Assembly: GCA_009838845.1 (NCBI GenBank) | Contig: VXRD01000140.1 | Span: forward strand, 1 to 63,907 | DNA from: Gemmatimonadota bacterium | GTDB lineage: Bacteria; Latescibacterota; UBA2968 | Direction: 5' to 3' | DNA length: 63,907 nucleotides | Shown here: positions 1-63,907 of the stretch, in pieces | Numbering within the stretch: position 1 is the stretch's first letter | Layout: the number at the start of each line of letters is the position of its first letter | Translations under genes and position numbers: made by a program | Notes under the pieces: model-generated | Seen by the model: the letters and a program-made list of their open reading frames with translations, nothing else | Databases searched by the model: none | What the model was told of the DNA's origin: nothing

Positions 1-2234
1 AGTGGGGCTCCTTTCTGATTACTGATAAGGTACCCACCAAAACGGGTCAAGTCCACACCAATGTATCGGACTTTCGGCTCCCAGGATACGCCGACCCAGC
101 GCAGCAAAGCCTTCCACTGGTCCTTCTTGGTTCCTTTCCTGATTTGGTTGGGCCATCGGTGGAAAGGAAGCACGAGCCCCCGATCCCTCACGCTGGCAAA
201 GAACCGGTCAAACACTGGTGGCCCTCCCCAATCTTCTCCTGCGTAGCAGTCGGCGGCGGGTAGCCATCCTTTGTCAGTTGGCAGACACAACGCCTTGGCC
301 ATCTTAGCCCGTTGTTTTTCCCTTTGAGTGCCATTCGGGTTTTCGAGCAACGGTGGCACCTCCGCGAATTTGCGGCTTGGTGACCAAGATAGAACCTGAA
401 GCAATGCTCGCCATCCGTTGGTCTTCCATTCCCCGCTGTACCATTTGGAGACAAACGGCAGCAAAACATCATAGAGGTATTCCCCTCGTTGCTGCAAAAT
501 CCATCCTGATATCAGATCTCTCCAGATTTCGAGGGTCTCACCATTGTCTCCTTTCTTTGCCTTTGTCTCATATCGTTCTATGACTTTTCGCATTCGTGGA
601 TGTAATGAGTCGGCTGGCAGCCAGTCGGGCCAATCCTCGGGACGGACAAGTATCATTGGGAGGTTGCCGTTGAGTGTTCGTGCAACTTCTTTCCCAGTCC
701 ACCAGCAAGGTACGGCTCGCAAGCCTTCAAGCAGATATTCACGGTCCTCATGGTTTCGCGAATATCCCGAAGGGATACGCTTCAGTCCACCTTTAACCAA
801 AACCCCCCAACTCTCAAAACACTCTTTGGGCGACTCATTGCGACAATAGCTGAGTAGCCGGATATAATCCTCTTTTTTGATATACTTGGCACCAAAACGC
901 TTGAGGATATCTGCCAAGTCTTGAAGTTCAGGCACAAGTAGGCATGCCTTCCGCACTTCGTTAGTATCGTCCCGTAGAACGTGACCAAGCCTGTCGTTCC
1001 AAAGCTGCACTTCCCCAGGTCTGACCCGATCGCCACCGATGACCGGAACGAATGGTGTCTGGCATAGCGTATCCCAAATGTCTTTCTGGAGATGTCGCAA
1101 GGGTGAATTACCATCTTCGTAGACGATTTCTCCAAACGATTCCAAGGCCGTCCGTGCAGGAACATGCTTGAGCACATCTTGAAATAACTTACAAAACTCC
1201 CGACGGATAGCGTCGTCGTGTTGGCCTTTCCTAACGTGCTTTCGGTTATGCTCAAGATCGAATGAAGCATGGATCAGAGCAAGCACTCCGCTAGCTTCCT
1301 CAGTAGGATAAAAAACATGGAAAGGGACGTCTGCGCCGTGAGGAACGGCGTCTCCTTGTTCCGTAAGAGGGAAACAAACGGCGACCGTTAGTTGTTTGTC
1401 TTGGTCGCTCGGTGCCGAGTTGCTACGAATCCATCGGCGCCACGAAGTCGAAGTAGATCTGGTCGGACCGCGGGTAGAGAGTATGACATCACTGATCGAC
1501 AATCCAAGTTCCCCCTGCGTAATCTCATGAACTGTTTCCCTATCTTCAGTACAAATACGGACACAAGATAATTCTTGGGCGAGAAGCAGGAATAGGGGGT
1601 CGAGACCACACAGTCGGTCAATGATGACCCCAGCCGTTGCTTTGTCACGAAACGGAAGACGAACGACAGTTGTATAGCCCGAAGATAAAAGCTCTTTGAT
1701 TCGTTTGTTTGGTTCGCATTCATGGGGAATGCGGAAAGTCAAGGTAGGCGGATTATTGTATAGTTTTTTCTTTTTTAAAAGCTTTCGAGTTTTTGTTGAC
1801 GAAAATAAAAAATGAAAGGGGCCTGAATGAATCTCCGGTTCATCGGTAATCTCAAGCACAGCCTTGAAGCCCAATCCCTTCGATCCGATGAGTACGTCGC
1901 TCAACCTACCCTCCCCCATCGCGTCGTCTGCATTCTGCAAAAGCTCCCAGACGAATCGGCCTCCATAATCATGGACGGTTTCATGCTCAATGTTGGAGTC
2001 AGAAGTTACCCGATTTGGATCCTTGTAGTGATCCAATTCGTTGCAACGAATAGCCCGAATAAGCTGTTTGTCACACGCGTCGAAGTGATCTGTGACTCTA
2101 TCCAATTGTTTGTCGCTGAGATGGGAGGCGCAGACGCTGATCACGCCTTTGCGGGAAAAGGGGCGTCCACCATTTGCCACCAAGAGAGCATTATCTGTGA
2201 CCTCAAATAGTATTTCGTTACTACGGTCCATCAT
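1..2234 (-). CDS. Sacsin-like GHKL ATPase, 3' part missing (runs off left edge)
   Basis: An uninterrupted minus-strand frame of 744 codons runs from an ATG pair at 2234/2231 to the left edge with no stop. An AGGAGAA ribosome site lies about 10 bases before the first ATG. The product has the motifs of sacsin-type GHKL (Hsp90/MutL-like) ATP-binding domains: an N-box WELLQNADDA at residues 96-105 and a glycine lid GSKGLGFKAV at 117-126, followed by ITDEPEIHSGPF. The segment that normally lies between these two, here VANGGRPFSRKGV (19-31), comes before the N-box, so the domain looks permuted. The remaining 600 residues, rich in Trp and charged residues, are not recognised. Proteins with this ATPase type occur in genome-defence loci, but that role is inference. 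It follows the DUF433-glycosylase fusion by 29 bases and is probably co-transcribed with it. Confidence 0.9.
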   Translation of the reverse strand, partial: MMDRSNEILFEVTDNALLVANGGRPFSRKGVISVCASHLSDKQLDRVTDHFDACDKQLIRAIRCNELDHYKDPNRVTSDSNIEHETVHDYGGRFVWELLQNADDAMGEGRLSDVLIGSKGLGFKAVLEITDEPEIHSGPFHFLFSSTKTRKLLKKKKLYNNPPTLTFRIPHECEPNKRIKELLSSGYTTVVRLPFRDKATAGVIIDRLCGLDPLFLLLAQELSCVRICTEDRETVHEITQGELGLSISDVILSTRGPTRSTSTSWRRWIRSNSAPSDQDKQLTVAVCFPLTEQGDAVPHGADVPFHVFYPTEEASGVLALIHASFDLEHNRKHVRKGQHDDAIRREFCKLFQDVLKHVPARTALESFGEIVYEDGNSPLRHLQKDIWDTLCQTPFVPVIGGDRVRPGEVQLWNDRLGHVLRDDTNEVRKACLLVPELQDLADILKRFGAKYIKKEDYIRLLSYCRNESPKECFESWGVLVKGGLKRIPSGYSRNHEDREYLLEGLRAVPCWWTGKEVARTLNGNLPMILVRPEDWPDWLPADSLHPRMRKVIERYETKAKKGDNGETLEIWRDLISGWILQQRGEYLYDVLLPFVSKWYSGEWKTNGWRALLQVLSWSPSRKFAEVPPLLENPNGTQREKQRAKMAKALCLPTDKGWLPAADCYAGEDWGGPPVFDRFFASVRDRGLVLPFHRWPNQIRKGTKKDQWKALLRWVGVSWEPKVRYIGVDLTRFGGYLISNQKGAP

Positions 2235-2263
2235 GATGAATTGGTTCTCCTGATTTGATATGA

Positions 2264-3400
2264 TTAATTAGCACAACCCTTACTATGGGCCTTGTAGGCA
2301 ATTACAGTGAGTTCTTTATTGGTAAGATCCAGCCCACTCATCGCACACAACAACCAGATTGCGTTATCTACAAATCCGACGTATTTGCCTGCGTTCACCG
2401 CAATTTTCTCTACAGAGGCCATAGTTTCGTACAGTTCCGACCTGGTAGGGGTAGTAGGCGGTTTGTTTTTGCTTCGGTCTGGCCAACGATTGAAATGCAC
2501 AAGCCCAAAAGACCCCATCGCTCGTAGAATATGTCTATCGGGTTTCGCCACATCAAATCCCAGATTTTTCAATGCCTCCGCAGCCACAGGAACCCCGAAT
2601 GACGGAAGTTTATACTTATTCGATAGGCCAATACACAAGGCGACCTGCTTCGGGTCATCATCACACTGGTACATAAGTGAGGTAAAATATCTCTCCGCTG
2701 CCCCATAGGTCTTGCTATATTCTGCAAGTTTCCGAGCAGTATGGGTAAGGTTGATGAGGTTTCTTTTTAGCCACGGAGAACCAGCTTTCCGTTCTTTAAA
2801 CCAGGGTACGACATAACTGGCTATCTTGGTATCCGGCAACGCAGCGTATTCCTCAAGACTGAAACCACAGAATACATCCTTAAGTTCATGGCGAATCTTT
2901 TCGATCTTGGACCAATCAATACCACTGGACAGCACAGCCATCAATAACCCCTCGAAAACTTCGTCGTCATTCCAGGTCTTTCCAGCGATTCTCTCCTCAA
3001 TAGCTGCTACTTGGTCGAAGTTTTCAATGTGCTCTTCCCATTTTGGAAGCGACGAATTGAGACGAGACTCAATGTGGCTCCAAATTATCGGAATCGTCTC
3101 AACGCGACACCGTGCATCCGCTAATTTCTGGTAAAATACAGGGTCTGATTTCCGAGCCGCTTTTCGCTTTGTCTCAAAATCTGTTTTCGCTTTCTCAAGA
3201 TATGTCTCAACTTCTGGCTGGTGAGCAAGATAGAACGCAATAGCTCCATAGATCTGTTCAAGTGTCAGTGCGGGAAGCGATTGGGCAATGCTCTCGGGAG
3301 ATTGTCCATCCAGAAAAGCATAAACGATGGTATCCAGAGAGACCCGAGTATTTACAATCCAATAGCCTTCATCGCGCCACTCAACATAAGCCTTGTTCAT
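2264..3400 (-). CDS. DUF433 domain fused to HhH-GPD (Tag/Nth-like) DNA glycosylase domain
   Basis: A 378-residue protein from the ATG at 3400 (weak GACGAG upstream; an ATG at 3415 is an alternative). Residues about 1-75 match DUF433, a small helix-turn-helix antitoxin-like domain: SLDTIVYAFLDGQSPESIA, then LPALTLEQIYGAIAFY. Residues about 130-330 have the layout of 3-methyladenine DNA glycosylase I and other HhH-GPD enzymes: a helix GLLMAVLSSGIDWSKI, then FCGFSLEEYAALPD, and near the end LGFDVAKPDRHILRAMGSFGLV, whose Asp in PDRHILR sits where the catalytic Asp of Nth/MutY-type enzymes lies. I know no characterised protein with this fusion. It starts 34 bases after the metH stop and is followed closely by the GHKL ATPase gene, suggesting a shared transcript and a DNA-directed role. 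The glycosylase assignment rests on pattern only. Confidence 0.75.
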   Translation of the reverse strand: MNKAYVEWRDEGYWIVNTRVSLDTIVYAFLDGQSPESIAQSLPALTLEQIYGAIAFYLAHQPEVETYLEKAKTDFETKRKAARKSDPVFYQKLADARCRVETIPIIWSHIESRLNSSLPKWEEHIENFDQVAAIEERIAGKTWNDDEVFEGLLMAVLSSGIDWSKIEKIRHELKDVFCGFSLEEYAALPDTKIASYVVPWFKERKAGSPWLKRNLINLTHTARKLAEYSKTYGAAERYFTSLMYQCDDDPKQVALCIGLSNKYKLPSFGVPVAAEALKNLGFDVAKPDRHILRAMGSFGLVHFNRWPDRSKNKPPTTPTRSELYETMASVEKIAVNAGKYVGFVDNAIWLLCAMSGLDLTNKELTVIAYKAHSKGCAN

Positions 3401-3412
3401 ATTCTCGTCTTT

Positions 3413-3430
3413 CATCTGCGTACATCTGCG
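3413..3430. repeat. Short direct repeat of the octamer CATCTGCG
   Basis: CATCTGCG occurs twice, two bases apart, in the 34-base gap between metH and the DUF433 fusion gene. A related pair (ATCTGCG, then CATCTGCGG) occurs at 20617-20646 upstream of the first molybdenum hydroxylase operon, so this may be a dispersed intergenic repeat of this genome. Confidence 0.5.
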
Positions 3431-3434
3431 GATA

Positions 3435-6400
3435 CTACTTATACCCCAAATTCGGTGCCAGCCAGCGCTCCATCTCCGCCATCTGCATTTCCTTGCGGCG
3501 TGCGTAGTCGGCCACTTGATCCGCGTTGATCTTGCCCACAGCAAAATAGCGCGCATCGGGATGTGCGAGATACCACCCACTGACCGAAGCCGCAGGGGTC
3601 ATGGCAAAATTCTCAGTCAACCGAATATCCGTCTCTCGCTCAACCCCGAGCAAATCAAACAACGTCTGCTTCTCCGTGTGATCCGGGCAAGCGGGATAAC
3701 CGGGCGCGGGACGAATACCGCGATACCTCTCCCGGATTAAATCCTCATTGCTCAACGCCTCGTCCAGACCGTAACCCCAATCTCTCCGCGTCTTTGCGTG
3801 CAAAAACTCGGCAAATGCTTCAGCCAGGCGATCCGCTATAGCCTGGAGCAAAATAGCATTGTAATCGTCCAATGCGTGCTTAAACGCCGCTGCTTTTGCG
3901 TCAACGCCCAATCCCGCAGTCACGGCAAACGCCCCGATATAATCTGTATATCCGGCTGGTGCGACAAAATCCGTCAGTGAAAAATACGGTCCTCCCGTGC
4001 GCTTTTTCTGCTGCTGGCGCAACATGTGCAACCGCGCCCGCTCGGTATCTCTGCGCTCATCTTCAAACACGACAATATCGTCGCCATCGGCATTTGCCGG
4101 AAAAAATCCGTACACAGCCTGTGCCTGGATCCATCCCTCATCGACAATCGCCTTGAGCATCGCCTGTGCGTCATCGAATAATTTGCGCGCCTCTGCGCCC
4201 TTGTTCGGATCATTCAATATCTTCGGATAACTGCCTCGCAACTCCCATGCGTGGAAGAACGGTCCCCAATCGATAAAATTGACCAATTGAGAAATCGGAA
4301 AATCGCACAAATCCTGCACACCTGTAAACTTGGGTTTGGGGAGATCAACCTGTGCCCAGTCAAACATCTGGCGACGCGATAGTGCATCCGAATACGAAAT
4401 AAGCGGCCTTCGAGAAATGTCAAACTCGGCCAATGCCCGCTGCTGTGACTCGCGATTTGCCCGCACATACTCGTCCCGTTGCTCTGCGTTCAACAACGTA
4501 CCCACCACACCCGTTGCGCGCGATGCATCCACAACATGTACGGTTGCATAATCGTAAACCGGCGCAATTTTCACCGCTGTATGCTTGCGGCTCGTGGTCG
4601 CTCCCCCAATTAAAAGGGGCACGTCAAATTCCTCGCGCTGCATCTCGCGCGCGACATGGACCATCTCATTGAGCGACGGTGTGATCAAACCGCTCAGCCC
4701 GATGATATCGACCTCTTCTTCCAGTGCAACTCTCAAAATGCGATCCGCGGGCACCATCACACCCAGATCGATCACCTCATAATTATTGCACCCCAAAACC
4801 ACGCCCACAATATTCTTGCCAATATCGTGAACATCCCCTTTCACCGTCGCCATCAGAACCTTACCTCGCGCCCCGCCGCCCGCTTTCTCATCTTCCATCA
4901 AAGGCTCGAGATACGCCACCGCCTGCTTCATCACGCGCGCTGTTTTGACCACCTGGGGCAAAAACATTTTGCCTGCGCCAAACAAATCGCCCACCACATT
5001 CATCCCGTCCATCAATGGACCTTCGATCATCTCCAGCGGTTTGTACCTGCCAAGTGCCTCCTCTAAATCCTCTTCCAAATGCTCTGACTGCCCGTGCAAA
5101 AGCGCGTGCTTCAAGCGATCTTCAACCGAGCCCTGTCGCCATGCATCGTCTTTTTGACGGCTCTTGCCCTCTGAGCGCACAGACTCGGCGAAATCCACCA
5201 GCCTTTCCGTCGCATCTTTTCGCCGGTTGAACAACACATCTTCAATCAGCACGCGCAACTTCTCGGGGATTTCTTCATACACCATCAACTGCCCGGCATT
5301 GACAATGCCCATATCCAGACCAGCTTGAATGGCGTGATACAAAAAAGCCGCGTGAATCGCCTCTCGCACGTAATCATTGCCCCGGAATGAGAACGAAATA
5401 TTGCTCACACCACCGCTCGTTTTCGCACCCGGGCACAGGTCTTTGATCTGTCTTACAGCCTCGATAAAATTGACTGCATAATCGTTGTGTTCTTCAATAC
5501 CCGTTGCAACAGTCAAAATATTCGGATCAAAAATAATATCCGACGCATCCATCCCCACATCTTCGGTCAAAATGTGATATGCGCGCTGGCAAATCCGCAC
5601 CTTATCTTCAATCGATGTCGCCTGCCCCTTCTCATCAAACGCCATCACCACAACCGCAGCACCGTAGCGCAACACAGTCTCCGCCTGTGACTTAAAAACC
5701 GCCTCGCCCTCTTTCAAACTGATGGAATTGACAATCGCCTTGCCCTGCACGCATTTCAACCCCGCCTCAATCACTTCAAAATCGGAACTGTCAATCACAA
5801 TTGGCACGCGCGCAATATCGGGTTCGCCCGCGATCAGCTTTAAAAACGTCGCCATAGCATCTTTTGAATCAAGCAACCCCTCATCCATATTGACATCGAT
5901 CATATTCGCGCCACCAGCCACCTGCTCCCGCGCAACTGCCAGTGCTGCTGCATAATCACCCGTTTTGATCAACCGCGCAAACCGCCGCGACCCCGTCACA
6001 TTGGTGCGCTCGCCAATCATAATAAAATTGGAATCGGGATAAATGATCATCGGCTCCAAACCGCTAAACCGCGACACAGAAGGCCGCTCGGGAATTTTTC
6101 TCGGCGCCTTATCGGATACAGCCTCGGCAATCGCAGCAATATATTCGGGCGTGGTACCACAACATCCGCCCACAATATTGAGCCAACCCTGTGCGGCAAA
6201 ATCGCCCAAAATACCCGCCATGTGGCCCGGAGAATCGTCGTATTCCCCAAACTCATTGGGCAAGCCCGCATTGGGATAACAACTCATAAATGCCGGTGCG
6301 AAATGAGATAAAGCCTCCACATAAGGCCGCATTTCCCGCGCACCGAGGGCGCAGTTAATCCCCACACTCAAGGGCTGTGCGTGTGCCACCGACAACCAGA

Positions 6401-7091
6401 ATGCCTCTATTGTCTGTCCGGACAGCGTGCGCCCGCTTTGATCGGCCACCGTGCCAGAAATCATCACGGGCACTTTCACCCCGTGATCCAGAATATAACG
6501 CGACACGGCAAATAGCGCGGCTTTCGCTGTGAGCGTATCAAACACCGTCTCCACCAGGATTATATCCACACCGCCAGCCATCAAACCCTCAATCTGCGCG
6601 TAATACCCATTGACCACATCTTCAAATGTATGCGTGCGAAAAGCCGGATCATTCACATTGGGCGACAGCGAAAGCGTACAACTCGTTGGTCCCAGAGCAC
6701 CCGCAACAAAACGCGGCTTATTCGGATTTTGCACTGTCACCTCGTCCGCTACTTTTCGCGCAACCTGTGCGGCCGCCACATTGAGATCGTAAACCCGGTC
6801 CTGAAGCCGATACTCCGCCATCGAAATCGGCGTGGCATTAAACGTATTCGTCTCGATAATATCCGCTCCGGCATCCAAAAAACGCCGGTGAATATCCGCG
6901 ATCAAATGCGGCTGCGTCAGACACAAAAGATCGCTACACCCCTTCACATCAACGGGGTGATCGCCAAAGTCCTCGCCTCGAAACGCCCGCTCGTCCAGAT
7001 CATAAGCCTGAATCATCGTAGCCATCGCCCCATCGAGCAGCAAAATGCGCTCTGACATCAAGTTGCGAATGGTTGTATCTGTATCACGCAT
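3435..7091 (-). CDS. metH: Cobalamin-dependent methionine synthase
   Basis: A full-length 1218-residue MetH, which transfers the methyl group of 5-methyltetrahydrofolate to homocysteine through cob(I)alamin. Modules appear in the usual order. The homocysteine/zinc barrel is at about 1-330 with its ligands in GINC and [10 protein letters not shown]. The pterin-binding barrel follows (about 350-610, [13 protein letters not shown]). The B12 cap and B12 Rossmann domain come next (about 650-880) with the [11 protein letters not shown] motif, whose His is the cobalt ligand. The AdoMet reactivation domain is C-terminal (about 900-1218), with [12 protein letters not shown] near its end. The ATG at 7091 is preceded by AAGAGA. 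I found no cobalamin riboswitch in the 120-base leader. The two unusual genes downstream may share its transcript. Confidence 0.98.
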
Positions 7092-7150
7092 ATATCTTTT
7101 CTCTTATTCGGTTGAACAGGAAAAAGTCGAGGACAAAGATAAAATAAATA

Positions 7151-7202
7151 GCGTGCCTGACCAATCAACAGGCCGTTGAGTTTAATCAACTGACAGGCAC
7201 GC
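7151..7202. terminator. Nested inverted repeat, probable terminator of the TauE gene
   Basis: A perfect 9-base inverted repeat, GCGTGCCTG (7151-7159) and CAGGCACGC (7194-7202), encloses a second stem GTTGA/TCAAC. It lies between the TauE/SafE gene stop and metH, both on the minus strand. The U-rich tract after it on that strand is weak (TATTTATTTTATC), so it could instead be a structured leader of metH. Confidence 0.45.
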
Positions 7203-7214
7203 ACTTGCCCATCA

Positions 7215-7946
7215 TCAAAAAAGCGCCGCGGCCAATCCGCCGGCCATTACCATTCCAATCGAAATCCAGCGAAACACCGCCACCTGGTGAACCCGTGCGC
7301 GGAGATAGGTCGCGGTCAAAAATCCCAAAATCAAACCCGGCGCACCCCAGAGGACGAATTGCAAACTCTCAAGCGTCAACACCCCTACGGCCCACAACAC
7401 ACAGAGACTCAACGTAGAAGTACACAAAAAACAGGTCAGAAGCGTTGCGCGCATCATCGCCTGCGGCCAGCGCTGTTTCAGCCCAAACAGAACGATAGGC
7501 GGTCCAGAAACACCGATACTGGAGGACAAAAAACCGCTGAACATACCCACCCCTCCACAGGTCAATGTATCATGTCGGAAAGGATTACCCGGTCGCAACT
7601 GCAAAACAACTGCCAATACCACCATCGCCAAACCAATAGCGCGCTTCATCACATCTGCATCTGTATCGCGTAACACAAACGCGCCCAAAGGCATACCCAC
7701 AATCGCAGTACCCACAATCATCCCCAGTACCTTCCAATCCACATCTCGCCGCAGTTGAATAAATTGCCCGGTGCCCAAAGGCAAATAGGACATCAAAACC
7801 CCGGGCACAACCACCTGGGCGGGAAACCACAAAACCATCGCCGGTATAGAAAGCAGGTTAAACCCAAACCCTGTCAATCCCTGCAAGCTACCCGCAATCC
7901 AAAAAATACTGCTCGCATAGCATATTTCGCGTATCGGAAAATCCAT
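7215..7946 (-). CDS. TauE/SafE family membrane permease
   Basis: A 243-residue polytopic membrane protein with the two-fold repeat of the TauE/SafE (sulfite exporter) family. The first repeat starts GSLQGLTGFGFNLLSIPAM (about residues 19-37) and the second GMFSGFLSSSIGVSGPP (about 134-150); about eight hydrophobic spans are visible. Members export sulfite, sulfoacetate or other small organic anions from the cytoplasm; the substrate here cannot be told. The gene is divergent from an MFS exporter gene with 45 bases between the starts, so the promoters share a short region. No other sulfur gene is adjacent. Confidence 0.9.
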   Translation of the reverse strand: MDFPIREICYASSIFWIAGSLQGLTGFGFNLLSIPAMVLWFPAQVVVPGVLMSYLPLGTGQFIQLRRDVDWKVLGMIVGTAIVGMPLGAFVLRDTDADVMKRAIGLAMVVLAVVLQLRPGNPFRHDTLTCGGVGMFSGFLSSSIGVSGPPIVLFGLKQRWPQAMMRATLLTCFLCTSTLSLCVLWAVGVLTLESLQFVLWGAPGLILGFLTATYLRARVHQVAVFRWISIGMVMAGGLAAALF

Positions 7947-7991
7947 TGTGTAATGGTTGCTTTTTGCTCTTTATTTTAGTTTTTTATTTCA

Positions 7992-9236
7992 ATGAACGCC
8001 ATTATCCGCAACCCCCTTATCCTCCCTGTCTTTTTCCCCACTTTTCTACTCAGACTGGGCAGTGGCTTGCTCGTCCCCATATTGCCACTCTACGCCAAAT
8101 CGTTTGACATTTCCTACGGTCTCGTTGGTCTCGTGCTCGCTGCCGAAGGTATCGGCCACCTCGTTGGCGACCTGCCCGCTGCCATGGTACTCAACCGCAT
8201 TGGTCGCAAATCCGCGATGCTATTAGGGGTTCTCACAGTTGCACTTTGCGGCGCAGGCCTCTTTTTTGCGCCCTCTATCTTTGTGGTCTTCCTGCTGCGC
8301 TTTGTGGGCGGGATAGGCGGCGCACTTTGGGACATCTCGCGGTATGCTTATTTGGCCGATGCCACAGCCGTCCATCAGAGGGGACGCGCCCTCTCTGTAT
8401 TTGGTGGCATCAGCCGCATCGGCACCTTTTTAGGACCTGTCATTGGCGGCTATATTGCCTCTGTCGCCTCTGTAAGATATCCATTCCTCGTTTATGGCGG
8501 TATCTCACTCCTATCCGCAGTAGTCGCGGCAATCGCCGTCGAGGCCTCTCGCAAACGCGTATCGCCACCGCAACACGGCCTTGTGCGCCACTTCGCCAAC
8601 ATCTTTCGTACCAACAGCAAAAATCTGATCACCGCGGGTACAGGCCAGCTCTTTGCCCAAACCATTCGCAGTGGTCGCTACATCATCATACCGCTTTACG
8701 GCGCCGAAGTCCTCAATCTGGGATATGAACAAATCGGTCTCATCATGTCTATCTCGGGCTTTATAGACATGATGATGTTCTATCCCGCTGGGGTCATCAT
8801 GGATCGCTTTGGACGCAAATTCGCCAATGTACCCAGCTTCGCGCTACAGGCCATTGGCATGGCACTTATCCCGCTCACAGAACCCTTTGCTGCCTACCTG
8901 AATCTGCCCTTTTTCTTCATTGGCCTCATCACAGGAGAATTTATCGCCCTCTTGTTCCCCGCCAGTCTGCTCGGATTTGGCAATGGTCTCAGTTCAGGAG
9001 CCATGATGACCCTGGGTGCCGACCTTGCACCCCGCGATGCCCTGAGCGAATTTTTGGGCCTCTGGCGCCTTATCGGAGATGGCGGGCGCATGTCTGGACC
9101 CGTATGCGTCGGTTATGTCGCCGACCTCCTCGGCCTATCACCCGCTGCTCTGGCTATTGCAGGCATTGGTCTTTCCGCAGCGGGCATCTTCCTCTTTCTC
9201 GTTCCCGAGACTTTGGATAGACGAATAGACGAATAG
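7992..9236 (+). CDS. Major facilitator superfamily transporter
   Basis: A 414-residue, roughly 12-span MFS protein. The loop 2-3 signature appears as LNRIGRKSAML near residue 70, and the equivalent loop in the second half as MDRFGRKFANV near 270. This two-half pattern is typical of drug/H+ antiporter-type exporters, though the substrate is unknown. The C-terminus (DRRIDE plus stop) is encoded by the first units of a tandem AATAGACGA repeat that continues past the stop codon, so the gene end appears to have been reshaped by the repeat. The gene is divergent from the TauE/SafE permease gene. Confidence 0.93.
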   Translation: MNAIIRNPLILPVFFPTFLLRLGSGLLVPILPLYAKSFDISYGLVGLVLAAEGIGHLVGDLPAAMVLNRIGRKSAMLLGVLTVALCGAGLFFAPSIFVVFLLRFVGGIGGALWDISRYAYLADATAVHQRGRALSVFGGISRIGTFLGPVIGGYIASVASVRYPFLVYGGISLLSAVVAAIAVEASRKRVSPPQHGLVRHFANIFRTNSKNLITAGTGQLFAQTIRSGRYIIIPLYGAEVLNLGYEQIGLIMSISGFIDMMMFYPAGVIMDRFGRKFANVPSFALQAIGMALIPLTEPFAAYLNLPFFFIGLITGEFIALLFPASLLGFGNGLSSGAMMTLGADLAPRDALSEFLGLWRLIGDGGRMSGPVCVGYVADLLGLSPAALAIAGIGLSAAGIFLFLVPETLDRRIDE

Positions 9237-9315
9237 ACGAATAGACGAATAGACGAATCCCACCTCGCCACCCAAAGTCGTTACGGGCTTCGATTCGCTG
9301 ATTCGCTGATTCGTT
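9216..9315. repeat. Composite repeat, copy A: tandem 9-mers, spacer and inverted arm
   Basis: About four and a half units of AATAGACGA (9216-9257), a spacer containing CACCTCGCCACCCAAAGTCG, then ATTCGCTGATTCGCTGATTCG (9293-9313 region), which is roughly complementary to the first arm. A related copy lies at 59287-59397 and a partial one at 37849-37887. The left arm overlaps the end of the MFS gene. Confidence 0.85.
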
Positions 9316-10061
9316 CAGCCCCTCACCATAGCCTCCAGATGCGCCACAATCTCATCAATCGGTGCATAACAGGTCGAGCAGGGATAGAGAAACTCTCCTG
9401 TTGCCCGCAAATGCGCCCCATTTTTTATATGAAAGCGTCCTGTGCGGTCCATAAATTGCCCCCAATGCCCCATCGTATATCCCGCTTTTGGGCTCACTAT
9501 CGCGCTCTCGCGCCAGCTTTTGGGAAAGAGATCTTGAAATGGTGGCACAGAATTGAGCCAACTGCCACACCTCACAATCTTCACATCGGAGCGGCGCTGC
9601 TGCGCATCCTTTAACAATTGCAGCAATGTGCCCATAAATGCATCTCGCATTTCGCTCAGAGGCGATTTGGGCTGATACACATTGCCGATGTGAATCGCGA
9701 TATAATCGTCGCCATCGTCATACGTCCAGCATTCGTAAGGACGTCCCTTTATCGAAGGTCTGCTATAACCCTTTTTCACGCGGGGCCACAAATAGGCAAG
9801 CCCTTCTTCCTCCCATGCCTCGCCCTCACAACGATCAAAAATGGCCTTCAAACCCATCAGATAGGCATCCCAATCAGAGTCTTCATACCCCCGCGCCGGA
9901 TGATGCTCGCCATCAAAAAAATCCGTATTGCGATACACATTGACCCGAGAAGTAACCGCATTTTCAAACCCAATTCCTTCCCGTTCCATTAGAAATCGCG
10001 CATACCACAAACTCAGCTTGAGAAAGTGGCTGGCATAGTGGATGCGAATTTCATTATCCAT
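9315..10061 (-). CDS. Conserved hypothetical protein with CSTC motif
   Basis: A 248-residue soluble protein that I do not recognise. The start at 10061 is chosen because AAGGAG lies five bases before the ATG; a longer reading frame begins further upstream without such a site. It has no signal peptide or membrane span. It is rich in Trp, Tyr and His (for example WTYDDGDDYIAIHIGNVY at about 125-142 and YTMGHWGQFMDRTG at about 195-208) and has a Cys pair CSTC near the C-terminus. The aromatic and His content would suit a small-molecule enzyme or metal protein, but no family motif is evident. It lies between the MFS gene repeat and tRNA-Gly. Confidence 0.8.
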   Translation of the reverse strand: MDNEIRIHYASHFLKLSLWYARFLMEREGIGFENAVTSRVNVYRNTDFFDGEHHPARGYEDSDWDAYLMGLKAIFDRCEGEAWEEEGLAYLWPRVKKGYSRPSIKGRPYECWTYDDGDDYIAIHIGNVYQPKSPLSEMRDAFMGTLLQLLKDAQQRRSDVKIVRCGSWLNSVPPFQDLFPKSWRESAIVSPKAGYTMGHWGQFMDRTGRFHIKNGAHLRATGEFLYPCSTCYAPIDEIVAHLEAMVRG

Positions 10062-10170
10062 CAAAACTCCTTCGGACGCAGTAAATTGCACCGATTGGGT
10101 TTATTCAATACATAAAACAAAAAGAACGGACAACCCGCTTTGAGATTGCCCGTGATTTTCATTATTTTTT

Positions 10171-10246
10171 TGGAGCGGGAAACGGGACTCGAACCCGCGA
10201 CATCAAGCTTGGGAAGCTTGCACTCTACCAACTGAGTTATTCCCGC
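10171..10246 (-). tRNA. tRNA-Gly(CCC)
   Basis: A 76-base cloverleaf on the minus strand: acceptor GCGGGAA/TTCCCGC, D-arm ACTC-AGTTGGTA-GAGT, anticodon stem CAAGC/GCTTG with loop TTCCCAA (anticodon CCC, reading GGG), T-arm GCGGG-TTCGAGT-CCCGT, discriminator T and an encoded CCA end. It lies between miaA and the CSTC protein gene. Confidence 0.96.
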
Positions 10247-10287
10247 TCCGCAAGGAATAGCAAATTTATAGGGGTTCATCTTTGGTG

Positions 10288-11208
10288 TCAACATGTTTCA
10301 AGGTTTTGCAAGATGACATCTGCCACATCACCATCACTACCATCTACCCATCTGAAGCGCTTATCCCTACGAAAAAAAGTCATCTGTCGTTTGGCATAGC
10401 GTCGCGTACCCTGTTGCAAATCGGCAAGTGCGCGATCAAGCGTCGTCTCACCATCGAGATATTGAAATATTTCCCGGTACCCAAACGCATTGAGCGCGTT
10501 TAGATCGGAATAGTAACCTCTATCACGGAGACTTTTTGCTTCTTTAATCAGGCCATTCTCGAACATAAGACACGCACGCGCATTGATCCGGTCATAGAGT
10601 ACTTCGCGCTCCCAGTACAAACCCAAATAAGATGCCTTATGGCGGATTGGCGGTATTGGCGATACCTTCTGATATTCAGAAAGCGGTTTACCCGATGCTT
10701 CATAGACTTCCAGACCACGCAGAATGCGTTGTGTATCGGTTGCCTGAATTTTCGCAGCCCATTCCGGATCGACCTCGCACAGCCTTTTGTACAAGGCGGG
10801 AAGACAATCCCTTCCCTCTTCCTTCAATCGCGCGCGAACCTCTATCGGAATTTTTGGCATAGGTGAAAAGCCATCGAACAACGCGCGAATATACAACCCC
10901 GCTCCTCCTACCACAATGGGCATCTTGCCGCGACGCAGAATATCTCCAATTACCGCAGATGCATCTTCGGCAAATTGCCCCGCGCTATAGTCTTCGTCGG
11001 GATTGATAAAATCAATGAGGTGATGGCGCGTAGCGGCCCGTTCTTCGGTTGTCGGCTTTGCCGTCCCAATATCCATAAAACGATAAATCTGCCGCGCATC
11101 TGCCGATATAATCTCGCCATCTATCCTCTGCGCGAGTTCAATGCCCACAGACGTTTTGCCCGATGCCGTCGGTCCGGCAATCACCAGAATATCTGGAAAT
11201 GAGGCCAT
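10288..11208 (-). CDS. miaA: tRNA dimethylallyltransferase
   Basis: A 306-residue MiaA, which transfers a dimethylallyl group to A37 of tRNAs reading codons that begin with U. It shows the P-loop GPTASGKTS (residues 12-20), then ISADARQIYR where the catalytic Asp binds substrate, GTAKPT, HHLIDF and VVGGAGLYIRAL; all are family hallmarks, and the length is normal. The start lies two bases after the mutL stop, so translation is probably coupled. The mutL-miaA pair is a common arrangement in bacteria. Confidence 0.98.
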   Translation of the reverse strand: MASFPDILVIAGPTASGKTSVGIELAQRIDGEIISADARQIYRFMDIGTAKPTTEERAATRHHLIDFINPDEDYSAGQFAEDASAVIGDILRRGKMPIVVGGAGLYIRALFDGFSPMPKIPIEVRARLKEEGRDCLPALYKRLCEVDPEWAAKIQATDTQRILRGLEVYEASGKPLSEYQKVSPIPPIRHKASYLGLYWEREVLYDRINARACLMFENGLIKEAKSLRDRGYYSDLNALNAFGYREIFQYLDGETTLDRALADLQQGTRRYAKRQMTFFRRDKRFRWVDGSDGDVADVILQNLETC

Positions 11209-11210
11209 GA

Positions 11211-13004
11211 CTACCGCTTAAACCGATTGTCGATTTCATCCAGCCCGATCTTAACAAGTGTTGGCCTACCATAAGGGCTGACGAAAGGTTCCCGCGTTGC
11301 GAACAACTGATCTATAAGTGCGCGCATTTCTTCTGTCGATAAATCCTCACCTGTGCGAATTGACGTGTGCCATGCGTAAACCGATGCCAGCCGATGTTCC
11401 TCGGGTGCAATCTGCCGCGTTTGTAAGGAAGGCGAAACAGAAATTGCTTGCTCGGCTTCGGCCATATCGCGAATTATATCTCTCAAAAGTTGCCCGTCTT
11501 GCCACGTTCTCAGCCCCATGGGAATGGCATCGACAACAACCGTATGCCCCCCAAAATCGCGAATGCCAAATCCCATTTTTTCCAACAGGGGCATGGCCTC
11601 GCGCACAATAAGAATTTCTTTGACACTAAAATCGAGCGTAAGTGGAAACAGCAGCCGCTGACTCGTCGCGGGACGGGTATGCATATTGTCAATGGCGCGT
11701 TCGTACAAAATCCTCTGGTGGGCAACCTGCTGGTCAATCGCAATCAAACCATTTTTAATATGCGCCAAAATGTACTTGCTGTGCAATTGCCATACGGAAA
11801 CCCGGGCAAAATCCTCTTCATCGAGATCATCGGTATTAATCCCGGTTCCCCGCTTTGCCTTGCCCGACGACATTCTCATCGTTAGCGGCAGTGCCATCTG
11901 AGGTTGTCCGCCAACTTTGGGCTGCCCGGGCTGATAGGTGATCTCAGGAGATTCTGCGATGCTCACAGGCGTATCTGCTACGGGCATAATAGCATCGTCC
12001 ATTTCTGGGATCAGATCTGCGCCGCGCAGCGATTGCTGAACAGCTTGAGTAATCAGGCCGTAAATTGTCCGCTCATCGGCAAAGCGAACCTCGCGCTTTG
12101 AAGGGTGGACATTGACATCCACACGCGCCGGATCAATGTTCAGACAGAGGCAATACGATGGCGCAAGCCCCTTGGGCAAAAGCCCGCCATATCCTTCGTA
12201 AACTGCAAAAGCGATGGCTTTGTGCTGCACCCATCGGTTATTGACAATCAAAACCTGTTGGGCACCGGATTTTCGCGCGGACTCGGGCTTGCCCACAAAG
12301 CCTCGAACCTCTATGCCGCTCGCCTTGCTCTCAACACCGATGGCATCTGCGCCATATCGCACGCCAAATATCTGCTCTGCCCGCCGATCAAAGCGCGATC
12401 TCCCCAGTTTTAGCACCTGGCGCCCATTGTGCTTGAGGTCGAATCCGATCTCGGGATACGCCATGGCCATAGCCGTCACCGCGTTCACAATATGTCGAAA
12501 TTCCGTATCGACACTTTTGAGAAATTTTCGCCTGGCGGGCACATTGAAAAATAAGCCGTGCAATGTAACAGCCGTACCCTGCCCGCGGCCAATCGCGGAT
12601 ACATCCTGCACGCGCCCGCCCACCACGGAGATTCGCGTTCCTTCAACCGCATCTACCAGGCGAGTTTCAAGAGTCATGCGCGAAACAGCGGCAATACTAG
12701 GCAATGCCTCGCCCCTGAATCCATGTGTGAGCAACCCTTTTAGATCGTCCAGACTCTGGATCTTACTCGTCGCGTGTCGTTCAAGTGCCAAAAGCGCGTC
12801 ATCGCGCGACATCCCGCATCCATTATCACTGACCCGCAGGCTCTCTTTGCCGCCAGCAGCAATTTCAACGACAATGCGGTCCGATCCCGCATCCACTGAG
12901 TTCTCAATCAGTTCTTTTGCGACAGATGCTGGCCGCTCGACCACTTCCCCAGCAGCGATGCGGTTGGAGATCTCATCCGGGAGTATGCGAATTTGATTGG
13001 GCAT
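11211..13004 (-). CDS. mutL: DNA mismatch repair protein MutL
   Basis: A 597-residue MutL. The N-terminal GHKL ATPase shows AAGEVVERPASVAKELIENSVDA (N-box), DNGCGM and THGFRGEAL. Residues about 395-597 form the dimerisation domain. The metal-binding endonuclease signature DQHA(X)2E(X)4E is degenerate, reading D424-QQVAHQ-RILYE435, so the His and the first Glu are both Gln. The CPHGRP motif reads SPYGRP without Cys, and the ACHA/ACK-type motif is also absent. The protein is therefore probably an ATP-dependent mismatch-repair coordinator without its own nicking activity. No mutS or mutH lies in the window. Confidence 0.97.
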   Translation of the reverse strand: MPNQIRILPDEISNRIAAGEVVERPASVAKELIENSVDAGSDRIVVEIAAGGKESLRVSDNGCGMSRDDALLALERHATSKIQSLDDLKGLLTHGFRGEALPSIAAVSRMTLETRLVDAVEGTRISVVGGRVQDVSAIGRGQGTAVTLHGLFFNVPARRKFLKSVDTEFRHIVNAVTAMAMAYPEIGFDLKHNGRQVLKLGRSRFDRRAEQIFGVRYGADAIGVESKASGIEVRGFVGKPESARKSGAQQVLIVNNRWVQHKAIAFAVYEGYGGLLPKGLAPSYCLCLNIDPARVDVNVHPSKREVRFADERTIYGLITQAVQQSLRGADLIPEMDDAIMPVADTPVSIAESPEITYQPGQPKVGGQPQMALPLTMRMSSGKAKRGTGINTDDLDEEDFARVSVWQLHSKYILAHIKNGLIAIDQQVAHQRILYERAIDNMHTRPATSQRLLFPLTLDFSVKEILIVREAMPLLEKMGFGIRDFGGHTVVVDAIPMGLRTWQDGQLLRDIIRDMAEAEQAISVSPSLQTRQIAPEEHRLASVYAWHTSIRTGEDLSTEEMRALIDQLFATREPFVSPYGRPTLVKIGLDEIDNRFKR

Positions 13005-13035
13005 ATTGAGGATAGAAGTGAAAAAAAAGAAAACA

Positions 13036-13141
13036 AAAAACGCCTAACCCGCCGGGCGCCGAAATGTTTGTCGAAGTCCCGGTGTTAAAACAGCGGAAAA
13101 CTTCCTGCGGGGCTACCCTCATGCAGATTCAAGGCGTTTTT
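13036..13141. other. Structured inverted-repeat region, unidentified RNA or two-way terminator
   Basis: This is the main content of the 300-base gap between mutL and hpt. Outer arms AAAAACGCCT (13036-13045) and AGGCGTTTTT (13132-13141) close a region with two further hairpins: CCGGG/CCCGG (13052-13056 with 13078-13082), and CTGC/GCAG (13105-13108 with 13123-13126) enclosing GGG/CCC. Because the outer stem ends in a T-run on both strands it could stop transcription both ways, but the branched interior of roughly 90 bases suggests a folded RNA. It matches no riboswitch or 6S/SRP consensus I know. The rest of the gap (13142-13289) shows nothing clear. Confidence 0.5.
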
Positions 13142-13304
13142 TTGTGAAGCGCAAGCTTCGACGCAAATATAGCATTTTTACAAATCTGAATCAAGGGATT
13201 CCTTCAAATACTGCTTGATGGGTATGAGTTAGCCCCAATGGAGTTTGACTTAAAAAATAAATTCTTTAAGTTATACCATCTTCCATCACAAGGAGATTTT
13301 TCCA

Positions 13305-13838
13305 GTGCAGGATTTTGTCCTTCATCCCGATTCTATATTAATCGACCAAAAAACGATTCAGAACCGCGTTCGCGAACTCGGCGCCGAAATTTCCGCACAG
13401 TACCCAGACGGTGTCGTTCTCGTGGGCATTCTAACGGGTGCCCTCTACTTTTTAGTCGATCTTTCGCGTGCGATAAGCTGTCCCATTGAAATTGATCTCA
13501 TTGCGATTTCGAGTTATGTCGGTACAAGTAGCTCGGGCACAGTGACATTCACAAAAGACCTCAGCCGTGAAATTGACGACCGTCATGTGCTCGTTGTCGA
13601 AGATATTGTCGATACCGGGCGCACGATCTCTGCACTTCTCACATTATTAAAAGACAGAAACCCGCGCAGCCTCGGTATCTGCACCCTCCTGGACAAACCA
13701 GACCGCAGAATCGTACCCGTCCCCATCCATCACTGCGGTTTCACCATTCCGGACCAATTTGTGGTGGGTTATGGCCTTGACTACAACCAGGCCTACCGCA
13801 ACCTACCCTACATCGCTGTGCTGAATGAACCCAGGTGA
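13305..13838 (+). CDS. hpt: Hypoxanthine phosphoribosyltransferase
   Basis: A 177-residue purine salvage enzyme that makes IMP/GMP from hypoxanthine or guanine and PRPP. The PRPP-binding signature VLVVEDIVDTGRTI (about residues 94-107) is intact, as are the GILTGALYFLVDL loop and the C-terminal VVGYGLDYN. The GTG at 13305 is the start because AAGGAG lies nine bases upstream. Immediately after the stop lies low-complexity repeat sequence (GAGAAGTTAGAAGAGAGAAG). Confidence 0.96.
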   Translation: MQDFVLHPDSILIDQKTIQNRVRELGAEISAQYPDGVVLVGILTGALYFLVDLSRAISCPIEIDLIAISSYVGTSSSGTVTFTKDLSREIDDRHVLVVEDIVDTGRTISALLTLLKDRNPRSLGICTLLDKPDRRIVPVPIHHCGFTIPDQFVVGYGLDYNQAYRNLPYIAVLNEPR

Positions 13839-13867
13839 GAAGTTAGAAGAGAGAAGTTAGCACAGGC

Positions 13868-13889
13868 GAAGCCTACAACGAGCGTAGCG
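13868..13889. repeat. Short dispersed intergenic repeat (GCCTACAACGA type)
   Basis: GCCTACAACGAGCGTAGCG here closely matches GCCTACAACGAACGCAACG at 60612-60630. Both lie just past the end of a gene. It may be part of a small dispersed intergenic element; only two copies are visible. Confidence 0.4.
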
Positions 13890-13949
13890 AGTAACTCCAC
13901 CCAACCCAGCCCCAAGACGGGTGCTTTTTCACGCTTCACACTTCCTCCT

Positions 13950-14630
13950 TCACACTTCAAACAGCAACGCACGTACGCGCTGAAACAACACATTGATCAT
14001 ATCTTCTGTCAGGACGCCTGTATTCATATTGTAGCGACTAAAATGGTAGGTCGCTACGAGGATTTTATCGTCCAACCGGTACACACCACCGTGCTGAAAA
14101 CGATAGGCGTTTAGCCTCGTCACACGCCCTGCTGACCTCTCCAGCCTTATATAACTGTCAAACGCATCCCTGCCCATCGCCAGAACGATTTTTACGCGAT
14201 GCAAGAACGTCATCTCCTGTGCCAGCCAGTCGAGACACGTGCGCTTCTCTTCGGACCTGGGCCGATTCTGAGGCGGAACACATTTGACGGCATTCGTGAT
14301 ATACACATTGTCCAGATGCAGGCCGTCATGGAGGTCAACCGCTGTTTCCCGGTTGGCAAAACCGTGCCGAAAGAGCGCGCGGTACAGCACATCCCCAGCG
14401 CCATCGCCTGTAAATGGCCTGCCCGTGCGATTGGCTCCGTGTGCGCCGGGAGCCAGACCAATAATGAGCAATTGTGCGTTGATATCTCCAAAGCCCGGAA
14501 CGGGTTTTGCCCAGTAATCGCAATCGCCAATTTTGCGATTTTCCGCCAACTCAAATGTGCGGCAATAATCGACTAGGCGTTTGCACAGGGTGCATTCTGC
14601 AATCTCTTTTTCGAGGACGCGCGTCTGCAT
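13950..14630 (-). CDS. Uracil-DNA glycosylase, family 5 (UDGb) type
   Basis: A 226-residue iron-sulfur uracil-DNA glycosylase. Motif A reads GLAPGAHGANRTGRPFTGD (about residues 58-76), which fits family 5 better than family 4 because no Asp or Asn follows the Pro. Motif B is represented by HFSRYN near the C-terminus. Cysteines at the N-terminus (ECTLCKR) and in NAVKCVPPQNRP are placed to bind the 4Fe-4S cluster. It removes uracil, and in relatives hypoxanthine, from DNA. No Shine-Dalgarno site is visible before the ATG, and TATATT lies only a few bases upstream, so the mRNA might be leaderless. Confidence 0.93.
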   Translation of the reverse strand: MQTRVLEKEIAECTLCKRLVDYCRTFELAENRKIGDCDYWAKPVPGFGDINAQLLIIGLAPGAHGANRTGRPFTGDGAGDVLYRALFRHGFANRETAVDLHDGLHLDNVYITNAVKCVPPQNRPRSEEKRTCLDWLAQEMTFLHRVKIVLAMGRDAFDSYIRLERSAGRVTRLNAYRFQHGGVYRLDDKILVATYHFSRYNMNTGVLTEDMINVLFQRVRALLFEV

Positions 14631-14666
14631 AGTAAATATAAAAGTGTTTGCAAATGGCTCTTATTC

Positions 14667-14697
14667 AAAAAAAAAGGCGACCCTTAGCGGATCGCCT
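14667..14697 (-). terminator. Rho-independent terminator of the glutaredoxin gene
   Basis: On the minus strand, AGGCGATCCGCTAAGGGTCGCCT folds into a hairpin and is followed by a run of nine T. It begins 25 bases after the glutaredoxin stop codon. Confidence 0.85.
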
Positions 14698-14722
14698 CAC
14701 TGTAAAAACCACCACCTTGTAT

Positions 14723-15088
14723 TTATCGACCAAAGTGAGGGTTGGCAATAGTCGGTTGCTGTGCTGCACGCGCCATTGCTTCATGCTCTTCATCCGTACA
14801 GGAACGATCCGTTGGAACCGAGGGATCTGGGCCTCCGGGCTGGTACCCATTTTGGATTAACCAACCTTCTAACTCATCACCGCTGATATCGGCCAGCATC
14901 GTATCCCCAATCTGCACACAGGGCTGTAAGGGCTGCCCGCTCTTTATAACCATCTCGCGATAGTTGTCGGGATTGTTAATGATATCGCGGTCTTCGTACT
15001 CCAGCCCATATTTTGCCAGAACAGCGCGCACACCACCGCTCCAACCGCAAACTGGCTTTAAATAGGCGATGACTTTGGGATTAGCCAT
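14723..15088 (-). CDS. Glutaredoxin-like protein
   Basis: A 121-residue thioredoxin-fold protein. The redox site is CGWS (Cys14) in place of CPYC/CPFS, so it is a monothiol-type glutaredoxin. The cis-proline loop reads QPCVQIG and the C-terminal GDELEGWL matches the glutathione-binding GCDDL region. A C-terminal tail of about 35 residues (from NGYQPGGPDP) extends beyond the usual fold. A role in disulfide reduction or Fe-S handling is likely. It is a single gene with its own terminator. Confidence 0.85.
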   Translation of the reverse strand: MANPKVIAYLKPVCGWSGGVRAVLAKYGLEYEDRDIINNPDNYREMVIKSGQPLQPCVQIGDTMLADISGDELEGWLIQNGYQPGGPDPSVPTDRSCTDEEHEAMARAAQQPTIANPHFGR

Positions 15089-15221
15089 TGAAAAACCTCC
15101 TGAAAAATGATACTACGGGTCTGATCTTGTTCTCTACTAATGTACAAAAAATCGCATATATGGCAAGGATTCTTATTGTCTATTCGTTTTTAAGAGTCCG
15201 CTGGCCTTTACTTCCCATCAA

Positions 15222-16169
15222 TCAAAATCCCACACTTGGGACCCGACCTGTATCTAATTTGCGGCTCTTTCCCCATTTAATCGTCCCGGTTGTTTTGTCT
15301 AAAATGCCAACATTATACCACAAATTGGCTTCATTGTAAGACTGGTGCATCTCTACGACAGTATTGTTTTTAATCGCTACGGTGGGCACTTTCCCCCTGC
15401 CGTAATTCACGCTTGTACCCCACACAATCGTCCGCGTTTTTTTTTTTACCGTTCCCACGCGATACCACAATTGCAAGTCATCATGCCCTTGATGAACTTC
15501 CACAACCGTATCGCCGTTGAGGTCACACATGGGCAATCGTCCATTGTCGTATTTGTGGCTTTCCCCCCAATCAATCGCTCGCGTAGTCGGGTTTACAATA
15601 CCAACATGGTACCACAAATTCGCTCCTTCATGGGATTGATGCACTTCGACGATAGTATTCAATTCTCCTTTGGAAAATCCAATACTCGGAAATTGCCCCC
15701 GATCAAATTTTTTGCTTGCACCCCAGTTGATAACCCGGGTTGAACGATCCAAAATTCCAACGTGATACCACAACTCTGTTCCATCGTGAGACTGGTGCAT
15801 CTCAACAACAATATTGCCCTGCATGGCGACAACCGGGCTTCTGCCCCTATCTTTGTAACTAATGCTACTTCCCCAGTTAATCGTCCGCGTTTTTTTCTCA
15901 ATCGATCCAACGCGATACCACAGGGTCAAATCGCCCTGACCCTCGTGAACTTCTACAATCGTATCGCTGTTAAGGTCGCACATGGGCAATCGCCCATTGT
16001 CGTATTTGTGGTTCTCTCCCCAATCAATCGCTGTTGAGTTTACAATGCCAACGCGATACCACAAATTCGTTCCAATATGAGATTGATGCACTTCAACGAC
16101 GAGATTACCTGTGGATTCACTGGCTTCAATTAGAGATGTGATGGCAAAAATAATAAGAATACTTTTCAC
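15222..16169 (-). CDS. Secreted protein with six tandem 48-residue WYRVG/WG repeats
   Basis: A 315-residue protein starting at the GTG at 16169, with a short signal-peptide-like N-terminus (MKSILIIFAITSLIEASES). The rest is six repeats of about 48 residues with the pattern VVEVHQSH, LWYRVG, TRxIxWG and KYDxGRxP. Repeats 1, 2 and 3 most resemble repeats 4, 5 and 6, so the array arose by doubling a block of three. Short beta-rich blades with WG motifs suggest a six-bladed propeller, perhaps a lectin; no enzymatic residues are evident. The gene begins three bases after the stop of the 32-residue peptide gene and probably shares the upstream transcript. Confidence 0.9.
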   Translation of the reverse strand: MKSILIIFAITSLIEASESTGNLVVEVHQSHIGTNLWYRVGIVNSTAIDWGENHKYDNGRLPMCDLNSDTIVEVHEGQGDLTLWYRVGSIEKKTRTINWGSSISYKDRGRSPVVAMQGNIVVEMHQSHDGTELWYHVGILDRSTRVINWGASKKFDRGQFPSIGFSKGELNTIVEVHQSHEGANLWYHVGIVNPTTRAIDWGESHKYDNGRLPMCDLNGDTVVEVHQGHDDLQLWYRVGTVKKKTRTIVWGTSVNYGRGKVPTVAIKNNTVVEMHQSYNEANLWYNVGILDKTTGTIKWGKSRKLDTGRVPSVGF

Positions 16170-16172
16170 TTC

Positions 16173-16271
16173 TTACTTCCCACTTCTTCCTTCTCGACGG
16201 CGCGCTTTAAGGCGTTTTTTTCGCCTCTGTCGCCTTCGGCGAAGCTCTTTTCTGCGTTCACTACCCGCCAT
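16173..16271 (-). CDS. Small basic peptide, 32 residues
   Basis: This ORF encodes 32 residues, about half of them Arg or Lys (MAGSERRKELRRRRQRRKKR and onward). AGGAAGG lies four to five bases before the ATG and overlaps the stop codon of the barrel-protein gene, so translation is likely coupled. The next gene starts three bases after its stop. Such size and charge are typical of a nucleic-acid or ribosome-binding peptide, but I recognise no family. Its tight packing between two genes argues that it is real. Confidence 0.6.
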   Translation of the reverse strand: MAGSERRKELRRRRQRRKKRLKARRREGRSGK

Positions 16272-16280
16272 AAAACCTTC

Positions 16281-16868
16281 CTATTCATTACCAAAGCGAA
16301 AACCAATTGTGAATTGCAATGCACTATCTTTTTCATCGTCGGCAATGATGAGTTTCATCTCGCCAAACCAGGCCAGCATCGGACTCAATTTGCGCTGATA
16401 CCCCAATGGCAAATTCAAGCTGATTTTGGTATCGTTTTGGGGGCCATCTACCGACTCTTCTACCGCTGACTCAGATTCTATAGCATCAGATGCTATTTGG
16501 GGGCGAAAGAAGTGGGTTCCAAAACCACCACCGAAATAGGCTCGTCCGACTGGCGTTTGATGAAAAAAGTAAACGACATCCAGATTGACGGCATAAACGC
16601 GCAAATTCTCCTGTGCCGCGATATCCAGGCCTGGAAGCAGATGCAATTTGGGCAACATAACAGATCCCAGATCGAGATTGCCCCCGATCATCCATCGGTG
16701 AGAGTCAAACTGCCCACCCATGCCGTAAAAGGTATCAAACTGAGGTTCGCGCGTCAGACTCACCCCCGCTTTGACATGCAACCCCAGGGCATCGGACATT
16801 TGAGGAATACACAGCACCATCAAAGCTGCCAGTCCCCAGGCAGCGAATATTGAAATCACTCGATTCAT
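16281..16868 (-). CDS. Outer-membrane beta-barrel-like protein
   Basis: A 195-residue secreted protein. The ATG at 16868 is chosen because GGAAAGGGGG precedes it and a good signal peptide follows (MNRVISIFAAWGLAALMVLC, cleavage near MSDA). The mature part alternates polar and hydrophobic residues with Gly-rich turns (YFGGGFGTHFF) and ends in FTIGFRFGNE, as in small outer-membrane barrels. The function is unknown. It begins 47 bases after the molybdenum-subunit gene on the same strand. Confidence 0.8.
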   Translation of the reverse strand: MNRVISIFAAWGLAALMVLCIPQMSDALGLHVKAGVSLTREPQFDTFYGMGGQFDSHRWMIGGNLDLGSVMLPKLHLLPGLDIAAQENLRVYAVNLDVVYFFHQTPVGRAYFGGGFGTHFFRPQIASDAIESESAVEESVDGPQNDTKISLNLPLGYQRKLSPMLAWFGEMKLIIADDEKDSALQFTIGFRFGNE

Positions 16869-16915
16869 GTTACCCCCTTTCCTTTGGATTGGATGTCTAT
16901 TCAATTCCTCACAAA

Positions 16916-19210
16916 TCAGCCTGTCCCATTTCCCCCATTTTTTGCCCACAATGCCTTGAGAACTTCGCCCGGTGACATGGGCAAAGTTGTCATTCTCACA
17001 CCCACAGCATCGTAAATCGCATTTGCAACTGCCGCAGCAGGTGGAACAATTGGCACTTCTCCCACCCCCCGCACACCATAGGGGTGGCCGGGATTTGGCA
17101 CTTCGACGATATGGGTTTCAATCATGGGCAAATCGAGACATGTGGGCATCCGATAATCGAGCAAACTCGCATTGGTCAAAAGTCCATCTCCATTATAGGC
17201 GTATTCTTCGTTGAGTGCCCAGCCAATGCCCTGTGCTGTGCCTCCTTGCATTTGTCCCTCGACATAACCGGGGTAAACAGCTTTGCCAGCATCTTGAATC
17301 ATAGAGACGCGCAAAATCTCCACTTTGCCCGTTTCGGTATCGACCTCAATATCGACAATCATTACCGCAAAAGCCCCGCCCACGCCGGACGGATTTACGG
17401 TTGCCCTGCCCATAACGGGACCACCGGTTTCGTCAAGCATTCCTGCCAACTCTTTGAACGATATGGTCTTAGAAGAATCAGATGAAGAAAATGTGCCATC
17501 GTCAAAAACCACATCATCCGTAGAGATCTCCCACAATTTTGCCGCGCGCTCAATCAATTGCTCCTTGATATCCAGGGCGCACTGATAAGCCGCCCACCCT
17601 GTAGCAAATGTCGTGCGACTTCCCCCGGTCACATCTGTATCGCCGATAGAATCCGTATCAACGACCTGTGGCTTGACGTCTTCGGCCCGAATGCCGAGCA
17701 CTTCGGCCAATTGCATCGCAATAGACGTTCGGGTTCCGCCAATATCCGTAGAACCCTCGACCAGACTGACCGTACCATCGGAATTTACACTGGCAGCGGC
17801 ACTCGACTTCAACCCCACGTTGAACCAGAAACCCGAAGCAATCCCGCGCCCGCGATTTTTGCCGTTGACTTGCGTCGCGTAGTGCTCTGAAGAAAGGGCT
17901 GTTTTGACACACTCCTCGTTACCGATTCTCGGATAAACCGGCCCATCTGCGCGTCGCGTGCCTTCTCTGGCAGAATTTTTAAGCCTAAACTCAAGTGGAT
18001 CAACATCCAATTGCTCGCAAATCTCGTCGATAATCGTTTCTGAAGCAAAAGCGGCATTGGTCGCACCGGGCGCCCTGTAGGCCATAGTCTGCGGTTTATT
18101 GACCAGCACCTCGTAACCGTCAATCAGCACATTGGGAATATTGTAGGGCGCGAAAATGCACATGGCACCTGGCGCTGCCCAACTACCGGGGAAACCACCC
18201 GACTCATACGCCATATACGCATATGCGGCGACAATCTTACCCGCTTTATCAACCCCCATTTTGCACTTGATAAAAGAGCCAGCGGTCGGGCCAGTTGCCT
18301 GCAAAACTTCCGTGCGACTCATGACCATCTTGACGGGGCGTCCCGTCTTTCTCGACAGAACCGCGGCCAGAGGTTCGAGATAAATCCGAATTTTGCCCCC
18401 AAATCCACCGCCAATTTCCATGGGCACGACTTTGACTTGTGAAACCGGCACATCCAATATCTGTGCAGTCTGTTCGCGCACGGTAAATGCGCCCTGCGTG
18501 CTGCACCACACTATGATCTGATCATCAGCACCCCACAAGGCCGTGGCATTTTGGGGTTCGATATACCCCTGGTGAACCGTCGCAGTATCAAATTCTCGCT
18601 CGATGACGAGTTCTGCCTCTGCAAATCCCTTCTCCACGTCGCCCAATTCGTGGCGAAAATGGGTACAAACATTGCTCTTTTGACCCGTATCTTCGCCCAG
18701 CGACTGCGTGGTCTGGTCTTCCAGAAGCAAAGGCGCGTCCTCTTTCATGGCTTCGTGGACAGTCAAAACGGGTTGCAACACCTCGTATTCGACATCGATC
18801 AAATCAACTGCTTCCTGTGCCGTATGAATATCTGTTGCCGCAACCGCAGCGACTGCATGGCCGTGATACAATACCTTGCCGTCGGCCAGCACATTTGCGC
18901 GCAGATGCTGAAGATTGGCAGCACCTTCACCGAGGTCTTCAATTTTGTCTTCTTGCAAAGGCAGGTCTTCAACGGTAATCACGGCTTTTACACCTGCAAG
19001 CGCTTCTGCCTTGCTCGTATTTATCGATTTGATCCGCGCATGCGCATGGGGGCTACGCACAACTGCCCCATGTAACATGCCTGCCATATCGATATCTGCA
19101 CCGTATTTTGCCCGACCAACGACTTTATCGACGCCATCGTGCCGTATCGGACGGGTGCCAATAACTTTGTAATCCGTAATGCCCAGATAATCTTCTGTTT
19201 TTGTCGCCAT
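16916..19210 (-). CDS. Xanthine dehydrogenase family, molybdopterin-binding subunit (cytoplasmic type)
   Basis: A 764-residue large subunit of the CoxL/XdhA family, which binds the molybdenum cofactor and hydroxylates aldehydes, purines or other heterocycles. Visible features are the N-terminal a/b-hammerhead (VVGRAKYGADI and VRSPHAHARI), EIGGGFGGK, AYRAPGATNAAFASE at the active site (differing from the AYRCSFR of CO dehydrogenase), and YGVRGVGEVPIVPPAAA carrying the catalytic Glu. There is no export signal. It is the third gene after FAD and 2Fe-2S subunit genes (order M-S-L). The substrate cannot be told. No XdhC-type maturation gene is adjacent. Confidence 0.95.
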   Translation of the reverse strand: MATKTEDYLGITDYKVIGTRPIRHDGVDKVVGRAKYGADIDMAGMLHGAVVRSPHAHARIKSINTSKAEALAGVKAVITVEDLPLQEDKIEDLGEGAANLQHLRANVLADGKVLYHGHAVAAVAATDIHTAQEAVDLIDVEYEVLQPVLTVHEAMKEDAPLLLEDQTTQSLGEDTGQKSNVCTHFRHELGDVEKGFAEAELVIEREFDTATVHQGYIEPQNATALWGADDQIIVWCSTQGAFTVREQTAQILDVPVSQVKVVPMEIGGGFGGKIRIYLEPLAAVLSRKTGRPVKMVMSRTEVLQATGPTAGSFIKCKMGVDKAGKIVAAYAYMAYESGGFPGSWAAPGAMCIFAPYNIPNVLIDGYEVLVNKPQTMAYRAPGATNAAFASETIIDEICEQLDVDPLEFRLKNSAREGTRRADGPVYPRIGNEECVKTALSSEHYATQVNGKNRGRGIASGFWFNVGLKSSAAASVNSDGTVSLVEGSTDIGGTRTSIAMQLAEVLGIRAEDVKPQVVDTDSIGDTDVTGGSRTTFATGWAAYQCALDIKEQLIERAAKLWEISTDDVVFDDGTFSSSDSSKTISFKELAGMLDETGGPVMGRATVNPSGVGGAFAVMIVDIEVDTETGKVEILRVSMIQDAGKAVYPGYVEGQMQGGTAQGIGWALNEEYAYNGDGLLTNASLLDYRMPTCLDLPMIETHIVEVPNPGHPYGVRGVGEVPIVPPAAAVANAIYDAVGVRMTTLPMSPGEVLKALWAKNGGNGTG

Positions 19211-19225
19211 TATGGGATCACCTCC

Positions 19226-19702
19226 CTATTCGGCCATTTCAGACGCGGCGTCTTGCACCGCGCGAACGATTTTGTCATACCCCGTGCAACGGCACAGATT
19301 CCCCGCTAAGTACAACCGAATGCGTTCTTCTGAAGGATCAGACTCTTGATCGAGCAATGCCTTGGCAGCCACAATAAAGCCCGGCGTGCAAATGCCGCAC
19401 TGAAGAGCTGCGTGTTCGAGGAATTTCTGCTGAAGAGGGTGTAAGCCATCGGCACTTGCAACGCCTTCAATCGTCGTGAGTACCTGCCCTTCGGCTTCGA
19501 CAGCCATCATCAGGCAGGAATCGATAACCTCTCCATTGACCAGTATGCTACACGCGCCGCAGTTGCCATTGCTGCAACCCTCTTTCGTGCCCGTAAGATC
19601 GAGTTGATCCCGCAAAACTTCGAGAATTGTCTGCCGAGGTTCGCACAAAAACTCGGCCGATTCTCCGTTGATTGTCGTTGTAACGTGAACTTTTCCTGGC
19701 AT
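19226..19702 (-). CDS. Xanthine dehydrogenase family, 2Fe-2S subunit
   Basis: A 158-residue small subunit with both 2Fe-2S centres: the plant-ferredoxin type CSNGNCGAC with a later Cys (residues about 43-63), and the helical type CGICTPG and CRCTGY (about 102-145). It passes electrons from the molybdenum site to FAD. AAGGAG precedes the ATG. The gene lies four bases after the FAD-subunit gene and 15 bases before the molybdenum-subunit gene. Confidence 0.97.
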   Translation of the reverse strand: MPGKVHVTTTINGESAEFLCEPRQTILEVLRDQLDLTGTKEGCSNGNCGACSILVNGEVIDSCLMMAVEAEGQVLTTIEGVASADGLHPLQQKFLEHAALQCGICTPGFIVAAKALLDQESDPSEERIRLYLAGNLCRCTGYDKIVRAVQDAASEMAE

Positions 19703-19706
19703 GCGA

Positions 19707-20582
19707 TTAAGACTCCTTTGCTCTCTGAATGGCTCCCTGAATGGCGCGGCGCGTCAAAACGCCGGACAGGTGAATCCGCTGTTCGATAGTTCCCCGCATA
19801 TCGCTAATAGGCCTGGCTGCTGCGCGCGATGCCGCACACGCCGCTTCTATAGCGTCTTCGTCATCTACTGCTTTCCCCACGAGTGCTGCGCCCGCATCGG
19901 CAACGAGCAAGGGAGTGGGGGCAACAGCTCCAATTGACACCCGCGCCTCTTGAATAGTCGCTTTATCGCTGTCCAAAACCACAGAGGCCGCAGCATTGGC
20001 GACTGCGATATCCATTTCATTGCGCGGAATAAATCGCAGGAAAAACGCCCCCGAATTGGCAGCCGGAGTTGGCACCTGAATAGAAATGAGAAACTCGCCG
20101 GATTGAAGAACACTTTGCCCTGGACCAGTAAAAAAATCCTCTGCTGCAACTTCTCGCGTGCCATTTGGTCCCGCAATACGACATGTGCCGCCCAGGACAA
20201 TGACAGCAGGTGGGGTGTCCGCTGCGGGCGAGGCATTGCAGAAATTGCCCCCAACAGATCCGCGATTTTGAATCTGAATGGAACCGATGAGCGAAGTACA
20301 ATCCACAAGCGCGGGATAACGGCTTGCGACAACATCGTAACCGTAAATTTTGGAACACGATGTTGCAGCGCCAATAGACAAACCGCTGTCCTCATCAAAA
20401 CTCAACGCCGTTGCTTCGGGAATCTGCTTGAGATCGATCATCAAATCGATCTTGCGCCCCTCCTTCAACTGCGCGATCAAGTCCGTGCCACCCGCCAGAA
20501 TGCCGACATTGCCATTTCCCGCGCCGAGCAGAGAAATAGCCTCATCTACAGACTGAGGTGCTTCATAATCAAATGCGTTCAA
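19707..20582 (-). CDS. Xanthine dehydrogenase family, FAD-binding subunit
   Basis: A 291-residue CoxM/XdhB-type subunit. FAD-binding motifs AGGTDLIAQLK (about residues 30-40) and GSVGGNFCNASPAADTPPA (about 108-126) are both present. Unlike its paralogue at 32846-33835 it lacks the Cys-rich insert for a 4Fe-4S cluster. The start is a TTG at 20582, supported by GAGGAGG six to seven bases upstream. It is the first gene of the operon; the leader contains the ATCTGCG repeat pair. Confidence 0.95.
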   Translation of the reverse strand: MNAFDYEAPQSVDEAISLLGAGNGNVGILAGGTDLIAQLKEGRKIDLMIDLKQIPEATALSFDEDSGLSIGAATSCSKIYGYDVVASRYPALVDCTSLIGSIQIQNRGSVGGNFCNASPAADTPPAVIVLGGTCRIAGPNGTREVAAEDFFTGPGQSVLQSGEFLISIQVPTPAANSGAFFLRFIPRNEMDIAVANAAASVVLDSDKATIQEARVSIGAVAPTPLLVADAGAALVGKAVDDEDAIEAACAASRAAARPISDMRGTIEQRIHLSGVLTRRAIQGAIQRAKES

Positions 20583-20752
20583 AATTTTCCTCCTCTTTAT
20601 TAAAACCGACAGATTTTATCTGCGTTCATTACCCATTCATCTGCGGATGCTTTTGAATTTTTCTGAGAAGTTAAGAATACAACCGGAGTTCCGGGCTGTC
20701 AAGCCTTTTGCAGGGAGAGAATTAACGCTCTGAAAATGGATGTGTCAACCAC

Positions 20753-20821
20753 AAAAAAGCGGGCTTCCGCGAGACGCCCAATCTGGTGGGAGGGGACCAG
20801 ACTGAACGCTTGCGGAAGCCC
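20753..20821 (-). terminator. Terminator of the methyltransferase gene
   Basis: Perfect arms GGGCTTCCGC and GCGGAAGCCC, with an inner stem TCTGGT/ACCAGA. On the minus strand the outer stem runs into GCTTTTTTG. It lies about 55 bases past the stop of the RsmC-like gene. The remainder of the 290-base gap up to 20582 holds only the ATCTGCG repeat and the operon leader. Confidence 0.8.
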
Positions 20822-20874
20822 AGGACCAACTATCAGACCTTATACTTCATTGCGATAAACGCCTGTGTGATACA

Positions 20875-21960
20875 TTAGTTCCCGATATAGCCCTTAAGAA
20901 CGACATACCCATCTTTTTGAGCCACGACCTCCCCCTGCCCAAAAACCCTGCGAATGTGTTTCAAATACGCTGCTGGACGCATCACAACAAGCATCAAACG
21001 CCCCCCAGGCCTCAATGCCCGAAAAGCACCTTCTATAAGGGGATGTGCCGCAGTATTGCCATCGTGAAAGGGTGGATTTGAAATAATAAGATCGAATTTC
21101 TCGCGCCGGTCAATAATGCGAGCATCTTCCACACGAGCCACTGCATTGCAAATCTGGTTGCGTTTCAAATTTTCCTCCGCGCAGGAAACAGCTCGAATAT
21201 TCGAATCGATGAGCGTTGCATTGCCCTTTACAGATAGACGCGCAGCAACCATGCCGAGTGCGCCCCAGCCACACCCCCAGTCCAGCACGTGGTCTGCAGG
21301 ACGAACTTTCATGCAGTCGATCAGCAATCTCGTCCCGTCATCGAGTCCATCCCGTGAAAAAACGCCCGCACGGGTTTCAACGCGATATGGACTGCCTGGC
21401 AAATCGCGCAATTCAAATGTCATTCGATTGTCAATCGGTGCCTGGCAAGGATTACTGCGCTCCTTTTTCGCGCTGTAAACTTCCACTCTGCCCACGCGCC
21501 CTGCGCGTCTGCTATTGCCAAAAACCGCCTGCAAATACGCGGCATAACTTCTAATACCTCGATTTCGCTGACCCGCCAGATAAAGCGCGCCACCCATTTC
21601 AAGCGCCTGAAAGCCCTGATCAATCCATTCAAATACCTGACCTTTGGCAGACCTTTGGACGGGTTTGTAAAATACGACACGCGCGTCGGAAATCACCTGT
21701 GCCGGCATTGCACTGAGCACCCCGTTTATCCCAAGTGCTTCTGCCTTTTGCACGGCGCGAATATCCTCCCCCACAAAAGTCACCCGAGCGCCTGTTTCCC
21801 GCAAGCATTCGAGACAGTCTTCCTCCCAACCGAGATCCAGCACCCGGCTACCGACCTGTACATCTGCCACGTCAACAAATGCTTCTCTGACTTGTGTGTC
21901 TTTTGTTTTAATCACTTGTAAATCACTCTGCCACAATATAAAAAGGGAATTATATTCCAT
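20875..21960 (-). CDS. RsmC/RlmG-like rRNA (guanine-N2) methyltransferase
   Basis: A 361-residue protein with two Rossmann methyltransferase domains, as in RsmC and RlmG. The C-terminal one (about 180-361) is complete: SAM motif VLDWGCGWGALGM, acidic ILIDSN-like strand (ATLIDSN) and catalytic SNPPFH. The N-terminal half (about 1-165) keeps only a worn motif I (VLDLGWEEDC), typical of the RNA-binding degenerate half. The likely reaction is N2-methylation of a guanine in 16S or 23S rRNA; which one cannot be decided. It is transcribed alone with its own terminator. Confidence 0.88.
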   Translation of the reverse strand: MEYNSLFILWQSDLQVIKTKDTQVREAFVDVADVQVGSRVLDLGWEEDCLECLRETGARVTFVGEDIRAVQKAEALGINGVLSAMPAQVISDARVVFYKPVQRSAKGQVFEWIDQGFQALEMGGALYLAGQRNRGIRSYAAYLQAVFGNSRRAGRVGRVEVYSAKKERSNPCQAPIDNRMTFELRDLPGSPYRVETRAGVFSRDGLDDGTRLLIDCMKVRPADHVLDWGCGWGALGMVAARLSVKGNATLIDSNIRAVSCAEENLKRNQICNAVARVEDARIIDRREKFDLIISNPPFHDGNTAAHPLIEGAFRALRPGGRLMLVVMRPAAYLKHIRRVFGQGEVVAQKDGYVVLKGYIGN

Positions 21961-21999
21961 CCCCCATCAAATGAAAAAAACGAGCTACACCCCTTTGCT

Positions 22000-22440
22000 C
22001 TACGACTCTGCCCGCGCCTTAATACCCGCATAAGAATTGGAATTATTGACATCGGTTTCGACAGGCAAATTGGAATCGCGCCATCCCACCACTACGAGAA
22101 CGCCATTTTCGACTTTTCCACCAAAGCCACCCTGAACATTGGCGAGATTCGAATACCCCAACCGCGCCATCAAATCCGCGGCCATCTGGGAACGCATTCC
22201 GCTCTGACAGCCACAAAAAATGGGCTGTTCTTTATCGGGTAGTGTTTTTTGCACAACATTCAGAAAATCGGGATTTGGCACCATGCTCCCCGGGCCGGGA
22301 ACTGCAATGGGGATATTGATAGCGCCTTCGGGATGCCCCTGGGCAAATTCCATTTCCGTGCGCACATCGAGATAAACCGAATTTTCCGCTTCATCCATCG
22401 CGGCTTTTGCTTCTCCTGGTTCAAGCTGTTTAACTGCCAT
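22000..22440 (-). CDS. Rhodanese-domain protein
   Basis: A 146-residue single-domain sulfurtransferase. The start is the ATG at 22440, with TTGGAG upstream. The substrate-entry motif VYLDVRTEMEFAQGHPEGAINIP and active loop CGCQSGMRS are clear; the catalytic Cys opens the six-residue loop. The C-terminal tail (from LPVETDVNNSNS) is probably disordered. No export signal is present, so it acts in cytoplasmic persulfide transfer or detoxification. It is divergent from the Gfo/Idh/MocA gene. Confidence 0.93.
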   Translation of the reverse strand: MAVKQLEPGEAKAAMDEAENSVYLDVRTEMEFAQGHPEGAINIPIAVPGPGSMVPNPDFLNVVQKTLPDKEQPIFCGCQSGMRSQMAADLMARLGYSNLANVQGGFGGKVENGVLVVVGWRDSNLPVETDVNNSNSYAGIKARAES

Positions 22441-22624
22441 ATTAAACTCCAATATTGAGGTGATTACTTCTGGAATATATTGCTTACAAAATAAACAAAA
22501 TCATGGGTGGGGCAAGTCCTGAATCTCGTTTGGGCATTTACTGCGTTTCAGTTCTTTACTCTTGTCGCTGGATATATTACTTTGGGTTTCAATAATCAAA
22601 ATAGTTTACAGGAGGACCATAGAG

Positions 22625-23647
22625 ATGGCCAAAGAAAACACACTGAGGGTCGCTGTTGCGGGTTGCCACCGCATGCTGTTGCGCGATTTGACCCATCACA
22701 ATTTTGCCGCGGCTTTTCGAGCCATTTCGGAAACTGAGATCGTCGGTGTATTCGATTACGGCGCAGAAACGCGAGCGGAATTTGTCACCTGCTGGCAGGA
22801 CGTTTGGGGCGATATCCCAACCTTTGGTAACTATGAACACATGCTCAAAGAAATCAAACCAGATATACTCTGCATTGCCACGCGCCAGACCATGCACGCC
22901 GATCAGATCGAAGGCGCTGCCGCAGCAGGGGTTCGGGGTATTCTCTGTGACAAGCCTTTGGCTACAACCCTTACGGAAATGGATCGCATTATATCTGCGT
23001 GTGCGGACATCCCTCTCTGCTTTGGCCTTGACCGGCGCTGGTCTCTCCCCTATCGCCACCTTCGCCGGGACATGAGCGATCTGATCGGAACCATCACGAG
23101 TCTCGTCGCTTATGGCCTGCCCAACACCATCAATCACGGTTGTCATTGGTACGACGCCTTGCTAGGTCTATTGGGCGATCCCGAACCCTTATGGGTCAGC
23201 GGTCTGATTGACCACGGCGATTCGGACGATGAACGCCGCAAACTCGACCCGCCTGCACGTGCTCAAATTGGTATGGACAATGGCGTTGTCGCCTACATTA
23301 CAATGGATGGCGGCAAAGGCCCCAGTTTTCAAATCACAGGAAAAAAAGGGCATCTATCCATCCTCTCTGACGCAACGCACGCCCATCTCTGCCGAGAAGA
23401 TACTTACCAGTCCCTCAGTCTTCCCACAGACAAAGACCCGTGGCCGACGGGACCTGCGATGGTGCGCGATCTCGTGCAAGCTATTAAAACGGGTGGTCGC
23501 ACGGCCTGTGACATCAATCATGTGCGCAGAGCCACAGAGATCGGATTTGCCATCCACCATTCCTCAAAGCAAGGGGGTGCGAAAATCGCCCTGTCAGATG
23601 TGGATCGATCCCTACGAGTGGAATCATACCCCTGGGGAAATGAATAG
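22625..23647 (+). CDS. Gfo/Idh/MocA family oxidoreductase
   Basis: A 340-residue NAD(P)-dependent dehydrogenase-type protein from the ATG at 22625, preceded by AGGAGG. The nucleotide-binding Rossmann half starts VAVAGCHRMLLRD. The DKPLATTLTEMD segment (about residues 101-112) carries the family Lys-Pro pair, and NHGCHWYDALLGLLG carries the conserved Asp/His site. These enzymes oxidise sugars, inositols or related polyols; the substrate is unknown. It is followed by a sulfatase-like gene 69 bases downstream and probably forms a small operon with it. Confidence 0.92.
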   Translation: MAKENTLRVAVAGCHRMLLRDLTHHNFAAAFRAISETEIVGVFDYGAETRAEFVTCWQDVWGDIPTFGNYEHMLKEIKPDILCIATRQTMHADQIEGAAAAGVRGILCDKPLATTLTEMDRIISACADIPLCFGLDRRWSLPYRHLRRDMSDLIGTITSLVAYGLPNTINHGCHWYDALLGLLGDPEPLWVSGLIDHGDSDDERRKLDPPARAQIGMDNGVVAYITMDGGKGPSFQITGKKGHLSILSDATHAHLCREDTYQSLSLPTDKDPWPTGPAMVRDLVQAIKTGGRTACDINHVRRATEIGFAIHHSSKQGGAKIALSDVDRSLRVESYPWGNE

Positions 23648-23716
23648 CTATAAAATACTCTTGGATAAATATAGTTTTAATACACTTACACACTGCTCTT
23701 CCCAAAGGAGATCCCA

Positions 23717-25120
23717 ATGTCAGACCCTATGAACATCGTCGTCATCGTAGCCGATACATTTCGCACATCATTCCTGGGTGCTTATGGAAACGACTGGATC
23801 CACACGCCAAACCTCGACCAATTTGCCGAAGAGGGCGTGCGCTTCACCAATGCCCATCCCGAGTGCCTGCCCACCATCCCGACGCGGCGAACCCTTCACA
23901 CCGGACGCCGAGCCTTTCCCTTCAAAGACTATAGTCCCGTTCCCTGGGACAATGTCTATCTCGCCGGATGGCAACCCATGTCGGGTGATGAGGGTACAAT
24001 CGCCGAAGCCCTCGTGCAGGCTGGTTATCACACCGGTTTCTTTGCCGATGTCCCCCATTACTTTGTTCCTGGAATGAATTTTACGCGGGGCTTCCGCCAA
24101 TGGCAATTCATTCGCGGCCAGGCAGAGGACCGCTATCGCGCCATAGCCGCAGCAGACCCGGCATTGATCGAATGCTATAAACTCAGGGAAGGACAGCCTC
24201 AGAATCTGATCCGCGCCCATCTGGTCAATGTGCAACCCCAGCGTCCCGAAGAAACATGGCCCGCAGCGCGGACGTTTCGCGCTGCCATTGAGTTCCTCGA
24301 GCAAAACGCTTCAAACACGCCTTTTTACCTCTATGTCGATAGCTTTACCCCTCATGAAACATGGGAAGCACCACTCCACTACTACGACCTGTATGGTAGC
24401 CGCGAAGACAGAGTACCCATATGTCTCAATGTGCCTTATGGTCCCCTGAGCACCAATCCCGACTACGAAGATCGACTCGCTTCTATTCGCGCCAATTATG
24501 CCGGACTCGTCACAATGGTGGATACCTGGTTTGGACGATTGGTCGATACAATTGACAGAGTGGGCTTGCGGGACAATACCATGGTCCTTTTTCTCAGCGA
24601 CCACGGCACAAATTTTGCCGACAACGCCGAGGGCATAATCGGCAAACCCGCAGACTACATGTATCCGGGCACCATGTGCATCCCGATGATCTTGCGACAC
24701 CCGCAAAACAAAGCCGCCGGAACCATCTCCGACGCCTTTGTCTATACCCTCGATATACCCGCAACAGTGCTCGACATTTCCGACGTCTCACCGATTGGAC
24801 AAATCGCCGGACAGAGCCTGCTACCCATCGTTGAATCCCCGGGAACCTTCAGCGAGCGAGACTATCTAACATGCCGATACGGCAATTCCGTCTGGTACAA
24901 AGACAATACCACCTGGTTTTTTTCTCAGGCGGACTTTTCTGGGCCTCGCGTCTTCGACCTGGAATCAGACCCGGACTGCACTCAGAACATCGCCGAAAGA
25001 GCAGTAGATAGAATCAAACGAGCAAAACGCCGCATTCTCGAAGACGCTGGCGGCGAGATCCCCATCTACCAGCGCAAAGAATCCACCGATGCTCTCGGCC
25101 GCCCAGAATTTACTGTATGA
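23717..25120 (+). CDS. Sulfatase-fold alkaline-phosphatase-superfamily hydrolase with Thr at the nucleophile site
   Basis: A 467-residue enzyme of the sulfatase fold: metal site VIVADTFR at residues 9-16, TPNLDQFAEEGVRF, and the second metal site FLSDHGTNFAD at about 290. The sulfatase signature CxPSRxxLxTG reads T53-I-P-T-R-R-T-L-H-T-G63, so the residue that must be Cys or Ser for formylglycine is Thr; the nearest Cys is three residues earlier. Thr is the nucleophile in other members of this superfamily, such as nucleotide pyrophosphatases, phosphonoacetate hydrolase and EptA. A phosphodiesterase or phosphonate-ester hydrolase is therefore as likely as a sulfatase. No signal peptide is seen. 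It lies beside phosphonate genes. Confidence 0.88.
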   Translation: MSDPMNIVVIVADTFRTSFLGAYGNDWIHTPNLDQFAEEGVRFTNAHPECLPTIPTRRTLHTGRRAFPFKDYSPVPWDNVYLAGWQPMSGDEGTIAEALVQAGYHTGFFADVPHYFVPGMNFTRGFRQWQFIRGQAEDRYRAIAAADPALIECYKLREGQPQNLIRAHLVNVQPQRPEETWPAARTFRAAIEFLEQNASNTPFYLYVDSFTPHETWEAPLHYYDLYGSREDRVPICLNVPYGPLSTNPDYEDRLASIRANYAGLVTMVDTWFGRLVDTIDRVGLRDNTMVLFLSDHGTNFADNAEGIIGKPADYMYPGTMCIPMILRHPQNKAAGTISDAFVYTLDIPATVLDISDVSPIGQIAGQSLLPIVESPGTFSERDYLTCRYGNSVWYKDNTTWFFSQADFSGPRVFDLESDPDCTQNIAERAVDRIKRAKRRILEDAGGEIPIYQRKESTDALGRPEFTV

Positions 25121-25134
25121 GGGTTCTATAAATG

Positions 25135-27093
25135 TTACCAATCTGAAAACGGAATATTGTGTCCCTGTCCGGGAAACCAGATCATATCGATGACAAACGA
25201 TGTACCCGCCCCCATAAAATGCCCGAGAATCAGGCCGATAAAAAAGGGGCGCGCTGTCCGATACGCCTGGGCGCCGCCAATTCTGAGAATAATAGCTTTG
25301 GCAAACCACGCCAGGAAAATTGGGAGAACGACATATCGCACGGGACCCACTGGACCAGCGGCAAATCCAATAGGGTGAAAAGGAAAACCGGGAAAGCGAT
25401 AGCGCACAAACATCAGGAGCAAGGTAAATACCGCCCCTCCGAACAAAAAACCGATCAACTCCCAATTTCTTCCCCACGGATCCTTCGACTTCTTGACCAA
25501 GTCATCCCATGGCCAGCGCGCCAGTTCACCGGTAAAAATCCCGCCGTAATTGGCGGCACCATTTACATATCCCATATAGATCGTGTACAAAAACGTAGCA
25601 AACACGCCCACGCTCATCGCCAGAATCAGAACCCAGAGCAAGCGTCGCCTATTCGTCTGGATGGTATCGAATAACTTGGTCGAATGCCCCAGCGCGGGCA
25701 TAATCGTCGTCTTGATATCGCTACACCACGAATGAGAAATAGCAATAGAAACGAGCGTGCGCGATGCCAGGGAATTAATACCGAGAATGACCGATGAAAA
25801 AATTTGCGGACACATCGCGGCGCGAAGCGAAATCAACCCAGCCTCTGCAATCAGGCGGGTTTGTCCCAAATACATCACCAGCACGCCAAAAAGGAACAGC
25901 GGGATAAACTTCAACTCCATCCCCGTCTTATAATGCCACACAGCAAGATAAAGCGCGCTCCCTATCAATCCAAACGCGGCAGTGCGATAAGACATAATCT
26001 CGCCCGAGTCATCTACTTCTGGATCATTGTAAAACGCCTTGCGAAATACATTTTTCAGATGTTCCCGCCCCATCCAGAATCCAACGAGAACAATCACAAT
26101 GATTGCACCGTGCGATTGCGCCCCGATCGAAAGCGGATTCGTAGAGTATTCATCAAAAATAGCCTCCTTATAACCCAATCGGTTAAAAAGGCCCATTTCC
26201 ATCGTAGTAAAAAAGTTAAAAAACCACAGACTGAACAGAATATCCAGCTTGATAAAATAGGCAAATCCCGCCACAACCGGGTACATACGCATCGAAATAG
26301 GTGGAAATACCCGGTCGAATACCACATTGGGATAACGCCAGGGGATCTGTGGGAACGAAGGGTTAAAATGATTGATCACATTCCACAGCACCCAGAAAAA
26401 CGTCAATCCAAATCCAATCCAGAAAAGCGGTAGATTTAGAATCGGAATACGAAAAAAGCCCTTCTCTTTCGGCTCTTCCAGCACCGCCAGAGGAACCTCC
26501 ATCAAAGGATATTCAATGCGCTCGTTCTCCACCCATTGCTTTCGCAAAATTACCATCAAACACAAAGCGCACCCATAGTAGGCGACAATTACCGTCATCC
26601 ACCAGAAAACCGGCACCAGCCATATCGTCCATGGAATAGACGCTCCGCGCGGCAGCCCTTCAAAAAACCACCGCAAACCCTCGCCACCCGGGACCACGGT
26701 CCACTCGGGCAAGAGTGTCTCGTAATACACCGCCCACTGGTTTTCCGGCGAAGACAGATAATGGGGCACCGTAAAATTGGCGACCATCTTGCCAATAAAA
26801 TACGTGGGCATCGTGGCCCCGATCAATGGCATCACAAAAATGACAATCAATTCACCCCGGCTCAACTTCAAGAATCGGTTTGCAAACAACACCAGCACCA
26901 TCAAAGGCACCACAGCCGCCATTGACAGGTGATTTTGATCCAGACGGGTCGCGTGCAAAATAAATCGTGCATAAGACCCTGCATTCGTCGCCAGCACCGT
27001 CAATACAATACCAATTGACAGCGACCATACCGAAATCGGTGACCGGGTCTGACGATCGCGTGTTGTCTCGACCTCTCTTAAAGCCTCTGCCAT
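25135..27093 (-). CDS. DUF6785/DUF6784-type large membrane protein, probable transporter
   Basis: A 652-residue protein with about 14-16 hydrophobic spans; the start is at 27093, with AGAGGT upstream. The sequence resembles the DUF6785 plus DUF6784 architecture, distantly like OPT oligopeptide transporters: YLSSPENQWAVYYETLLPEW early, KQWVENERIEYPLMEVPL in the middle, and RPFFIGLILGHFMGAGTSFVIDMIWFP split between the last spans. No function is established for the family as far as I know. It begins 13 bases after the Fe-ADH gene, so the pair forms an operon and the protein may carry the ADH substrate. A paralogue lies at 39571-41550. Confidence 0.85.
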   Translation of the reverse strand: MAEALREVETTRDRQTRSPISVWSLSIGIVLTVLATNAGSYARFILHATRLDQNHLSMAAVVPLMVLVLFANRFLKLSRGELIVIFVMPLIGATMPTYFIGKMVANFTVPHYLSSPENQWAVYYETLLPEWTVVPGGEGLRWFFEGLPRGASIPWTIWLVPVFWWMTVIVAYYGCALCLMVILRKQWVENERIEYPLMEVPLAVLEEPKEKGFFRIPILNLPLFWIGFGLTFFWVLWNVINHFNPSFPQIPWRYPNVVFDRVFPPISMRMYPVVAGFAYFIKLDILFSLWFFNFFTTMEMGLFNRLGYKEAIFDEYSTNPLSIGAQSHGAIIVIVLVGFWMGREHLKNVFRKAFYNDPEVDDSGEIMSYRTAAFGLIGSALYLAVWHYKTGMELKFIPLFLFGVLVMYLGQTRLIAEAGLISLRAAMCPQIFSSVILGINSLASRTLVSIAISHSWCSDIKTTIMPALGHSTKLFDTIQTNRRRLLWVLILAMSVGVFATFLYTIYMGYVNGAANYGGIFTGELARWPWDDLVKKSKDPWGRNWELIGFLFGGAVFTLLLMFVRYRFPGFPFHPIGFAAGPVGPVRYVVLPIFLAWFAKAIILRIGGAQAYRTARPFFIGLILGHFMGAGTSFVIDMIWFPGQGHNIPFSDW

Positions 27094-27106
27094 AATACCT
27101 CTTGAT

Positions 27107-28255
27107 TTAATGGACTTCACGAAGTATCTGTCTTAGCGCAAACTGCGATAAGGCGCGGGGATTGTTTTTTAGACGTTCCGTATTGACATTCTGCGCAAGT
27201 GTTTCCAGGTCTGCATCAGCATCCACACCGACCTGTCGCAGACGGGTTGGACAACCAATGGCGCTGATGAGATCGTCAATGTATTTTCTCGCTTCTTCAG
27301 AGCTCGCAACCCCTATCAGCCTATTGATCTCTCTGATATCTTTCTGAACTTGAGCAACACCTTTGGGATGCCAACAATCACCACTGACTACCCTATTGTT
27401 GTATATTAAGACTGCACCCAACGTCAGAGCCACAGCCAAACCGTGAGGCACGCCAAATTGAGATGTGAGCGTATAGGAAATCGCGTGAGGTGCTGTGGTC
27501 TTGCTGATATTGATCGCTTTACCAGATAGATGGGCAGCGCGGCACATATTAGCACGTACATCGGGTGTGGGACGGTGAACAGCAGCCTCGAGATTATCGA
27601 GCACCAGTTCCAGAGCTTCACTTGCAAAAACACGCGATTGCGCGGTTGCATTCACACTCCACAAAGATTCAACAGCCTGTGACAGTGCGTCCAGGCCAGT
27701 ATGTGCGGTAATAGAAGGTGGCAAATTGGCCGTTAGACTGGGATCGATAATTGCGTAGTCGGGCAACACATTGGCGTGTGCAACGGAATATTTTTGTTCC
27801 CCGACATAAACCACAGCAAAATGCGTGGCTTCACTCCCCGTACCCGCTGTGGTGGGAATGGCGATTAATGGCGCGACTTTATCCCGAATCGGTATATTCC
27901 CTGTAAGAAGCTCGCGGTATTGATCCCGATGTGTACCGCAAATGCCAATGAGCTTGGCCATATCAATTGCAGATCCGCCACCTATGGCAATCATTATATC
28001 ACCTGGATGTGTGTGCCAGAATTTGACTCCGCGCACCACATCGGCGTATTTAGGATTAGGTGCAAAATCATCAAAGATGGCATGGCCGCGCCCCTGTAAT
28101 GCGGATTCTATATACATTTTTGCGCCGGATTTATCGTAGGCTGTGCGATCAGCCACAACAAAAACAGACCGCGCGGCTCTATCATCTAACAAAGACTGCA
28201 CAGTCTCAATAGCCCCGGGTGCCATGTAGATAATCTGTTTCACGAGACGATTCAT
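27107..28255 (-). CDS. Iron-type alcohol dehydrogenase, phosphonoacetaldehyde-reductase-like
   Basis: A 382-residue group III (Fe-type) alcohol dehydrogenase: dinucleotide site GGGSAIDMAKLIG (about 92-104), PTTAGTGSEAT, and metal region GLDALSQAVESLWSVNAT. The AVESLWSVNAT segment resembles phosphonoacetaldehyde reductases of the PhpC type as I remember them. The first metal His of the usual DALTHAIEA is Gln here, while the Asp and later His residues (TAPHAISY, VPHGLAVAL) remain. Divergent placement 31 bases from phnX supports phosphonoacetaldehyde as substrate or product; without PEP mutase nearby, oxidation of 2-hydroxyethylphosphonate is the more likely direction (inference). It is co-transcribed with the DUF6785 transporter. 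Confidence 0.88.
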   Translation of the reverse strand: MNRLVKQIIYMAPGAIETVQSLLDDRAARSVFVVADRTAYDKSGAKMYIESALQGRGHAIFDDFAPNPKYADVVRGVKFWHTHPGDIMIAIGGGSAIDMAKLIGICGTHRDQYRELLTGNIPIRDKVAPLIAIPTTAGTGSEATHFAVVYVGEQKYSVAHANVLPDYAIIDPSLTANLPPSITAHTGLDALSQAVESLWSVNATAQSRVFASEALELVLDNLEAAVHRPTPDVRANMCRAAHLSGKAINISKTTAPHAISYTLTSQFGVPHGLAVALTLGAVLIYNNRVVSGDCWHPKGVAQVQKDIREINRLIGVASSEEARKYIDDLISAIGCPTRLRQVGVDADADLETLAQNVNTERLKNNPRALSQFALRQILREVH

Positions 28256-28286
28256 TTTTTTACCAATAAATCAGAAAGGACAGAAA

Positions 28287-29117
28287 ATGGATTTTTATTT
28301 TCGACGTACATATCGCGGTGCGCTAAAAGCCATTTTGTTAGATTGGGCGGGAACCACAATGGATTACGGATGTTACGCGCCTGCTGTGGTCTTTCGCCAG
28401 GTGTACGAACGCATGCGAGTACCTATCAGCATGGCCGAGGCGCGTGCGCCAATGGGGGCGCATAAAAAAGTCCACATTCGCAAAATATCTCAAATCGCAT
28501 CTGTACACCAGCGCTGGGAAGATACCTACAATCGACCACCTCAGGAATCGGATATCGATGCGATGTTTGAAGCATTTGTACCCTTGCAACTGAATTGTCT
28601 GGCTGAATACGCCGACTTGATTCCCGGTACACTGGAAGCAGTTGCCGAATTTCGCAAGCGCGGATTAAAAATAGGATCGACCACCGGATATACAGGCGAA
28701 ATGATGGCACTATTGCAGGAAGAAGCCAAAAAACGTGGTTATGAACCCGATGCAACCGTATGCGCAACCGACGTTCCCGAAGGCCGCCCAGCACCGTGGA
28801 TGTGTGTGCAAAATGCCATGCAACTGGGCGTGTATCCCTTTGCAGCCTGTGTCAAAGTCGATGACACGATCCCCGGCATCGAAGAAGGTCTCAATGCCGG
28901 CATGTGGACTATTGGACTTGCAAAAACAGGAAATGAAATCGGTCTAAACGAAGAAGAAATCAACCAACTTGATCCCGAAGTACTGCAAACACAGCTCGAG
29001 ACCGTATATCAGCGCATGCATCAGTCCGGCGCACACTATGTCGTCGATGGCATCTGGGATGTACCAACTGTATTAGACGACATCCAGAGCAGGCTCACGC
29101 GCGGCGAGTGCCCCTGA
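28287..29117 (+). CDS. phnX: Phosphonoacetaldehyde hydrolase
   Basis: A 276-residue haloacid-dehalogenase enzyme that cleaves phosphonoacetaldehyde to acetaldehyde and phosphate. The nucleophile motif LLDWAGTTMDYG places the Asp at residue 19. The cap domain shows APMGAHKKVHIR, where Lys60 sits 41 residues after the nucleophile, as the Schiff-base Lys does in characterised PhnX. TTGYTGEMM and the acidic KVDDTIPGIEEGLNAGMWTIGL motif complete the site. AGAAAGGACAG precedes the ATG. No phnW (2-aminoethylphosphonate transaminase) is present, so another source of phosphonoacetaldehyde is needed; the divergent Fe-ADH could supply it. Confidence 0.96.
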   Translation: MDFYFRRTYRGALKAILLDWAGTTMDYGCYAPAVVFRQVYERMRVPISMAEARAPMGAHKKVHIRKISQIASVHQRWEDTYNRPPQESDIDAMFEAFVPLQLNCLAEYADLIPGTLEAVAEFRKRGLKIGSTTGYTGEMMALLQEEAKKRGYEPDATVCATDVPEGRPAPWMCVQNAMQLGVYPFAACVKVDDTIPGIEEGLNAGMWTIGLAKTGNEIGLNEEEINQLDPEVLQTQLETVYQRMHQSGAHYVVDGIWDVPTVLDDIQSRLTRGECP

Positions 29118-29132
29118 TAGGCAGTACTTAAA

Positions 29133-29160
29133 AAAGGCCGTGAGTCAGGTTACGACCTTT
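29133..29160 (+). terminator. Hairpin after phnX
   Basis: AAAGGCCGT and ACGACCTTT form an imperfect stem between the convergent phnX and heparinase-like genes. The following T-run is short (CTTTATG), so the call is tentative. Confidence 0.45.
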
Positions 29161-29170
29161 ATGTGCTCTG

Positions 29171-31681
29171 TTACGCCGTTACGGTTGAGCGCAGGGTGAG
29201 GATCTCTTCTCCCTGCGTATTCACGTCAAACCCGTACCGCTTTTTCTCGACTCCAATCTCGAACCCATTCTCATCCTGTACCACCTGCACATTTGCCTGG
29301 CGCTCTGCAAAAGCAAAAATCAGAATGTCTCCGAGGGTTGATATCCGCACCCGCGTGTTCGCATCCCGCGCTCTCGGGACAAAACTCACCAAACTTCCCG
29401 CCGCCAGCCCAGAAGGCGCGAAAGGCACCTCCTCCTTCTCGAAACAGGCATCCTCTCCATACAGGAGCAACGCATTGATCGATCGCCCGCCCGCACCGAA
29501 GCGCGTCTGTTTCGTCCAGACCCGTCTCAAATCTACCGGATTCAACTTCCAGCCCAGCGCGCCGCTTCCGGTCTCCGGTCCCAGGTCCGTCTCAAAATCC
29601 AACAGCAACCGCCTGCACCCCGGGCATTTCAGATCTACCCTATCAAGATCGCATTTCACCCCTGTCCCAGGCATCTGCACTGCGCCCCCAAACGCCAGCA
29701 CCGTATTCGACTTGATATAAAACGTCCTCGGTTCCGCACGCGACTGCAGATTCTGCGAATCCAGTCCCAATTCACCGAAAATCGCGCGGTCATCGCACCT
29801 GTTCCGGCATCCATCCACCTCGATCTCAATAAATGGATTGTCTCCCGGCCGATTGAACCCGCCCCATCGAATAACCGCATCATGCCACCTGTTGGGTTCA
29901 ATTTTCACAGATGAGACAACCTCTACCGACGTATTTCGCTGGCTCTGCACAACAAATGTCAGCGCGTCCCCGTCCATTATTGCCAGTGAATAATTGTTTA
30001 CCCGGCTTCCCAGGACTCTTCCCACGCCTATTCCCGTATTAAACAAAACCTCTGGTCCTTCTTTTCTACTCTCGCCGTTTAACCGGAAACGCATTCGCAA
30101 TTCACCAGCCCTGGGATTAAAATAAGGCTCTCTCTCGTACTGCAAGTAATCGCGGCCGTTCAATCGCACGAACCCCTCCCCCCCATCTCGCATCACTCTT
30201 ACACCGCGTCTCCGGCGTCTCAATGCCGTCACAAGGATTGGAAAAGTCCCTTTCAACAGCCAGTATTCATGATCCGTTCGAATGGATCGCACGCGCAACC
30301 GTTCGAACCGCGCTGCTGTATCCAGCCGCCGCAGAAACGCCACGATCTCGTTTTGCCCACCCGTGAAAGGAAGGCTGCCGCAGGCCACCGGCTGGGCCTC
30401 CTCCGCGGAAATCGTCTTCAAAATCGGATATCCGCCCCATTGCACATGTAAATTCATAAACCCATGTGCGCTCCCGCCTTTGTATCCCGACACGCAACAG
30501 ACCACAGCATCCCTGTCCCATCCGCTGCGCAGCAATCCGGCTTCTCCGTAGTGCATTCGGGTAAATTTCTTTGAAAGCGGCAATACAATCTTGCGACTCG
30601 ACGGCCGGAACTCAGGATCATAATAACAATAAGCGTACGGAGCGTATGCGATCATACACTCCGCCGTTGTACCCTTCACGCCCATCCCAAACCGGTAGAG
30701 CCGTCCCAGCCTCGGATCGCCAAGTGCTACGTCCCGCATCTCGGCATCTCCAGCTTCCTGCGCCAGCCGAAGCAGGGTCACCGAACACGCGTTTAGCTGG
30801 CTGCCCGAAATCACATTTGAATTTTCTGGATAATACAGCCTGTCTTCGATCACCTGCGGCGGTGCCAGATGATACCGAAACCACGTCAAAGGCTGCTCCA
30901 ATCGCTTCGGAAACGTCTTATACAGATCTTCCCCCGTCACATTGCGCAGCGCATCGGCAAAGTGAAGCATCCACAAATTTTCCCACGGCCAGAACGCAGG
31001 TCCGTCGCCCGGTGCGCCGTCTCGCCCGCAGCCATAGGGCATCACCCCGCTGCGAAACCGATCGATCACGGCCGATACCCAGGCTTCCGCATCGGGATGT
31101 TTTCCCAACAAATACAAAGCCGCCACACCAAAATGCCCGTTGTCAACCACGGCGTGGTGTCGTCCATCCGATGAGTATCGGTTCCGCTCTACATCCGGCC
31201 ACCAGCGTTTCATCATCTGAACCAGACACGCGGTCGCCTGTTTTTTTTCCACATCGGGCAACGCCTTGTCGAGCAGATCCAGCGCCAGTGCAAACGCCTG
31301 CATATACCGGTTGGCCGTATAAAAATGCTCTTCTACCCGGTCACTGTGTTCCCATTCCCCCGCCGCGCGCAACCAATCTCTCGCCCGTTTTAACCAGCGC
31401 GGATCTCCCGTCAGCCGCCAGGCGAATGCATAATGCTCTATCAGTGCGGTTGCGTGCATCCCCGTATAGAACGTCAGGTATAGCTGGTGGTATGGGTGCG
31501 GGCTGTGGGGCCGTTCGGGAATTCGTTTCCACGGCCGCTGAAAATAAAAAATCTCGCAATCTGCGAGAATATTCTTAAGGATTCGTTTTCGCGCCTCATC
31601 CTTCGGCGGCTCGAATCTGTAATCTGGATCATCGGCGGGATGATATAGCCGGGGATGATCCTCACGTAAAATCTGAACCAT
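29171..31681 (-). CDS. Heparinase II/III-like polysaccharide lyase with lamin-G-like domain
   Basis: An 836-residue protein. Residues about 1-340 look like the helical toroid of heparinase II/III and alginate lyases: HQLYLTFYTGMHATALIEHY, TGDPRWLKRARDWLRAAGEWEHSD, VVDNGHFGVAALYLLG. The beta-sheet part (about 370-540) contains FMNLHVQWGGYP. Residues about 540-690 resemble a concanavalin/LamG-like module (MRFRLNGESR, WHDAVIRWGGFN). No signal peptide is visible, which is odd for a lyase. It starts two bases after the stop of the 126-residue gene, so it is coupled to the exported hydroxylase operon. Family assignment rests on overall pattern, not on a single motif. Confidence 0.65.
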   Translation of the reverse strand: MVQILREDHPRLYHPADDPDYRFEPPKDEARKRILKNILADCEIFYFQRPWKRIPERPHSPHPYHQLYLTFYTGMHATALIEHYAFAWRLTGDPRWLKRARDWLRAAGEWEHSDRVEEHFYTANRYMQAFALALDLLDKALPDVEKKQATACLVQMMKRWWPDVERNRYSSDGRHHAVVDNGHFGVAALYLLGKHPDAEAWVSAVIDRFRSGVMPYGCGRDGAPGDGPAFWPWENLWMLHFADALRNVTGEDLYKTFPKRLEQPLTWFRYHLAPPQVIEDRLYYPENSNVISGSQLNACSVTLLRLAQEAGDAEMRDVALGDPRLGRLYRFGMGVKGTTAECMIAYAPYAYCYYDPEFRPSSRKIVLPLSKKFTRMHYGEAGLLRSGWDRDAVVCCVSGYKGGSAHGFMNLHVQWGGYPILKTISAEEAQPVACGSLPFTGGQNEIVAFLRRLDTAARFERLRVRSIRTDHEYWLLKGTFPILVTALRRRRRGVRVMRDGGEGFVRLNGRDYLQYEREPYFNPRAGELRMRFRLNGESRKEGPEVLFNTGIGVGRVLGSRVNNYSLAIMDGDALTFVVQSQRNTSVEVVSSVKIEPNRWHDAVIRWGGFNRPGDNPFIEIEVDGCRNRCDDRAIFGELGLDSQNLQSRAEPRTFYIKSNTVLAFGGAVQMPGTGVKCDLDRVDLKCPGCRRLLLDFETDLGPETGSGALGWKLNPVDLRRVWTKQTRFGAGGRSINALLLYGEDACFEKEEVPFAPSGLAAGSLVSFVPRARDANTRVRISTLGDILIFAFAERQANVQVVQDENGFEIGVEKKRYGFDVNTQGEEILTLRSTVTA

Positions 31682-31683
31682 AA

Positions 31684-32064
31684 TTATTTCAAAGCCTCAT
31701 CAATCAAAAACAGATCGGTCAGCAGCGCGCGCAAATGGATAGAGGCATTTAAGTTGTCGATCAACTGGGAACTGATGGCGGTCTTGCCCAGCACGAGGTT
31801 AATGCCCGCCTGTGCTCTTTTCGCATCGGCATTCATCTCATCCAAAAAATTCCGATAATCCACAAGCTCTCTTTCTTCTGCAATACGCACTGCGGATTCT
31901 CCCAGATTATCGAGCGCGTTATTCATCTCTTTTAGCGCGTGTCGGATCTGAGAATCTGGCCCGTCATCTCCTTCTATACCTTGTGCGGCATAAGCCAGCA
32001 TCAATTCATAGCCCGACTCTATCGCTTCAATATGTTGCGCCCACTCTGAGAAAACATCTGCCAT
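31684..32064 (-). CDS. Small helical protein of the exported Mo-hydroxylase operon
   Basis: A 126-residue, probably all-helical acidic protein without a membrane span or signal peptide; not recognised. The segments LKEMNNALDNLGESAVRIAEEREL and LIDNLNASIHLRALLTDLFLIDEAL look like long amphipathic helices, as in four-helix bundles. It lies three bases after the cytochrome b gene and two before the heparinase-like gene. The position suggests an accessory or assembly role for the hydroxylase-cytochrome complex, but that is inference from context only. Confidence 0.8.
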   Translation of the reverse strand: MADVFSEWAQHIEAIESGYELMLAYAAQGIEGDDGPDSQIRHALKEMNNALDNLGESAVRIAEERELVDYRNFLDEMNADAKRAQAGINLVLGKTAISSQLIDNLNASIHLRALLTDLFLIDEALK

Positions 32065-32067
32065 GCG

Positions 32068-32694
32068 TTATGCGCCTTTTCTTTTTGCATCCCACTTCTC
32101 TGGATCGTGATGTGCGCGATATTCCTCGTCTGTAATCCATCCTTTAATCATTGATCGCGTATAAAAAAGTTTCTCTGGGCGTATGGCAAAATAAACATGC
32201 ATCATAATCAGCGGAATAAAACACAGACCCGAAAAATCGTGCAAAACATAAATAATACCCCAGCTTTCGCCTGAAAAAACATAAGGATCGCGCGTCCAGA
32301 AAGGCGAATCAATTTTAAGCAACATCAAAATACCCGTCACACAGGCAACCAGACTCATAATCGCCACAATATGGTGATAAATCTTTTGCATCAGCCAGTA
32401 TTTGCCGGGCGATACTTTCAAAGCCTTGATCGAACCCGACAGCGAGGAAAGAACGTCTGCAAATTCTCCTCGCGCGATCCACATAGACCGCCAGTCTTGC
32501 CGGGTCAGGGCGTAAATAATGTGAAACAAAACAGAAGCAGTAAAAATCACCCCAGAAACCCAGTGCAGCGTTACCCACGCAAACTTGATCCCCAAAATCG
32601 GCAAAAAACCAGTTAGCACCAGAGCGATCATACACGCAGCCATCAACCAGTGATTGATCCGGGTAGCGAGGGCATGTCTCAGCAGGACATTCAT
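32068..32694 (-). CDS. Cytochrome b561-type membrane cytochrome
   Basis: A 208-residue four-span membrane protein like the gamma subunits of formate dehydrogenase and Ni-Fe hydrogenase. The start at 32694 overlaps the stop of the preceding 51-residue gene (ATGA). Likely haem ligands are His in RINHWLMAACM (span 1), TLHWVSGVIF with FHIIYALT (span 2), KIYHHIVAIM (span 3) and VLHDFSGLCF with MMHVYF (span 4). It would take electrons from the exported hydroxylase and pass them to quinone. The C-terminal tail (TDEEYRAHHDPEKWDAKRKGA) resembles that of hydrogenase/formate dehydrogenase cytochromes. Confidence 0.9.
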   Translation of the reverse strand: MNVLLRHALATRINHWLMAACMIALVLTGFLPILGIKFAWVTLHWVSGVIFTASVLFHIIYALTRQDWRSMWIARGEFADVLSSLSGSIKALKVSPGKYWLMQKIYHHIVAIMSLVACVTGILMLLKIDSPFWTRDPYVFSGESWGIIYVLHDFSGLCFIPLIMMHVYFAIRPEKLFYTRSMIKGWITDEEYRAHHDPEKWDAKRKGA

Positions 32695-32846
32695 TGACCG
32701 TTTTCTTTCACAAAAAAGTGCATATAACCCACATGCAAAACAATAAACACAACGCCAGCACCTGCAAAATACCCGATCAGGTCCCACGAAAGACCTTCTA
32801 AAACCCGCTGGCCCCAGGCATCGCTGGTATATCGAAAAATATCCAT
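32691..32846 (-). CDS. Small single-span membrane protein, 51 residues
   Basis: A short gene overlapping both neighbours: its ATG shares a base with the stop of the FAD-subunit gene (TGATG), and its TGA overlaps the cytochrome ATG (ATGA). The peptide begins MDIFRYTSDAWGQRVLEGLS and has one hydrophobic span at about residues 22-42 (LIGYFAGAGVVFIVLHVGYM), then a short charged tail KENGQ. Two such overlaps are strong evidence that it is translated. A likely role is a membrane subunit linking the exported hydroxylase to the cytochrome, like the small membrane subunits of oxidases; no family is recognised. Confidence 0.75.
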   Translation of the reverse strand: MDIFRYTSDAWGQRVLEGLSWDLIGYFAGAGVVFIVLHVGYMHFFVKENGQ

Positions 32847-33835
32847 CAGCTCTCTCGTATCGCCCGCTTGACCAGATTTTCCATCAGGGGAATCTTAAAC
32901 CCATTGTAATTCAGTGGCGTGGCGCCCCGGGTTGCCGCACTCGCCGCGAGATCGGCAGACGCACCATTTTGGAGACTGCCCTTGACCACCTCTTCCACAA
33001 CTGTCAAGCGCAGTGGCACACACGCAACACCGCCGCATACCATGCGGATATCGACAATCGCATCGTTCTCTACCTTCATCGCAGAGGCAATATTGACCAG
33101 CGCGAAATCCCAGGTGTTCCTTTCGGCTACCTTTTCAAAATAAAAACGCGCATCTGCCCAGGTATTGGGAATCACAATCGACTTGAGCAAATCACCCGGT
33201 TGCAAAATCGTCATGCGCATAATATCCACATCTGGACCAATGAAAAAATCCTCTGCCTGCACCTCTTTTTCCCCATCACCATTTACAACCACCATACGCG
33301 CATCGAGAGCAACAAGTGCGGGAGCAGTATCTGAAGGCGACACGGCAATACAACGATCCGCCCCAAAAAGACAATGTTCGCGGTCAATTCCCTCGGGCGT
33401 ATCCGCATAACAGGTATTTCCGCCCGCGCGATAACAATCCAGACCATACCGATAATACCAGCACCGCGTATCCTGGCAGACATTGCCCCCAATCGTTCCC
33501 GCATTGCGAATTTGCGGACTGGCGACATGTCGCGCAGCATCGGCCAACACACCGTATTTCTCTTTAATCAGCGCACTTGTCTCAATCTCCGTCAGCGTGG
33601 TCAACGCGCCAATCTCAATCCCATCGGCTGTTTCCCGTATCCCATGCAAATCATCAATACCGTTAATATCGATAACTGCTCTGGGCTTCTTGGCGCGGTC
33701 CTTAAACCAGTCAAAACTATCCTGACCGCCTGCCAGAACCCAACCATCATCGCCATAGCGATCCATTAAATTCAGCGCGTGATCTATTGCAGTGGGCTGA
33801 TACAATTCAAAATTAGCCATCATATCTTTGAGCAT
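32846..33835 (-). CDS. PaoB-like FAD-binding subunit with 4Fe-4S insert
   Basis: A 329-residue FAD subunit. FAD motifs are AGGQDSFDWFKD and GTIGGNVCQDTRCWYY. After the second motif comes a Cys-rich insert (Cys in CQDTRC, LDC, NTC, EHC and DRC) as in PaoB and the 4-hydroxybenzoyl-CoA reductase beta subunit, where it holds an extra 4Fe-4S cluster. GGGGG lies eight bases before the ATG. It passes electrons between the 2Fe-2S subunit and, presumably, the cytochrome. Its stop overlaps the start of the 51-residue gene. Confidence 0.93.
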   Translation of the reverse strand: MLKDMMANFELYQPTAIDHALNLMDRYGDDGWVLAGGQDSFDWFKDRAKKPRAVIDINGIDDLHGIRETADGIEIGALTTLTEIETSALIKEKYGVLADAARHVASPQIRNAGTIGGNVCQDTRCWYYRYGLDCYRAGGNTCYADTPEGIDREHCLFGADRCIAVSPSDTAPALVALDARMVVVNGDGEKEVQAEDFFIGPDVDIMRMTILQPGDLLKSIVIPNTWADARFYFEKVAERNTWDFALVNIASAMKVENDAIVDIRMVCGGVACVPLRLTVVEEVVKGSLQNGASADLAASAATRGATPLNYNGFKIPLMENLVKRAIRES

Positions 33836-33850
33836 ATCATTTCCCCCTTC

Positions 33851-36247
33851 TCATACCGTATTCACCTGCAGCGCCTTATACGACTGTTCGCGTCCTGCGG
33901 CTGCATTGACAATATGATCGGTCGTCACTGGCATCCGATTAAAATAATGCCCGCCCAGCGCATCTGAAATCGCGCACAAAAGCGCGGCAGCGGCACAACC
34001 CTGCACAGGCTCACCTATCCCCTTAGCACCAACTGGATTTTGAGGATCGGCGATATCGACCACCTCGGTTTTCATTTCAGACGGAACATCGAGATAAGAT
34101 GGCGGCTTGCACTGATAGAGCCCCATATTTGCTGGAAGGCCGTTTTGCGGATCATATACGTACCGCTCCAGCGCAGCCAGGCCAAAACCCATAACTGCGC
34201 CGCCTTTGATCTGCGTCTCCAATCCCTGTGGATGTAGCACCGTACCGCACTCTGCAACCCCCACGTAATCCAAAATCTCGTACTTGCCGGTCTCCAGATC
34301 CAATTCAATTTCGATAAGTCCAACGGCCATCGCAGGGACAACGCCTTCGTGTTTCAGATTGTCTTTGGCAACACCGATCAAGCCCGTGCCCGCAAGCCCA
34401 GCCACTGAGGCTTTTGTCATGGCATGGATATCCTCTGGAGCTTCATGGCCGTCGTATTTGCCTCCCAGTTCAATTGCGCGTTTTGCAGCATCTGCAAATC
34501 CCATGCTTTTGGATTTATCCGTCTTATGCACAACGCGCTCATCGGCCAGATCGTAATCGCCGGGAGAGCCACCCAGGTCCTTTGCTGCAATCTCCAGCAA
34601 TTTGTTCTTCGCATCCATAGCCGCAACATAATTCGTGCGCGTCATCGTAAACGAGGTATTGCTCCCCCACTGCGCGTGGTTCCACGGCAAATGACGGCGG
34701 CTATCGCCCCGCTCAATCACGCAATTTTCCCATTTACACGTCAGCACTTCGGCGGCTGCGAGAGACGTTGCAGTGTGCGAAAACGTGCCGAGATTGCCAA
34801 CGCCCGAATGAATGTGTAACTTGCCCTCTGGTGTCAAGCGCACCAGGCCATCAAACTTACTCGAACCCGCCGAGTGATAAGCCTGCCCAACTCCCACGCC
34901 TATAACCTTAGACCCATTTCTTTGGCGGCTTTTTTGCTTTTTTTCTGCCCAATCAAAAGCCTTGCCGCCTTTGTCGAGTGCCTCGCGCATATAAACGCTC
35001 GTAACAGGTCCTTGCCTGCGCCCGTATTTCGAATCGTTATCGGGTGCATTAATACGCCGAATCGCCAGTTGATCAATGCCCAATTCCTCGGCGGCCTTGT
35101 CGAGCAAAGGCTCGACCACACAGGCGATCTGATTTTGTCCGGGACCGCGCTGTGCCCCCCTGATTGGTGTATTGGTATATACGGGAATCCCTCGAAAGCG
35201 CATGGCTTCGGGCGTATAAACCAGCGAAACCGCATCGCCAGCAGCAGTCCAATCACCACCGCCGCGATAGGCACCATTTTCCTGAATCACGTACATATCC
35301 AGCGCACTGATCCGCCCATCGCTGCGAAAACCAATTTTAATTCGCCCCTGAAAACCGTGACGCGCAGATCCGATAAAGTACTCTTCCGCGCGACTAATAC
35401 GCATCATTACGGGGCGTCCGACTTTTTTGGACATAAGCGGCGGAATAGCCATCACAGGATACGCCGTGCCTTTGGAACCAAAACCCCCACCGCAGTATTC
35501 CGCGATATAAACCAGATTTTCAGAATTCATATCCAGGAGACGAGCCAGATCGCGTGTGGGACGGCTCTGGCTTTGTGTTGCGCCATATACGAAACACTTG
35601 CCGTTTTCCCATAAAGCCATGCACGACCGAGGTTCCATTGAATGATGCGGATTATTTGCCGTGACAAAGCTCTCATCTATGATCAAATTTGCATTTTCAA
35701 ATCCCTGGTCAACCTCGCCATAAGACCACTCAGTTGCGGGTTTGCCCGTTGGACACACATCTTTATCGACAAAATCTCCAGCAGTCCATTTGATTGTCTC
35801 GCTTCCCGAACGCCGGTTGCGAATATTGCCGTCTTCGCGGGCATCTGTACCGCCGGGATAGAGACTCTCCAGAGGATCGAGCGTAAAGGGCAGGGGTTCA
35901 TAATCAATCGCAATTTTGTCAATTGCATCCTGTGCAGTCTGCTCGTCGAGCGCGGCAACTGCCAAAATCGGATCCCCTACATAATGGGGATTATTGGTCA
36001 ATATGGGATTGTTCGGCGCGTTTTGCTCGGGCACGTCATCAGCCGTTAAAATACCCAGGACACCCTGCATCTTCGTCGCTTCAGACACATTGATGTTGCG
36101 AACGCGCGCATGGGGCATCGTGCTCAAAAGCAAGCGACAAAACACCATGCCTTCGGCGCGAAAATCCTCGGCGTATTTTGCCTTACCCGTAACCTTTGCC
36201 GCCACATCTGGCGGCGTAAAATCCTTGCCAATCAATTGATATGCCAT
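33851..36247 (-). CDS. PaoC-like molybdopterin-binding subunit of an exported aldehyde oxidoreductase-type enzyme
   Basis: A 798-residue molybdenum subunit of the xanthine oxidase family, closest in operon style to PaoABC. Landmarks are KVTGKAKYAEDFRAEGM, SMEPRSCMALWE, YCGGGFGSKG, RGAQRGPGQNQ near the active site, and the catalytic Glu in VGAKGIGEPVQG. It has no signal of its own and would leave the cell with the Tat-signal-bearing 2Fe-2S subunit. Its ATG directly follows that subunit's stop codon. The substrate is unknown; aldehydes or N-heterocycles are likely by family. Confidence 0.94.
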   Translation of the reverse strand: MAYQLIGKDFTPPDVAAKVTGKAKYAEDFRAEGMVFCRLLLSTMPHARVRNINVSEATKMQGVLGILTADDVPEQNAPNNPILTNNPHYVGDPILAVAALDEQTAQDAIDKIAIDYEPLPFTLDPLESLYPGGTDAREDGNIRNRRSGSETIKWTAGDFVDKDVCPTGKPATEWSYGEVDQGFENANLIIDESFVTANNPHHSMEPRSCMALWENGKCFVYGATQSQSRPTRDLARLLDMNSENLVYIAEYCGGGFGSKGTAYPVMAIPPLMSKKVGRPVMMRISRAEEYFIGSARHGFQGRIKIGFRSDGRISALDMYVIQENGAYRGGGDWTAAGDAVSLVYTPEAMRFRGIPVYTNTPIRGAQRGPGQNQIACVVEPLLDKAAEELGIDQLAIRRINAPDNDSKYGRRQGPVTSVYMREALDKGGKAFDWAEKKQKSRQRNGSKVIGVGVGQAYHSAGSSKFDGLVRLTPEGKLHIHSGVGNLGTFSHTATSLAAAEVLTCKWENCVIERGDSRRHLPWNHAQWGSNTSFTMTRTNYVAAMDAKNKLLEIAAKDLGGSPGDYDLADERVVHKTDKSKSMGFADAAKRAIELGGKYDGHEAPEDIHAMTKASVAGLAGTGLIGVAKDNLKHEGVVPAMAVGLIEIELDLETGKYEILDYVGVAECGTVLHPQGLETQIKGGAVMGFGLAALERYVYDPQNGLPANMGLYQCKPPSYLDVPSEMKTEVVDIADPQNPVGAKGIGEPVQGCAAAALLCAISDALGGHYFNRMPVTTDHIVNAAAGREQSYKALQVNTV

Positions 36248-36892
36248 TTAAGAAGCCTCCTTTGCCGCACGCATTACTGAGTTTAGATAATTGTCGTAAG
36301 CACCACAGCGACAAAGGTTTCCAGACATGGCAACCTGGGCTTCTTCTCGCGTTGGATCCGGATTGATCTTCAGCAGTGCCACCGCAGACATCACCTGCCC
36401 CGGCGTGCAAAATCCACACTGAGGGCCCAGTTCTTCTATAAATGCTCGCTGAACCGGATGCAACGCGCCATCTTCGCCTTCAAGGCCCTCGACGGTCACA
36501 ACCGAACGGCCTCGAACGCGGTGGGTTAAAGTCGAACACGAATACATCGCCACATCATTGACCAGCACTGTACACGCACCGCATTCACCCCGGTCGCACC
36601 CCAGCTTTGTGCCCGTAAGCCCCAGTTTGTACCGCAAAGTCATCGCCAGTGTTTCCTGCGGCAAAACATCAACGCGGCGCACGCGACCATTTACATTGAG
36701 AGAAATGAGCCGCTCAACTGCACCCGGCGCGCTACCCATGTCGCCCGCGCAGCCTCCAAACACATATCCCATCGCAGAAATAGACGCGCCGGTAGCAATA
36801 ATCCCTTTAATAAAGTCGCGCCTCGACATCCCCGCCCGCCCCATTGCCGCATCATCAAGGAACACGGTCTCGCGAGATAAATTTGTATTCAT
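36248..36892 (-). CDS. Tat-exported 2Fe-2S subunit, PaoA-like
   Basis: A 214-residue subunit with a twin-arginine signal: MSRRDFIKG (from residue 22), a hydrophobic stretch IIATGASISAMGYVF, then GGC, where the Cys could be a lipid attachment site although the preceding residues are not a good lipobox. The two 2Fe-2S sites follow: CDRGECGAC with a later Cys, and CGFCTPG with CRCGAY. This places the whole complex in the periplasm or on the outer face of the membrane. GAGGAGG precedes the ATG. It is the first gene of an operon that continues to 29171. Confidence 0.95.
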   Translation of the reverse strand: MNTNLSRETVFLDDAAMGRAGMSRRDFIKGIIATGASISAMGYVFGGCAGDMGSAPGAVERLISLNVNGRVRRVDVLPQETLAMTLRYKLGLTGTKLGCDRGECGACTVLVNDVAMYSCSTLTHRVRGRSVVTVEGLEGEDGALHPVQRAFIEELGPQCGFCTPGQVMSAVALLKINPDPTREEAQVAMSGNLCRCGAYDNYLNSVMRAAKEAS

Positions 36893-36967
36893 AGAACCTC
36901 CTCATGCTTTTTTCTGCCTTTGAATCTGCATTGAACATTTATAGAGAGAAAAAAACGGTCTGTCAAC

Positions 36968-37834
36968 TCAGTTTTTAGCACTCGCTTTTTCCTCCGCCTC
37001 AATTAGCGCGGCCATATCTATGCGCCCCGCATTGTGTGGGGGTTGCATAATAGCCTGCTGAAGCGGTGTCAACTCATCCATAAACGGCGCATATTTCGCG
37101 GGATCATTGCCACTCGGCGGGTTGACATACCCCCCTGCGGCATAGCGATACAGCAGAGTTCGTCGCTCGTGATCCGCAGTCCACGGCATCGCGCCATGTG
37201 TCAATGCCTCGGTAAAAATCACCGCAGAACCCGCCTTCATGGGAATATGCTTAAAACAACCCAGGTCCCGCTCCATTCGGCGCACATCCGTCGGACATTC
37301 AAAATTTGCCTTATGACTGCCGGGAATACACACAAACCCACCGTCGCCGGGATTGACATCGGCGAGTTGATAACACACAGCAATCAGATTATTCCACATC
37401 TTTCCGTCCTTGCAGAAATACATATGTCCGCCTAAAAAACCGCCCCCACCGTGGAGCAAATGCCCTTCTGCTCCTCTGGTCATGCTAATCCCATTGGCAT
37501 TGCCATAGCGAAATCCATTGCCGATCATATCGAGCATATAGTGCATCGTTGGCAAATGAGATAACAAATCGCGGAAGGGTTGACACCACGGCTTTGGCCA
37601 TCTCAAAATACTTCCGATATCCCCTCGTCCATGCGCGCCTTCCAGTGCGATAGAAACCTCGCCGCCATGTCTGCCCACACCGCCCGACAACCTCAGTTCC
37701 CCCTTGCGAATCCGTATTCTATCCCGATTGTGATCAATCGCCTCGTTGAGTGCCGCGACTTGCTCGGCAGACAAAATATCCTCCACGACCAGATACCCAT
37801 TCACATCAAAAAAATACTTCTCATAAACGTCCAT
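36968..37834 (-). CDS. Phytanoyl-CoA dioxygenase (PhyH) family protein
   Basis: A 288-residue protein of the PhyH iron/2-oxoglutarate dioxygenase family: N-terminal FFDVNGYLVVEDILSAEQVAALNE, core AVCYQLADVNPGDGGFVCIPGSHKANF, distal His in ALTHGAMPW and a possible 2-oxoglutarate Arg in ERRTLLYRY. The usual iron motif HxD is not seen; the expected place reads HLLHGGGG. Hence the catalytic metal site may be altered. AGGAGG precedes the ATG. Downstream on the same strand is the Tat-exported hydroxylase operon, 75 bases away. Confidence 0.9.
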   Translation of the reverse strand: MDVYEKYFFDVNGYLVVEDILSAEQVAALNEAIDHNRDRIRIRKGELRLSGGVGRHGGEVSIALEGAHGRGDIGSILRWPKPWCQPFRDLLSHLPTMHYMLDMIGNGFRYGNANGISMTRGAEGHLLHGGGGFLGGHMYFCKDGKMWNNLIAVCYQLADVNPGDGGFVCIPGSHKANFECPTDVRRMERDLGCFKHIPMKAGSAVIFTEALTHGAMPWTADHERRTLLYRYAAGGYVNPPSGNDPAKYAPFMDELTPLQQAIMQPPHNAGRIDMAALIEAEEKASAKN

Positions 37835-37848
37835 AACAACCTCCTTAA

Positions 37849-37887
37849 ACGAATAGACGAATCAACGAATCAACGAACCCCGCCCGT
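37849..37887. repeat. Composite repeat, partial copy B
   Basis: GAATAGACGAATCAACGAATCAACGAA followed by CCCGCCC and CCTCCCAAAATCAG, resembling the left arm and spacer of copies A and C. No inverted right arm is visible. It lies just upstream of the PhyH gene start. Confidence 0.7.
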
Positions 37888-38048
37888 CCTCCCAAAATCA
37901 GTGTGTAATTTCCTGAATGGGTCTGGCAACGACCCGTTGTACCCCGCCCACGCTCTTTATTGTATTAAAACCATAAATTTTAAGTTGAAAACTTCTGACC
38001 TTCGCCCTATTTTGCTCCGTCATTAAAATGCTTTACACTGGGGGATTC

Positions 38049-39548
38049 ATGTTTGGTCTGCACATCTACGACGTGCTCACACTCGGCGTTTATCTCGTAG
38101 GCATCACCACCATCGGTCTCATTTCATCTCGTGGAGTCAAAGGCACACTCGATTATTTTATGGGCGGGCGCAAGTTTGGCAAAGCCGTGCTCATCATGCA
38201 TGCCTTTGGCACCGGAACCCATACCGATGCAGCTGTCAATGTCGTCGGTGCCTCTTACAAAATGGGGATGCGCGGGATATGGTATGCGTGGCTGCCCCTG
38301 TTTTGCACCCCCTTTTACTGGATCATGATGCCTCTTTTCAGGCGCATGCGTTATATCACCACAGGCGACTTTTTCGACGAGCGTTTTGGCAAAGGACTCG
38401 GCCCGGCATATACGGCCTTTGGTGTCCTCTTCTACGTGCTCGCCATGGGCATTATGCTCGAAGGCACGGGAAAAATGGCAAGCGGGATTACCGGCGGCGT
38501 GCTCAGCACGGAAACCTGCATCATTGTCATGACAATCCTATTTGTATCCTATGGCCTGTTAGGCGGCCTGCAAGCGGCTGTAATCACAGACTTTATACAG
38601 GGCCTGTTCGTCATCGTCCTGTCTTTTTTGCTCTGCCCGTTTCTGCTCGATCAGGTCGGTGGTTTTGCCGGGCTGCATCAAACACTGCCACAGGATGTCT
38701 TTGGACTCACAGCGCCCGATGATCCACCGCCCGGCTATGACCGCATCTCCATCGCATTTGTCATCATACTCACTATCAATACCCTCTTCAACATCCCCGG
38801 ACAACCCCACTGCATGGAAATGGGTGGCTCTGGCAAAACAGAATGGGAAGGCCGTGTAGGATTTACCTACGGCAACATGATCAAACGCTTTTGTACCATT
38901 GCGTGGGCATTCATCGGCGTGGGCGCCATGATCATATATCCCAATATAGACGATCCCGAACTCGTCTTTGGCATGGCAACACGCGACCTGCTGCCTGTTG
39001 GTCTCGTCGGTGTCATGCTCGCATCCATGCTCGCAGCTGTTATGTCTTCTTGCGACTCGTTTATGGTCGCCGGATCGGCACTCTTTGTCGAAAATATTTA
39101 CAAGCCCTATTTTGCGCAAAAAAAAGAAGACCACCACTATCTCAATGCAGGGCGGATTATGGGCATCCTCATGGTCATCGCGGGCATAGTGGTAACGGAA
39201 ATTTTTAGTAGCGTAGTCGAATTGTGGCGTTTTCTCTCGGCACTCCCCGCCTTCTGGGGCATCGCAGTCTGGGGCGGCATCTTATGGCGCAGATGCAACG
39301 GCTACGGCGCGTGGGCTGGCCTGATCAGTTCTGCCCTCGTGTGGTGGATAACCCGCAACTATTTCCATCTGGAGTTCATGGAACAAGTGATCTGGTACCT
39401 CAGCACAGGCGTTTTACTCACCATTGTCGTAAGCCTATATACACCCCAACAGCCCAAAGCACTGCTCGACAAATTCTACACCACTTTGCACACCCCCGTA
39501 GGACAGGAAGACAAACTCAGAGCACTGGGTTACGAAGTTCGGGACTAA
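38049..39548 (+). CDS. Sodium:solute symporter (SSS) family transporter
   Basis: A 499-residue, about 13-span protein of the SSS (SLC5-like) family; the ATG at 38049 follows GGGGG, and an in-frame ATG at 38028 would add seven residues. Signatures are RGVKGTLDYFMGGRKFGKAVLIMHAFGTGTH (about residues 27-57), ITTGDFFDERFGKG, and the sodium-site helix LLPVGLVGVMLASMLAAVMSSCDSFMVAGSALFVENIY. Sodium-driven uptake of an organic solute is expected; the substrate is unknown. The DUF6785-type gene follows 22 bases downstream. Confidence 0.93.
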   Translation: MFGLHIYDVLTLGVYLVGITTIGLISSRGVKGTLDYFMGGRKFGKAVLIMHAFGTGTHTDAAVNVVGASYKMGMRGIWYAWLPLFCTPFYWIMMPLFRRMRYITTGDFFDERFGKGLGPAYTAFGVLFYVLAMGIMLEGTGKMASGITGGVLSTETCIIVMTILFVSYGLLGGLQAAVITDFIQGLFVIVLSFLLCPFLLDQVGGFAGLHQTLPQDVFGLTAPDDPPPGYDRISIAFVIILTINTLFNIPGQPHCMEMGGSGKTEWEGRVGFTYGNMIKRFCTIAWAFIGVGAMIIYPNIDDPELVFGMATRDLLPVGLVGVMLASMLAAVMSSCDSFMVAGSALFVENIYKPYFAQKKEDHHYLNAGRIMGILMVIAGIVVTEIFSSVVELWRFLSALPAFWGIAVWGGILWRRCNGYGAWAGLISSALVWWITRNYFHLEFMEQVIWYLSTGVLLTIVVSLYTPQQPKALLDKFYTTLHTPVGQEDKLRALGYEVRD

Positions 39549-39570
39549 CAAATCCATTCCGATTTTACAA

Positions 39571-41550
39571 ATGGCCATGCAAACAGACATATCCAAGGAA
39601 ACCCATCCCGATGCACAGGATCGAGGGATCACGGTACGCGCAGTCATGCTCGGTATCTTGACCATTGCCCTCATGACGATCTACATCACGCATTTTGCGT
39701 GGAACATGATAAAAAACTACATGCCCGTATCGGCTCTGATCCCCTTTGTCGCTTGGGTCGGCCTCAACGCCATACTCAAACTCGTTGCGCCAAAACGCGC
39801 CTTATCGCGCACGGAAATGTTGACCATCTTCTTCATGGTCTGGCTCGTGGGCAACCTGCCCACGACGGGTTGGGCAGGCTATCTCCTGGGCAACATCTCT
39901 GCTCCGGTACACCTCGCATCGCCAGAAAACCGCGTGGGCGATGTCATAGCCCCCCTGCTGCCCGACTGGCTCTTTATGCAAAAATCGCCCGTGGTTATAG
40001 GGCAACTTTATGGAGGATTAGAACCCAACACAGCTATTCCCTGGCAACCGTGGATCCGCCCTCTCTTCTGGTGGACTGCCGCCTGTTTATCCGTGGTCAT
40101 GGCAGGCTTTTTCTGCAGCGTCTTATTCTTCAAACAGTGGCACGAAAAAGAGCGTCTCACCTTTCCTATGGCCACCTTCCCCACCGAAATGTTGCGAGAA
40201 GAACCCGGCTATCGCCTGCCCGTCGTCTTTCACGCCCCCCTATTTTGGGTGGGGTTTGGCATTTCGACCTTTGTGATCTGCTGGAATATCGCGGGTTATT
40301 TTGTCCACACCCTGCCGCATATTCCCATCTACGACCTCGCTGGACAAATGGCGATAAACATCGGCTATCACTATCCAAGATATTTTTTACGCATGCAGCC
40401 CCTGATAATGGGTCTGGCCTATTTGTGTCCGCTCGACTTGCTCTTCAGCTTCTGGTTTTACAATGTCCTAAATATTATCAAAGAGGGGCTGATGAACCAA
40501 ACTGGCATCACAGTGGGACTACAGGGACAGCAAGCGACACCGGCAGAAATACTCAGCTTCGAATCCCACGGCGCACTCGTTTTTCTCGTCGCCTGGTCAT
40601 TATGGGTATCGCGCAAACACCTCAAAAACACCCTCGAATGTGCGCTGATGAGCAACAGAGCCGCAGACGATGGAACACCAGTCACCTATCGAACTGCCTG
40701 GCTCGGCCTCGCTGCTTCGGTCATATTCCTCGCGGGCTGGTGTCTGGCCGCAGGCATGGAACTGTGGGCAACCATAGTGCAACTCATCTTGATGTTCATC
40801 GCGCTATTCGGCGTTGCCAAATACGCCGCAGCAACCGGATTCACCTTTTTATCCCCCGGAAGTACCGGCGGACTGGGTGCCGATAAGGGAGGCAATGTGT
40901 GGATGCAGATGGGTGGCACGGCCAACATGTCGCCCGGCACACTCACGACAATCTGGATGATCAACCGCAATGGCTTTGCCGGCATGCCCATTCGCCTCAC
41001 CGCCACCATGTCTGTCCCCCACTACTTTCGCATGCTGGGTAACCACCTCAAGCGGCACCCCATGGTCTGGGCCATTATCCCCATCGCCTACATCACGGGC
41101 TGTATCACAACTGCTACCGATTCGCTGTATCGCAGCTACATGGACGGCGGAATGAACGGACCACTCTATTTGGGCGACTGGAACCATCTCGTGCGCCTGG
41201 TCCCTTATGTAGAAGGCTCGACAATACTCTACTTCGACATCGAAAAGCTGGGCGTGTGGCTCTGGGGATTTGCGATAGCCGGTTTTTTGACTTACATACG
41301 CACGCGCTTTTCGTGGTGGCCTTTTAATCCCGTAGCCATCGCCTTTCCCACGCGGCGCTATGGTTTTAGCCTGCTTGTTGTGTGGGCGACCAAAGCACTC
41401 ATCATGCGCTTTGGCGGCGTTGCGCTCTACCGCAAATCCCTGCCTTTCTGGTATGGCCTCATGATCGGCTACTTATTGGGCGTTGGCATCTCTACAGGCG
41501 TTGATGCCATCTGGTTTCCCGACGCAGGCCATATTGTGCATGGGTGGTGA
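39571..41550 (+). CDS. DUF6785/DUF6784-type large membrane protein, second copy
   Basis: A 659-residue polytopic protein, paralogue of the one at 25135-27093. Shared landmarks in the same order are HLASPENRVGDVIAPLLPDW, a KQWHEKERLTFPMATFP segment, an RKHLKNTL segment, and the C-terminal end GVGISTGVDAIWFPDAGH. About 14-16 membrane spans. The two differ in the SLRAAMC versus SPGSTGGLGADKGG region, which may set specificity. It follows the sodium symporter gene by 22 bases in one operon. No Shine-Dalgarno site is obvious before the ATG. Confidence 0.85.
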   Translation: MAMQTDISKETHPDAQDRGITVRAVMLGILTIALMTIYITHFAWNMIKNYMPVSALIPFVAWVGLNAILKLVAPKRALSRTEMLTIFFMVWLVGNLPTTGWAGYLLGNISAPVHLASPENRVGDVIAPLLPDWLFMQKSPVVIGQLYGGLEPNTAIPWQPWIRPLFWWTAACLSVVMAGFFCSVLFFKQWHEKERLTFPMATFPTEMLREEPGYRLPVVFHAPLFWVGFGISTFVICWNIAGYFVHTLPHIPIYDLAGQMAINIGYHYPRYFLRMQPLIMGLAYLCPLDLLFSFWFYNVLNIIKEGLMNQTGITVGLQGQQATPAEILSFESHGALVFLVAWSLWVSRKHLKNTLECALMSNRAADDGTPVTYRTAWLGLAASVIFLAGWCLAAGMELWATIVQLILMFIALFGVAKYAAATGFTFLSPGSTGGLGADKGGNVWMQMGGTANMSPGTLTTIWMINRNGFAGMPIRLTATMSVPHYFRMLGNHLKRHPMVWAIIPIAYITGCITTATDSLYRSYMDGGMNGPLYLGDWNHLVRLVPYVEGSTILYFDIEKLGVWLWGFAIAGFLTYIRTRFSWWPFNPVAIAFPTRRYGFSLLVVWATKALIMRFGGVALYRKSLPFWYGLMIGYLLGVGISTGVDAIWFPDAGHIVHGW

Positions 41551-41578
41551 GGAGCGATCAGCTTGTATTCTTCTTTAT

Positions 41579-42955
41579 CTATTCGTCCATCATTGCCTCG
41601 ATCCTCGCCCGATAGCTCTCATTCTCTTCAGGCCATTCCACAATCTCTGCATCTGGCGCATTAGTCTCGGGCAACCACTGCACCAGAAGTTCTTTGACCT
41701 CGCGCAGTCCCGGACTGTGCGCCAGATTTTCCCATTCCATCTCGTCATGTCTGTGATCGTAAAGCTCTTCTGACCCATCTGCATAGCGGATATATCGCCA
41801 TCGCTCAGACCGTATGGCATGATTGCCACGCCCGTGTGTGGTGATTGCGGGAAAGGGCCAGTTGCGATTGGGATTTTCCATCAGAGGCACCAGACTTCGG
41901 CCTTCCAACCCTGTACGATCAGACAAGCCGCACAACGCAATCAGCGTGGGATAAATATCGATCAATCCCACTGGCTTTGAACAGGTGCCGGGCGAATAAC
42001 CTGGGGCTGAAATAAGCAAGGGCACGCGCGAGGCTTCTTCCCACAATGTGCTCTTTTTCCAGTGGCTTTTTTCGCCCAAATGCCACCCGTGATCTGCCCA
42101 CAAAACAATTGCTGTATTCTCTGCATAAGCACTTGCATCCAGTGCATCTATCAATCGTCCAATTTGCGTATCCACAAAACTGATACACGCCAGGTAACAC
42201 CGAATCGCTTCTTTCCATTGGCCTGCTTCTACGATACGCGCATGCGGTTTTTGATTTGCCCATCGCTGCGCGATTTCGGGAACATCGTCCAGATCATTCT
42301 CCACTGTCTCTGGTAGATGGAGATCATTCAGGTCATAAGCCTCTATATATTTCCTCGGGACATGCCACATCAGATGTGGCAGCTTAAACCCACACGTCAA
42401 AAAGAAGGGTTCTTCGTGTCTCGCCTGCAATTGCTCAACACAATAACTCACAGCTTTGTAATCCTGCATATCTTCATCGGCAACATCCATCGGACCCCAG
42501 TCCAGATTGCCCATACCCGCCATGCCATTTACGGGATGATGATCGGGTCCCGCGCCGGAATGTGACTGATTAAACAAACTCGGCACATAAGAATCCCACG
42601 ACATTGGATCGGGAAATTTGCCGTGATACACCTTGCCACTACCCGTTGTAAAATAGCCATTTTGCCGAAAGTGCTGTGGCAAAGTCACGCAATTTCTTCC
42701 CGCTTCCGAAAATCTGAGCGGCTGTCGATTGTTATAAACCCCCGTAGTGGATGGCCGCAAACCACTCATCAAACTCGCCCGAGATGGATTGCAAATCGGC
42801 GCTTGACAATACGCGCGTTCAAATACTGTACATCGCTCGGCCAGCCGATTAAAATGAGGGGTCACAGCATTTGGAGCGCGATCTAAAAATCCCACATAGT
42901 GATTTAAATCATCAAACGAAATGAACAACACATTTGGTTGATCTTCTTGTACCAT
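41579..42955 (-). CDS. Formylglycine-type sulfatase, iduronate-2-sulfatase-like
   Basis: A 458-residue sulfatase starting at the ATG at 42955 (GAGAGGTGA upstream). The signature CNPSRASLMSG near residue 55 supplies the Cys converted to formylglycine. Metal ligands lie in FISFDDLNHY and WADHGWHLGEKSHWKK; the latter, with Lys, is typical of iduronate-2-sulfatase and choline-sulfatase-type enzymes. No signal peptide is visible, so a cytoplasmic substrate or atypical export is implied. It releases sulfate from a sulfated sugar or small ester. It is convergent with the DUF6785 gene. Confidence 0.95.
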   Translation of the reverse strand: MVQEDQPNVLFISFDDLNHYVGFLDRAPNAVTPHFNRLAERCTVFERAYCQAPICNPSRASLMSGLRPSTTGVYNNRQPLRFSEAGRNCVTLPQHFRQNGYFTTGSGKVYHGKFPDPMSWDSYVPSLFNQSHSGAGPDHHPVNGMAGMGNLDWGPMDVADEDMQDYKAVSYCVEQLQARHEEPFFLTCGFKLPHLMWHVPRKYIEAYDLNDLHLPETVENDLDDVPEIAQRWANQKPHARIVEAGQWKEAIRCYLACISFVDTQIGRLIDALDASAYAENTAIVLWADHGWHLGEKSHWKKSTLWEEASRVPLLISAPGYSPGTCSKPVGLIDIYPTLIALCGLSDRTGLEGRSLVPLMENPNRNWPFPAITTHGRGNHAIRSERWRYIRYADGSEELYDHRHDEMEWENLAHSPGLREVKELLVQWLPETNAPDAEIVEWPEENESYRARIEAMMDE

Positions 42956-43033
42956 ATTCTCACCTCTCAATAATTTGGACACTTTTTCAGAATAGCCACA
43001 GAAAGCACAAACTTTCAGACGCTCAAATTATTC

Positions 43034-43064
43034 GCGTCTTCTTGTACCATATTTTCATTTCTCG
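43034..43064 (-). pseudogene. Remnant of a duplicated sulfatase gene start
   Basis: TCTTCTTGTACCATATT here repeats the start region of the sulfatase gene (42942-42958) 94 bases away. On the minus strand it still reads ATG GTA CAA GAA GAC (MVQED), as in the real gene, then diverges and stops after 11 codons. This looks like the scar of a local duplication or of a second, deleted sulfatase gene. Confidence 0.5.
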
Positions 43065-43097
43065 CATATAGGTTTGACATACCGCCTAATTTTTAAG

Positions 43098-43128
43098 TTT
43101 GCCTTTTACCTTTTACCTTTTACCTTTT
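43098..43128. repeat. Short tandem repeat (CCTTTTA)
   Basis: GCCTTTTACCTTTTACCTTTTACC is a run of 7-mers just upstream of the Gfo/Idh/MocA gene start. Similar short tandem runs border several genes in this window. Confidence 0.6.
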
Positions 43129-43164
43129 TTGCGCCTTGTTGGACAAACTACAGGAGGTCCTCCG

Positions 43165-44175
43165 ATGAACGCGATTGCCGTGATAGGAACGGGCTATATC
43201 GGTGGCGAACACATCAAAGCCATCTCAGTGCATTCCAATGCACATTTGCGAACAATATGTACAACGCCGCGCAGCGAACAAATCGCAAGAGATCTGCAAG
43301 CGACATACGGCGCAGATAAAATATCGACAGAGTACGATAGCGTCCTATCTGACGCCGAAATCGACATCATTTATCTCTGCACGCCCAACTCTCAACACGT
43401 AGATCAAGCCGTCGCCGCGCTCGATGCGGGCAAGCACGTCTTCGTGGAAAAACCCCTCGCGGTTACAGTTGAAGACTGTCAAAAAATCGTCGATGCAGCC
43501 AAACGATCCGGGCGACAAGTTATGGTTGGTCACGGCGCGCGATTTAGCAACATATTTGAAACCATTTACCACCTCGTTCACAACGGTACGCTGGGAGAAG
43601 CCTGTTTTGTGGAAGGCGACTACATCCACGACCTCAAACCCTTCTTGCCTCTGCCCGGTCACGACTGGTGGATGGATACAGAAAAAGAAGGCCAACTGCC
43701 CATTATCGGTGGGGCCTGCCATCCCCTGGACCTCATGCGATGGCTCGCTGGAGAAATCGTTGAAGTCAGCGCGTATGGCATAAACAAAAATATTCCCGAC
43801 GCACCCTGGTACGACACGGTTATCTCAAACTTAAAATTTGAATCCGGTGCCCTGGGCAAATGCCTGGTCTCTTGCGGCGCAGAAATTCCCTATAACCTCA
43901 ACTTTAGCTACCACGGCACAAGAGGCTCTATTCACAACAACAAACTCTTCATCGGCGGTATGCCCCACGTCGAAGAATGGTCTGAACTCCCAATTGAAAT
44001 TCGCGCAGAAGACCATACGTGCCTCCAGGAACTCGACCACTTTCTATCCTGCATTGAGCGAGGCGTAAAACCGCTTATCGACGAGATTGACGGTGCGAGG
44101 TCAGTCGCCGTATGCTGCGCCATCATTGAATCCATTGAAAACAATCGCCCGGCAACCGTATTCCTGGATTTTTAA
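43165..44175 (+). CDS. Gfo/Idh/MocA family oxidoreductase
   Basis: A 336-residue dehydrogenase-type protein. The ATG at 43165 is preceded by AGGAGG. Rossmann motif IAVIGTGYIGGEHIKAI, catalytic-region EKPLAVTVEDCQ (about 93-104) and the GGACHPLDLMRWLAG segment with His and Asp are all present. It probably oxidises a sugar or cyclitol with NAD(P). It starts an operon with a GNAT gene three bases on and a second family member further downstream. Confidence 0.94.
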   Translation: MNAIAVIGTGYIGGEHIKAISVHSNAHLRTICTTPRSEQIARDLQATYGADKISTEYDSVLSDAEIDIIYLCTPNSQHVDQAVAALDAGKHVFVEKPLAVTVEDCQKIVDAAKRSGRQVMVGHGARFSNIFETIYHLVHNGTLGEACFVEGDYIHDLKPFLPLPGHDWWMDTEKEGQLPIIGGACHPLDLMRWLAGEIVEVSAYGINKNIPDAPWYDTVISNLKFESGALGKCLVSCGAEIPYNLNFSYHGTRGSIHNNKLFIGGMPHVEEWSELPIEIRAEDHTCLQELDHFLSCIERGVKPLIDEIDGARSVAVCCAIIESIENNRPATVFLDF

Positions 44176-44178
44176 ACT

Positions 44179-44682
44179 ATGAATAATCGCACAAGCAGCA
44201 TCCGCATGCACCGCTCTCTCAGCCATCCACTTCCCGAATACACTGAGCCTGAAGGCTTCACAATTCGTGTGCTTCAGCCCGGAGAAGAAGAAGAATGGAT
44301 TCGCATGAAAAATGAAGCTTTTGGCGATGAAGGCGGAAAACCCTGGACCATCGACAATTTTCACTCCACATTCACTCGCGAACCGTGTTGCGACTACAAT
44401 CGCATCTTTGTCGGCCTCAAAGGCGATTATATGGTAGCAACTGCCAGCGCGTGGGAAGCCCATTACGGAGGAAAAACAGTTGGCCTTATCCACTGGGTTG
44501 GTACCGACCCCAAATACCGAGGACATGGACTCGGTTATGCCATCTCACTTCTCGCCCTCAAAGAACTCGTTGCCCGCGGATATGCCGACGCCTATCTCAA
44601 CACAGCCCTCTGGCGTGAACCCGCTGTGCGCCTCTACAAACGCCTGGGCTTTCGCATCACCCCAAAAACCGAAGACACCTGA
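44179..44682 (+). CDS. GNAT family N-acetyltransferase
   Basis: A 167-residue acetyltransferase. The acetyl-CoA pyrophosphate loop is GTDPKYRGHGLGYAI (about residues 110-124), matching RxxGxG, and the C-terminal LNTALWREPAVRLYKRLGF is typical. The substrate is probably a small amine, perhaps an amino sugar given the neighbours (inference). The gene lies between two sugar-dehydrogenase-type genes and starts three bases after the first. Confidence 0.92.
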   Translation: MNNRTSSIRMHRSLSHPLPEYTEPEGFTIRVLQPGEEEEWIRMKNEAFGDEGGKPWTIDNFHSTFTREPCCDYNRIFVGLKGDYMVATASAWEAHYGGKTVGLIHWVGTDPKYRGHGLGYAISLLALKELVARGYADAYLNTALWREPAVRLYKRLGFRITPKTEDT

Positions 44683-44710
44683 TCCACCCATCCAGTAAAC
44701 GGAGAACGCG

Positions 44711-45703
44711 ATGAAAACTCCTATTCGCATTTTGCTCGTCGGTTGCGGGCGCATGGCTTTAGGCCATGCCAGCGGTTTGGAATCCCTGGGAGAACTCGGC
44801 GTCATTATCGCCGGTGTTGATCCATCCGAAGACGCACGCAATAATCTAAAAACCCAATATGGTGTGTCAACTACCTTTGACAACCTCGACGACGCGCTTG
44901 CAAACGTGGAAGCAGATGCTGCAATTATTGCCGTGCCCAACTTCCTGCACCGCGATTACACCATTGCCTGTCTGGAAAAGGGGTTGCACACCCTCATCGA
45001 AAAACCCATGGCGCTTACCCTCGCAGATGTCGATGACATGATCGCTACAGCCGAAGCCAAAGGCAAATTGCTCATGTCTGGACAGAGCCAGCGTTTTTCA
45101 ACAGCGATTCGCCAGGTCAAAAAGCTACTCGAAGAAAAAGCTGTGGGAAAAATTCGCCACGTCATCCACCGCAGACTCGGATCGGGTCGCGGCGGCGACG
45201 AAAATAGCTGGTTTGCGCGTCAGGAATTGTCGGGCGGCATTCTACCCGGCATTGGCGTCCACTCGCTCGATGTACTCTTATGGTGGATAGACGAAAAAGC
45301 CGTATCCGTCTCGGCAATCGTGCAAAATATCGATCCACACCCCGATATCGACATTGAAGACGAAGTCTCCCTCATCGCCACAACAGAAAGCAATGCCATC
45401 CTCAACTGCGCCCTCTCATTTCACCATCGTGCAGGCACGGAATGGACCGTAATGGGCGATGAAGGCGTCATTCACCTCAACGGCACCAGCGGACCTTTAT
45501 TGCTCAATGGCAAAGAACAGCACATACCCGAAACCGTTCACCTCGCTGGCGAACCCACCATTCACCTCGAATTTCTCACAGCCATCCGCGACAATCGCCC
45601 CCTCGCGCAAGCATCAGCGCAAGATGTACGCAAAACAATGGCACTCATCTTTGCCTCAATGGAATCGGGTAAAACTGGAAAAACTGTATCTGTTTCCAGA
45701 TAG
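44711..45703 (+). CDS. Gfo/Idh/MocA family oxidoreductase
   Basis: A 330-residue member with ILLVGCGRMALGHASGLE at the N-terminus, EKPMALTLADVDDMIA in the middle, and GILPGIGVHSLDVLLWWI, in which the usual Asp-His pattern is kept as HSLDVLLW. ACGGAG precedes the ATG. It shares an operon with the upstream dehydrogenase and GNAT genes, and is convergent with the SelA-like gene. The substrate is unknown. Confidence 0.94.
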   Translation: MKTPIRILLVGCGRMALGHASGLESLGELGVIIAGVDPSEDARNNLKTQYGVSTTFDNLDDALANVEADAAIIAVPNFLHRDYTIACLEKGLHTLIEKPMALTLADVDDMIATAEAKGKLLMSGQSQRFSTAIRQVKKLLEEKAVGKIRHVIHRRLGSGRGGDENSWFARQELSGGILPGIGVHSLDVLLWWIDEKAVSVSAIVQNIDPHPDIDIEDEVSLIATTESNAILNCALSFHHRAGTEWTVMGDEGVIHLNGTSGPLLLNGKEQHIPETVHLAGEPTIHLEFLTAIRDNRPLAQASAQDVRKTMALIFASMESGKTGKTVSVSR

Positions 45704-45723
45704 CGCTCTGGTCTCCAAATGGC

Positions 45724-47184
45724 CTATTGCCTCATCGCCCGCCATCTCGCTGTGCCGTATTCGCGCTGATTCAACGGCCCGGGAGCAGACTGTCCCGAAC
45801 TGCCCATTTCAACTTCGCCGCGCATTTCGTCCCCCAACACCGTTCCCACAAACCGATAAGACAGATGGGTTCCCTCAAACCGATGCTGGCTCGTAAATGC
45901 GATTTCATCTCCATTCACCGAGCCATTTAGCGCATTTTTTAGCCAGCGCGTCTGGTGAGTACCCGTTAAAACGCCAGCAATTTGCTCGATATCCACGCGA
46001 TGACGCGCTGTTTTTCTCACCAGCGCGATTTCAATTTCCCATGCACCCGACACATCAACAGGTTCTCGCACCTTTTCTTTTTTGAGCAAAGGCGCGTGGG
46101 ATAATGCATCGCGAATGTGTATGCCAACAATATCTGCTTCCCCAGGTTGTAGCGAAAATGGTAAAATAAAAATAGACGTATCCGTTGCCCCTCGATCATC
46201 CAGCATAATGCGTGGATCACCGCACAAAAGTTGTTCGCGCAATTCAAGACCGGTCAGGCCAATGCGATCACCATCCCAACGGATTTCCACCCTGGGAACA
46301 TCCGACTGATCAGACGCTAGAATTTCAGCTTCTACACCCGATACACGCGTCACATGCCGCACAATCGTCTCGAGATCGGCAATCCAGCCCTCGAATTCCC
46401 GCCTGGGATCGCGTCCCACCAGCAGATATTCTACGGCCGCTAAAATGCCCATAACCTCCTCTTTGCCGATCTTCATCGCACGCCCAAGCGTGTGATGCGG
46501 TGCTGCGTGCACCCAGGCGGCCTCGACGAGGTCGCGATCGCCCAATAACAAGCCCGTAGGCTGAGGTCCGCGCAGGTATTTGCCACCGCTATAAGCGACC
46601 AAATTTGCTCCGCGACTGGTATATGGTTCAGGAGATTGGAAATGCTCCGACGCTGCATCGACCAGCACAGGGACACCTCTCGGACGCGCCATGTCAACAA
46701 TCGCTTCAAGCGTCATATCCGCCTCCCAGGTCCCCAGCAAGGCGACCATAGCCACCTGTTCCCGATCGAGCACCACATCCATTTCCCTGAGATTATCCAC
46801 CTCCACGATTGTCACGCCCACCGAACGAATGGCGTGATCATAGGTAAATCGACTTGCTCTGGGCATGACGACCTCGCGCTTCATCCCACTCGTATCGGGC
46901 AACCGAAACATCAACTCGGGATCGCCACCCGTCACACATGCTGCTGTTGCATGACACAGGCATGCCGCCGCGCCAGAGGCCACCATTCCCCACTCCGCTC
47001 CCGTGAGCATGGCCAATCGCTTACCCACTCCCGCCATGAGTTCATCCATATTGACAAAAAAGCGCGAAGCAGCCATCATCGCTTCGCGCACCTGCGGCAA
47101 CATCAGCGTCCCTCCGTGAATTGTTCGCGTCCCACAGCAATTGATAAACGAGCGCACACCAATCAGTGAATAGGGATCCTGCAT
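45724..47184 (-). CDS. SelA-like PLP-dependent enzyme with C-terminal beta domain
   Basis: A 486-residue protein; the ATG at 47184 follows GGAGGAG. Residues about 1-375 are a fold-type I PLP enzyme of the SelA/DgaE type (RSFINCCGTRTIHGG, ASGAAACLCHATAACVTG, VLVDAASEH, and the PLP Lys in YSGGKYLRGPQPTGLLLG). Relatives include selenocysteine synthase-like proteins and D-glucosaminate-6-phosphate ammonia lyase; an ammonia lyase or racemase role is more plausible than selenocysteine synthesis. Residues about 376-486 form an extra domain (VSGAWEIEIAL, GVLTGTHQTRWL, LSYRFVGTVLGDEMRGEVEMG) that reads like a lipocalin-type beta sheet; this addition is unusual. Confidence 0.88.
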   Translation of the reverse strand: MQDPYSLIGVRSFINCCGTRTIHGGTLMLPQVREAMMAASRFFVNMDELMAGVGKRLAMLTGAEWGMVASGAAACLCHATAACVTGGDPELMFRLPDTSGMKREVVMPRASRFTYDHAIRSVGVTIVEVDNLREMDVVLDREQVAMVALLGTWEADMTLEAIVDMARPRGVPVLVDAASEHFQSPEPYTSRGANLVAYSGGKYLRGPQPTGLLLGDRDLVEAAWVHAAPHHTLGRAMKIGKEEVMGILAAVEYLLVGRDPRREFEGWIADLETIVRHVTRVSGVEAEILASDQSDVPRVEIRWDGDRIGLTGLELREQLLCGDPRIMLDDRGATDTSIFILPFSLQPGEADIVGIHIRDALSHAPLLKKEKVREPVDVSGAWEIEIALVRKTARHRVDIEQIAGVLTGTHQTRWLKNALNGSVNGDEIAFTSQHRFEGTHLSYRFVGTVLGDEMRGEVEMGSSGQSAPGPLNQREYGTARWRAMRQ

Positions 47185-47200
47185 CGTCAATCTCCTCCTG

Positions 47201-47219
47201 TGCAAATTTTTAAATTGCA
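47201..47219. promoter_or_regulatory. Imperfect palindrome between divergent genes, possible operator
   Basis: TGCAAATTTTTAAATTGCA lies in the 98-base region between the divergent SelA-like and bicupin genes. The symmetry (TGCAA/TTGCA) suits a regulator site, but AT-rich palindromes occur by chance. Confidence 0.3.
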
Positions 47220-47282
47220 GTATAAGACAATCGTATTAACTTAGATAATCCGAAAATTCTTTCACACTTACAAGAGGCAAAC

Positions 47283-48014
47283 ATGGCATACATCAAAAAC
47301 TGGCGAGACCAGCAACCCGAGGTGGCGCACCTGAGCGCGATTCGCTGGCCGGGGTTAAGACAGAGAAATGCGGAACCCAAACACGGTGAAGACGACTCAC
47401 CTCAGTTACACAATATTCAGGGCATCGTCAAACACGGACTTCAAGGACGCAAAACCTCCGACCACCACAAACACGCACAAATGGAACAGGCGTATTATAT
47501 CATCAGCGGCAGCGGCGAGGTCCTCGTGGGAGAAGACCGCTTTGCCGTACGTCCCGGCGACGCCGTGTATTTGCCCGCGGATATTTACCATCAGATGTTC
47601 AACGACATGAACGACGAATGGCTCGAGCACCTCGTCCTTAGCAAAAATATCGACACCGAACCCGGGGGCGAATGTGTGATTCGCAACTGGGAAGACGTTT
47701 TACCCGTAAGCGATGGCGCAGGCGCGATTCGCTGGCATCAACTCGGCCCTGCAGGCGAAGAAAACACAGGATGCTTAAAATCCATTGCCTTCATCGACCG
47801 CGAAGCCGTACAACCCGGTCAGCAGAGCATTGCGCGATGTTACGACGGTATAGAACTCGGCTTCTGGATCCTCGAAAACAGGGGCATCCTCGTCACATCT
47901 GATGGTGAACAGCACATCACTGAAGGCGATGTGGTTCACTTACCCCCTGGCATGTCCTATCACATCAAAAATCCCCACAGCGAATGGTTTAGCTATATGA
48001 TTATTGCCGGATGA
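47283..48014 (+). CDS. Bicupin protein
   Basis: A 243-residue protein with two cupin barrels. The first (about 50-125) has HHKHAQMEQAYYIISGSGEVLVGE and RPGDAVYLPADIYHQM, giving a HxH(x)nE metal site and a final His. The second (about 160-243) has EGDVVHLPPGMSYHIKNP but few metal ligands and may be structural. It could be an isomerase, a lyase or a dioxygenase acting on a sugar acid; the context of sugar-dehydrogenase and PLP-enzyme genes supports carbohydrate metabolism. It is divergent from the SelA-like gene and followed by a terminator. Confidence 0.9.
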   Translation: MAYIKNWRDQQPEVAHLSAIRWPGLRQRNAEPKHGEDDSPQLHNIQGIVKHGLQGRKTSDHHKHAQMEQAYYIISGSGEVLVGEDRFAVRPGDAVYLPADIYHQMFNDMNDEWLEHLVLSKNIDTEPGGECVIRNWEDVLPVSDGAGAIRWHQLGPAGEENTGCLKSIAFIDREAVQPGQQSIARCYDGIELGFWILENRGILVTSDGEQHITEGDVVHLPPGMSYHIKNPHSEWFSYMIIAG

Positions 48015-48036
48015 AAAGAAATGATGAGTAAAAAAA

Positions 48037-48082
48037 AGCCCCATCCAAGATCGTGCAAGCGATTTTAGACGGGGCTTCTTTC
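48037..48082 (+). terminator. Terminator after the bicupin gene
   Basis: Arms AAGCCCC and GGGGCTT with an inner ATCG/CGAT stem, 22 bases past the bicupin stop. The trailing sequence is CTTCTTTC. It separates the bicupin gene from the motor-like operon. Confidence 0.75.
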
Positions 48083-48177
48083 AGTTGTCAGAAACGAATC
48101 AATGTCACCCCATATGATTAAAAGTTTTGGTGGATAATTTCGGAATAAAGCCTTAAATTTTACAAATCAGTTCTAAT

Positions 48178-49479
48178 ATGATATACGTGGAGATTCCTTA
48201 TTACATGTCCAAATACCGAGAATACATGGCACAGATTCTAAATCATCCCATTCTAAAAAAAAGTCCCATTGCCCAGGTAGCACTCTATCTCGCTACCCTT
48301 TTTGTTGGCCTCTATATCTGCACAAAAGCGGCGATCTGGCTCGATGGAGCTATCACCGGACTGCAAGGTGGGCAAGTCCTTCAGGGAGGAACTTTTTGGA
48401 AGGCACTTACCGTCACATTCCAACAACCCGACAATCCAAAGCAAAAAATTGCAGTCACGGATATCCGCTTTAAGAATGTAGATCGTTTTTTACCCATCGC
48501 CGTAATCGTACACACACAGGGAAGTGACGTAACCTATCATACCGGTACGCAACGCGAATGGATCGCAATACCCGACGTGCCCGTCGATAGCCTCGTCATT
48601 CGTACGCGCAACGCCAGCCACAGTGCGGTGATTGACGATTTGAGCTTTCAGTACAACAACCGGAGCTATGCGATGGACTTTGACCATACAGCCGATGGTC
48701 CTATTGCGCCCAATACGCAGATGCTCGAATACAAGTTTGAGGACATCCAAATCGCATTTGCAGCCGACAATGCCGTACCCACGGTTGTTCGCGGCGGTGA
48801 TTTGGCCGAATCCATCGGACGCTATATCTCCAACATCAGCGGTCCACTTTCTACGGTTTTGATCTTGCTCTTGATTGCCCTGCCCTTCTATATGGTTGTG
48901 CGCTATGCTCAGGTTTTATCTCACGACTTATCACCCGACCGCTTCTTCACCAATTCCGATGCGCAAATCGTTCAGAAGCAGGGTATTAACCTGCTATGGG
49001 GCGGTCAATACAACGCCGATTACGCCCTATCTGAAAACACAGAACTCTATGCTATCCTTACATCTGTCGAATCTGAAATCGCATCTGACCAGGCCCGATT
49101 GGTCGAGCGATGCACCGACAAAATCTATCTTCTCTTTGATGAAATTGAAGATCGCCTATCCGAAGGATTTGGCATGTTGGGACTTTTATCGCTCTCCATG
49201 GGCCTTTTGGGCACAGTGATTGGCATGATAGACGCCTTCAAAATTTTAGAAGACACCATGAAAGTCGGCGAAGGCCCAGCTCAAACCCAGCTCAAAATGG
49301 CGCATTATATCAACTTTGCCCTCGTCACCACAGCTATTGGATTTCTCGGACGCATTCTATCCATGATCCTCATACGCAAAACCAAAGCCCGCAGCCTGCA
49401 ACATCGGGCGCGCATGCTCAACCTTGTTCAGCACTTTTATCAGATAGATACAGGCGAGAGAAAAGAAATAGGAGATTGA
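48178..49479 (+). CDS. ExbB/TolQ/MotA-family proton channel protein with extra periplasmic domain
   Basis: A 433-residue membrane protein. Residues 31-54 form a first span, 55-222 a predicted periplasmic beta-rich domain, 223-242 a second span, 243-331 a cytoplasmic loop, and 332-352 and 377-399 the last two spans. The last two carry the ExbB/TolQ channel signatures GLLGTVIGM and ALVTTAIGF. Canonical ExbB has three spans and no such domain, so an extra span and periplasmic domain have been added at the N-terminus. It probably conducts protons with the ExbD-like product encoded one base downstream. The start is uncertain: ATGs at 48205 and 48226 are alternatives. Confidence 0.9.
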   Translation: MIYVEIPYYMSKYREYMAQILNHPILKKSPIAQVALYLATLFVGLYICTKAAIWLDGAITGLQGGQVLQGGTFWKALTVTFQQPDNPKQKIAVTDIRFKNVDRFLPIAVIVHTQGSDVTYHTGTQREWIAIPDVPVDSLVIRTRNASHSAVIDDLSFQYNNRSYAMDFDHTADGPIAPNTQMLEYKFEDIQIAFAADNAVPTVVRGGDLAESIGRYISNISGPLSTVLILLLIALPFYMVVRYAQVLSHDLSPDRFFTNSDAQIVQKQGINLLWGGQYNADYALSENTELYAILTSVESEIASDQARLVERCTDKIYLLFDEIEDRLSEGFGMLGLLSLSMGLLGTVIGMIDAFKILEDTMKVGEGPAQTQLKMAHYINFALVTTAIGFLGRILSMILIRKTKARSLQHRARMLNLVQHFYQIDTGERKEIGD

Positions 49480-49480
49480 C

Positions 49481-50011
49481 GTGAGACATCGCAACAGGCG
49501 ACCTTTGGCAGCACTTTTAGACACGGGCGAAGGGTTTATTGATGTCTTGTTTTTGCTGCTTACATTTTTTATCATTCAGAACGTGTGGCAAACCCATCTC
49601 GCCAATTTGCACAACCGCTTTGTCCACGCACAAAAACTCAATTTTATCAAAGCACCCGACGAAAAAGGCTCTGCCCCCCATCCCACGGATGAACGATTTT
49701 TACAGATCATCATCGGTAAATCCTATGTGCAATTTGACAAAGGCGGCGTTGCCACCGAAGAACACATGGTCTTTCAAGACCGCGCAGACAACGACCAGAT
49801 TGGTATTGAACGCGCTGTATTTTTGTCCGTAAAAAAAGCTTTACTCGCACTACAGGCACAACATGGATTTGCGCCCAATGACATTTTGGTGCGCCTCTAT
49901 TTTGAACGCGATGCAACCGTGACTTATACCGTTGGCGTGTACGACGCCCTCAACAACAGTGGATTTAAGACTGTGCAATGGGGGCTTGAAAGTCAAAAAA
50001 GAAAGTTGTAA
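49481..50011 (+). CDS. ExbD/TolR-like protein
   Basis: A 176-residue single-span protein starting at a GTG with AGGAG six bases upstream. The span FIDVLFLLLTFFII (about residues 19-32) contains the essential proton-carrying Asp of ExbD/TolR (Asp21 here). The periplasmic part (about 40-176) includes FLQIIIGKSYVQFDKGG and NDILVRLYFERDATVTYTVGVYDALNNSGF, matching the ExbD pattern of a variable-residue loop and final helix. It should pair with the preceding channel gene product to form an ion-driven motor. Confidence 0.88.
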   Translation: MRHRNRRPLAALLDTGEGFIDVLFLLLTFFIIQNVWQTHLANLHNRFVHAQKLNFIKAPDEKGSAPHPTDERFLQIIIGKSYVQFDKGGVATEEHMVFQDRADNDQIGIERAVFLSVKKALLALQAQHGFAPNDILVRLYFERDATVTYTVGVYDALNNSGFKTVQWGLESQKRKL

Positions 50012-50019
50012 AATAGAAT

Positions 50020-51387
50020 ATGTCTCCCCGTGAAAAAAAAATGATCCAGAGCGCTGCTGAAAGCATGCGACGAGATCATCCCAAATTCTTTGGCGTGTTA
50101 TCTGCCATAATGCGCGCTCGCAACTTATCTGAGGCACGCCGAGCATGTAATTATCCCTCGTCCGAAGACTTTACAAGCGTCTATCACCGGGCCATCGAAT
50201 ATCTCTTCAAACAGTTGCGTGACCTGGGGTATGTCCCCCCATCGGAAACCGAGAGCTTTGAGGAAAGCATAGGGCAGAGTGCGCCATCGAGCCATTTCAA
50301 ATTGCCCTCACGCGAAATCATCAATCGCTTCTACAAAGGCCATATCTTCCACGAAGCATGCGCGCTTGTGGCCATACAGAATCACCTGGGGCTTTCCAAA
50401 CTCTGGGCGCACTTCCCCAAGCGCCGGCATGAAATAGAAATCGCCATCGCCCTTGTTCCGGTCCGGGCGATAGTCCCTCAACCACAGTCCATTCGCTTGT
50501 CCCATACCCCTATTCAACGCACACAACAACGCTTTTTGTCCGCATTGGCCGGTGCGTTTGCACTGGGCATCGTCTTGCTATTAGCACTCAGTCCTCCTCA
50601 GGGAGGGCGGGCATTCAAAGCCATTGTCACAAATTTTGAAGATATGCTCGTAAGTGCGCAGGGCATCTTTGACATGAGCAAAAACGCACGAGAAGACGTC
50701 AACGTAACAAAACCAGATCCAGAACCCCGGGTGCAGGCTGCCCCAAAGCCAGCGCCTCGTCCTAAAATCGCGCTGCCGGACAAACCGAAATTGGCACTCG
50801 CATCTTTGCCCGATATTCCGCGTCAACTCGATAAGCCGCTCGGCATGTCGCTCGATGGATTGAAAACACCACCTCGCGTCTCGACACCCAACATGGACAG
50901 AGGTGCAAACCCATCGTCGTTTTTTGGTTCGCGGCCAGAAGTCCACGTCGCTCGCGCTACTATGAGTATGCCCGCCCCTGCCACATTGCCATCAACTGGC
51001 GCGAGCGCAGGCAAAGATCAGCCCGAGCAACAAGCAGAATCTACCGATCTCAAAGGCTACCGACCTGCTGGACGCATTGGTTTTTCCAACTTTCATACAT
51101 CGGGTGGTCTCTCGGCAGAACTCGTGCGGCTGACCCGTATCCAGCGCGCACTTTCTCGACTGAAAATACCTCAAAACAGAATCTATGAAAATGCCCAACT
51201 CGCATTGGCTCCAGACAAAGCCAGAATACAATTTGCCGACGGTGTTGCATTTATCCTCACATTTCGGCTGGGCCAACTCGACGACATTCAGATTTTTGCA
51301 CGCTCGGGCATAGACAAAGCCCTTCACATAGAAACCGAAGCGCGCCGGGGCATCCGCTTTCTCAACCGCGCCCTGAGCAATTCGTGA
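50020..51387 (+). CDS. TonB/TolA-shaped envelope protein with cytoplasmic domain
   Basis: A 455-residue protein with a soluble N-terminal domain of about 170 residues (helical, rich in Arg and His), one span at about 172-191 (FLSALAGAFALGIVLLLAL), a Pro/Lys/Ala-rich stretch at about 230-275 (PKPAPRPKIALPDKPKLAL) and a C-terminal domain from about 345. The layout matches TonB or TolA, but the C-terminal sequence does not match TonB_C and the large cytoplasmic domain is absent from TonB. It probably carries force from the preceding channel pair to an outer-envelope partner (inference). Confidence 0.8.
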   Translation: MSPREKKMIQSAAESMRRDHPKFFGVLSAIMRARNLSEARRACNYPSSEDFTSVYHRAIEYLFKQLRDLGYVPPSETESFEESIGQSAPSSHFKLPSREIINRFYKGHIFHEACALVAIQNHLGLSKLWAHFPKRRHEIEIAIALVPVRAIVPQPQSIRLSHTPIQRTQQRFLSALAGAFALGIVLLLALSPPQGGRAFKAIVTNFEDMLVSAQGIFDMSKNAREDVNVTKPDPEPRVQAAPKPAPRPKIALPDKPKLALASLPDIPRQLDKPLGMSLDGLKTPPRVSTPNMDRGANPSSFFGSRPEVHVARATMSMPAPATLPSTGASAGKDQPEQQAESTDLKGYRPAGRIGFSNFHTSGGLSAELVRLTRIQRALSRLKIPQNRIYENAQLALAPDKARIQFADGVAFILTFRLGQLDDIQIFARSGIDKALHIETEARRGIRFLNRALSNS

Positions 51388-51395
51388 GGTCGCTT

Positions 51396-52775
51396 ATGAA
51401 AAAAATCTTCCTTATCTTCTTCGCTTTTTTGATTTTGCCAGCCCTTTCTTTTGCGCAGGGGAAGGATGACAGCCTCGCCTATCAGTCTTTTGAGCAGGGC
51501 CGCAGTGCTTACGCACTTGGGCGATATATTGAAGCCGTCGCACATTTTGAGCGTGCGTGCAACCAGGCTCTCATCTTTACCAGTGCCTATTATATCTGGC
51601 TGGGCACGGCAGGCGAGCGTGCCTACGACACGGGTCAGGACGCGCCCAACCGATTGGACCTGCTCAGAAAAAGTGCCGACGCCTACCGCACGGCGCTCGA
51701 CCGCGAGCAAGACCCCGATATTCGCTACGAATTGGGACGTCTCACCGTCAAATACGCGATGGCGCGTGCCAACTTCGTGCTTGAGCGCGAAAGCAACCGC
51801 CAACCTCTGCCGCTGGATTTGCCCCCGCCAGTATTGCGAGACAGCACCTGGATACCCACGCGCTTTCAACCCGCAACAATTGACTCCCTGCACCGAATAT
51901 GGCATCTCGCAGAGGGTGGTCTGCGCGACATTTGGATGGCGATTCTCGGCAGAACGCAAAAGGAAATTGTCTATGCTGCGCCGCAACGCAGCACCATGAG
52001 TGACACCCTTCAGGCTTATTTAAGCGTCTATATCGAAAACAGCCTGAACCTGATCGAGACCGCCGGACAGGCCAATTTTGAAGGCATAGAACCCGATTTT
52101 TACATCCCCAAAATTGCCGCCGCATCTTCTCGCGGCGTTTTGGGCGATAACCCCGACTGGTTCAATCAAGTGCTCGCTGCCGCGCGCTTTGATGGCGGTT
52201 ATAACATGCGCTGTGCCATCTACCGCCTCAAGGGATTGCGCCACAGCAAAGAAGAAGAAGCCAACCGCGCAATCCACGCCATGCAACGCGCCCTGGTCTA
52301 TGCGAGATCCGATACCTCTCGCGCCGCCCTCTATCTCGACATGGCCTTCACCGCGTACCGAGACGACTTGCCCAGAGCCGTTGAATATGCCAAATACGCA
52401 TACGCGCACAACCAATACGAACCGAGAGTGTGCGATACCTATGGCGGGCTTTCGCTCAGTTTGGCGAGTGTAAAACTCAAAGAAGGCGCGTACCGCGAGG
52501 CGATTTCAACCATTTATCCCGTGACATCCTTTGGATGGCAAGACCGCGGCGAAGCCCTGATCACCCTGGCGATTGCCTATTTCAACTCCGACCTACAAAA
52601 TGTGGGAGCGAGAGCATACCAGGCCGCGGAAATGGCCTATCGCATTGCGCCAGAACGCTACTGGAAAGAATTTCATCGCATCGCCAAAAGTCAGGGCAAC
52701 TATGTGCAAGCGCGTCAACTCGAAGAAAAGCACAGCAGCGCGTTGCTCAGCAAAAAACAGGACACCTCCCCATGA
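51396..52775 (+). CDS. Secreted TPR-like repeat protein
   Basis: A 459-residue exported protein; the ATG at 51396 follows GAGGT, and a GTG at 51384 overlapping the previous stop is an alternative. Signal peptide MKKIFLIFFAFLILPALSFA. The mature part is helical with TPR-like units: YQSFEQGRSAYALGRYIEAVAHFERA (about 30-55), AMQRALVYARSDTSRAALYLDMAFTAYRDDLPRAVEYAKYAY, and GAYREAISTIYPV. It lies inside the motor-like operon, where TPR proteins usually serve as periplasmic scaffolds. Its stop overlaps the start of the PEGA gene (ATGA). Confidence 0.88.
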   Translation: MKKIFLIFFAFLILPALSFAQGKDDSLAYQSFEQGRSAYALGRYIEAVAHFERACNQALIFTSAYYIWLGTAGERAYDTGQDAPNRLDLLRKSADAYRTALDREQDPDIRYELGRLTVKYAMARANFVLERESNRQPLPLDLPPPVLRDSTWIPTRFQPATIDSLHRIWHLAEGGLRDIWMAILGRTQKEIVYAAPQRSTMSDTLQAYLSVYIENSLNLIETAGQANFEGIEPDFYIPKIAAASSRGVLGDNPDWFNQVLAAARFDGGYNMRCAIYRLKGLRHSKEEEANRAIHAMQRALVYARSDTSRAALYLDMAFTAYRDDLPRAVEYAKYAYAHNQYEPRVCDTYGGLSLSLASVKLKEGAYREAISTIYPVTSFGWQDRGEALITLAIAYFNSDLQNVGARAYQAAEMAYRIAPERYWKEFHRIAKSQGNYVQARQLEEKHSSALLSKKQDTSP

Positions 52776-54472
52776 ACACCCTGAGATTCATTTTTTTTTG
52801 CATCCTGCTGACCACACCGCTCCACATCCAGGCTCAAGAAACAGAGCCTGTGCCGAGGATGCTTTTCAAGACGAAAATCCACATTCGCTCAGAACCCACA
52901 GGTGCTCAGGTCTTCATCAATGGGCAGGAAGCGGGTTATACGCCATTTGTCACAGAAAAGCTACTGGACATTGGCGATAAAATTCAGGCGTATGCACACG
53001 GCTACCAGCCCTGGACGCGCACATTTACGACAACCGTTTTGGCAGATACGGTGCATATCGCGCTCATACGTCAGAAAGCGCATTTGGAGATCCGATCTGA
53101 TCAACTCGCGGCCTTAGGCGCAGAAATCCACCTTCGGTTTGCAGATCAAGACACGACCATCACCGGGTTTATCAACATCGGACGCGGCAATGTGGCTTAT
53201 GAGTCGGACCTTTTTGTGGGCAAATACCGCCTCGAAATCAGTAAACCCGGCTTTAACCTCATCGAACAAGACCTCTTTCTGCCCCCGCGTGGCAAACTCA
53301 TAGAAATTAGGCTTACCCGCAATCCGCTGCCACTCACGGAATTGTCCATCCCCGGTCTCGTGGATATCGCAGACCAATACCTCGCCGAAAGCGCGCAACT
53401 CCTCGAGGCTGCCCTGGCCATTGGCGAAACAGTCCCCGCGGTTGAAACCAATGCGTCTATCCGCCTCAGCGACTCGCGCCTGACGCCTTTTATCGAAGAC
53501 CTGAAATACTATAGCCACCAGACGCGCGAATTAGAACTCACGCTGAGTCGCCTGGGACAAAGCGAAATCGGCGTGCTGCGCGCCCTCGCGCAAATTGATG
53601 TGTACCATGGTATTGTGCTCGGCAAATACCGCCGCTTCTCAGAAGCGCACGCGCTCTTCCGAGAAGCCCGAGAGCGTTCTCCTTTTCCCATTGAACAAGA
53701 ACCCAATCCCCTTCCAGGGGAAAACGAGTCCAGTCTGGGCGATCTCACGCGCTTTGCCGAACAATGGCACACGCGTCTCGGTCGATTAGATGTCAACGTA
53801 AATGCGGCCTGGCTCGCCATTCGCAACATGCACCCCAACACCCTGCGCTTTGAACAGGTGCGCTTCACGCGAGAAGCACCCGTGCCCCCCGCCACATCAC
53901 CGCACGAACAAGCCATGTACGATAGCCTCACTACCCTTGCCGAACACATCTTAAACGAGAATATCGCCAATCGGGAGCAAGAGTTTTCTCTCACCCTTCC
54001 CAAAGGCCATTACATGCTCAAAGATACGCAAAACATGGCCATTCCCATTTCATTCCGAGTTTCCGATGCCCCCACTTTTCTACCCATCTCACCGCGCGTC
54101 AGCCTGTGGTTGCCCACCGCCAAAACCGCGTCGGATACGGTTCGCTTGCAAACCGTCGTCGGGGACGAACTCGGCCCGATTGTTCAACCCGACCAAATTA
54201 CTTTTGGCCGAGAATACGCACTTCTGGTCAAAATGGGCGATTACAAACGCCACCGCGAAAACATCATCCTCTATCCTGCAAGCGGCATCAAACCCGTCTG
54301 GCCCGGCGTCACCGCCATTGCAGCGACCCCAGGTACGGAATGCCTGTATTACAAAACAGGAAATGAAAAATTGGAAACATCTATCCTCGGCAACATCCAA
54401 GGCAAACGCAGCGGACTGCTCAAATACTTGCTCCTCCCCATCGTAGGGATAGGCGTTGCCCTCGCGCTGTGA
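52772..54472 (+). CDS. Secreted PEGA-domain protein with C-terminal membrane anchor
   Basis: A 566-residue exported protein starting at the ATG at 52772, which overlaps the previous stop by four bases. Signal peptide MNTLRFIFFCILLTTPLHIQA. A PEGA domain at about 37-95 reads IHIRSEPTGAQVFINGQEAGYTPF, and a second related segment (about 95-180) includes GKYRLEISKPGFNLIEQDLFL. A helical region is at about 190-300, a further beta part is at about 400-530, and the C-terminus has one hydrophobic span (LLKYLLLPIVGIGVALAL). PEGA domains often bind surface or cell-wall partners. It is the last gene of the operon and is followed by a strong terminator. Confidence 0.88.
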   Translation: MNTLRFIFFCILLTTPLHIQAQETEPVPRMLFKTKIHIRSEPTGAQVFINGQEAGYTPFVTEKLLDIGDKIQAYAHGYQPWTRTFTTTVLADTVHIALIRQKAHLEIRSDQLAALGAEIHLRFADQDTTITGFINIGRGNVAYESDLFVGKYRLEISKPGFNLIEQDLFLPPRGKLIEIRLTRNPLPLTELSIPGLVDIADQYLAESAQLLEAALAIGETVPAVETNASIRLSDSRLTPFIEDLKYYSHQTRELELTLSRLGQSEIGVLRALAQIDVYHGIVLGKYRRFSEAHALFREARERSPFPIEQEPNPLPGENESSLGDLTRFAEQWHTRLGRLDVNVNAAWLAIRNMHPNTLRFEQVRFTREAPVPPATSPHEQAMYDSLTTLAEHILNENIANREQEFSLTLPKGHYMLKDTQNMAIPISFRVSDAPTFLPISPRVSLWLPTAKTASDTVRLQTVVGDELGPIVQPDQITFGREYALLVKMGDYKRHRENIILYPASGIKPVWPGVTAIAATPGTECLYYKTGNEKLETSILGNIQGKRSGLLKYLLLPIVGIGVALAL

Positions 54473-54495
54473 GAATGCAACCAGGCCAAAAAACA

Positions 54496-54528
54496 AAAAA
54501 GCACCCGTTTTTTATTCGGGTGCTTTTT
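54496..54528. terminator. Bidirectional terminator between convergent operons
   Basis: AAAAAGCACCCG and CGGGTGCTTTTT form a perfect 12-base stem with a nine-base loop, ending in T-runs on both strands. It separates the plus-strand motor-like operon from the minus-strand CBM9/DUF5916 gene. Confidence 0.93.
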
Positions 54529-54560
54529 GTTAATTTTAAATTTCTGTGATAATGCCTATC

Positions 54561-56984
54561 TCACAACCCAATCAAATACGACACCTTGAGCAACACGGCT
54601 CGGCTGGTCTGGTGTAAGTCGTCATCGGTTCCAAACCCGTGATCATAGACAAAGAAAATATCGCTGCCCGGACGGAAACGGTAGTTGAGCAAAAAGTTTG
54701 CGCCCACGGATTCGCTGTCACTATTCCACTGCGCGAAAATTTTAAAAAAGAAATCGGTTGTAAACGAGTAAATCAACCGCGTACTCAATGCCTGAATATT
54801 GAGATTGGCCTGTGGCAAGCGAATCCAATTGCCATCGTAAATCAGCTCAATACCCAATCTGCCATTGGGCCGATAGGCGTTCTCTGCCGTCACCCGATAC
54901 AGGTGTCCTGTATAATAAGTCCCCACCAGAAAATCAAAGTCCAACTGCAATTTGCGATAATTTGCCGTATCCGGTCCCAGCCTGAACGATGTAAAAGTAT
55001 ATTCTTCTGGCGGAATGGCGACATCGGGGCGCTTGCTCGATGGTCTAAAAGTCCGCGTAACGACATCGCGGGTCCTCTCCACACGCACCAAAAAGCGATC
55101 AGCCGTCTGAAGGGCGAGCACACCGTCAAGTCTGAACCGCTGGAACGGCACTTCACCTTCGTCGTCTTCAATCACCTGGATATCGGGTGTGAACCGCAAA
55201 TTGCGGATATTGGCTACTTTGGGACGCGGCAAATAGGATAGATTGACATTGTAGCGCCGAAATCCCCGAATGCCACGCCGGCGATTGACAAACCCGGTCT
55301 CTGGCTCAAAATTGTCCTCCACATCCAGAACAGTTGCTGAACCCGCGTATTTGGTCCCGCTATACGAGAAGCGAAGATACCGAGCGTCATCCACATCCTC
55401 TTGCTCCGTATCCCAGGTACGCGCGTAAAACGCCTGCACATTGACCGCGGTTGAAGGCGAAAAACTGAAATCCAGCCCCCCTGCGCGATTGTAGTCGCCC
55501 CACCCGCCTTCGGACACTTCGCTTTGTTTATTCACCCAGATAAATCCCACATTGGACCGCGCGAGTACATCTCGTTTGATCCGAAGTACGGAAAAATTCC
55601 TGCGCGGTAGCGTCTGTGTGTCCAACTTTTCAGAATCCGTCAGAACATTTAACGCACCAATACTCGTGCGCCCGGCTTTGCCAGCCAACTTGCCACCTGC
55701 GAGAATCGGCACGGGCTGCCCCCTATCCAGACCAATTTTCCTGCTGTAAAACAGCAGCGTTGGCGGGCGCCTATCTCCCCCTCGAGTTGACGCGGCCTCG
55801 CCAAAATCAAACAACTGTGCCCCCTCCAGGAAAAACTCGCGCTTTTCGGGAAAAAACTGGGAAAACTGCGTCAAATTGACCTGCTCTTGATCGGCTTCGA
55901 CCTGGGCAAAATCCGTATTATAAGACACATCCAGCGCGAGATTGGACGTCAGGCCATAACGCACATCTGCACCCGCTTCAAACGTGCGATTTTCACCCTC
56001 ATCGCCTGCAAAATTGCGCGAAGTTCCCGGCAACACATACGGCTTGACCTGAAAAAGCCGCTTTCTCTCAACTGCCTTTAAGCCTCGCAACACACCCATA
56101 TCGGTCATCTGATATCGCCGCCGGGGCGAGGGCGTGTGCCGTCCGACAATAAACGCGGTCTCTTCGTTCTTGTGCCCGATATAACGACCCATGTTAATCC
56201 CCCATTCCATCTCATCAGACGGGTTGAAACGGAGTTGATCAAACGGAATCGCTATTTCGGCAGTCCAGCCTATCTCGTGGCGCACACACCGCGCCTCCCA
56301 GATACAATCCCAATCTTCATTCGTCGTTCGCCCTTCATTTGACAAAAGCATATCTGCCCGCGCGCCGAGCGCATTGATAATAAAGAAAACCCCATTCTGT
56401 TTGTCATTAAACGGATCGAGCAACAACTGGATATTATCATCACCAGAAAGCTGAGAATCTCGGCGCATATTATTGGTAACAATGAGGCCGGGATTTTTGT
56501 CGTAACATTCAAAACCGAAATAAATTTTTTCATTATCGTAAATAATTTTCACAACTGTCCGCTCAGTCACCGGCATCCAGTATTTCGGATCGCGTTGAAC
56601 AAATCCCTCCGCGGCCTGTGCCTGTCGCCAAACCGCATCGTCCAACCGTCCGTCAATGCGCGGTGCAGCAGAAACCCGCATCGCATGTACTACCCTGCGC
56701 GGCGATCCTGCAAGCGTACCATCATCCACCTGAGTCCGATCCCCGGATTTTACCGGCGAACCATTTTCCTCAACCACGCGTGCAACCACCACATTGGACA
56801 ACACCTTGATCACCTGCAAAACCGCACCATCATCGCCTGCAACCCGCAATTTGCCATCCAGATCAGCCGAAAGCCCTTTTACATAGACGAGATCACCCAC
56901 TACCTGTTGCACAGTACCCTGTGCATATATATGATCGGGAATTGCAATTGTTATCAGTGCGAAAAATAATATCCGAAAACGCAT
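54561..56984 (-). CDS. CBM9-like plus DUF5916 outer-membrane protein
   Basis: An 807-residue exported protein from the ATG at 56984 (AGGAGGTG upstream), signal peptide MRFRILFFALITIAIPDHIYA. Residues about 100-290 resemble the CBM9-like carbohydrate-binding fold (APRIDGRLDDAVW, VKIIYDNEKIYFGFECYD, GWTAEIAIPFDQLRF). The rest, from about 310, matches the DUF5916 barrel type: SYNTDFAQVEADQEQVNLTQF, FFPEKREFFLEGAQLFDFG, and repeated beta strands ending in LLKVSYLIGL. An extra N-terminal segment of about 70 residues (VGDLVYVKGLSADLDGKLRV) is of unknown role. Probably an outer-membrane polysaccharide- or peptide-handling protein. Confidence 0.9.
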   Translation of the reverse strand: MRFRILFFALITIAIPDHIYAQGTVQQVVGDLVYVKGLSADLDGKLRVAGDDGAVLQVIKVLSNVVVARVVEENGSPVKSGDRTQVDDGTLAGSPRRVVHAMRVSAAPRIDGRLDDAVWRQAQAAEGFVQRDPKYWMPVTERTVVKIIYDNEKIYFGFECYDKNPGLIVTNNMRRDSQLSGDDNIQLLLDPFNDKQNGVFFIINALGARADMLLSNEGRTTNEDWDCIWEARCVRHEIGWTAEIAIPFDQLRFNPSDEMEWGINMGRYIGHKNEETAFIVGRHTPSPRRRYQMTDMGVLRGLKAVERKRLFQVKPYVLPGTSRNFAGDEGENRTFEAGADVRYGLTSNLALDVSYNTDFAQVEADQEQVNLTQFSQFFPEKREFFLEGAQLFDFGEAASTRGGDRRPPTLLFYSRKIGLDRGQPVPILAGGKLAGKAGRTSIGALNVLTDSEKLDTQTLPRRNFSVLRIKRDVLARSNVGFIWVNKQSEVSEGGWGDYNRAGGLDFSFSPSTAVNVQAFYARTWDTEQEDVDDARYLRFSYSGTKYAGSATVLDVEDNFEPETGFVNRRRGIRGFRRYNVNLSYLPRPKVANIRNLRFTPDIQVIEDDEGEVPFQRFRLDGVLALQTADRFLVRVERTRDVVTRTFRPSSKRPDVAIPPEEYTFTSFRLGPDTANYRKLQLDFDFLVGTYYTGHLYRVTAENAYRPNGRLGIELIYDGNWIRLPQANLNIQALSTRLIYSFTTDFFFKIFAQWNSDSESVGANFLLNYRFRPGSDIFFVYDHGFGTDDDLHQTSRAVLLKVSYLIGL

Positions 56985-57037
56985 AAGCACCTCCTGATCC
57001 AATGTCCAAAAACAAACTCTCGAAATACGGGGGATTT

Positions 57038-59401
57038 CTAATCGTCCCGTGAGGATTCTGGTCCTGTATTCGTAGAATCGGGCGCAATCGCACCTGTTTG
57101 CAACTGCTTATGCCATAGAGCCCTCAGCGATTGATGCTCGGCTTCTTCGGGATCATAAGGAACTGTTGTAAGATCCGTCAGTACAGATTGCAAATCGCCA
57201 GTTGTAAAAATCGTTTTCTTAAATGTATTGCGATGTTGCAAATCGGCCTGATCGTCATAATGGGGAGACTCGGGATCTTCGCTATTGCCATAAGCGAGTG
57301 CGCTCCACGACTGCACTGGCTGCACCAGCGAAACCACCATCCCAAAAGCCGATCCTCCTTCGATAAGCATCGTCCCATCTGCTTCTATTCGGGTCAGTGT
57401 CTGATGTAATGCCTCTGTGCCAAAAGGTGCACCGCTCATCGGAAAAATGCGATCTCCCCGCTTCAAGTAATGCACCTGCCCCCAGGGCACATCCAATCGT
57501 CCATAAGTCGCGGTCATATATGCGACCGCCTGCTGTAATGCCTCCAATGCGACCTTTTCCCGAACAAAAATATCTCGCTTTTGTGGAACCTGTGCGAACG
57601 ACGAATCGAATCGGGCCTTCCAGATCGAAAACAAAAGCGTGCCAACGCTCTCTAAACTCGCCCGATTATCCCATGCTCTGAGAATTTGAACAGCCCTGCC
57701 AACCTCCCAGTTGGGATCGAATAGCACGGGCCAGACGCGGTTATAAGCGCGGTAAATCAGCCCTTTATATTCTTCTGCGTCAACGAGATAATCGTCTCGA
57801 AGCAAAGCCTGCATATCGCCAACCGCAATATTCTGATGCGTGAGCAACCAGTTCACAATCCGCTGTGCGCGATAATTGGGTGTCCCCCACCCCAAAAACG
57901 ATGGGAAATCGTCCCTTTTAAGACCGCTATCAATCGCAACCACATCTGGCGAGACATTGCAATTCTGTAAAGAGCCAGAAGTGGGATTATGCACCTGCGG
58001 CAATTGAGAAAATGCGATCATACCTCTCCACTCTGTCTCAGGCATCCATCCCGGCACAGGCGCGCGCCAATCGAAATCTTCTGATCGCACGGGACAGCGA
58101 CCATTAAACACGTAAAAAATCTCGCCCATCACATCGCCGTATATCACATTAAAAACCGGTAGCTCCAAATGCGAAAGCGCCTGCTGAAACGCGCCCAGTG
58201 ACACCGCGCGATTCATCGCCAATAACTGACCCATTGCATCCACGCGATCAGCCACACTCGTACGCGCAGCATAAGCCCAGTTGCCAATCGTCTTATAGAC
58301 TGGACCGTGATCGGTATAGAAAAATCCGCGTTCAACTTCCCGCATCCCCTCCTCGGTATGGATTTTCACGCGCCGCGACACCACGCGCCTTTTCTCATCA
58401 CCATAAAAATAGCGTCTGGGATTGATGGGATCCAGACGCTCTTCGTACAAATCAAAAACATCAATATCATTGGTGGTAATTGACCAGGCAATGTGACCAT
58501 TGTGACCGACAAAAATAACCGGCAGACCAAAAAATGTCGCCCCCATCACATCCAAACCCGCATTGCTAACCAGATGCGCCTCGCAAAGCTGAAAAGGCGT
58601 TGTGTATGGCAACTGCACATCCATAGCCAGTACGGGTGCGCCGCTGTCAGACCGGGACGGTCCTGCAACCCATAGATTGGATCCTGGCAATTTGGGAACC
58701 GCAGTCGTCAATCCCACCTGAGCCAATTCGGATTCACCAGTCTGCTCGGCAAACAAAAACAAAATCCACCGCGCAAGAGCCACTACATCTACCGCCCGCA
58801 CGTCCTGCACCCACTGTGGCAATACCTGTCGATGAATTTCAATATAGTGGTTGATACCCCCAACAAAAGCCGCGATATATTGCCGCGTCTCCTCAGAAAT
58901 ATCCCCATACCGTTCACCCGCAACACTGTGAATGCGCCATCGCAAAGCCATTTCATCTAATTTTAAGGCTGAAGCACCCTCGACCTCGGCCAAACGCCCT
59001 CTGGCCTGGCGAAAATTCTTCAACATCTGCAGGAGATGATCTTCTGCCTGTGCATAACCAAAACCAAACGCGACATCCTCATCTGTGCGTCCATAAATGT
59101 GGGGTATGCCATAAGCATCGCGCAAAATACGCGCCTTACCCTCTGTAGGAGAAAACAGGGAATCGCCCAGTTTTGCGACCAGTGTATCAACCGGGACTTC
59201 AGCCAGCAACACTGCGAGGCTGTCCCGATTAATCGCACCCTCTTGCGCCCCACTTTGACTGGCAAAAGCAATAAAAAATAGAAAGATGACGAATAGACGA
59301 ATAGACGAATAGACGAACCTCACCCCGCCCCCCAAAGTTGTTACAAACTCAGTCTTAGAATTTACGATTCGTATATTCGCTGATTCGTAGATTCGTTCCA
59401 T
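57038..59401 (-). CDS. Penicillin acylase family N-terminal-nucleophile hydrolase
   Basis: A 787-residue (maximum) secreted amidase: signal peptide, then an alpha chain with ILRDAYGIPHIYGRTDEDVAFGFGYAQAEDHLLQM, then a nucleophile Ser in GSNLWVAGPSRSDSGAPVLAMD where the precursor is cut. ASVADRVDAMGQLLAMNRA and NCNVSPDV mark the beta chain. Substrates of the family include acyl-homoserine lactones, beta-lactams and other amides. The frame begins at 59401 inside repeat copy C, but a GTG near 59321 behind a G-rich tract would give a better signal peptide (MRFVYSSIRLFVIFLFFIAF), whose first residues come from the repeat. Confidence 0.92.
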   Translation of the reverse strand: MERIYESANIRIVNSKTEFVTTLGGGVRFVYSSIRLFVIFLFFIAFASQSGAQEGAINRDSLAVLLAEVPVDTLVAKLGDSLFSPTEGKARILRDAYGIPHIYGRTDEDVAFGFGYAQAEDHLLQMLKNFRQARGRLAEVEGASALKLDEMALRWRIHSVAGERYGDISEETRQYIAAFVGGINHYIEIHRQVLPQWVQDVRAVDVVALARWILFLFAEQTGESELAQVGLTTAVPKLPGSNLWVAGPSRSDSGAPVLAMDVQLPYTTPFQLCEAHLVSNAGLDVMGATFFGLPVIFVGHNGHIAWSITTNDIDVFDLYEERLDPINPRRYFYGDEKRRVVSRRVKIHTEEGMREVERGFFYTDHGPVYKTIGNWAYAARTSVADRVDAMGQLLAMNRAVSLGAFQQALSHLELPVFNVIYGDVMGEIFYVFNGRCPVRSEDFDWRAPVPGWMPETEWRGMIAFSQLPQVHNPTSGSLQNCNVSPDVVAIDSGLKRDDFPSFLGWGTPNYRAQRIVNWLLTHQNIAVGDMQALLRDDYLVDAEEYKGLIYRAYNRVWPVLFDPNWEVGRAVQILRAWDNRASLESVGTLLFSIWKARFDSSFAQVPQKRDIFVREKVALEALQQAVAYMTATYGRLDVPWGQVHYLKRGDRIFPMSGAPFGTEALHQTLTRIEADGTMLIEGGSAFGMVVSLVQPVQSWSALAYGNSEDPESPHYDDQADLQHRNTFKKTIFTTGDLQSVLTDLTTVPYDPEEAEHQSLRALWHKQLQTGAIAPDSTNTGPESSRDD
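59287..59397. repeat. Composite repeat, copy C
   Basis: Three tandem AATAGACGA units (59287-59316), a spacer with CACCCCGCCCCCCAAAGTTG and TTAC as in copy A, and a right arm ATTCGTATATTCGCTGATTCG. The left arm codes for the start of the penicillin-acylase-family gene. Confidence 0.85.
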
Positions 59402-59404
59402 CCC

Positions 59405-60445
59405 CTACTCCCTGAACAAATGATCTTCAATGGGCAATGCCATGGCAATGCCATTGATCGCAGAAATAAGCCCCGCCTCCATAATTTCCTGTGCATTGCG
59501 CGACAAATCCGCGCAAGTCACAAAACCGGGCGATGCACCAGATTGAATACAATGAATAAAATGTTCGGAGGCATTATTTCCCCCTTCGGGCAATGCATCT
59601 GGCGCAATTGTTTTGCCGTCTTTACAATCACGGGTGTACAAAACAACATCGCTTCCCGCAATAATCGTCCCTTCCGTCCCGTGCAACATCAAATCGTGCG
59701 GCGGCTTGTGCGGCACAGCTTCTGTCCAGGTCATCTCCAGCCGGCACATCGCATTTGGATAGCGCAAAATCATCATCCCATTATCATCTACAGGCAAATG
59801 CGTTTTCAATAGCCGCCCCGCCATTCCCACCACGCGATTTGGTCGCCCCAAAAACAACACGCACAAACTCGCGCCATATCCCCCGTAATCGTTAAAAGCA
59901 CCGGCGCCATTGAGATGGCTATCAAATAGGAAGTCGCAAAAATGTTCGGAACACCCCAACTCATCCGGTCCACAATGCCCACCGCGCCACAGCAGTTGCC
60001 ACACCTGTCCGATCGCGCCTTCTTGCACCAAGCGATAAGCTGTGCGGATGCCGCGATTCCATGCCGTTGGCCAATTGACCATCAACACCGTCCCCGCCTT
60101 TCGCGCAGCCGTCAACATGCGGTCTGCTTGCTCTAAGGTCGCTGCCATCGGTTTTTCAACCATCACATGAATTCCGCGCGGCGCACACAATTCCACCACA
60201 TCGGCGTGATGTGCAGTGGGAGTAAATACAAATACCGCATCAGGCTCCTCATTGTCCAGCAACGCTTCAAAATCATCATATACCAGTTCACAACCCGTTG
60301 CCTCGACGAATTTTTCTCTCAGCTCTGCATTGCCATCTGCACCAGCCACCAGCACGGCATTATCCAGTGCTTTGAGCGCCCGCAAATTTGACCACACGTG
60401 ATCGTGTGCCAGCCCCAATGCGGCCACTTTTACCCTTTCCGCCAT
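59405..60445 (-). CDS. Gfo/Idh/MocA family oxidoreductase
   Basis: A 346-residue member; the ATG at 60445 follows GAGGAGG. N-terminal VKVAALGLAHDHVWSNLRAL, middle EKPMAATLEQADRMLTAA, and NDYGGYGASLCVLFLGRP in place of the usual G-x-x-x-D-x-x-H motif. A His-Asp-His in LGLAHDHVW near the cofactor site is typical of one subgroup of these proteins. The substrate is unknown. The acylase-family gene follows with repeat copy C between them. Confidence 0.92.
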   Translation of the reverse strand: MAERVKVAALGLAHDHVWSNLRALKALDNAVLVAGADGNAELREKFVEATGCELVYDDFEALLDNEEPDAVFVFTPTAHHADVVELCAPRGIHVMVEKPMAATLEQADRMLTAARKAGTVLMVNWPTAWNRGIRTAYRLVQEGAIGQVWQLLWRGGHCGPDELGCSEHFCDFLFDSHLNGAGAFNDYGGYGASLCVLFLGRPNRVVGMAGRLLKTHLPVDDNGMMILRYPNAMCRLEMTWTEAVPHKPPHDLMLHGTEGTIIAGSDVVLYTRDCKDGKTIAPDALPEGGNNASEHFIHCIQSGASPGFVTCADLSRNAQEIMEAGLISAINGIAMALPIEDHLFRE

Positions 60446-60557
60446 AAATACCTCCTCAAATGTCTGAATCAGGATATTACAGTATGAAACAGATTTGGCT
60501 CCAAATGATACAGCGGAGAATAACAGGAGTAAAGAGGAAAAAGGCGATGCAAAAAAC

Positions 60558-60600
60558 AAAAAGCCCGGATAAGTTCCTGAAGAAGCCATCCGGGCTTTTT
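60558..60600 (-). terminator. Terminator of clpB
   Basis: AAAAAGCCCGGAT and ATCCGGGCTTTTT form a perfect 13-base stem around an 17-base loop, 38 bases past the clpB stop. T-runs flank both sides. Confidence 0.92.
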
Positions 60601-60638
60601 ATTATTTAGCAGCCTACAACGAACGCAACGGGTTCTCA

Positions 60639-63245
60639 CTACTCCTCTCCCAGGTCTTTAATCACCAGGTCACCGTCTGCCACATCTACCTCAATCTGCG
60701 CGCCGTCCGATATATCGCCACTGATCAACGCGCGCCCAATGCGCGTCTCCAATTCGTGCTGTAAGAACCGTTTGAGGGGGCGTGCGCCAAACACTGGATC
60801 AAACCCTTTTCGGGCGATAAATCCCTTCGCGTCCTCTGAAAGGGTAAGATCAATCTGCCTGTTGGACAATCGGTTACGCAAATCCACAATAAGCAAATCC
60901 AAAATTTTAGTGATTTCCGACAACAACAGTGGCTTAAACAGCACCACATCATCTATACGGTTGAGAAATTCGGGCCTGAACTGCTGTCTCAATTCTGCCA
61001 TCACCGCATCGCGGGCAGATTTGCGAATCTCGCCATCATCGGTCACACCCTCGAGCAAATACGGCGAACCGATATTTGATGTCATAATTACCACTGTATT
61101 CTTAAAATCCACGACATGCCCCTGTGCATCTGTCAAGCGGCCGTCGTCGAGCAACTGAAGCAAAATATTGAAAACATCGCTGTGAGCCTTTTCAATCTCG
61201 TCGAACAAAATCACCGAATACGGTTTGCGGCGCACAGCTTCCGTCAATTGCCCGCCTTCGTCGTAACCGATATAACCCGGAGGCGCGCCGATCAAACGCG
61301 ACACCGCGTGTTTTTCCATATACTCGCTCATATCGATGCGAATCACACTGTCTTCGCTATCAAAAAGTGCCTCTGATAGCGTACGCGCGAGTTCGGTCTT
61401 GCCAACGCCGGATGGGCCTAAAAAAATGAACGAACCGATGGGACGCCGCGGATCCTTGATCCCCGCACGCGCGCGAATCACCGCATCGGCCACCAGAGAA
61501 ACCGCCTCATCCTGCCCGACGACGCGCTCGTGCAAAATATCGTCCAATCGCAGCAGCTTCTCGCGCTCTCCCTCGACCAATCGCGTCACAGGAATACCCG
61601 TCCACCGCGATGCTATCTCGGCGATTTCCTCCTCAGTCACCTCCTCGCGCAACAACCGATTATCCATCGTTTGAGAATCTTCGGCAGTTTTGAGTTGCCG
61701 TTCCAAATCGGGCAATGTGCCGTGTTTCAACTCTGCGGCGCGGTTGAGATCGTATTGCCGCTCAGCCTCTTCGATCTCACGCCTTGTCTGCTCAATTTTC
61801 TCTCGCAAAGTTCGCACCCCATTCAGTTCCTGCTTTTCATTCTCCCACTGCACGCGCATCGCATCTGCCTGATCTCTCAAATCGGCCAACTCTCTCTGAA
61901 GTGTCTGCAACCGCTCGCGACTCGACTTGTCCTTTTCCTTTTTCAACGCGGCTTCCTCGATCTCGAACTGCATCACGCGACGGGTTACAGCATCCAGTTC
62001 CGAAGGCATGGAGTCGATCTCTGTTCGCACCATAGCACACGCCTCATCCACCAGATCAATCGCCTTATCGGGCAAAAAACGATCTGAAATATATCGATCT
62101 GACAACACCACGGCATTGACCAGCGCATTATCCTGAATCCCCACCCCGTGGTGAATCTCAAATCGCTCGCGCAAACCCCGCAGAATCGAAATAGAGTCCT
62201 CAACAGATGGCGCATCAATCATCACGGGTTGGAAGCGTCGCTCAAGAGCAGCGTCTTTTTCGAGATACTGGCGGTGTTCGTCGAGTGTTGTCGCACCAAT
62301 ACAGTGCAATTCGCCCCGCGCCAACATTGGTTTGAGCATATTCCCCGCGTCCGTAGATCCCTCCGTCTTACCGGCGCCCACAATCGTGTGGACCTCGTCA
62401 ATAAATAACAAAATGTGACCGTTGCTCTGCTTAATCTCATTCAAAACAGCTTTTAAACGCTCTTCAAATTCGCCCCGATATTTCGCGCCAGCCATCAACG
62501 CGCCCATATCCAGCGAAAAAACCGACCGATCTTTGAGCCACTCGGGCACATCGCCCCGCACAATCCGCTGCGCCAGGCCCTCGATAATCGCGGTCTTTCC
62601 CACACCGGGGTCGCCGATCAGTACGGGATTATTCTTGGTCTTGCGCGACAAAATGCGAATCACACGGCGGATTTCTTCATCGCGCCCAATCACGGGATCT
62701 AATTTGCCTGCACGCGCCTCGGCAACCAGATCAATACCGTATTTTTCAAGTGCCTCATAAGCTACCTCTGGGTTGGCACTTGTCACACTTTGATTGCCGC
62801 GGATCTGCGTCAAAACAGACAAAAAATTATCCCGCGTCACATTAAACTGTTTCAGCATGCGCCCCGCCGGGGTCTTATCGCCCTCGCCGATCAGGGCCAA
62901 CAGTAGATGCTCAACTGATATATATTCATCCTTCAGCCTTTCAGCTTCGCCCTGAGCGGATAGAAACAGTTTCTGAAAACGCTGCGTCACATAAATTTTG
63001 TCCTGTTCAACACCTGGTCCAGAAATTTTTGGCTGTCGAGCCAATTCTTTTTCAACTTCCGATTTTAGGACATCGCCATCCACTTGCATGCGCACGAGTA
63101 TGCGAGGCACTAAGCCATCCTCTTGCGCGACCAAAGCAGCAAGCAGGTGTTCCCCATCCACCTCCTGATGTCCATATCGCAGTGCTATAGCTTGTGCTTG
63201 TTGCACAGCCTCCTGCGATTTCTGTGTCAATTTGTTCATATCCAT
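60639..63245 (-). CDS. clpB: ATP-dependent disaggregase ClpB
   Basis: An 868-residue hexameric AAA+ chaperone that, with DnaK, pulls proteins from aggregates. Domains in order: Clp N-domain (1-145), first AAA+ module with Walker [11 protein letters not shown] and Walker B LLFIDEVH, coiled-coil M-domain (about 410-525, rich in Glu/Arg), and second AAA+ module with [10 protein letters not shown] and [25 protein letters not shown] and the substrate loops are intact. No IGF/L motif for ClpP binding is seen, as expected for ClpB. It starts at 63245 or, less likely, at the second ATG at 63239. Downstream of hsp20. Confidence 0.98.
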
Positions 63246-63297
63246 TTTGTTAGCCCTTTATCAGTTATCGGTTCCCCCTACTCTGTCTAAAGACAAA

Positions 63298-63337
63298 AGG
63301 CGAGAAGCGAGAATCACTCTTCTCTCGCACCTCGCCT
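63298..63337 (-). terminator. Hairpin between hsp20 and clpB
   Basis: AGGCGAG/CTCGCCT with an inner GCGAGA/TCTCGC stem, followed on the minus strand by CCTTTTGTC. It may end part of the hsp20 transcript and lower clpB expression relative to hsp20. Confidence 0.6.
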
Positions 63338-63360
63338 CTTAACTTCATACTTCATACTTC

Positions 63361-63795
63361 TTATGACACAGCGACTTCAATCTGCCGAGGTTTTGCCGCT
63401 TCGGACTTGGGCAACGTCAAAGTCAAAATCCCATCCTTGTAATTCGCAGCGATTTTATCGGCTTTTACTTCTGTGCCGAGATTGAAGGCGCGCTTAAATT
63501 TCCCATAGGAACGTTCACGACGGAAGAACTGCTTATCCTTCTGCTCGTCTTCGTGCTTCCGCTCGCCTTCAATTGTGAGCACATTGTCTTCGAGCGTCAC
63601 CTTGATATCATCCTTGTTCAGCCCGGGCAATTCGGCGTGAACGGTAAATTCATGATCCGATTCCACTACATCCACGCGGGGATGCCAGCCCGTGCCGTGC
63701 CAGGTGTCCAGGTCGCCCCAGAACTTGCTCACCAGGTTGTCGATTTCGCGCTGAATCGCGAAAGACTCTCGGGGTTGCCAACGAATAAGTGCCAT
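63361..63795 (-). CDS. Hsp20 family small heat-shock protein
   Basis: A 144-residue holdase. The alpha-crystallin domain (about 40-135) begins HPRVDVVESDHEFTVHAELPG and includes LTIEGERK and the GILTLTLPK motif; the C-terminal IEVAV provides the I-x-V-type tail contact. The N-terminal arm is short. AGGAGG precedes the ATG. A sigma-54 promoter-like sequence lies about 58 bases upstream. It is followed by clpB, its usual functional partner. Confidence 0.97.
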   Translation of the reverse strand: MALIRWQPRESFAIQREIDNLVSKFWGDLDTWHGTGWHPRVDVVESDHEFTVHAELPGLNKDDIKVTLEDNVLTIEGERKHEDEQKDKQFFRRERSYGKFKRAFNLGTEVKADKIAANYKDGILTLTLPKSEAAKPRQIEVAVS

Positions 63796-63852
63796 CTTAC
63801 TACCTCCTGTTATTTGGTTGTTGGTTGCTTGTTCGTCTCGCCCTATTTCAGT

Positions 63853-63868
63853 TGCAATCCCCGTGCCA
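63853..63868 (-). promoter_or_regulatory. Sigma-54 promoter upstream of hsp20
   Basis: On the minus strand TGGCACGGGGATTGCA matches the sigma-54 consensus TGGCAC-N5-TTGC with exact spacing of the GG and GC pairs. It lies 58 bases before the hsp20 ATG, and an AT-rich tract lies upstream. Transcription would therefore need an enhancer-binding activator, whose sites would lie beyond the right edge. Confidence 0.8.
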
Positions 63869-63907
63869 CAATTTTTTATTTTTTAAAAAATTTGAATAAC
63901 ATATTGT

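Follow-up and report, generated by a model that had tools for sequence, protein, structure and literature searches.

Ion-driven motors of 5:2 make-up serve bacteria in nutrient uptake, swimming and gliding and in keeping the envelope stable. An SHLS/His motif docks TonB, TolA and one family of vWA transducers onto such a motor (PMC12204202), and vWA force transducers have been described beside TolQ/TolR-like genes and a gene for a TPR protein (Williams-Jones et al., 2025; PMC12204202). According to the same 2025 survey, further transducer types remain undiscovered (PMC12204202). Cytoplasmic domains also occur on transducers of this kind: GltG of the Agl-Glt system is composed of an FHA domain, a membrane span and TonB domains (PMC3169522).

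We analysed a window of 63,907 nucleotides, the whole stretch of DNA under study, from the 5.75 Mb genome of a member of the Latescibacterota. It contains five closely packed genes on the + strand (48205-54472) that a first-pass annotation had read as a separate motor type linking a cytoplasmic input to an outer-envelope or wall target. The claim of a separate motor type went too far, since the motor subunits fall into known kinds, MotA/TolQ/ExbB and ExbD/TolR, and since transducers with cytoplasmic domains and secreted TPR partners have already been described. The composition that this annotation took to be distinctive has held up better: in each of the 10 other genomes of the genus (10/10), genes 3-5 lie beside genes 1-2, and gene 3 has no match to TonB_C or TolA.

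A compact operon conserved within one genus

Gene 1 (48205..49479) is separated by one base from gene 2 (49481..50011, with a GTG start), which is followed after eight bases by gene 3 (50020..51387). A further eight bases, counted from the ATG at 51396, separate gene 3 from gene 4 (51396..52775), and gene 4 is joined to gene 5 (52772..54472) by an ATGA overlap. The tight packing originally described, with gaps of one to eight bases or ATGA, is thus real, with two starts corrected. That of gene 1 moves from 48178 to the ATG at 48205: the codons 5' of 48205 show no in-frame conservation, the most divergent orthologue uses the equivalent start, and a conserved GGAG precedes it. That of gene 5 moves from 52430 to 52772, the longer frame being closed in L002, L007 and L008.

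The upstream neighbour (47283-48014) is likely split from the operon by a terminator, a + strand stem-loop at the end of that gene (48036..48082; RNA fold -23 kcal/mol, z -5.1). A stem-loop with a T-run, not assigned to a strand, separates the operon from the convergent gene downstream (54492..54531; RNA fold -19.5 kcal/mol, z -5.7) and is likely the operon terminator. A generic terminator scan scored no higher than shuffles, but its loop limit misses both flanking stem-loops, and we therefore take the RNA-fold result as the better evidence. The spot directly 3' of the operon is insertion-prone: the gap is short in the window (54472-54561), and some relatives have 1-3 kb of differing genes there (L002:16289-17624, L003:16272-19562 and L008:16251-19046). 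Small related proteins of ~106-108 aa, Cas2/SinR-like by eye, are encoded near the operon at L008:17320-17640 and L009:9149-9475, on different sides of it.

The five genes keep the same order, with none missing, in 11/11 genomes of one Latescibacterota genus, gene 5 being truncated by the contig end in one of these. Comparison of the orthologues with the window gave dN/dS ranges, from gene 1 to gene 5, of 0.05-0.08, 0.01-0.09, 0.16-0.31, 0.08-0.17 and 0.15-0.27. All five genes are therefore under purifying selection, which is strongest on the motor pair (genes 1 and 2), and the in-order presence in 11/11 genomes together with dN/dS values of 0.01-0.31 confirms that the operon is real, beyond chance. 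An apparent in-frame TAG in gene 1 of G008 was discounted: it sits at the end of the alignment, and the orthologue reads to its own C-terminus with no internal stop. Synteny of the left flank is kept in nearly all of the congeneric genomes, the most divergent (L009) retaining only the two nearest genes. The record names of several genomes of the genus (L002-L009) hint that they may come from marine-sponge metagenomes.

As far as sampled, the operon is restricted to this genus. Full-length proteins matching the profiles of genes 1, 2 and 4 were not found outside it among 64 genomes of the phylum, nor one matching that of gene 3 among 47 genomes of the class; elsewhere, channels of ordinary ExbB size were matched weakly by the gene 1 profile, at about 1e-6 at best. 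Gene 5 has a single relative outside the genus, in a genome from a different family of the same class (L093:392-922 on contig G021:C230), where residues 375-558 align at ~31% identity (E about 1e-24); the hydrophobic tail at the C-terminus can be made out as well. The homology starts ~390 bases into a contig of 6.5 kb. The contig is broken just 5' of the gene-5-like domain, so the upstream genes are not visible, and the absence of genes 1-4 there is not conclusive. The sequence just 5' of the domain is unrelated and AT-rich, and 3' of the domain a large exported protein is encoded, Ig/fibronectin-like in appearance. In a 386-genome sample spanning other phyla, gene 5 gave matches at the level of the PEGA domain only, in eight further genomes, and among the matches listed for the phylum no PEGA gene outside the genus adjoins a MotA_ExbB gene. 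Genes 3 and 5 had no match among plasmids, and a literature search for a system combining ExbB and PEGA proteins found none.

The probable motor pair and the exported proteins

Gene 1 had been called an ExbB/TolQ-like channel with an added periplasmic domain, and the profile and topology agree. The predicted protein matches Pfam MotA_ExbB (PF01618) at E 4.4e-11 over residues 330-412 of a 433-residue ORF, scoring 43.1 bits against a curated cut-off of 22.9 across the last two of four hydrophobic spans (near 31-53, 223-241, 333-357 and 381-399). Spans two to four are the counterpart of the ExbB/TolQ core, to which the first span and a periplasmic domain of ~160 residues have been added. In alignments with the host's other channel proteins its motifs GLLGTV and VTTAIG are in register, and the pore-lining Thr residues of the two C-terminal spans are invariant in the 11 genomes. 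The added domain is beta-sandwich-like in a low-confidence AlphaFold model (mean pLDDT 49), in which its beta strands reach moderate to good confidence. A fold search returned nothing significant at E <= 0.001, and weak matches to beta-sandwiches (carbohydrate-binding modules and a toxin binding domain) were set aside as not significant.

The protein encoded by gene 2 is ExbD-like. Pfam ExbD (PF02472) matches at E 3.7e-4 with 21.0 bits, below the curated cut-off of 25.4, but the span FIDVLFLLLTFF around Asp21 is nearly identical to LIDVLFLLLTFF of the ordinary ExbD at the C168 locus of the same genome. The topology is that of ExbD/TolR, a single N-terminal span bearing the Asp that would carry the proton, and the channel gene is adjacent. 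Asp21 is invariant across the 11 genomes, in which the protein is 86-99% identical. Family membership and motifs support genes 1 and 2 as the probable ion-driven motor core first proposed for this locus, of the MotA/TolQ/ExbB and ExbD/TolR kinds, and the two proteins would presumably assemble 5:2 and conduct ions.

Genes 4 and 5 encode proteins with N-terminal signal peptides in which no lipobox was seen by eye. The description of gene 4 as a secreted TPR-like protein stands as regards export and is weak as regards TPR, the best match (0.0076) being sub-threshold. That of gene 5 as a PEGA protein with a C-terminal anchor is matched by one PEGA domain (E 1.8e-8) and by a C-terminal domain (residues 375-566) with a hydrophobic tail. 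Because of the export signals and the PEGA domain, the target may lie in the outer envelope or wall.

The host has two conventional TonB operons elsewhere in its genome. One, at C45, consists of a TPR gene, ExbB, two ExbD, TonB and another TPR gene, and the other, at C168, of TonB, ExbB and ExbD; the five-gene operon is therefore additional to these and not the sole Ton system of the host. Further motor-like loci were seen in the same genome. A type II Zorya anti-phage locus lies at L054:6516-9418 (G000:C102, about 14515-17417), with profile matches of 2e-106 for ZorA, 2e-98 for ZorB and 7e-82 for ZorE. At L058:1-7289 (G000:C7, about 40000-47290) a MotA-like protein adjoins a vWA-domain protein, and FHA-like, phosphatase-like and two kinase-like proteins are also present by eye, possibly forming a regulated ion-driven module. 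Finally, a MotA_ExbB-family protein (2.1e-6) at L055:8482-10999 (G000:C170) is flanked by a small single-span protein and by an exported protein that Pfam does not recognise, and this motor-like locus is likewise unassigned. Zorya or another defence function was also considered for the five-gene operon itself and was rejected for genes 1-3 and 5, for which PADLOC had no match; gene 4 had a Cas8b match at chance level only (0.0055).

The candidate transducer

Gene 3 was initially characterised as TonB/TolA-shaped, with a cytoplasmic domain of about 170 residues and a C-terminus unlike that of TonB, and each of these features was recovered. A cytoplasmic part predicted to be helical (residues 1-170) precedes a single span (172-190), a linker (~223-344) that is 17% Pro and modelled as low-confidence or disordered, and a compact C-terminal domain (345-455). 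The single span and the Pro-rich, disordered periplasmic linker are what is expected of TonB/TolA transducers. Nevertheless, the protein has no sequence match in Pfam, NCBIfam or the PDB, including no VWA or FHA match in Pfam.

The predicted parts evolve at different rates. The most divergent orthologue is 85% identical over the span and 81% identical over the C-terminal domain; for the linker the value drops to 53%, and for the cytoplasmic parts it is 50-59%. This distribution, with maxima in the C-terminal domain and the span and a poorly conserved linker, is the pattern expected of a transducer, and it suggests conserved working ends in the membrane and the periplasm. A cytoplasmic input to the motor, as the first-pass annotation envisaged, has as its basis the presence of the ~170-residue domain; the fast evolution of that part weakens the case for a specific one.

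Could gene 3 encode a TonB or TolA that has drifted past recognition, in an otherwise ordinary system for outer-membrane uptake or envelope constriction? The ExbB-ExbD-TonB-like gene order, the Pro-rich linker and the overall topology would all fit, and strong sequence divergence is known for TolA and TonB (PMC12204202). However, no TonB_C or TolA C-terminal domain was detected in gene 3 by Pfam/NCBIfam, PDB, hhalign or fold search, while the real TonBs of the host match TonB_C at 1.4e-21 (C45) and 9.5e-6 (C168). Comparison by hhalign with these two TonBs gave a probability of 0.3%, which is weak evidence taken alone as the profiles are shallow. The SHLS/His docking motif was sought in the span, and no His is present in 11/11 orthologues, whereas both real TonBs keep an LH pair in theirs.

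The modelled structure points the same way. The C-terminal domain of TonB has the order alpha-beta-beta-alpha-beta. In the AlphaFold model of gene 3 (mean pLDDT about 49 overall, about 60-87 in the C-terminal domain), the ~110-residue C-terminal domain has the order beta-alpha-five beta-alpha, so that five consecutive strands are followed by a last helix, and it thus appears not to have the TonB topology. A fold search gave nothing significant at E <= 0.001; PH-like folds were among the matches and were set aside as not significant. As profiles and hhalign, the motif of the span and the topology of the model all speak against it, we consider it unlikely that gene 3 is a TonB or TolA. Given the lack of the His/SHLS motif in its predicted span, coupling to the motor may differ from that of TonB and TolA.

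Proposed mechanism and relation to known systems

Based on this analysis we favour, as probable though far from certain, an envelope machine driven by ion-motive force, of the 5:2 TolQR/ExbBD kind, in which gene 3 pulls on or releases a periplasmic assembly of the gene 4 and gene 5 products. Gene 1 would form the pentameric wheel and channel, its additional N-terminal span and beta-domain making a rim on the periplasmic face, and gene 2 would form the dimeric axle, with the ion carried on Asp21. The single span of gene 3 would dock beside the wheel, its Pro-rich linker would cross the periplasm, and the partner that its C-terminal domain pulls on or releases there would most likely be the load-bearing periplasmic part made up of gene 4 (TPR-like) and gene 5 (tail-anchored PEGA). 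We assign force transmission to gene 3 because of its topology, the gene order and the conservation pattern; the order of channel, axle and transducer agrees with that of known TonB/Tol operons, including the C45 locus of the host. We also infer how gene 3 docks and what the load is, and regulation through its cytoplasmic domain and any cellular role are speculative.

A machine for gliding or surface transport, akin to Agl-Glt/Nfs, would be a different use of the same parts; in it, the cytoplasmic domain would control a motor that moves gene 3 along the envelope together with the TPR and PEGA components. It has a precedent in the AglR/Q/S motor, with GltG as a transducer with a cytoplasmic domain and GltE as a secreted TPR protein (PMC3169522, PMC9389320). 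The operon, however, has no FHA, TonB_C, autotransporter-barrel or other Glt-type partner by Pfam, and we found no evidence of motility for the lineage, which makes such a machine distinctly improbable. Least probable of all is a machine that exerts no force, with genes 1 and 2 as a regulated ion channel or sensor read by the cytoplasmic domain of gene 3 and genes 4 and 5 as periplasmic sensors: the large periplasmic beta-domain of gene 1, the cytoplasmic domain of gene 3 and the missing docking His would suit it, but a sensor needs less than complete wheel and axle families with conserved pore and Asp motifs and a linker like that of a transducer.

Within the preferred reading of an ion-driven envelope machine, a bolder proposal is that gene 3, alongside the TonB/TolA and vWA transducers, makes up a third motor-driven class, one that docks in its own way without His, has a C-terminal fold of its own, is linked both to a cytoplasmic domain and to a PEGA/TPR load, and is found in this genus only; we offer this tentatively, as something that could be so but may well not be. 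In any case, an always-linked compact operon with a recognisable motor and an unrecognised transducer and load makes a clean test case. It could show whether a motor couples without the His contact of TonB and TolA, and what else 5:2 motors move in uncultured bacteria.

With ExbB-ExbD-TonB and TolQ-TolR-TolA, the operon shares the channel family, the axle with its Asp span, a single-span third protein with a Pro-rich linker and a small C-terminal domain, and the gene order. It differs from them in the additional span and periplasmic domain of gene 1, in the 170-residue cytoplasmic domain of gene 3, which lacks the coupling His and any TonB_C/TolA match, and in gene 5, the PEGA protein, which has no counterpart there. 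The vWA systems, a class inferred from operon context, likewise have a non-TonB transducer and a TPR gene beside motor genes (PMC12204202), but the C-terminal domain of gene 3 is not a vWA domain and has only ~110 residues, its span is without SHLS/His, and the operon has a PEGA protein where none is mentioned for those systems. Agl-Glt of Myxococcus xanthus (AglRQS, GltG/GltJ and GltE) has in common with the operon a motor, a transducer with a cytoplasmic domain and an exported TPR protein; the FHA and TonB domains of GltG were not found in gene 3, and the remainder of the Glt complex is absent from the operon. The likeness to GldLM of gliding and type IX secretion is that of a 5:2 ion-driven envelope motor, predicted in the case of the operon; the operon differs in that no GldL/GldM-like protein was recognised and gene 2 is small and ExbD-like. 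A motor with a non-standard transducer and a TPR protein is therefore a known theme, seen in Agl-Glt and the vWA operons, and with these analogues at hand we regard the operon as a variant of ExbBD/TolQR systems and not as a new category. What sets it apart from them, judging from the predicted proteins, is the unrecognised transducer, the periplasmic domain added to the channel and the PEGA protein.
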